From a virus: a DNA stretch of 20,131 nt. The stretch lies in IMG/VR virus record IMGVR_UViG_3300021961_005926, positions 1 to 20,131 of that record; one strand, written 5' to 3'. A program made the translations under genes and the position numbers. The notes beneath the pieces were generated by a model. It made no database searches. It saw only the letters and a program-made list of their open reading frames with translations, and was not told the origin of the DNA. Positions 1 to 20,131 of the stretch are shown in pieces (positions within the stretch are counted from its first letter, which is position 1; every line of letters begins with the position of its first letter).

Positions 1-457
1 AAGTAATTGTTCTATCAGCCGTTGGATCTGTAACTTCTAAAATTGTTTCAAAATCATCATCTGTAGAACCTTCAAATATAATTGTATTTGAAATAATAGG
101 ATCAGTTAAAGTTTTGTTTGTTAAAGTTTGTGTAGTGCCAGAAAATAAAGTATCTAATTGTGATAATGTAACTCTACCTTCAGTTCCACCATCTGATAAT
201 AAAATCTGATCACTAGAAGCAAGTGTCGAACTTGTTAAATCTATAGCGTTATCAATATTTACAATGGCCTCAACGTTACCAAATTCTAAAGCCGTACCAG
301 CAGAGTTAACTTTTAAAACCTGACCTGTAGTACCAATAGATAAAGAGGCACCAAGACCTCCGTGTGATAGATCAATAAATTCACCTGATTGATATTCGGC
401 AAGACCTGTTACTTCAGATCCATTTAACGTTGCTCGTATTGGAGTTTTAGCTACCAT
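1..457 (-). CDS. Tail-fibre-like protein, C-terminus cut off by window edge
   Basis: Open frame from ATG at 457 to the left edge with no stop; about 152 N-terminal residues are visible, beginning MVAKTPIRATLNGSEVTG. It contains a glycine-rich stretch (HGGLGASLSIGTTGQVL) and the motif TQTLTNKTLTDPII, which resembles repeats in the large fibre gene at 944-3331. Such repeats are typical of tail-fibre or other virion-surface proteins of marine T4-type phages. The start is supported by GAGGG about 11 nt upstream and by the stop of the upstream gene only 4 nt before the ATG, so translation is probably coupled. It is the last visible gene of the late structural operon. The exact structural role cannot be told because the C-terminus, where receptor-binding domains usually lie, is missing. 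Confidence 0.8.
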   Translation of the reverse strand, partial: MVAKTPIRATLNGSEVTGLAEYQSGEFIDLSHGGLGASLSIGTTGQVLKVNSAGTALEFGNVEAIVNIDNAIDLTSSTLASSDQILLSDGGTEGRVTLSQLDTLFSGTTQTLTNKTLTDPIISNTIIFEGSTDDDFETILEVTDPTADRTIT

Positions 458-461
458 ATTC

Positions 462-920
462 TTATATTCCCTCTAATGTAGGCATATGTCCTGGCCTTAT
501 TGTTTGTATTGATGTTCCATTTGCAGTTGTAAATGGTAAATAATATGATTGAGTGACAACGTGATCCAAAAATCCATTAATTGTAGTCATATCTTTATTA
601 TTCACAAGAGCAAGTGTAGTTTCAGTACCGTCTTCTTTTGTAAATGGAACTCTTTTACCAATATTATGTTGAAAATCATTTTTCCATTCAGTACCGTTAT
701 AATATAAATTATGAGTAGGTTGTAAAGTTATAAAATTTGTGTCTGTTAAATCAACTAGTGAACCATTACCAGCAGCAGCCGCACCACCTATTTCTTTTAT
801 AACACCAGCGTCATTGATATAAAACTTTTGAGATGATGTATCAATTGCTACTTCTCCACTAACCAAATCACTTGTAGTTGGAGTTGTAATTCCTCTTTTT
901 AACTTTATAACAGTCGCCAT
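462..920 (-). CDS. Small tail-fibre-associated protein with Mtd-like N-terminus
   Basis: A 152-residue protein. The first 45 residues (MATVIKLKRGITTPTTSDLV, then SGEVAIDTSSQKFYIND) share a pattern with the N-terminus of the neighbouring 795-residue fibre: I-K-x-K-R, then G-E-x-A, then a short beta hairpin. That pattern recalls the N-terminal domain of the major tropism determinant (Mtd) family and is likely a virion-attachment or trimerisation element. The rest (LQPTHNLYYNGTEWKNDFQH and onward) has no motif I recognise. I chose ATG at 920 over the in-frame TTG at 923 because AAGGA lies about 6 nt upstream of the ATG. It follows the large fibre gene by about 23 nt and ends 4 nt before the next gene, as expected in a late tail operon. 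Confidence 0.75.
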   Translation of the reverse strand: MATVIKLKRGITTPTTSDLVSGEVAIDTSSQKFYINDAGVIKEIGGAAAAGNGSLVDLTDTNFITLQPTHNLYYNGTEWKNDFQHNIGKRVPFTKEDGTETTLALVNNKDMTTINGFLDHVVTQSYYLPFTTANGTSIQTIRPGHMPTLEGI

Positions 921-943
921 CAATAATCCTTATTAATTGACGA

Positions 944-3331
944 TTAGTATGTTCCGCCGTCTAAATCGCCGTACGTAACGTTACTACCATCAGATTGTAA
1001 AATTTTACCACTTGCACCAAGTGTTAACTTATCAAGTGTGTTTGCACCACTAGCATATAAAATATCACCAGTAGTGTATGTGCTTTGTCCTGTACCACCA
1101 TATACTTCACCAATAACAGAACCATTCCAAGTACCTTGATTAATAGTTCCTAATGTTGTGATTGATGTTTGACCAGGATAAGTTGATTTAATTTGTAATG
1201 CGTCAGATGATATTTCAATTGTACTATCATCAACAGCAACATCAAGTTGATTTCCTGTTTTTGTTAAAGCGTCACCAGCACTAATTTGACCAGCACCAGA
1301 GAATTGAGCAAATGTAATATTTGTAGTACCAAATGTTGGTGTACCGTTATGTGTAGCAACATAACCATTATCGGCATTTGTAGAACCTTGTTCAACAAAG
1401 AAGAAAGTACCACCAGTTAATTCTGAAGCTGTATCAGCATCTGGACTTCTTGTTAATACATACGCAGTTGAACCATCACCTGTTGTAGTAACTGTATAGA
1501 TACCGTTTTGTGTATTGTCAGTTTGATCTTTTAATAATACTCTATCACCTTGACTTAAAGTAACACCGTCAATTGCAATAGCACCATTTGAACCAGCAGT
1601 AATTGTTCCTGCACCGTTATCATAAGTACCAGAAACTGTAGAAGTTGTAGCAACTCTAACACTATCTTTTACATCTAATCCATTTGCAACACTATCAACG
1701 TATGCTTTTGTAGCAGCGTCTTGGTCTGAAGTTGGATCACTAACGTTTGTAATTCTACTGTTGTTAACATCAACTGAACCAGAACCTTTTGGATTTAATA
1801 CTAGGTCAATGTTAGTATCACTACCTGTTGTAGCAATCTCTACACCATCACCAGTAGCTGCGTTACTAACTTGTAATTCATTAACAGCACTTGCAGTTGT
1901 TCTTAATAGAATTAACTCGTTACCATTTGCGTCAGCAAGATAACCAGCGTCAGCAAATTTAGGTGCTGTAAGTGTTTTATTTGATAGTGTTTCTGTTCCT
2001 GCTAATGTAGCAAAAGAACCATCAGACAATGCACTATTAAATTCAGCAATAGTACCTGTTAAAGTACCTTCAGATAAATCTAATGTTAAAGTGTTGTTTG
2101 CACTATCAATTATTTTGTTTTGTAAAGTTTGATTGCCTGTTAATGTAGCAACAGTACTGTCTATAGCTACTGTAACTGTATTACCTGTAGCAGATGTATC
2201 AATACCAGTACCACCAGCAACTGTAAATGTTTCACTATCTAAATCAATAGCGATTGTTCCTGAATCTGTTGTTACATCTAAATCTTGTGCTGTTACTTGT
2301 GAGTCAACATAAGCTTTAATTGCTTTAGCAGAAGCAAGTGTATCATCACTTGCAGAAACAGAACTTAAATCCGTATCAACAACACCAGCAGCAAAATCAG
2401 CAACTTCAATATTAGATATAGAGTTACCAGTTCCATTTGCGTCAAATGTTTTATTTGTTAAAGTATGTGTTGATGAAGCTGTTAGTACGTCAGCGTGTGT
2501 GCTGATTGTAATTGTATCACCTGAAACTGAAGTATCAATGTTTGTACCACCAGAAATAGTTAATGTGTCATTTAATAAATCAACACCATCATCTGTGCCT
2601 GAGTCAGCAGCTAAATTTAATGTTGTAGAAATAGTTGCTGTACCAGCCGCTGTTAAACGACCTTGTTGGTCAACTGTAAATGTTGGAATTTCAGTTGAAG
2701 AACCATAACTACCTGGAGTTACAGCAGTATCATCTAAGTCTATTGTAACTTCGTTATCTGTAATAGATGTAGTAATTCCTGTATCACCAGTAAACGTTAA
2801 AGTTTGACCAGTAGTAAATGTGTCACTACCACTATCACCAGCAATTGTAAATGAACCTGATGGAATAGCAGCAAAACTTAAATTACCAGAACCGTCAACT
2901 GTTAAGAATTGACCATTTGAGTAAGTACCTGGAAGAGTATAAGTAACGTCTGAAGCTAATGAGTTGGGAGATTTAAGAGCTACAAAGTTTGCACCGTTAT
3001 TAGTACCTTCGTTTAATTTTATTGTACCACCTGTAGTAGCATTATTACCAATAAACAATTCATCAATTGCTTTATTAGAGTCTACTATTAAACCAGAAGA
3101 CGCAGTTAACGTTCCTGGTGTGTGGTCTAAAAGTTGTGTGTAATATCTTCCACCAATTTCAATTGCTGAATTTGATGTTGATGTTGGATCACCAATGAAG
3201 AGCCTATACCCATTACCACCAGCACCATTATCGGTTGCCGAAGTATCATAGACATAAGCTAGTTCCCCTTGGTTAAGACCGCTGGGTGCATTTGCACCAG
3301 TGGTTCGTTTAATTTTGATTATTGTTGCCAT
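944..3331 (-). CDS. Large phage tail-fibre-like protein
   Basis: 795 residues, very rich in Gly, Thr, Ser and Asp and poor in Lys and Cys, as in fibrous beta-structured phage proteins. Residues 1-60 form the Mtd-like N-terminal domain (MATIIKIKRTTG, GELAYVYDT, RLFIGD). The middle carries degenerate repeats of the TLTNKTF / TLQNKII / TLSNKTLTAPKF type (near 289, 402 and 448) and paired beta strands such as GDTITIS and GNTVTVAI. Residues 525-680 form a block widely shared among phage fibres: AATKAYVDS near 540, QGDRVLLKDQTDNTQNGIYTV near 594, then the TASELTGGTFFFVEQG stretch. The C-terminus has YGGTGQSTYTTGDILYA and ends DLDGGTY. The start has AAGGGAGAG 8 nt upstream. It probably forms part of the host-recognition fibre; whether it is the tip or a connector is unknown. 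Confidence 0.88.
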   Translation of the reverse strand: MATIIKIKRTTGANAPSGLNQGELAYVYDTSATDNGAGGNGYRLFIGDPTSTSNSAIEIGGRYYTQLLDHTPGTLTASSGLIVDSNKAIDELFIGNNATTGGTIKLNEGTNNGANFVALKSPNSLASDVTYTLPGTYSNGQFLTVDGSGNLSFAAIPSGSFTIAGDSGSDTFTTGQTLTFTGDTGITTSITDNEVTIDLDDTAVTPGSYGSSTEIPTFTVDQQGRLTAAGTATISTTLNLAADSGTDDGVDLLNDTLTISGGTNIDTSVSGDTITISTHADVLTASSTHTLTNKTFDANGTGNSISNIEVADFAAGVVDTDLSSVSASDDTLASAKAIKAYVDSQVTAQDLDVTTDSGTIAIDLDSETFTVAGGTGIDTSATGNTVTVAIDSTVATLTGNQTLQNKIIDSANNTLTLDLSEGTLTGTIAEFNSALSDGSFATLAGTETLSNKTLTAPKFADAGYLADANGNELILLRTTASAVNELQVSNAATGDGVEIATTGSDTNIDLVLNPKGSGSVDVNNSRITNVSDPTSDQDAATKAYVDSVANGLDVKDSVRVATTSTVSGTYDNGAGTITAGSNGAIAIDGVTLSQGDRVLLKDQTDNTQNGIYTVTTTGDGSTAYVLTRSPDADTASELTGGTFFFVEQGSTNADNGYVATHNGTPTFGTTNITFAQFSGAGQISAGDALTKTGNQLDVAVDDSTIEISSDALQIKSTYPGQTSITTLGTINQGTWNGSVIGEVYGGTGQSTYTTGDILYASGANTLDKLTLGASGKILQSDGSNVTYGDLDGGTY

Positions 3332-3351
3332 TTAAAATCTCTCCCTTTTTT

Positions 3352-3582
3352 TTAAAATGTGCCACCGTTAAGAATTAAATTACCACTTTCAGTTTTTATA
3401 TCATTTCGACTTGTCCATTTTTTAGAAGTATCATCATATTGAAGCATTGCACCATCATTTAACGTTGTAACGTTAACATCACCTAGAGCATTAAGCCTAG
3501 TTGAAGCTGATGGTACAGTAACAGAAACATTCCTAGGTCCTGTTGTAATATTATTAATTGTAGCCGTTATTCTGTCTGACAT
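3352..3582 (-). CDS. Small fibre-associated structural protein
   Basis: 76 residues starting MSDRITATINNITTGPRNVS. The central LNALGDVNVTTLNDGAMLQY followed by a D-x-x-x-x-x-W motif is a module common in phage fibre and neck-fibre proteins of marine myoviruses. The C-terminus, LILNGGTF, mirrors the DLDGGTY end of the large fibre encoded next. It may be a short fibre-attachment protein or a detached fibre module. ATG at 3582 has AGGG a few bases upstream and lies 29 nt beyond a TATAAATA late promoter (3611-3618), so this is probably the first gene of a late transcript running through the fibre genes. The stop is about 20 nt before the large fibre start. Confidence 0.75.
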   Translation of the reverse strand: MSDRITATINNITTGPRNVSVTVPSASTRLNALGDVNVTTLNDGAMLQYDDTSKKWTSRNDIKTESGNLILNGGTF

Positions 3583-3610
3583 TTTACCCTATTATTAATA
3601 AAGTTTATAA

Positions 3611-3618
3611 TATTTATA
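3611..3618 (-). promoter_or_regulatory. T4-type late promoter for the fibre genes
   Basis: Exact TATAAATA octamer on the minus strand in the 66-bp gap between the genes at 3649-3900 and 3352-3582. T4-type late promoters are defined by this octamer, read by the phage sigma gp55. Transcription would start near 3604, giving a leader of about 22 nt that contains the AGGG ribosome site. Confidence 0.7.
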
Positions 3619-3648
3619 ATAATAAAGTAATGTAAAACTAATTACAAA

Positions 3649-3900
3649 CTACTTTTTTTCAACTTCTTTTGATGTATCAATGCCTAATTCACTAGCAATA
3701 ATATCATCATAGTGTTTTTGTAAAATAGCAACTTTTTCTAATTCTAAAGATAGTTTAATTCTAGTTGATTGTAAATCTTGTCTGATTATAATACTATTTA
3801 AAGTTTTTGTGTTTAATTCACTTCTTTTATAGTCTTTACCATCAATTGTAAAAGTTTGTTCTTTAGTTAAGTCTGTTGCTGTGTTCAATTCACTACTCAT
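3649..3900 (-). CDS. Small protein, possibly DUF6447-like, in the structural operon
   Basis: 83 residues. After a short polar N-terminus comes TFTIDGKDYKRSELN, then a long predicted helix (LNSIIIRQDLQSTRIKLSLE and on to YDDIIASEL) and a charged tail ending EVEKK. The F-T-I-D-G-K-x-Y-x-x-x-x-L start followed by an amphipathic helix resembles the small DUF6447-type proteins of marine phages and cyanobacteria; this is from memory and not verified. The helix could form a coiled coil. The start is clear: TAGGAGAAC lies just upstream of ATG 3900, and the preceding gene stops 11 nt before. Position in the late tail operon suggests a minor virion protein or assembly factor; no function can be assigned. 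Confidence 0.7.
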   Translation of the reverse strand: MSSELNTATDLTKEQTFTIDGKDYKRSELNTKTLNSIIIRQDLQSTRIKLSLELEKVAILQKHYDDIIASELGIDTSKEVEKK

Positions 3901-3911
3901 ATGTTCTCCTA

Positions 3912-4247
3912 TTATACGTCTGGTTTAACTGTAATTAAACCTTCAATTATTCTTGTTACGGTACTATCACTTGCTGTTATATCTAAATCATAAACATAAC
4001 GAGCTGGTGCGTCTAAAGCTGCAGTTTGAGCTGCAGTTAAAGAAAGTGTTATTACACCTGTTGTTCTATCGGCGTCAAAAGTTGTTGTAATAGTGGTTCT
4101 TGTTCTTGTTGAAGCATAACCTAAGGCCATCTTTGCACTTGCTGTATATCCAGTCAAATCTAAAGGATTTCCATCACTACCTCTAACGGTAACTGCTGAC
4201 GAAAATGACGTTCCTTGATCTATTACATAATTTGCTACTGCTGCCAT
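3912..4247 (-). CDS. Virion-associated beta-sandwich-like protein
   Basis: 111 residues: MAAVANYVIDQGTSFSSAVT, then DGNPLDLTGYTASAKMA and D-R-T-T-G-V-I-T-L-S-L, ending with RYVYDLDITASDSTVTRIIE and GLITVKPDV. The layout (strand, 'GNPLDLTGYT', a later 'ARYVYDLDI', a terminal 'G-x-I-T-V-P' strand) matches small beta-sandwich proteins of phage tails and baseplates, similar to the BppU N-terminal type. No enzymatic motif is seen. It is the first gene of the minus-strand block; its ATG at 4247 lies exactly 5 nt downstream of a TATAAATA late promoter and lacks a Shine-Dalgarno site, unlike the genes that follow. A minor virion protein is likely. Confidence 0.75.
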   Translation of the reverse strand: MAAVANYVIDQGTSFSSAVTVRGSDGNPLDLTGYTASAKMALGYASTRTRTTITTTFDADRTTGVITLSLTAAQTAALDAPARYVYDLDITASDSTVTRIIEGLITVKPDV

Positions 4248-4252
4248 AATAC

Positions 4253-4260
4253 TATTTATA
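4253..4260 (-). promoter_or_regulatory. T4-type late promoter abutting a start codon
   Basis: Exact TATAAATA on the minus strand followed by GTATT and then ATG (4247). The expected transcription start falls on or within a base or two of the A of ATG, so the transcript would be leaderless or nearly so. No ribosome-binding site is present. Confidence 0.65.
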
Positions 4261-4269
4261 CATATACTA

Positions 4270-4297
4270 TTGACTTTTTTTTAAAAAGTGATATTAT
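4270..4297 (+). promoter_or_regulatory. Sigma70-like promoter for the receptor gene
   Basis: TTGACT (4270-4275), 16-bp spacer, TATTAT (4292-4297). The ATG of the receptor gene is at 4303, only 5 nt after the -10 box, so the predicted start of transcription is at about the A of ATG. The spacer is a T/A run. This host-type promoter points away from the late promoter at 4253-4260 within a 55-bp gap. Confidence 0.6.
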
Positions 4298-4302
4298 ATA
4301 GT

Positions 4303-5913
4303 ATGCGTAAAATTTTAATAATTTTAACATTTTTATTTAGTAATATATTATTTGCAGCTGAAAACGACTGTAAATGGACCAACGAAACTCCTTGTGTTAT
4401 TATATCTAAATCAAACATAACAAATTCTAATAAAATTGGTGATAAAATTACACCGAGTATTTCTATAACAAAAAAGCAAATAGAAAAATACAATCTTATA
4501 GATTTAGCAAAAACTTTAAATTTTATTCAGAGCTTAGAAGTATCTCAATCAGGTCCTACAGGACAACAAGGATCAGTTTTTTTTAGAGGCACTAATTCAA
4601 ATCACGTTTTAGTTTTATTAAACGGTATACCAATAAATGATTATTCTACACCAACAGGTGCATTTGATATTGGGCAAGATTTTATGTTTAATGTTCAACA
4701 GATAGATGTTTATAAAGGTTCATCTGGTGCTCATTGGGGCGCTGACGCTGTGGGAGGTGCAATTAATTTTAGAACAACTATTGATTATGAAAAAAAATTA
4801 AATATTTCAGGAAATCATAATGATAAAACAATTAGTGGAAATTATTATACTAATATAAATGACTTTGATATATCTTTATCAGCAGGACAACATCAATCAA
4901 AAAGTATATCAGCACTATCTGAAGCAAATGAAAAAGACGGAACAAAAAATAAATCACTTTCTATTAATGCAAGTAAATGGTATGACTTATTACATTGGAG
5001 AACAAGTTTTTTTACAAGAAATACATTTACTGATTTAGATGGACATAATGTACTTGTACAAAATGATAAATGGTCTGATAATACTTTTTACGCTTTTCAA
5101 ACAGGACTAGATTATAAAAATAGCAGTTTAACTTTACATACACACCAATACGATAGAAACTATGATGACAATTATTACAAAAGTAAAAACTATACACTAA
5201 AGGCTACACAACAATATGAAAACTATGGTTTTGGATTTGATTATAAACACAACGAATCATTTAGTAGCCAACATCACAATTTAGGATATTTTTTTAATTT
5301 ATCATACGATATATTTTCTTATCATCATAGATTTGATGAAGAACACGAAACCTATAAGTTAGGATTTTTCAAAGAGATACAAGACGGGTTAAGTATAAGT
5401 GGAAGTACATCTACAAGTTATAAAGATAAAACTACTTGGACAGCTATAGAATATGGTGAAACACAAGAATTAACTTTAACTAAAAATAATTTTTCAACAA
5501 CACTTTTTAAAAATGATATAGGCAATTTAAATACAGATGGTATTGAATTTGCTTATAATCTAAATGATATTAAATTTTTTGCAAGTCATCTTAACAGTAA
5601 AACAAACGATACGGTAACATTAAGACGTCCTAATTGGTCACTAGGATTTATTCATAATTATGATTTTAAAAACAACTTTTCACTAACCACAAACTACAAA
5701 TACAAAGGTGAACATTTAGATGTACATAATTCTAATTGGTCAACAATATCAATGCCTGAAACACATTTACTAGATTTAAATATTGGTTATGATTATTATG
5801 GAATAAAATTTGGTGTAAGTATTACAAATCTTTTAAATGAAAATTATGAGTCACCTCACGGATTTAACCAAGAAGGTAGAAAACTAACTTTAGGATTTAA
5901 CAAATCTTTTTAA
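4303..5913 (+). CDS. TonB-dependent outer-membrane receptor (BtuB/siderophore-receptor type)
   Basis: 536 residues. Residues 1-18 are a Sec signal peptide (MRKILIILTFLFSNILFA). A plug domain follows (about 40-150) with QGSVFFRGTNSNHVLVLLNG and GSSGAHWGADAVGGAINFRT, the conserved plug motifs of TonB-dependent receptors. The remainder is alternating polar/aromatic segments of a beta-barrel, and the chain ends in a C-terminal Phe (LTLGFNKSF), the usual outer-membrane barrel signature. A possible TonB box is the PCVIISKS region near 29-36. Such receptors import metal chelates, cobalamin or other large substrates. It appears intact, though short for the family (BtuB is about 610). The 5' end is set at ATG 4303 because the signal peptide begins there; the in-frame GTG at 4288 would spoil it and overlap the promoter. 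The substrate cannot be deduced. Its stop overlaps the stop of the convergent gene. Confidence 0.88.
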   Translation: MRKILIILTFLFSNILFAAENDCKWTNETPCVIISKSNITNSNKIGDKITPSISITKKQIEKYNLIDLAKTLNFIQSLEVSQSGPTGQQGSVFFRGTNSNHVLVLLNGIPINDYSTPTGAFDIGQDFMFNVQQIDVYKGSSGAHWGADAVGGAINFRTTIDYEKKLNISGNHNDKTISGNYYTNINDFDISLSAGQHQSKSISALSEANEKDGTKNKSLSINASKWYDLLHWRTSFFTRNTFTDLDGHNVLVQNDKWSDNTFYAFQTGLDYKNSSLTLHTHQYDRNYDDNYYKSKNYTLKATQQYENYGFGFDYKHNESFSSQHHNLGYFFNLSYDIFSYHHRFDEEHETYKLGFFKEIQDGLSISGSTSTSYKDKTTWTAIEYGETQELTLTKNNFSTTLFKNDIGNLNTDGIEFAYNLNDIKFFASHLNSKTNDTVTLRRPNWSLGFIHNYDFKNNFSLTTNYKYKGEHLDVHNSNWSTISMPETHLLDLNIGYDYYGIKFGVSITNLLNENYESPHGFNQEGRKLTLGFNKSF

Positions 5914-7163
5914 CTTTGAACAGCTATGTTATTATGTTTGTTTAGTATATCTAAATCTTGCTGATATTGTTTTACTTTATCTAAGGCGTGATGTTGAAAT
6001 TGATATCCTAATTCTTGTCCTAGTTTTAACACTTTCATAAATCTATTAAATCTTATTTCAAAGTCAGAATTTTCATTTTTCCAATGATAACCAAATTCAG
6101 AATTAAACAAATCTCTATGTTCAAAATCTAAAGGTGTGTTTTGAAATGTTATCATTATGTGGTGTGACACAAATATATTATGAGCGTATTTTTTATATTT
6201 TTTTAATAGGGTCAAAGTTTCTTCAAAGTCTTTTTCAGTTTCAGTAGGATAACCACAAATAAGTAAAAACTTCATTCTAATATTTCTTTCACCTATATTT
6301 GTTACAAAGTATTCAATATCATCATTACTAAATTTCTTTTTCATATGATTTCGTACTTGTTCACTTCCAGATTCAATACCTATATCTAATCCTACACAAC
6401 CTGAGTTTGCTAAATTATCAAAATCTTGCTGAGTAAATGTTTTTTTATCTCTTATAATAAACTGTGCGTCCCAATTTATTTTTTTAGGTCTTTTTGCTAA
6501 CTCGTGGCATAAATCTCTAAAATGTTTCATTGATCCATTAATTAATGAATCAGAAAAATTAATCTTTTTTAAACCTGTTTGTTCAGAAACGTGATGTAAA
6601 TCGTCAGCTATTTTTTTACCAGTCTTCCATCTATACTTAGGCCATATACTCATCACATCACAAAAAGTACACTTACGAACACAACCTCTACTACCAGATA
6701 TAACTGCTCTATCATATTTGTGTTGATGTATTGTATCTGAATAATCAGGTGGTGGCAAACTTTCTATATCTTCCATTTGTACAGGATCTCTACCATTAAT
6801 ACCAGGAAAGTCTAAATCACCCTCTAAAAATGCTTTAAGAGCGTGTTCTTCACCTCTTATAAAATGTTTTCTTGGCCAATTCTTATCAACACCAGAACCT
6901 CCAAAAACAACATTTTCATATGGTTCTGCAAGTTTAAGAGCGTCATCTTTTTGTAAAAAAGAAAATACAGATATACCTAACCATTTAAATTTATATTTGG
7001 CAATTTCTTTGTGTATGTTTTCTAAAGTATCTAATTGATTTCCATCTATAACTTTAACTTTATATCCTAAAGGTTCTAAGTATCCTTTTATAAAAGCAGG
7101 ACCTGGTACAGGCTTACCTTTATCTAGTCCTGGTAATGATGTGATCACTAAATCATAAATCAT
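5910..7163 (-). CDS. Radical SAM protein with N-terminal cobalamin-binding-like domain (class B type)
   Basis: 417 residues. Residues 1-140 resemble the Rossmann-like B12-binding domain seen in class B radical SAM enzymes (GPAFIKGYLEPLGYKVKVID near 21-40, WLGISVFSF near 61, VVFGGSG near 85), but the DxHxxG cobalamin-ligand motif is not evident. The radical SAM core starts with SRGCVRKCTFCDV: Cys161, Cys165 and Cys168 (CX3CX2C) would hold the 4Fe-4S cluster. Further core motifs are NFSDSLING and GLDIGIESGSEQV. Members methylate or otherwise modify unactivated carbons; the substrate here is unknown. Its ATG overlaps the stop of the upstream oxygenase gene (ATGA), so the two are co-translated. 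Its stop shares the four bases TTAA with the stop of the receptor gene. The family occurs in marine myoviruses as auxiliary genes. Confidence 0.85.
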   Translation of the reverse strand: MIYDLVITSLPGLDKGKPVPGPAFIKGYLEPLGYKVKVIDGNQLDTLENIHKEIAKYKFKWLGISVFSFLQKDDALKLAEPYENVVFGGSGVDKNWPRKHFIRGEEHALKAFLEGDLDFPGINGRDPVQMEDIESLPPPDYSDTIHQHKYDRAVISGSRGCVRKCTFCDVMSIWPKYRWKTGKKIADDLHHVSEQTGLKKINFSDSLINGSMKHFRDLCHELAKRPKKINWDAQFIIRDKKTFTQQDFDNLANSGCVGLDIGIESGSEQVRNHMKKKFSNDDIEYFVTNIGERNIRMKFLLICGYPTETEKDFEETLTLLKKYKKYAHNIFVSHHIMITFQNTPLDFEHRDLFNSEFGYHWKNENSDFEIRFNRFMKVLKLGQELGYQFQHHALDKVKQYQQDLDILNKHNNIAVQS

Positions 7164-7603
7164 CTAAATGCGCCTACTATATGAATCCTATCTATTTTTG
7201 AACAATTTAAAGCTGTATGATTTTTTGTCGTATCAATTACATATGCCTCACCTGTTGCTGGAATGTGTATTCGTTCATTATCAATTAATAAAAAACAATG
7301 TGGGTGTGTTATAATTGGAATATGTAATCGTTTAGTTTTATCAGCGTGCCAAAGATAACAAGTTTTTGGTTTCATTTTCATTATTCTTGTTCTTACCAAA
7401 TTATGTTCTAAGATTATACTATTGATATAGGGTATATTAAAAAGTGGAACATCATAGGTATGTTCAACATCATCAATGTCATAACCTTTGTCTGAGCCTT
7501 CCTCAGGATTCATATCTTTTGAATAACCTTGTAGATATAATTGTTTGTTATAACTTGGAAGTGTATTCAACTCTTTTTTTATTAACTCTAAATCATATAT
7601 CAT
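7160..7603 (-). CDS. 2OG-Fe(II) oxygenase, aspartyl/asparaginyl beta-hydroxylase-like
   Basis: 147 residues. The C-terminal half shows the AspH-type double-stranded beta-helix: TCYLWHADKTKRLHIPIITH (81-100) with iron ligands His86-x-Asp88, then the conserved RLHIPI strand, GEAYVID near 118-124, His129 in KNHTALN as the distal ligand, and Arg139 (DRIHIV) ten residues later as the likely 2-oxoglutarate-binding Arg. Spacing and order match AspH-like oxygenases, which hydroxylate Asp/Asn side chains or small molecules. The start is ATG 7603; an upstream in-frame extension would add a hydrophobic stretch encoded by the promoter region. A TATAAATA late promoter lies exactly 5 nt upstream, with no Shine-Dalgarno site. 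It is followed by the radical SAM gene with ATGA overlap, suggesting that both act on the same substrate or pathway. Confidence 0.8.
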   Translation of the reverse strand: MIYDLELIKKELNTLPSYNKQLYLQGYSKDMNPEEGSDKGYDIDDVEHTYDVPLFNIPYINSIILEHNLVRTRIMKMKPKTCYLWHADKTKRLHIPIITHPHCFLLIDNERIHIPATGEAYVIDTTKNHTALNCSKIDRIHIVGAFR

Positions 7604-7608
7604 AACAA

Positions 7609-7616
7609 TATTTATA
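7609..7616 (-). promoter_or_regulatory. T4-type late promoter abutting the oxygenase start
   Basis: Exact TATAAATA on the minus strand, then TTGTT, then ATG (7603). Spacing is the same 5 nt as at 4253-4260, again predicting a leaderless or nearly leaderless late mRNA. Confidence 0.6.
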
Positions 7617-7617
7617 G

Positions 7618-7625
7618 CATAAATA
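7618..7625 (+). promoter_or_regulatory. Late-promoter-like octamer for the nitroreductase-like gene
   Basis: CATAAATA, one mismatch from the TATAAATA late consensus, followed by ATTAT and ATG (7631): once more 5 nt. It is separated by a single base from the divergent octamer at 7609-7616, giving an imperfect inverted repeat (TATTTATA-G-CATAAATA). Confidence 0.45.
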
Positions 7626-7630
7626 ATTAT

Positions 7631-8287
7631 ATGACTATAGAAGATATATATAAAAAAAGAAAACAATGTAGATTATTTGATACCAAAAGAATACCAGACA
7701 AATCTCTTATTAAAGAAATATTAGAAAAAACATTTAAACTTGTGGCGTCAAAACAAAATTTTATGCCATACAAAGTTCACGTTATTGGTCCAGATCGTCC
7801 AGATGTTAAAGAACAATTTTGGAATATAGTAAAACAAAGACCAGGTGGAGAAAAAAATGATAATATACCTACTGCTCCATATCAATTACTTTTTACACAA
7901 AGACTTTTAGAATCAACCACATATACAAAAAGAAAATTGGATGCAGGTGAGCCTATAGGCTTAATGAATAAAAATAAATGGAAAAATAAACCATTAACTA
8001 GAGCTGTAGCTTTAGAGGTAGGTATGTTTGCTAAAATATTAACTGGATTGTGTATAGAAAACAATATACAGGTAGCGTACAATCTATGTTTTCCTTATAT
8101 TAAAGATACAGACAAATCTGGAGTAGAATATTATCAATATTATAAAAAATTTGGTTTTTTAGAAGATCCTGATCCTGTATTTTCAATGTTATTAGGTTAT
8201 AAAGATCCTAATATAACAGATGAATATAGAAAAGACGGAAAAGATGTTATAAAACCTAAAGTTGATACAATTATAAAGTGGGTGTGA
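7631..8287 (+). CDS. Nitroreductase-family (FMN) protein
   Basis: 218 residues. The N-terminus (IYKKRKQCRLFDTKRIPDKS, then LIKEILEKTFKLVASKQNFM and PYKVHVI) follows the nitroreductase pattern: paired basic residues with R-x-F for FMN phosphate binding, a first helix, then S/N-x-x-P-x-x-x-x-V. Near residues 124-150, ALEVGMFAKILTGLCIENNI followed by Q-V-A-Y matches the family's central helix and 'GL' motif. Members use FMN and NAD(P)H to reduce nitro, quinone or other electron acceptors; some act as desaturases in tailoring pathways. The insert around 55-110 has no motif I recognise. The start lies 5 nt after a late-like octamer and has no Shine-Dalgarno site. Assignment is at family level only, with no substrate. 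Confidence 0.65.
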   Translation: MTIEDIYKKRKQCRLFDTKRIPDKSLIKEILEKTFKLVASKQNFMPYKVHVIGPDRPDVKEQFWNIVKQRPGGEKNDNIPTAPYQLLFTQRLLESTTYTKRKLDAGEPIGLMNKNKWKNKPLTRAVALEVGMFAKILTGLCIENNIQVAYNLCFPYIKDTDKSGVEYYQYYKKFGFLEDPDPVFSMLLGYKDPNITDEYRKDGKDVIKPKVDTIIKWV

Positions 8288-8316
8288 TTGACATTTTAAC
8301 AAAAAAATGTTATAAT
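8288..8316 (+). promoter_or_regulatory. Perfect consensus sigma70 promoter for the long plus-strand operon
   Basis: TTGACA (8288-8293), 17-bp spacer, TATAAT (8311-8316): full match to both consensus hexamers with optimal spacing. The -35 box begins at the base after the nitroreductase stop codon. Transcription would start near 8323, giving a leader of about 43 nt before ATG 8366. No other convincing promoter is seen up to the right edge, so this one probably drives some 12 kb of genes. A host-type promoter suggests early expression. Confidence 0.8.
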
Positions 8317-8365
8317 AAGTGATGAATAAATAAAAAATATTAATTATAAAATGAAAGATTAAATT

Positions 8366-9295
8366 ATGAAAAGTGTAAATGTCGTTTGTACAAGTAAGCC
8401 TGGTGATGGATTACTTAGATATAGTTATGAACATAGTAGTTATCTTCGTTCACTAGGCCTTCCCTCAAAATTAACAATCATAACTCATCCTGGTTTTAAG
8501 GACCTCGACTATGTAAATTGCATACGGGAACAGTATATTCATTGTGATCAAGTTTATTTCAATGAAGTTGACTTAAACCCAAATTCAGTAACTTTAATTA
8601 TGGGTAGAAGTATGTTAACAATACCATATTTAAAGATTATGGAAGATAAAAAACTTAATAGGACTTTTCCAAATTATACAAAACAACAGCTGTATGTATT
8701 AAGTTTAGTATTTGGAAATAATCTAATATCAGTTTATTCTGAAAATCATCCTAAAGACTATCCATTAGCACTAAATTATTTTAATCCTAGAAAAGTTGTT
8801 GACCTTTGCGACTATGATGTTTATCCTAATGGTGTAGGAATACAATTTGAAAAAATAATAAATTTTGATATATACAAATCATTTAAACACGATATTAAAT
8901 ATCAATATTTATTTTTAGGAACAAATAAAGAATATTACAAAACTATTGAAGACTTTATGAGTAATAACTATCTATTATATCAATCTCACGGTATAATAAC
9001 TTATACTAAAGAAAAATATATTAATCCTAAATTTAATAATCTTAATGTTCCAGTTGCAAATTTATTAGGCTCATTTGAAACATATTGTTATATAAAATCA
9101 ACTTTTGATCCTGCACCTAGATTAATGCAAGAATGTAGATATTTTGGTAAAAAAGTTTTATATTTAAGAGATCCAAATATTATAGATGGTGGAAGTGTTT
9201 ATTGGAAAAGACCTGTACCTACTAGAGCAAGTTATTTTAAAAATTTTGAAGTGTTGCTTGATGTATTAGAAAATGAATATAAATTTATTTTATAA
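8366..9295 (+). CDS. Putative GT-B-like glycosyltransferase
   Basis: 309 residues, soluble, with no signal peptide. The N-terminal part (MKSVNVVCTSKPGDGLLRYS, then EHSSYLRSLGLPSKLTIITH) looks like the first Rossmann half of a GT-B enzyme with a glycine-rich loop near the N-terminus. The C-terminal part has STFDPAPRLMQECRYFGKKV followed by LYLRD (about 250-275), comparable to the 'E-x-x-P-R-x-x-x-E-x-x-x-x-G-x-x-V' nucleotide-sugar-binding region of GT-B enzymes. It is the first gene of the plus-strand operon behind the consensus promoter. The ribosome site is weak (AAAGA about 7 nt upstream). The family call is tentative, since catalytic residues cannot be fixed by eye; two GT-A-like genes at the far end of the operon support a glycan-related context. 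Confidence 0.5.
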   Translation: MKSVNVVCTSKPGDGLLRYSYEHSSYLRSLGLPSKLTIITHPGFKDLDYVNCIREQYIHCDQVYFNEVDLNPNSVTLIMGRSMLTIPYLKIMEDKKLNRTFPNYTKQQLYVLSLVFGNNLISVYSENHPKDYPLALNYFNPRKVVDLCDYDVYPNGVGIQFEKIINFDIYKSFKHDIKYQYLFLGTNKEYYKTIEDFMSNNYLLYQSHGIITYTKEKYINPKFNNLNVPVANLLGSFETYCYIKSTFDPAPRLMQECRYFGKKVLYLRDPNIIDGGSVYWKRPVPTRASYFKNFEVLLDVLENEYKFIL

Positions 9296-9298
9296 AAA

Positions 9299-9991
9299 AT
9301 GAAAAAAATATTATTAGTAAGTGGTTGTAGTTGGGGTGATCCAAATTTTACTTCTGTTTTTCATCCAGATATGTCTTGTGAATGGCTTAAATGGCCTGAA
9401 TTACTAGCAAAAAAATTAGATATGGAATGTCTAAATCTTTGTAGAAGTGGTGCTGGACAAGAATATATTTACAGTTCAATTTCAGATAAACTTCAAATAC
9501 TTGAACCTAGTAAAATTGGATATGCTATTGCTGCTTGGTCAAGTGCTCCTAGACGTGATTTCAATATATTTAATACTTGGAGAAATGATAGGATTGATTC
9601 CAAAGGAGATTTAACATATTGGATACAAAGAAGTTTTAGATTTCATTATGCTTTTCAATCATTAATGGAATTGAAAAAAATACCATATTTACACTTTCAA
9701 ATGATTAGTTTACATAGAGCATATTTAAACGAATTAAGACTGTTAGATCCTAAGAATACAAATAGACTTGATAATGAACATCAAAAAGTTTTGTACACAA
9801 TAAAAAATAGTCATTATTATAAAAATTTTAATAATAAATTTATTGGTTGGCCTTTAGATGAAGATATGAATGGATTTGATATAGGATCAGGAATACTAGG
9901 TGAACAACATAGAATATCTGAACAAGATAGACATCCAAATGCAAAAGGACAAGAAATAATAGCAGATTACATTTATGACAGGTTGGGATAG
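9299..9991 (+). CDS. SGNH-hydrolase-like protein, copy 1
   Basis: 230 residues. Block I is LLVSGCSWGD (catalytic Ser likely Ser11 in GCS). NLCRSGAGQEYIYSS is the block II region with its conserved Gly, and YAIAAWSS replaces the usual block III. Near the C-terminus DRHPNAKGQEIIADYIY carries the His (212) of block V with Asp at 210, i.e. DxH rather than the usual DxxH. SGNH proteins are esterases, or acyltransferases acting on glycans and small molecules. It is clearly paralogous to the protein at 14824-15591: both have HPxxxCxWxKWPExLAKKLxM near 20-42 and R-R-D-F near 90. The ATG is 3 nt after the previous stop. Its 3' end overlaps the aminotransferase gene by 17 nt. Confidence 0.7.
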   Translation: MKKILLVSGCSWGDPNFTSVFHPDMSCEWLKWPELLAKKLDMECLNLCRSGAGQEYIYSSISDKLQILEPSKIGYAIAAWSSAPRRDFNIFNTWRNDRIDSKGDLTYWIQRSFRFHYAFQSLMELKKIPYLHFQMISLHRAYLNELRLLDPKNTNRLDNEHQKVLYTIKNSHYYKNFNNKFIGWPLDEDMNGFDIGSGILGEQHRISEQDRHPNAKGQEIIADYIYDRLG

Positions 9992-11249
9992 AGAATACTT
10001 AGAACACAAAGAAGAATACTTAAATCTTTTTGATAAAGTAATGCAAAAAGAACAAGAATCTAATATAGAATTTTTAGAAGATAAACTTACATCATATACA
10101 GGTAGAAAATATGCTGTTGCTTGTGCTAGTGCAACCGATGCTCTACATTTTGCTTTAAGAAGTTTAAACATCAAATCAGGTGATGAAGTTTTAACAACTA
10201 ATTTCTCTTGGATTTCTACTGCCTCTTGTATCTCTATGATTGGTGCAACACCTGTATTTTGTGAGATAGATTTATCATCTTATCATATGACTTTAGAAAG
10301 TATTAAAAAAATGTATTCACCTAAAGTTAAAGCAATTGTTTATCCTCATCTATTTGGTAATATGTCTGATACAAAAGAGATATTAGATTTTTGTAAAGAA
10401 AAGAATATTGCATTTATAGAAGACGCAGCTCAATCCTTAGGTGCAAGTCTAAACGGTGTTAAGGCGGGTTCAATAGGAGACATTAGTGCATTAAGTTTTA
10501 ATGCAAACAAAGTTATTGCTGGTATAGCTGGTGGAGGCGCTGTTCTTACAGATGACAAAGATAAAGCAGAGATATTTAAGAAATTAAGAAGACACGGCAA
10601 TAATGAAATATTAGGTTATAATTCTAAAATGTTATTAATGAACGCTGAATTTATTAATTTTAGATTAAATAAAATGAAAGAATGGCAGGTAAAAAGACAG
10701 GAAATTGCAAAACAATATGATGAACAATTAAAAGACTACGTTGTTGTACAACCTACATCAAATGGCTTAGATCATAATTATCACAAATATGTTATAAGAT
10801 TGCCTAATAAAGAAATAAGAAATAATTTAAAAAAAATATTAGACGCAAAAATACATTATGATAAACCTTTATCTGAAAATAAAATGTACAAAAACATTGA
10901 ACATAGATCAGATAAAATGTATATAAGTAAAATTGTAAGTGATACAATATTAACTTTACCTATTCATCCATATATGACTAAACAAGAGATTAATAAAATT
11001 ACAAATACTATTATAATTACACTGGAACATAAAAAAAATCATTTTATTAACGATATGAAAAAAATATTAGGTGATAATATATTTGACGAAAATTTATTAA
11101 ATGAAACAAATGAACCTATATATGATTATATTGTAGAAAAAATTTATCAAATGCCAGAATACATTGAAGATGAACCATTCAAAAATAAAACAAAATTAAA
11201 AATTGCATTTAATAAATTTTATACAAAAAATTATGGAAAAAACTTATAA
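9975..11249 (+). CDS. DegT/DnrJ/EryC1/StrS-family PLP aminotransferase
   Basis: 424 residues. Fold type I sugar-aminotransferase motifs are clear: YAVACASATDALHFAL (46-61) for the phosphate pocket, GDEVLTTNFSWISTASCISM (69-88), IAFIEDAAQSLGAS with Asp150 contacting the pyridine N, and ISALSFNANKVIAGIAGGGA with Lys179 as the Schiff-base lysine, then RRHGNN. Members usually transaminate nucleotide-linked keto sugars, making amino sugars for O-antigen or antibiotics; some act on other carbonyl substrates. The core ends near 352. The last about 70 residues (from HKKNHFINDMKKIL) are an extra lysine-rich extension not usual for the family. ATG 9975 overlaps the SGNH gene by 17 nt, and the normal family N-terminus needs this start. 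The next gene overlaps its 3' end by 17 nt. Confidence 0.88.
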   Translation: MTGWDREYLEHKEEYLNLFDKVMQKEQESNIEFLEDKLTSYTGRKYAVACASATDALHFALRSLNIKSGDEVLTTNFSWISTASCISMIGATPVFCEIDLSSYHMTLESIKKMYSPKVKAIVYPHLFGNMSDTKEILDFCKEKNIAFIEDAAQSLGASLNGVKAGSIGDISALSFNANKVIAGIAGGGAVLTDDKDKAEIFKKLRRHGNNEILGYNSKMLLMNAEFINFRLNKMKEWQVKRQEIAKQYDEQLKDYVVVQPTSNGLDHNYHKYVIRLPNKEIRNNLKKILDAKIHYDKPLSENKMYKNIEHRSDKMYISKIVSDTILTLPIHPYMTKQEINKITNTIIITLEHKKNHFINDMKKILGDNIFDENLLNETNEPIYDYIVEKIYQMPEYIEDEPFKNKTKLKIAFNKFYTKNYGKNL

Positions 11250-11628
11250 AAAAGAAAATTGGTTTTTTTCTATGAAAAAAACTTATAGAATTGAACCAAA
11301 GTGTTTTAAAGATCAATCAATGGCAATAACAAATCAAGGCTATCTCATACCTTGTTGTTTTTGTGATCATCCAAAAATAATGAAAAGTGATCGTATGAAA
11401 GACTTACTTAAAGTTAGTAATATAAATGACTACGACAAATTAGAAGATATTGGAAAAACAGTTGAATGGAAAAACTTTTATAATGATTTAAAAAACAATG
11501 TACCTCCTGTAGAAGCTTGTGTAGAAATTTGTTCCATAAAACAAGATGGATCAAAAGTTAAAGAACTTAGAACAGATACATTTATTGATACAAAGAGTAA
11601 AACTACAATATCAAAGAGAATAAATTAA
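11233..11628 (+). CDS. Free-standing SPASM-like cysteine protein, copy 1
   Basis: 131 residues from ATG 11233, which overlaps the aminotransferase stop; ATG 11272 is an alternative. It has no radical SAM core but shows a SPASM-type auxiliary-cluster pattern: IEPKCF (Cys24), AITNQGYLIPCCFCDHP (Cys41, 42, 44) with G-x4-C, and ACVEICS (C-x3-C) near 96-100. SPASM domains bind extra 4Fe-4S clusters and normally sit C-terminal to a radical SAM core in one chain. Here the next gene is a radical SAM core without such a domain, joined by a TAATG junction, so the two may work as a split enzyme. Copies 2 and 3 (13699-14142, 15652-16092) share the layout and the phrase KDLLKVSNI / KKLLKVSKI. The cluster-binding role is inference. 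Confidence 0.6.
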   Translation: MEKTYKKENWFFSMKKTYRIEPKCFKDQSMAITNQGYLIPCCFCDHPKIMKSDRMKDLLKVSNINDYDKLEDIGKTVEWKNFYNDLKNNVPPVEACVEICSIKQDGSKVKELRTDTFIDTKSKTTISKRIN

Positions 11629-12245
11629 TGTCGCTTCAACATTTTACAAATCGGCCAGGAGTTAATTTTGATTGTACATTTAGATGTCCATTAATGTGTC
11701 CTAAATGTCAAAGACAGCGTTTTTATACTCATTTGAACAAAAAAGTTCCTGGTGATGACGTAAGTATTCAAAACTTTAAAAAAATTATAAACTTTTTTAA
11801 AAACGTACATTTTGAAGGACAATATTCAGATTCGGTACATCATCCAAAATTTATAGAGATGTTGAAAATGTGCAAAGTTAATAATAATGAGGTTCGTGTA
11901 CAACATTCAAGTGCTGCTAAACCTATAAAATGGTATAAAGAAGCTTTTGAGGCAAATAAAAAAGTAGAATGGAGATTTTCTATGGACGGTTTACCAGAAA
12001 GTAGTCATCAATATAGAATAAACCAAAATGGTAAAAAGTTATTTGAAATTATGAAAATGGCTGTTAATATATTAGAAAAAAAACCTTTTTGGCAATTTAT
12101 AGTTTTTAAATATAATGAAAATGAAATTAATGAAGCAATAGAATTAGCAGATAAAATTGGTATAAATTTTTATACGTTACAGTCTAGTAAATGGGACGGA
12201 GAAGATGATCCTTATAGACCTAGTGACAAATGGATGTTAAAATGA
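11628..12245 (+). CDS. Radical SAM core protein lacking a C-terminal SPASM domain, copy 1
   Basis: 205 residues. FDCTFRCPLMCPKCQRQRF holds the CX3CX2C motif (Cys20, Cys24, Cys27) for the SAM-bound 4Fe-4S cluster. Further core-like features are FEGQYSDSVHHPKF (about 64-77, in place of the usual GGEP), VRVQHSSAA (about 90), and EWRFSMDGLPESSHQYRINQ (about 115-134), matching the strand that reads 'S-x-D-G' in peptide-modifying radical SAM enzymes. The chain stops at EDDPYRPSDKWMLK, just where an auxiliary-cluster domain would be expected. It is paralogous to 13059-13721 (same RCPLxCPxCQRQ, VHHPKF and DGLPxxSHxYRINQNG). Its ATG overlaps the previous stop (TAATG) and its stop overlaps the next start (ATGA). 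The substrate is unknown. Confidence 0.82.
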   Translation: MSLQHFTNRPGVNFDCTFRCPLMCPKCQRQRFYTHLNKKVPGDDVSIQNFKKIINFFKNVHFEGQYSDSVHHPKFIEMLKMCKVNNNEVRVQHSSAAKPIKWYKEAFEANKKVEWRFSMDGLPESSHQYRINQNGKKLFEIMKMAVNILEKKPFWQFIVFKYNENEINEAIELADKIGINFYTLQSSKWDGEDDPYRPSDKWMLK

Positions 12246-13066
12246 AAACTTTAGAAGAAATACAAAATAATTATCTAGCAATTGACTTCTTTATGTCAAT
12301 GTCTTGTAATAAAGACTGTCATTATTGTACTAGTTATACTTTGGAAATGCGAAATCTTACAGTAGATATGAATTTTTTAAAAAAAGTTTTAACATATTTA
12401 AAAGATTATAAAGTACGAGTCTGTTTATTAGGAGGTGAGCCAGGCCTTATTAAAAATTTAAATGATGTAATAGCTGAAATTAAAAAATATCCTAATCTTG
12501 TATGTTCAGTATTATCTAACTCATTTATTCGTAAAAGATATCCTCATATACTTGAAGATAAAGAAATACTTTACGTTGAACACAATATACTAGATTGGTA
12601 TGAAGATGGTGTAAAAAAATTAGGTAATTTTGATTTTGTACCTGAAAATGACTTTAATAATTATAATGTTGTTGTACAAACACCAAATTATTTTAAGTAT
12701 AAAGACAAGTATCCTGAAATATTAAAAAAATTAGATCATAAAAACACAATGTGGAAAACTTTTAATGGTAGATCAAAAGATTTTACAGATGTTATTCAGG
12801 CAGATGAAATTGACCGTAAAATGTGTGCAGCTTTTCCTATGGTGCCTGTAATAGATTTTGAAAAAAAACATATAGTACATTGTAGTAAAAAGTTTGCTAA
12901 TAATGATGAACTTTCAAAAACATTTGAACTAACAAAAGAAAACATTGATAAAATGATGAACTTTAGATTATTTAAATATGAAAGTTATTGTAAAACTTGT
13001 ACTGAATGGGTACAACCTAAAGGACATTTTCCTTTAAGAAAATACGGAAAGATATTAAATGGTTGA
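12242..13066 (+). CDS. Radical SAM protein with C-terminal SPASM/twitch-like cysteines
   Basis: 274 residues from ATG 12242, which overlaps the previous stop as ATGA; an in-frame ATG at 12230 would add four residues. The core starts at MSMSCNKDCHYCTSY (Cys22, Cys26, Cys29, CX3CX2C) and contains VCLLGGEPGLI near 62-72, the GGEP motif that contacts SAM, followed by VCSVLSNSF. The C-terminal part keeps extra cysteines (KMCAAFPMV near 195, HIVHCSKKF near 213, YCKTCTEW near 256), so a complete radical SAM plus auxiliary-cluster architecture is present in one chain. It differs from the two short cores on either side, which lack both GGEP and this tail. The 3' end overlaps the next gene by 8 nt. The family's substrates are often peptides or sugars; none can be named here. 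Confidence 0.82.
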   Translation: MKTLEEIQNNYLAIDFFMSMSCNKDCHYCTSYTLEMRNLTVDMNFLKKVLTYLKDYKVRVCLLGGEPGLIKNLNDVIAEIKKYPNLVCSVLSNSFIRKRYPHILEDKEILYVEHNILDWYEDGVKKLGNFDFVPENDFNNYNVVVQTPNYFKYKDKYPEILKKLDHKNTMWKTFNGRSKDFTDVIQADEIDRKMCAAFPMVPVIDFEKKHIVHCSKKFANNDELSKTFELTKENIDKMMNFRLFKYESYCKTCTEWVQPKGHFPLRKYGKILNG

Positions 13067-13721
13067 TAATATAGAAAAAGAAAAAAAATTAAATACATTT
13101 TTTAACAGAAAAACAATAAACATTGATATTTCTTTTAGATGTCCATTGGAGTGTCCTAGATGTCAAAGACAAACTTATTTTAAAGATAGAGGATTAAAAG
13201 TACACGGATATGATTTATCATTAAATGAAATAGAAAAACTAAGTAAGTTTTTTACAAAATTTGTATTTTGTGGTCAACTGTCGGATCCTGTTCATCATCC
13301 TAAATTCTCAGAAATATTAAAAATATTACACAAACAAAATGTTAAATGTGAAATACATAATGCAGCTACTCAAAAATCAATGGACTACTACATTGAATGT
13401 TTTAAAGCAAATCCAAATGCTCAATGGGTTTTTGGACTAGATGGATTACCAAAAGATAGTCACAAGTATAGAATTAATCAGAATGGTGAAAAAATGTTTC
13501 AAATCATATGTGAGTCAAAAAAATATCTAAAAAACCCACCAATATGGCAATATATTGTCTTTAGTTATAATGAAAATGATATTAAAACAGCTCAAGAATT
13601 AGCTAAAGAAAACGGGATTATATTTTTATTACTACAATCATCAAGGTGGTTAAGTGATGATGATCCATATAAACCAAAAAATAAAGAACTAGCTTTAGAT
13701 GCCAAAACAGAAACCAGATAA
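13059..13721 (+). CDS. Radical SAM core protein lacking a C-terminal SPASM domain, copy 2
   Basis: 220 residues. IDISFRCPLECPRCQRQTYF carries Cys28, Cys32 and Cys35 (CX3CX2C). FCGQLSDPVHHPKFSE and WVFGLDGLPKDSHKYRINQN align with copy 1 at 11628-12245; the two are paralogues, with copy 2 carrying a longer lysine-rich N-terminus. The chain ends DDDPYKPKNKELALDAKTET, again at the expected boundary of a SPASM domain. The next gene, which starts 23 nt before this stop in the +1 frame, encodes a SPASM-like protein, so core and auxiliary-cluster domain appear as two overlapping genes. The ATG at 13059 overlaps the previous gene by 8 nt. I see no classical slippery sequence in the overlap, so a fused product is not indicated. 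Confidence 0.82.
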   Translation: MVDNIEKEKKLNTFFNRKTINIDISFRCPLECPRCQRQTYFKDRGLKVHGYDLSLNEIEKLSKFFTKFVFCGQLSDPVHHPKFSEILKILHKQNVKCEIHNAATQKSMDYYIECFKANPNAQWVFGLDGLPKDSHKYRINQNGEKMFQIICESKKYLKNPPIWQYIVFSYNENDIKTAQELAKENGIIFLLLQSSRWLSDDDPYKPKNKELALDAKTETR

Positions 13722-14142
13722 AACTTTAGAACATAAACCTTTTGAAAAAAGAGTTAGGAAACCTGTTAAAGGTAAAATACAATTAGAGCCTAAATGTATG
13801 ATTACACCTGAAGAAAAAAGACAAGAGGAAATTAAAATGGTAGCAGTTACTAATAGAGGTCATTTATTACCTTGTTGTTGGTTGGACAATCCACAGATTT
13901 TAGATCATCCGACTATGAAAAAATTATTAAAAGTGAGTAAAATAAGTGAACATAATTCAATAGAAGATATTTTAAATTCAGAACCTTGGCTTGAGTTTGC
14001 TAAAAACCTAATTGAATCTGAAAATAATGACGATAAGATTTTGTGGCCTTGTATTGAACATTGCAGAAAAAGAGAAGATAAATATAGAATAGATACCTAT
14101 TTTGATGATACAGGAAATATAGTAAATAAAATTATTAATTAA
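13699..14142 (+). CDS. Free-standing SPASM-like cysteine protein, copy 2
   Basis: 147 residues beginning MPKQKPDKTLEHKPFEKRVR. Cysteines: Cys33 in LEPKCM, Cys59-Cys60 in VTNRGHLLPCCWLD (G-x4-C), and Cys118 and Cys122 in WPCIEHCRK (C-x3-C). The layout fits an auxiliary 4Fe-4S (SPASM) domain detached from its radical SAM core. The start is supported by the identical MPKQ beginning of copy 3 (15652), which has no radical SAM gene upstream, so this is a real start and not a frameshifted tail of the preceding gene. It overlaps the radical SAM gene by 23 nt, and the PP-loop gene starts one base after its stop. Bases 13922-13976 are almost identical to 15875-15929 in copy 3. Confidence 0.65.
   Translation: MPKQKPDKTLEHKPFEKRVRKPVKGKIQLEPKCMITPEEKRQEEIKMVAVTNRGHLLPCCWLDNPQILDHPTMKKLLKVSKISEHNSIEDILNSEPWLEFAKNLIESENNDDKILWPCIEHCRKREDKYRIDTYFDDTGNIVNKIIN
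13922..13976 (+). repeat. 55-bp near-identical repeat, copy A
   Basis: Matches 15875-15929 at 54 of 55 positions by eye (the one difference is at 13959/15912). It encodes LLKVSKISEHNSIEDIL in SPASM-like copy 2. Flanking sequence in the two genes is much more diverged, including at silent positions. Confidence 0.8.
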
Positions 14143-14143
14143 T

Positions 14144-14824
14144 ATGATATATAAAAATAAATTTGGTAAAATTAAACTTCCTAAAAAATTAAATAATAAA
14201 GTTATAGGATTATCTATGTCTGGAGGAGCAGATAGTACAATACTATGTTATTTGCTTGCTAAATTTTGCCAAGATAAAATATTTAATTATGTCATACAAC
14301 CATTTAGTGCCTATGATTTAAGTGTACCAGGCGACGCTAAAAAACTTCCTGATATAATACAATATATAAGAAATAAGTTTCCAGATGTACAGATAAGATG
14401 GCCAATATCAACAGTTTTTCCAAATCCAAATTTTATACCAGTTAAAAATGAATATTTAGGCTCACTAAAAAAAATATTAACACATTATAAAGTTTACGAT
14501 ATATTCGTATCGGCAATAAGTTTAGGCCCCCCTTTAGAGGTACAAAAAACATTTGAAACTAATGATTCTAAAAATATAAAAAGATTAGAAGGATATGATT
14601 TATACAACGAACTTCTAGTTGGTAAAAACAATAAACGCACATTAAAACCATTTGTAAATATTAATAAATCATTTATAATTCAATGTTACAAAGATTTTAA
14701 AGAAGAAAAATTGCTAGAGATTACAGAGTCTTGTATTCAATTAGTAAAATGTAAACCTGGAGATAAATTTTGTTGGTGGTGTTTAGAAAAAGATTGGGCA
14801 ATAAAAAAAGTATATACAGATTAA
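14144..14824 (+). CDS. PP-loop ATP pyrophosphatase with QueC-like cysteine cluster, copy 1
   Basis: 226 residues. IGLSMSGGADSTILCYLLAK holds the PP-loop SGGxDS (26-31), which binds ATP pyrophosphate in enzymes that adenylate and then amidate or thiolate a substrate (QueC, asparagine synthetase, WbpG/PseA-type amidotransferases, tRNA thiolases). The C-terminus has ESCIQLVKCKPGDKFCWWCL with Cys197, 203, 210 and 213, a layout resembling the zinc site of QueC. It shares PPxxVQK, the (K/R)PF-x-N region and the ending C-W-x-C-x-E-K-x-W-A with the protein at 17610-18470, so the two are paralogues. No other queuosine-pathway gene is present, so 7-cyano-7-deazaguanine synthase is not claimed. It starts one base after the SPASM stop; its own stop overlaps the next ATG (TAATG). 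Confidence 0.72.
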   Translation: MIYKNKFGKIKLPKKLNNKVIGLSMSGGADSTILCYLLAKFCQDKIFNYVIQPFSAYDLSVPGDAKKLPDIIQYIRNKFPDVQIRWPISTVFPNPNFIPVKNEYLGSLKKILTHYKVYDIFVSAISLGPPLEVQKTFETNDSKNIKRLEGYDLYNELLVGKNNKRTLKPFVNINKSFIIQCYKDFKEEKLLEITESCIQLVKCKPGDKFCWWCLEKDWAIKKVYTD

Positions 14825-15591
14825 TGATTATGATTATAAACAAGTATTTGATAGTTAGTGGTTGTAGTTGGACAGATAAGAATTATCAGTCAGCTCCACA
14901 TCCCAATCTGAATTGTGATTGGCCAAAATGGCCTGAAATACTAGCAAAAAAACTAAGAATGGAATGTATAAATTTGGCTGAATCAGGACAAGGCCAAGAA
15001 TTTATATATTCATCATTATTAGATACTTTATCGTCTTTCAAACCAATTGAGATTGGATTGGTGATTGCAGCTTGGACAAAATCTTCTCGTAGAGATTTTT
15101 CTTATACCCACAAAAATAAAAAAGGTGAATGGGTTAATGATGATAGTTATATCTTAAAAAGATATAAGACTCGTTGGAATAGTTATTTATTTGATAATAA
15201 AGGAGATGATTATTATTTTTTATATAAATCGCTAAGATATCAATATAGTATTTCAAAAGTATGTGAGGCATTAAATATACCACTTAAACATTTTCAAATG
15301 TTAGAACCCTATGAAACTGCTGACTATGGACTTGCAAAAGAAAATTATAAAAATAATCCTATAAAACGAATTGGTGGCCAAGAATATTATAATACTATGT
15401 TAACTTCACACTATGGAAAATATTTAGATAATAGTCAAAATTTTATAGGATTTCCAGGACAAAAAATGTATGGAGGTCTTAATGGTAGAAATATTATATC
15501 GGATCCGAACGACTATATATCAGACGAGGATGGTCATCCAAACGAAAAAGGACACAAAAAAATAGCGGAGTTTATATATGAAAATTTATAG
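14824..15591 (+). CDS. SGNH-hydrolase-like protein, copy 2
   Basis: 255 residues from ATG 14824, which overlaps the PP-loop stop (TAATG); an upstream in-frame start at 14770 would lie inside the previous gene. YLIVSGCSWTD gives block I (Ser15), INLAESGQGQEFIYSS the block II region, and SDEDGHPNEKGHKKIAEFIY block V with His238 and Asp236 (DxH). It is paralogous to 9299-9991 along the whole length: HPNLNCDWPKWPEILAKKLR against HPDMSCEWLKWPELLAKKLD, IAAW, RRDF and LKHFQM against LHFQM. It has an extra loop (WNSYLFDNKGDDYYF) and a longer region before block V. An esterase or acyltransferase role on a glycan or small molecule is plausible, but the non-standard block V leaves activity uncertain. 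Confidence 0.7.
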   Translation: MIMIINKYLIVSGCSWTDKNYQSAPHPNLNCDWPKWPEILAKKLRMECINLAESGQGQEFIYSSLLDTLSSFKPIEIGLVIAAWTKSSRRDFSYTHKNKKGEWVNDDSYILKRYKTRWNSYLFDNKGDDYYFLYKSLRYQYSISKVCEALNIPLKHFQMLEPYETADYGLAKENYKNNPIKRIGGQEYYNTMLTSHYGKYLDNSQNFIGFPGQKMYGGLNGRNIISDPNDYISDEDGHPNEKGHKKIAEFIYENL

Positions 15592-15650
15592 TGTATCATT
15601 GCAGAAAATTTGACGATACAAAAAACATAATAAATAGAATTGTTAATTGA
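15592..15650 (+). pseudogene. Remnant 3' end of a lost SPASM-like gene copy
   Basis: Between the SGNH stop and the next SPASM-like gene lies a short stretch that, read in the frame ending at TGA 15648-15650, encodes YHCRKFDDTKNIINRIVN. This matches the end of SPASM copy 2 (EHCRK, then FDDTGNIVNKIIN) with ten residues missing between HCRK and FDD. The match in DNA continues to the T-ATG junction: TRA-T-ATG in both places. The leading TGTAT may also match 14050-14054 if 4 bases were lost. It has no start codon and no other part of the gene, so it is a relic of a further copy rather than a functional ORF. Confidence 0.75.
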
Positions 15651-15651
15651 T

Positions 15652-16092
15652 ATGCCAAAGCAAGAACGAGATAAAAGTTTAGAATATAAACCATATAAAC
15701 ATAGGGTTCGTAAACCTCTTCCAAAAGAAATAGAAATGCAACCAAAATGTATGGTTCAAAAAAATAAAGAAAAATCAATTGATACTCAACAGGCAGCAGT
15801 TACAAATAGAGGCCATCTAATTCCTTGTTGTTGGTTAGATGAACATTCAACTTTAAGGCATCCAATTATGATAGAATTATTAAAAGTGAGTAAAATAAGT
15901 GAACATAATTCGATAGAAGATATTTTAAAAACAAATGTGTGGGCTAATTTTGCTAAAAATTTAGCTGAAAATAATATGGATAAAATTTTACCTAGTTGTA
16001 TTTTTCATTGCAGAGAAAGAAATGACAAGGACAAAATAAGAAAAGAAACCTACTTCAAGGACGGAGAAGTTAAAAGTAAAAATATTGTGTAA
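15652..16092 (+). CDS. Free-standing SPASM-like cysteine protein, copy 3 (no adjacent core)
   Basis: 146 residues from ATG 15652 (MPKQERDKSLEYKPYKHRVR); a TTG at 15640 would place the start inside the relic tail. Cys33 (MQPKCM), Cys59-Cys60 (VTNRGHLIPCCWLD), and Cys116 and Cys120 (PSCIFHCRE) match copy 2 in number and spacing. Unlike copies 1 and 2 it has no radical SAM core next to it: upstream is the relic and an SGNH-like gene, downstream the carbamoyltransferase. It could serve one of the two short cores in trans, have its own role, or be left over from rearrangement. It is closest to copy 2, including a 55-bp near-identical block, so these two duplicated more recently than copy 1. Confidence 0.65.
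   Translation: MPKQERDKSLEYKPYKHRVRKPLPKEIEMQPKCMVQKNKEKSIDTQQAAVTNRGHLIPCCWLDEHSTLRHPIMIELLKVSKISEHNSIEDILKTNVWANFAKNLAENNMDKILPSCIFHCRERNDKDKIRKETYFKDGEVKSKNIV
15875..15929 (+). repeat. 55-bp near-identical repeat, copy B
   Basis: Partner of 13922-13976 within SPASM-like copy 3, about 1.95 kb apart in direct orientation. One mismatch by eye (15912). Confidence 0.8.
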
Positions 16093-16098
16093 ACTAAC

Positions 16099-16103
16099 AG
16101 GAG
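16099..16103 (+). promoter_or_regulatory. Strong Shine-Dalgarno site before the carbamoyltransferase
   Basis: AGGAG, 7 nt before ATG 16111. It stands out because most other genes of this operon rely on overlapping stop/start codons and have no recognisable site, so this gene may be translated independently and strongly. Confidence 0.7.
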
Positions 16104-16110
16104 ATATATT

Positions 16111-17613
16111 ATGAAAATTTACAGCGTTGCATTAAATTTACACGACCATAATACATATGATGGTGTATTTCACAATCAAAGAGAGCGTCACACAAGATTT
16201 AAACATAATCTTCCATATCACGCTGAAGCTTATGCTCATCAATCAGATATATTAAATCCTAAAGATTATAGGTTGAATGATGAATTTATTAAAGATTATT
16301 TTAAAAAAAAAGATGATGAAATTTTAGCTTTTACATATACTTATGGTGGTATTAGAAAGGCAAAAGATGAACTTTTTAACACTATATTAAAAGATCATAA
16401 AGAAATACTTAATTATGAGCCTAAAAAGCTTTGGGACTATTATTACAAAGATGGCATTTATTACATAGATCATCATCAATCTCACGCTGCATATGCTTTT
16501 ATAAATTCAGGTTTTAAAGAATCAGATATATTAGCTATAGATGGTATAGGTTCAAAATATAGATGTGTATTTTTTGATAAAGATAAAAATATGATAGATT
16601 TATCTGATAAGTTGCCAATAGGGTGGTTATGGAATCATATGTCAAATCTTACAGGATTTGGAACACTTGGTGCAAGTAAATTAATGGGTAAAGTCGGATA
16701 TGGTAAATTTAATCAATATTATTATAACTTTTTTGATATAGTTTTGTCTGGTCCTATTTTAGAAAAAAAACAAGATTGGCCATTTGCCCCAATATATGGT
16801 ATTGATGATCTTGCTTACACACTTCAACAGTTTACCATTGACAAACTTAAAGAATTTATATGGCCTTTAAAAAGTTGTGAAAATTTATGTATTGCTGGAG
16901 GTGTGGCATACAACGGTTATATGAATGAAAGATTTACAAAACATTACTTAGGTGAAGTATTTGTACCACCAGCAGTAGGCGATGAAGGACAGGCAATAGG
17001 TACATATCAACACGCAGACTTTACATTAAATCAAAATATACACAAATCCAACACATATGCTGGATTAGAATATGAATATAATGAAGGAGAAAAACTTGAC
17101 TATAAAGAAGTGGCACAAGCAATTGCTGATGGTAAAATAGTAGGATGGTTTCAAGGTAAATCAGAAAGTGGTAATCGTGCATTAGGTAATAGAAGTATAT
17201 TAGCAGATCCACGTAATCCTGACATTAAAGATATTATTAATCACACTATTAAGATGAGAGAAGACTTTAGACCATTCGCACCTGCTGTCTTAGAAGAACA
17301 CTATAAAACATATTTTGATACAAGATTTCCAAGTCCATATATGAGTAGAATATGTAAAGTTAAAACAAATAAAGTGCCAGGTGTAACTCACGTTGATGGA
17401 ACGGCTAGAATACAGACTATAAATAGAAAAGATAATGAAAAGTTTTATAATATAATAAATGAATTTTATAAAATTACTGGCATACCAATGCTATTAAATA
17501 CAAGTTTTAATTGTCAGGAACCTATAGTAGAAACACCTGAACAAGCTATTAGAACTTTTAAAAGAACAGCTTTGGATATATTAGTAATAAATGAAAGGAT
17601 GATGAAAAAATGA
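16111..17613 (+). CDS. NodU/CmcH-family carbamoyltransferase
   Basis: 500 residues. The N-terminal Kae1-like domain has YYIDHHQSHAAYAFINSGF with the metal-binding HHxxHA (His121, 122, 125), then ILAIDGIG, SNLTGFGTLGASKLMG and CIAGGVAYNGYMNERF. The C-terminal YrdC-like part has GKSESGNRALGNRSILADPR, KMREDFRPFAPAVLEEHY, THVDGTARIQTI and TGIPMLLNTSFN, all canonical. Family members (NodU, TobZ, CmcH) use carbamoyl phosphate and ATP to carbamoylate a hydroxyl group on a sugar or antibiotic, via carbamoyl-adenylate. All blocks are present and length is slightly below the 550-600 usual in bacteria, so it is probably active. It has a good AGGAG site. Its stop overlaps the PP-loop gene start as ATGA. 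The acceptor is unknown; the neighbouring aminotransferase and glycosyltransferases suggest a sugar. Confidence 0.9.
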   Translation: MKIYSVALNLHDHNTYDGVFHNQRERHTRFKHNLPYHAEAYAHQSDILNPKDYRLNDEFIKDYFKKKDDEILAFTYTYGGIRKAKDELFNTILKDHKEILNYEPKKLWDYYYKDGIYYIDHHQSHAAYAFINSGFKESDILAIDGIGSKYRCVFFDKDKNMIDLSDKLPIGWLWNHMSNLTGFGTLGASKLMGKVGYGKFNQYYYNFFDIVLSGPILEKKQDWPFAPIYGIDDLAYTLQQFTIDKLKEFIWPLKSCENLCIAGGVAYNGYMNERFTKHYLGEVFVPPAVGDEGQAIGTYQHADFTLNQNIHKSNTYAGLEYEYNEGEKLDYKEVAQAIADGKIVGWFQGKSESGNRALGNRSILADPRNPDIKDIINHTIKMREDFRPFAPAVLEEHYKTYFDTRFPSPYMSRICKVKTNKVPGVTHVDGTARIQTINRKDNEKFYNIINEFYKITGIPMLLNTSFNCQEPIVETPEQAIRTFKRTALDILVINERMMKK

Positions 17614-18470
17614 CCAAAAAACAAGACAATAAAGTGAATGAAATTATAGATAACATATTTACAAAAGATATTGATGATATAGTTAAAAATGAAGAATATA
17701 TTGGAATAAGACTTAGTGGTGGTATTGACTCTGCGTTTATGACCTTTTTAACAATGAGAAAGTATCCAAACAAAAAACTTATTCCGATCACAATATATAA
17801 TAAATTAAGACCAGACGCTAGAATTCCTGTAAAAAAAGTTAGAGAATGTCTAAGAATATTAAATCCAGATAGTACTTTACTAGATCCAATAACAGGAGAA
17901 TTTAGTACTGATGGCTATATTTACACAAAAGAAATGCAAGAAAAATGGGAAGAAAGTAATTACACAGATAAATTTCATCCAAAAGATAAATTTCAAAGAA
18001 CTTGGTTTAAAAATTTATTTTTAAGACCTGAGTTTGAAGGAAAATTAAATATACTTTTTTCTGGTGAAACTTTAAATCCTCCCATAGATGTTCAAAAAGA
18101 TTTACTACCAGCATCTCCTTTTCCTGAAGATAGAAATTTAAAAAGACCTAGTCTAATATCTAAATATCGTTGGCCATCTAAAACAGGTCCACATAGATAT
18201 GAGTTTAGACCTTTCCGTAATATGGACAAAAAAGGTGTTGCTGAGTTAGTTAGAGCTACAGGACTTGATAAAATATTACTTCCGCTAACTGAAACTTGTG
18301 AAATGGAAATAACAAATTATGAAAACTATTCACAGATATTTCAATTAACTTACAAAAACCCTGGTACTGAACCTTGTAAACGTTGTTGGCCTTGTAGAGA
18401 AAAATATTGGGCATACGGTCATTATGATTTTTTAGCAAAAGAAACATCAAATATATTTAAAGAACTTTAA
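17610..18470 (+). CDS. PP-loop ATP pyrophosphatase with QueC-like cysteine cluster, copy 2
   Basis: 286 residues. IGIRLSGGIDSAFMTFLTMR contains SGGxDS (36-41). ILFSGETLNPPIDVQKDLLP (about 150) corresponds to AISLGPPLEVQKT of copy 1, and FRPFRNMDKKGVAEL to KPFVNINKSFI. The C-terminal cysteines are Cys230 (TETCEME) and Cys256, 259, 262 in CKRCWPCREKYWAYG: CxxCxxC with a distant fourth Cys, as for a bound zinc. It is about 60 residues longer than copy 1, mainly through an insert around 90-140. The likely chemistry is ATP-dependent activation of a carboxyl or carbonyl group followed by amidation or a related step; the substrate is unknown. The ATG overlaps the carbamoyltransferase stop (ATGA), implying a shared pathway. 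Confidence 0.75.
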   Translation: MTKKQDNKVNEIIDNIFTKDIDDIVKNEEYIGIRLSGGIDSAFMTFLTMRKYPNKKLIPITIYNKLRPDARIPVKKVRECLRILNPDSTLLDPITGEFSTDGYIYTKEMQEKWEESNYTDKFHPKDKFQRTWFKNLFLRPEFEGKLNILFSGETLNPPIDVQKDLLPASPFPEDRNLKRPSLISKYRWPSKTGPHRYEFRPFRNMDKKGVAELVRATGLDKILLPLTETCEMEITNYENYSQIFQLTYKNPGTEPCKRCWPCREKYWAYGHYDFLAKETSNIFKEL

Positions 18471-18495
18471 TATTGAATTATAATTGTATAATAAA

Positions 18496-19092
18496 ATGAA
18501 CATAGATTTGAAATTGTTTAAGAACATAATAAAGGAGGCTAGGCATAATCCTGACCTTTTAGATTCTTATAGTCCTAATCAATTTAGAGCAAAAGAAAAA
18601 TTAATAGATCACGTAAATAACTTAAAGATATTAGACAACAATTCTGAAATAACAATATTTGGAAGTTGGTATGGAAGTATTTTTATACCAGCCTTTAAAC
18701 ACGTAAAAAGAATTACTTTAGTTGATATTGATACTAATGTTATTAATATTTCTAAAAATAGACTATTTGATCACTATAAAAATATAGATTATGTATCTAA
18801 AGATGTTTTTAATTGGGCTGAAGACTCTAGTAGAATTAGAAAAACAGATTTAATTATTAATACGTCTTGCGAACATATGAAATCTATGCGAGAACTTAAA
18901 ATACTAAAAGAAATAAACTGTTATTTTGCTTTCCAGTCTAATAATATGTTTAATATACCAACACATACAAACTGTGTTAACAACATTGATGAATTTAAAG
19001 AACAATTACCAGAAAATGCAAATATTTTGATAGAAGATAAAATTGAAGATGAAAGAGGTACAAGATTTCTTTTAATAGGAGAACTAAAATGA
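18496..19092 (+). CDS. Class I SAM-dependent methyltransferase-like protein
   Basis: 198 residues from ATG 18496; an upstream TTG at 18484 would add four residues. A Rossmann-type SAM site is readable: EITIFGSWYGSIFIPAF (about 52-68) as motif I with G-S-W-Y-G in place of GxGxG, ITLVDID (about 74-80) as motif II with the acidic residues for the SAM ribose, YVSKDVFNW (about 98) and DLIINTSCEHM (about 117-127) as motif IV. The family methylates O, N or C atoms; the acceptor is not indicated. Some phage proteins of this shape are annotated only as methyltransferase-like, so activity is uncertain. It follows the PP-loop gene by 25 nt of very AT-rich DNA, and its stop overlaps the next start (ATGA). 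Confidence 0.62.
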   Translation: MNIDLKLFKNIIKEARHNPDLLDSYSPNQFRAKEKLIDHVNNLKILDNNSEITIFGSWYGSIFIPAFKHVKRITLVDIDTNVINISKNRLFDHYKNIDYVSKDVFNWAEDSSRIRKTDLIINTSCEHMKSMRELKILKEINCYFAFQSNNMFNIPTHTNCVNNIDEFKEQLPENANILIEDKIEDERGTRFLLIGELK

Positions 19093-19949
19093 AAAGAGTA
19101 ATCTATAGTTTATATATTGACATACCTAGAAATGAACTTGATTTATTTGATGAAAAAGTTTTAGGTAAAAATAAAATACCAATAAACTACGCAACAAAAC
19201 ACTCATTTAAAATACATTATCTAAAATTATTAGCTTGTAAGCAAGCATATGCTCACGATATAGGTGTTGACTTTAAGATGTTTGAATATGATAGTGATTT
19301 TATTATTTTTAAAGAAAATTTTAATAAAAAATATCCATTCATAACATCTTATAATATTGTTAATTTTTATAAACTACATCTATTATATAAACTAGCTGAA
19401 GAATATGATGAGATTCTTTACTTAGATTTTGATGTTGTTCCTGTCACAAAAATAAGTTTTTTTAATAAATGGAATTTTAATAATGGGATATGTGTTTATG
19501 ATAATACATACAAAGTACAGAAAATAGAGGTAATATCTGAAAAGACAAACACTATAAGAAGCCCATCATCAAAATATTATAATACTCAAGCTATGTTATT
19601 TGCACATAATCTTAGTATGAAAAACAATGTTATAAACACAGGAATAATAGGAACTAATAGAAAACACTTAGAACAACTAAATTACTTTGGTTCATTTGAA
19701 AGTGATTTATCACTTATGACCGAATTAAAACAAGATACAAGTTTTTTTCCAAAGAAGATAGTTGATTTTTTTGGTTATGATAACGAAACACTTTTTAGTT
19801 TCAAATTAGAACAAAATAAAGTTCCTGTTCAATGGTTAGATTCAGAATGGCATTATTTTTTTAGCTCTCAACAATTCATTCCAAAAGAAACAAAATTAAT
19901 ACACGCTATAAATAAAAATTTTGATTTAATATGGAAACTTTATGATTAA
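19089..19949 (+). CDS. Putative GT-A glycosyltransferase
   Basis: 286 residues, soluble. EEYDEILYLDFDVVPVTKIS (about 104-123) contains the DxD motif (Asp113-Phe-Asp115) that binds the metal and nucleotide sugar in GT-A enzymes, preceded by a helix beginning YKLHLLYKLAEEYD, as in GT8-like and related families. NNVINTGIIGTNRKH (about 185) matches the 'N-x-G-x-x' segment that follows the DxD strand in such enzymes. KETKLIHAINKNF near the C-terminus may supply the late His often found in these families. The sugar donor and acceptor are not predictable. It is translationally coupled to the methyltransferase-like gene (ATGA) and overlaps the next gene by 8 nt. Together with that gene it marks the distal part of the operon as glycan-directed. 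Confidence 0.68.
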   Translation: MKRVIYSLYIDIPRNELDLFDEKVLGKNKIPINYATKHSFKIHYLKLLACKQAYAHDIGVDFKMFEYDSDFIIFKENFNKKYPFITSYNIVNFYKLHLLYKLAEEYDEILYLDFDVVPVTKISFFNKWNFNNGICVYDNTYKVQKIEVISEKTNTIRSPSSKYYNTQAMLFAHNLSMKNNVINTGIIGTNRKHLEQLNYFGSFESDLSLMTELKQDTSFFPKKIVDFFGYDNETLFSFKLEQNKVPVQWLDSEWHYFFSSQQFIPKETKLIHAINKNFDLIWKLYD

Positions 19950-20131
19950 AATATGTACTGTTTATTTTGAAGGTATCTATACACCTGAATATGTTTCAAA
20001 ATTATATAGATCACTAAAAAGAAATAGTACAGTACCTTTTGAATTTATATGTATTAGTGATAATAAAAATATTGAAGCTGATATTGTATTACCATATAAT
20101 CATTTTAGTGAAGTTAAAAAACATTGGCACA
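19942..20131 (+). CDS. Putative glycosyltransferase, cut off by window edge
   Basis: Begins ATG 19942 inside the end of the previous gene (8-nt overlap) and runs open to the right edge; 63 codons are visible. The sequence MIKICTVYFEGIYTPEYVSK, then LYRSLKRNSTVPFEFICISD and IEADIVLPYNHFSE, has the form of a GT-A N-terminus: first strand, a helix 'Y-x-x-x-L-Y-x-S-L-K-R', then 'PFEFxCISD'. Similar openings occur in glycosyltransferase-like genes of marine phages, as I recall. No DxD is reached within the visible part. Confidence 0.6.
   Translation, partial: MIKICTVYFEGIYTPEYVSKLYRSLKRNSTVPFEFICISDNKNIEADIVLPYNHFSEVKKHWH

Follow-up and report, generated by a model that had tools for sequence, protein, structure and literature searches.

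A BtuB-like TonB-dependent receptor gene of T4-like phages, preceded in many relatives by an adenosylcobalamin riboswitch

Why should a virus carry, close to its tail genes, an intact gene for a TonB-dependent outer-membrane receptor, and what would such a receptor bring into the infected cell? The question is raised by a complete IMG/VR record, a linear fragment of 20,131 bp hereafter called the window. The receptor gene lies on the strand opposite to both its neighbours (Table 1), with its ATG 55 bp from a divergent tail gene and its 3′ end overlapping that of a radical SAM gene by 4 bp, end to end. Surface seawater contains little cobalamin, for which many bacteria rely on an outside supply. 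We consider it likely that the gene encodes a phage receptor for cobalamin or another corrinoid, that is, a functional analogue of BtuB.

Table 1. Features of the window around and beyond the receptor gene
Feature	Position	Strand	Basis or remark
Tail-fibre/virion structural protein	944-3331	-	phrog_30390 7e-67; phrog_8745 tail fiber 1e-24
Tail-fibre-assembly-like protein, divergent neighbour	3912-4247	-	phrog_1084 4.6e-26; phrog_3304 1.6e-15 ('L-shaped tail fiber protein assembly')
Sigma-70-like promoter, TTGACT-16-TATTAT, TG before -10	4270-4297	+	10/12 consensus matches
BtuB-like TonB-dependent receptor	4303-5913	+	536 aa (ATG); alternative GTG start at 4288 gives 541 aa
Putative signal peptide, MRKILIILTFLFSNILFA	4303-4356	+	Read by eye from the sequence
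Plug domain	4459-4761	+	PF07715, residues 58-158 of the 541-aa frame
Radical SAM protein, B12-binding-like N-terminus (about 6894-7097), convergent with the receptor	5910-7163	-	PF04055 8e-17; PF02310 0.0076, sub-threshold
Asp/Arg beta-hydroxylase-like protein	7160-7666	-	PF05118 5e-7
Cargo block	7631-19949	+	Pfam matches; order common to phage Mosig (homologues 34-86%)

The initial annotation had described an intact receptor gene, and this description holds. The reading frame is free of internal stops from either start, the plug matches PF07715 with an E-value of 1.6e-18 (67.6 bits for a Pfam cut-off of 23.9), and the protein ends in ...GFNKSF, with a terminal Phe. In the family alignment a hydrophobic leader is found in all relatives, the predicted signal peptide and the C-terminal aromatic residue are kept, and the C-terminal strands are conserved. 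BtuB comes first by sequence, profile and fold. Indeed, it is the closest PDB relative (phmmer, E=8e-20, and 2e-26 with the family profile), the best matches being to BtuB and not to FecA, ZnuD or siderophore receptors. The plug and C-terminal strands align with those of E. coli BtuB (PDB 1NQE, 3M8B), and the segment TPCVIISKS, which falls near the BtuB sequence DTLVVTA, is a candidate TonB box. However, the window receptor is only about 24% identical to E. coli BtuB and is shorter, and the phage protein has a conserved C-x-W...P-C N-terminus and is carried by T4-like phages. The NCBIfam B12-receptor models match far under their cut-offs (85.4 bits against 599.7 for the TIGR01779 equivalog), and we therefore label the protein BtuB-like rather than BtuB.

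The structure prediction that the initial annotation had proposed as a check gives a plausible barrel and a plug of low confidence. The AlphaFold2 model shows about 22 strands and its 12 best Foldseek matches are all BtuB, but its mean pLDDT is only 49.8 and the plug is poorly modelled. The Pfam barrel model PF00593 finds no match in the window receptor. The predicted barrel thus rests on the strand pattern and on homology. Pairwise dN/dS values of 0.03-0.16 indicate that the protein is maintained by purifying selection. The family phrog_5687, listed as 'unknown function', matches both phage receptors examined over the plug and the start of the barrel (E-values of 5e-16 and 5e-13); TonB-dependent receptor would be a possible annotation for it.

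The phage structural setting reported by the initial annotation is also confirmed. Two IMG/VR scans gave 40 and then 55 receptor loci, largely overlapping, with copies 66-98% identical; the presence of the receptor in more than 50 other viral loci excludes chance or mis-assembly. No sign was seen that receptor and tail genes come from different molecules, the arrangement recurring in many independent contigs. The T4 major capsid protein gp23 (E about 1e-150) is encoded on three receptor-bearing contigs (G001, G002 and G011), two of them among the longest (165.7 and 128.7 kb) and the third, G011, of 52.6 kb. G011 combines riboswitch, receptor and gp23, and 43 of its 57 ORFs have homologues in Pelagibacter phage Mosig, the closest isolate by gp23 (80%), followed by Melnitz (71%) and HTVC008M (69%). 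The window itself has no gp23, and its T4-like (Kyanoviridae-like) placement rests on synteny. It corresponds to Mosig 51.5-69.9 kb, with the tail-fibre genes on one side and a radical SAM/aminotransferase/carbamoyltransferase block on the other, mostly collinear. In particular, the divergent tail-fibre-assembly gene has a 65% Mosig homologue (54133-54474), while the larger tail protein, which matches tail-fibre and decoration families, is 93% identical to G001 91856-94243. The cargo block encodes nitroreductase-like, radical SAM/SPASM, SGNH-like, DegT aminotransferase, carbamoyltransferase, methyltransferase and glycosyltransferase proteins. Short radical SAM and SPASM-like proteins are repeated in it and several SGNH-like ones occur, the counterpart being Mosig 61.0-69.9 kb. 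Between the two blocks Mosig holds different cargo, with no homologue of the receptor or of its convergent radical SAM gene.

Across the relatives the receptor occupies at least five contexts: that of the window; an operon with the permease TctA; beside a ribonucleotide reductase gene (L013); beside ThyX (L026, L040, L048, L158); and another one (L045, L046, L056).

What does the receptor carry? The initial annotation had regarded a cobalamin link as thinkable, and this link is now well supported by riboswitches lying directly upstream of homologous receptor genes. Bacterial btuB genes are often under the control of a cobalamin riboswitch. In many phage relatives, the Rfam model AdoCbl-II (RF01689, gathering cut-off 36.5) matches just before the receptor with 69.6-82.9 bits over model positions 1-81, i.e. 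as a full-length aptamer (L013, with 77 bits; L008, L010, L015, L018, L019, L023, L026; L016, L029, L030, L037, L040), the L018 aptamer aligning to the model in full. When the whole records behind 26 loci were searched, 12 of them showed exactly one RF01689 match each, and comparison of coordinates placed all 12 upstream of the receptor and none elsewhere in those records. A profile built from the aptamers found them in 26 of the first 40 loci. The aptamers are of two sequence types and end about 21-24 nt before the receptor ORF, or about 82 nt in one subgroup. In the first type a purine-rich AAGGAG stands between aptamer and start codon, a position that would fit translational control by the riboswitch.

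A scan of 2.9 million viral contigs, run independently with the aptamer core pattern alone, led to the same kind of gene. It returned 30 contigs, in 29 of which the next gene encodes a BtuB-like TonB-dependent receptor, the 30th ending before any such gene could appear. Two of these receptors are divergent: one (L158, on a 172-kb contig) is 42% identical to the window receptor, and the other (L154) is 32% identical to the second receptor family described below, in the order DUF6580-riboswitch-receptor. RF01689 is uncommon in control genomes, with matches in 4 of 14 and only one above the cut-off. At the window receptor itself RF01689 gives no match, either at the gathering threshold or at E<=10. 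This copy is 73-78% identical to riboswitch-bearing receptors, and its cobalamin function is therefore assigned by homology.

The initial annotation had placed the receptor beside late tail genes. Late expression of the receptor is not supported, because its gene runs opposite in strand to the tail genes, with a -35/-10-like promoter in front of it. In the window this promoter-like site ends 5 nt before the ATG, implying a leaderless transcript or a very short leader; the match alone is statistically weak (20 such sites found for 15.6 expected), the support coming from its conservation in relatives. There, most of the cases examined show the same promoter type 7-17 nt ahead of the aptamer; where the aptamer is missing, it abuts the ATG. 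The loci L008 (3276-3380) and L014 (1280-1317) have near-identical promoters, respectively with and without the riboswitch, and receptors 95% identical, which means that the aptamer has been cleanly gained or lost. Transcription from a host-type promoter, plausibly early in infection, would agree with this organization.

Could the receptor import some other scarce compound, such as an organic acid or a metal or siderophore complex, its resemblance to BtuB being one of fold only? We find this unlikely. The idea draws on the abundance of conserved His in the family alignment and on one subgroup (L012, L049-L053, L055, L057) in which the receptor is directly followed by TctA (PF01970, 1.1e-57; 1e-54 for another TctA among the relatives) and then by a putatively secreted TctC-like protein. 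The TctA family is known for carboxylates, which would suggest a different substrate in that subgroup. Signal peptide and operon position make the TctC-like protein a candidate binding protein, but it has no Pfam match and no PDB relative, and its structure model has a pLDDT of 35. No TctB small membrane subunit was seen in the operon, where the small membrane protein is DUF6580, and ORF comparison found no TctA on the window contig. However, in many phages the homologous receptor is the one gene with a cobalamin riboswitch in front of it, and the best matches remain with BtuB.

The slot of the TctA operon is occupied in other phages by a second BtuB-like receptor (family 2), with a DUF6580 membrane protein (2e-17) in front. 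This receptor matches TIGR01779 at 1.6e-51 and PF00593 at 3e-22. It is about 587 aa long, goes with DUF6580, and lies in a TctA-TctC or a window-type slot (L077:3882-8078, L080-L090, L144-L147). In the last four of these loci, DUF6580 and family 2 stand between the tail-fibre-assembly genes and, contig permitting, the window-type radical SAM gene. The two families have homologous profiles (hhalign 99.9%), with sequences only about 31% identical. That one BtuB-like receptor has taken the place of another at two sites points to a single common function.

A second alternative, which we judge improbable, is that the receptor alters the surface of the infected cell, excluding superinfection or acting as a decoy for BtuB-dependent phages or colicins. 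Phages and colicins indeed commonly use BtuB as their receptor, the gene occupies a variable cargo site adjoining tail-fibre genes, and its promoter-like site is compatible with early expression. Nevertheless, neither decoy nor exclusion accounts for a cobalamin riboswitch, and co-operonic permease-type genes misfit a decoy. The protein is also conserved throughout (mean column identity of 84% in the family alignment), without diversifying loops and with the low dN/dS given above.

That the gene is cargo with hardly any effect, or bacterial DNA misfiled as viral, is suggested by the metagenomic nature of IMG/VR assemblies and by BtuB matches in INPHARED that are partly bacterial records labelled phage, but is largely refuted and very improbable given gp23 on receptor contigs, the recurrent Mosig synteny, the more than 50 loci and purifying selection. 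Two scans of bacterial genome contigs, which detect exact conserved peptides only, found no close bacterial copy, and a plasmid search returned only weak matches in the plug region. The receptor was not found in Mosig, Melnitz or HTVC008M, nor in any INPHARED isolate, where the matches are weak and are headed by bacterial records entered under phage. Three such records (AGRM01000004, AFYI01000005 and OR851069) appear to be bacterial DNA with a BtuB gene, and mislead searches for phage receptors.

If the receptor takes up a corrinoid, what would the phage use it for? Feeding B12-type radical SAM enzymes or host B12-dependent enzymes seems the most plausible use. The initial annotation had pointed to a B12-domain-like radical SAM gene nearby, and the hint proves weakly right: the B12-binding domain PF02310 is matched in the convergent gene and, at 1.4e-4, in its 89%-identical L003 homologue, but both matches stay under the Pfam cut-off. 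The best NCBIfam models for this gene are mostly B12-binding radical SAM families. Such genes recur near the receptor: G001 has two radical SAM genes with B12-binding domains above the cut-off, and in L040 a B12-type radical SAM gene (7.6e-5) stands a few genes upstream of the receptor. A B12-dependent class II ribonucleotide reductase was considered as a sink and rejected. The L013 reductase, with its ATP cone and the architecture of class I, creates no need for B12; its Mosig homologue is annotated as an alpha subunit and lies near a beta subunit.

The phage contigs yielded no TonB, ExbD or FecCD-type permease, so that the receptor must depend on the host system. A corrinoid receptor of this kind would be produced by the infected cell under a host-type promoter and inserted into the host outer membrane, where the TonB-ExbB-ExbD complex of the host could drive scarce corrinoid into the periplasm. 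Onward transport might be ensured by host importers or, in some relatives, by the phage-encoded DUF6580 protein or TctA with its TctC-like partner. Where the AdoCbl-II riboswitch is present, translation would drop once intracellular adenosylcobalamin is sufficient; in the window lineage, which lacks it, the receptor would be expressed free of that control. The imported cofactor would probably supply B12-dependent steps during infection, including those of the B12-type radical SAM enzymes that the phage itself encodes next to the receptor.

Viral uptake genes are of a known kind; it is the regulator and the location that are unusual here. The cyanophage pstS gene (PMC6359870) is likewise a host-type uptake gene in a lytic marine phage, which could raise nutrient supply during infection. 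It differs in encoding a periplasmic protein for phosphate, as opposed to an outer-membrane receptor for a cofactor with, in many relatives, a cis riboswitch. Receptor-like genes have been noted in other marine phages. Excerpts of the respective articles describe a SusC-like TonB-dependent receptor in the megaphage Mar_Mega_1, proposed for carbohydrate (PMC9723777), and one TonB-dependent receptor near the structural genes of Polarivirus skadi, read as indicating the host receptor (PMC10504331). Both are single annotations, with neither riboswitch nor uptake operon mentioned in those excerpts, and skadi is HTVC010P-type rather than T4-like. Replication of the marine cobaviruses (PMC6775973) is also tied to cobalamin, but through a cobalamin-dependent class II ribonucleotide reductase, these phages carrying no uptake receptor.

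The pelagimyophages and Melnitz-like phages (PMC7029224, PMC9004378) are the closest isolates both by gp23 and by synteny. They infect SAR11 and OM43; in H5P1, the OM43 host, the one cobalamin riboswitch present stands in front of btuB (PMC9004378). A glutamine riboswitch occurs in both Melnitz and Mosig (PMC7029224, PMC9004378), and a 2020 survey reported no riboswitches in pelagimyophages (PMC7029224). To judge from the literature searched, neither the cobalamin riboswitch nor the receptor had therefore been described in this group. In the open-licence literature of PubMed Central, which our search covered, no report of a riboswitch-controlled phage receptor was found.

If the corrinoid reading is true, a lytic phage with its own, often riboswitch-gated, B12 receptor would be a case of viruses managing a host cofactor and shifting marine B12 uptake. 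The vague idea of viral control of vitamin flux would then become testable with one receptor and one RNA. A bolder extension, which we put forward as speculative and rather doubtful, is a modular corrinoid cassette in which an adenosylcobalamin riboswitch goes with one out of two or more BtuB-like receptors that can stand in for each other, and in which an inner-membrane part built from DUF6580 and/or TctA plus a TctC-like protein replaces BtuCDF. With it the phage would sense and correct the B12 status of the cell, partly for its own radical SAM enzymes, and DUF6580 and/or TctA would be unrecognized corrinoid importers. Should the corrinoid reading be right, it would also point to what DUF6580 and an unusual lineage of TctA do.

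Receptor-bearing phages seem to collect tricarboxylate-type transporters: in G003 (5250-7725 and 36279-38456) and G006 (31378-33651), further TctA genes of distant kinship occur away from the receptor, and next to each of them is a TctC-like gene with a signal peptide. The 170.8-kb contig of L089 has DUF6580 with TctA-TctC, the receptor being absent from that slot. A tctA domain match has also been recorded in SUP05 viral contigs (PMC4164917). Finally, just downstream of the riboswitch-receptor and ThyX genes of L026, the gene at 12352-13305 is a 62% homologue of a putative phosphate ABC transporter gene of Mosig, and the three together possibly form a nutrient-uptake cluster.
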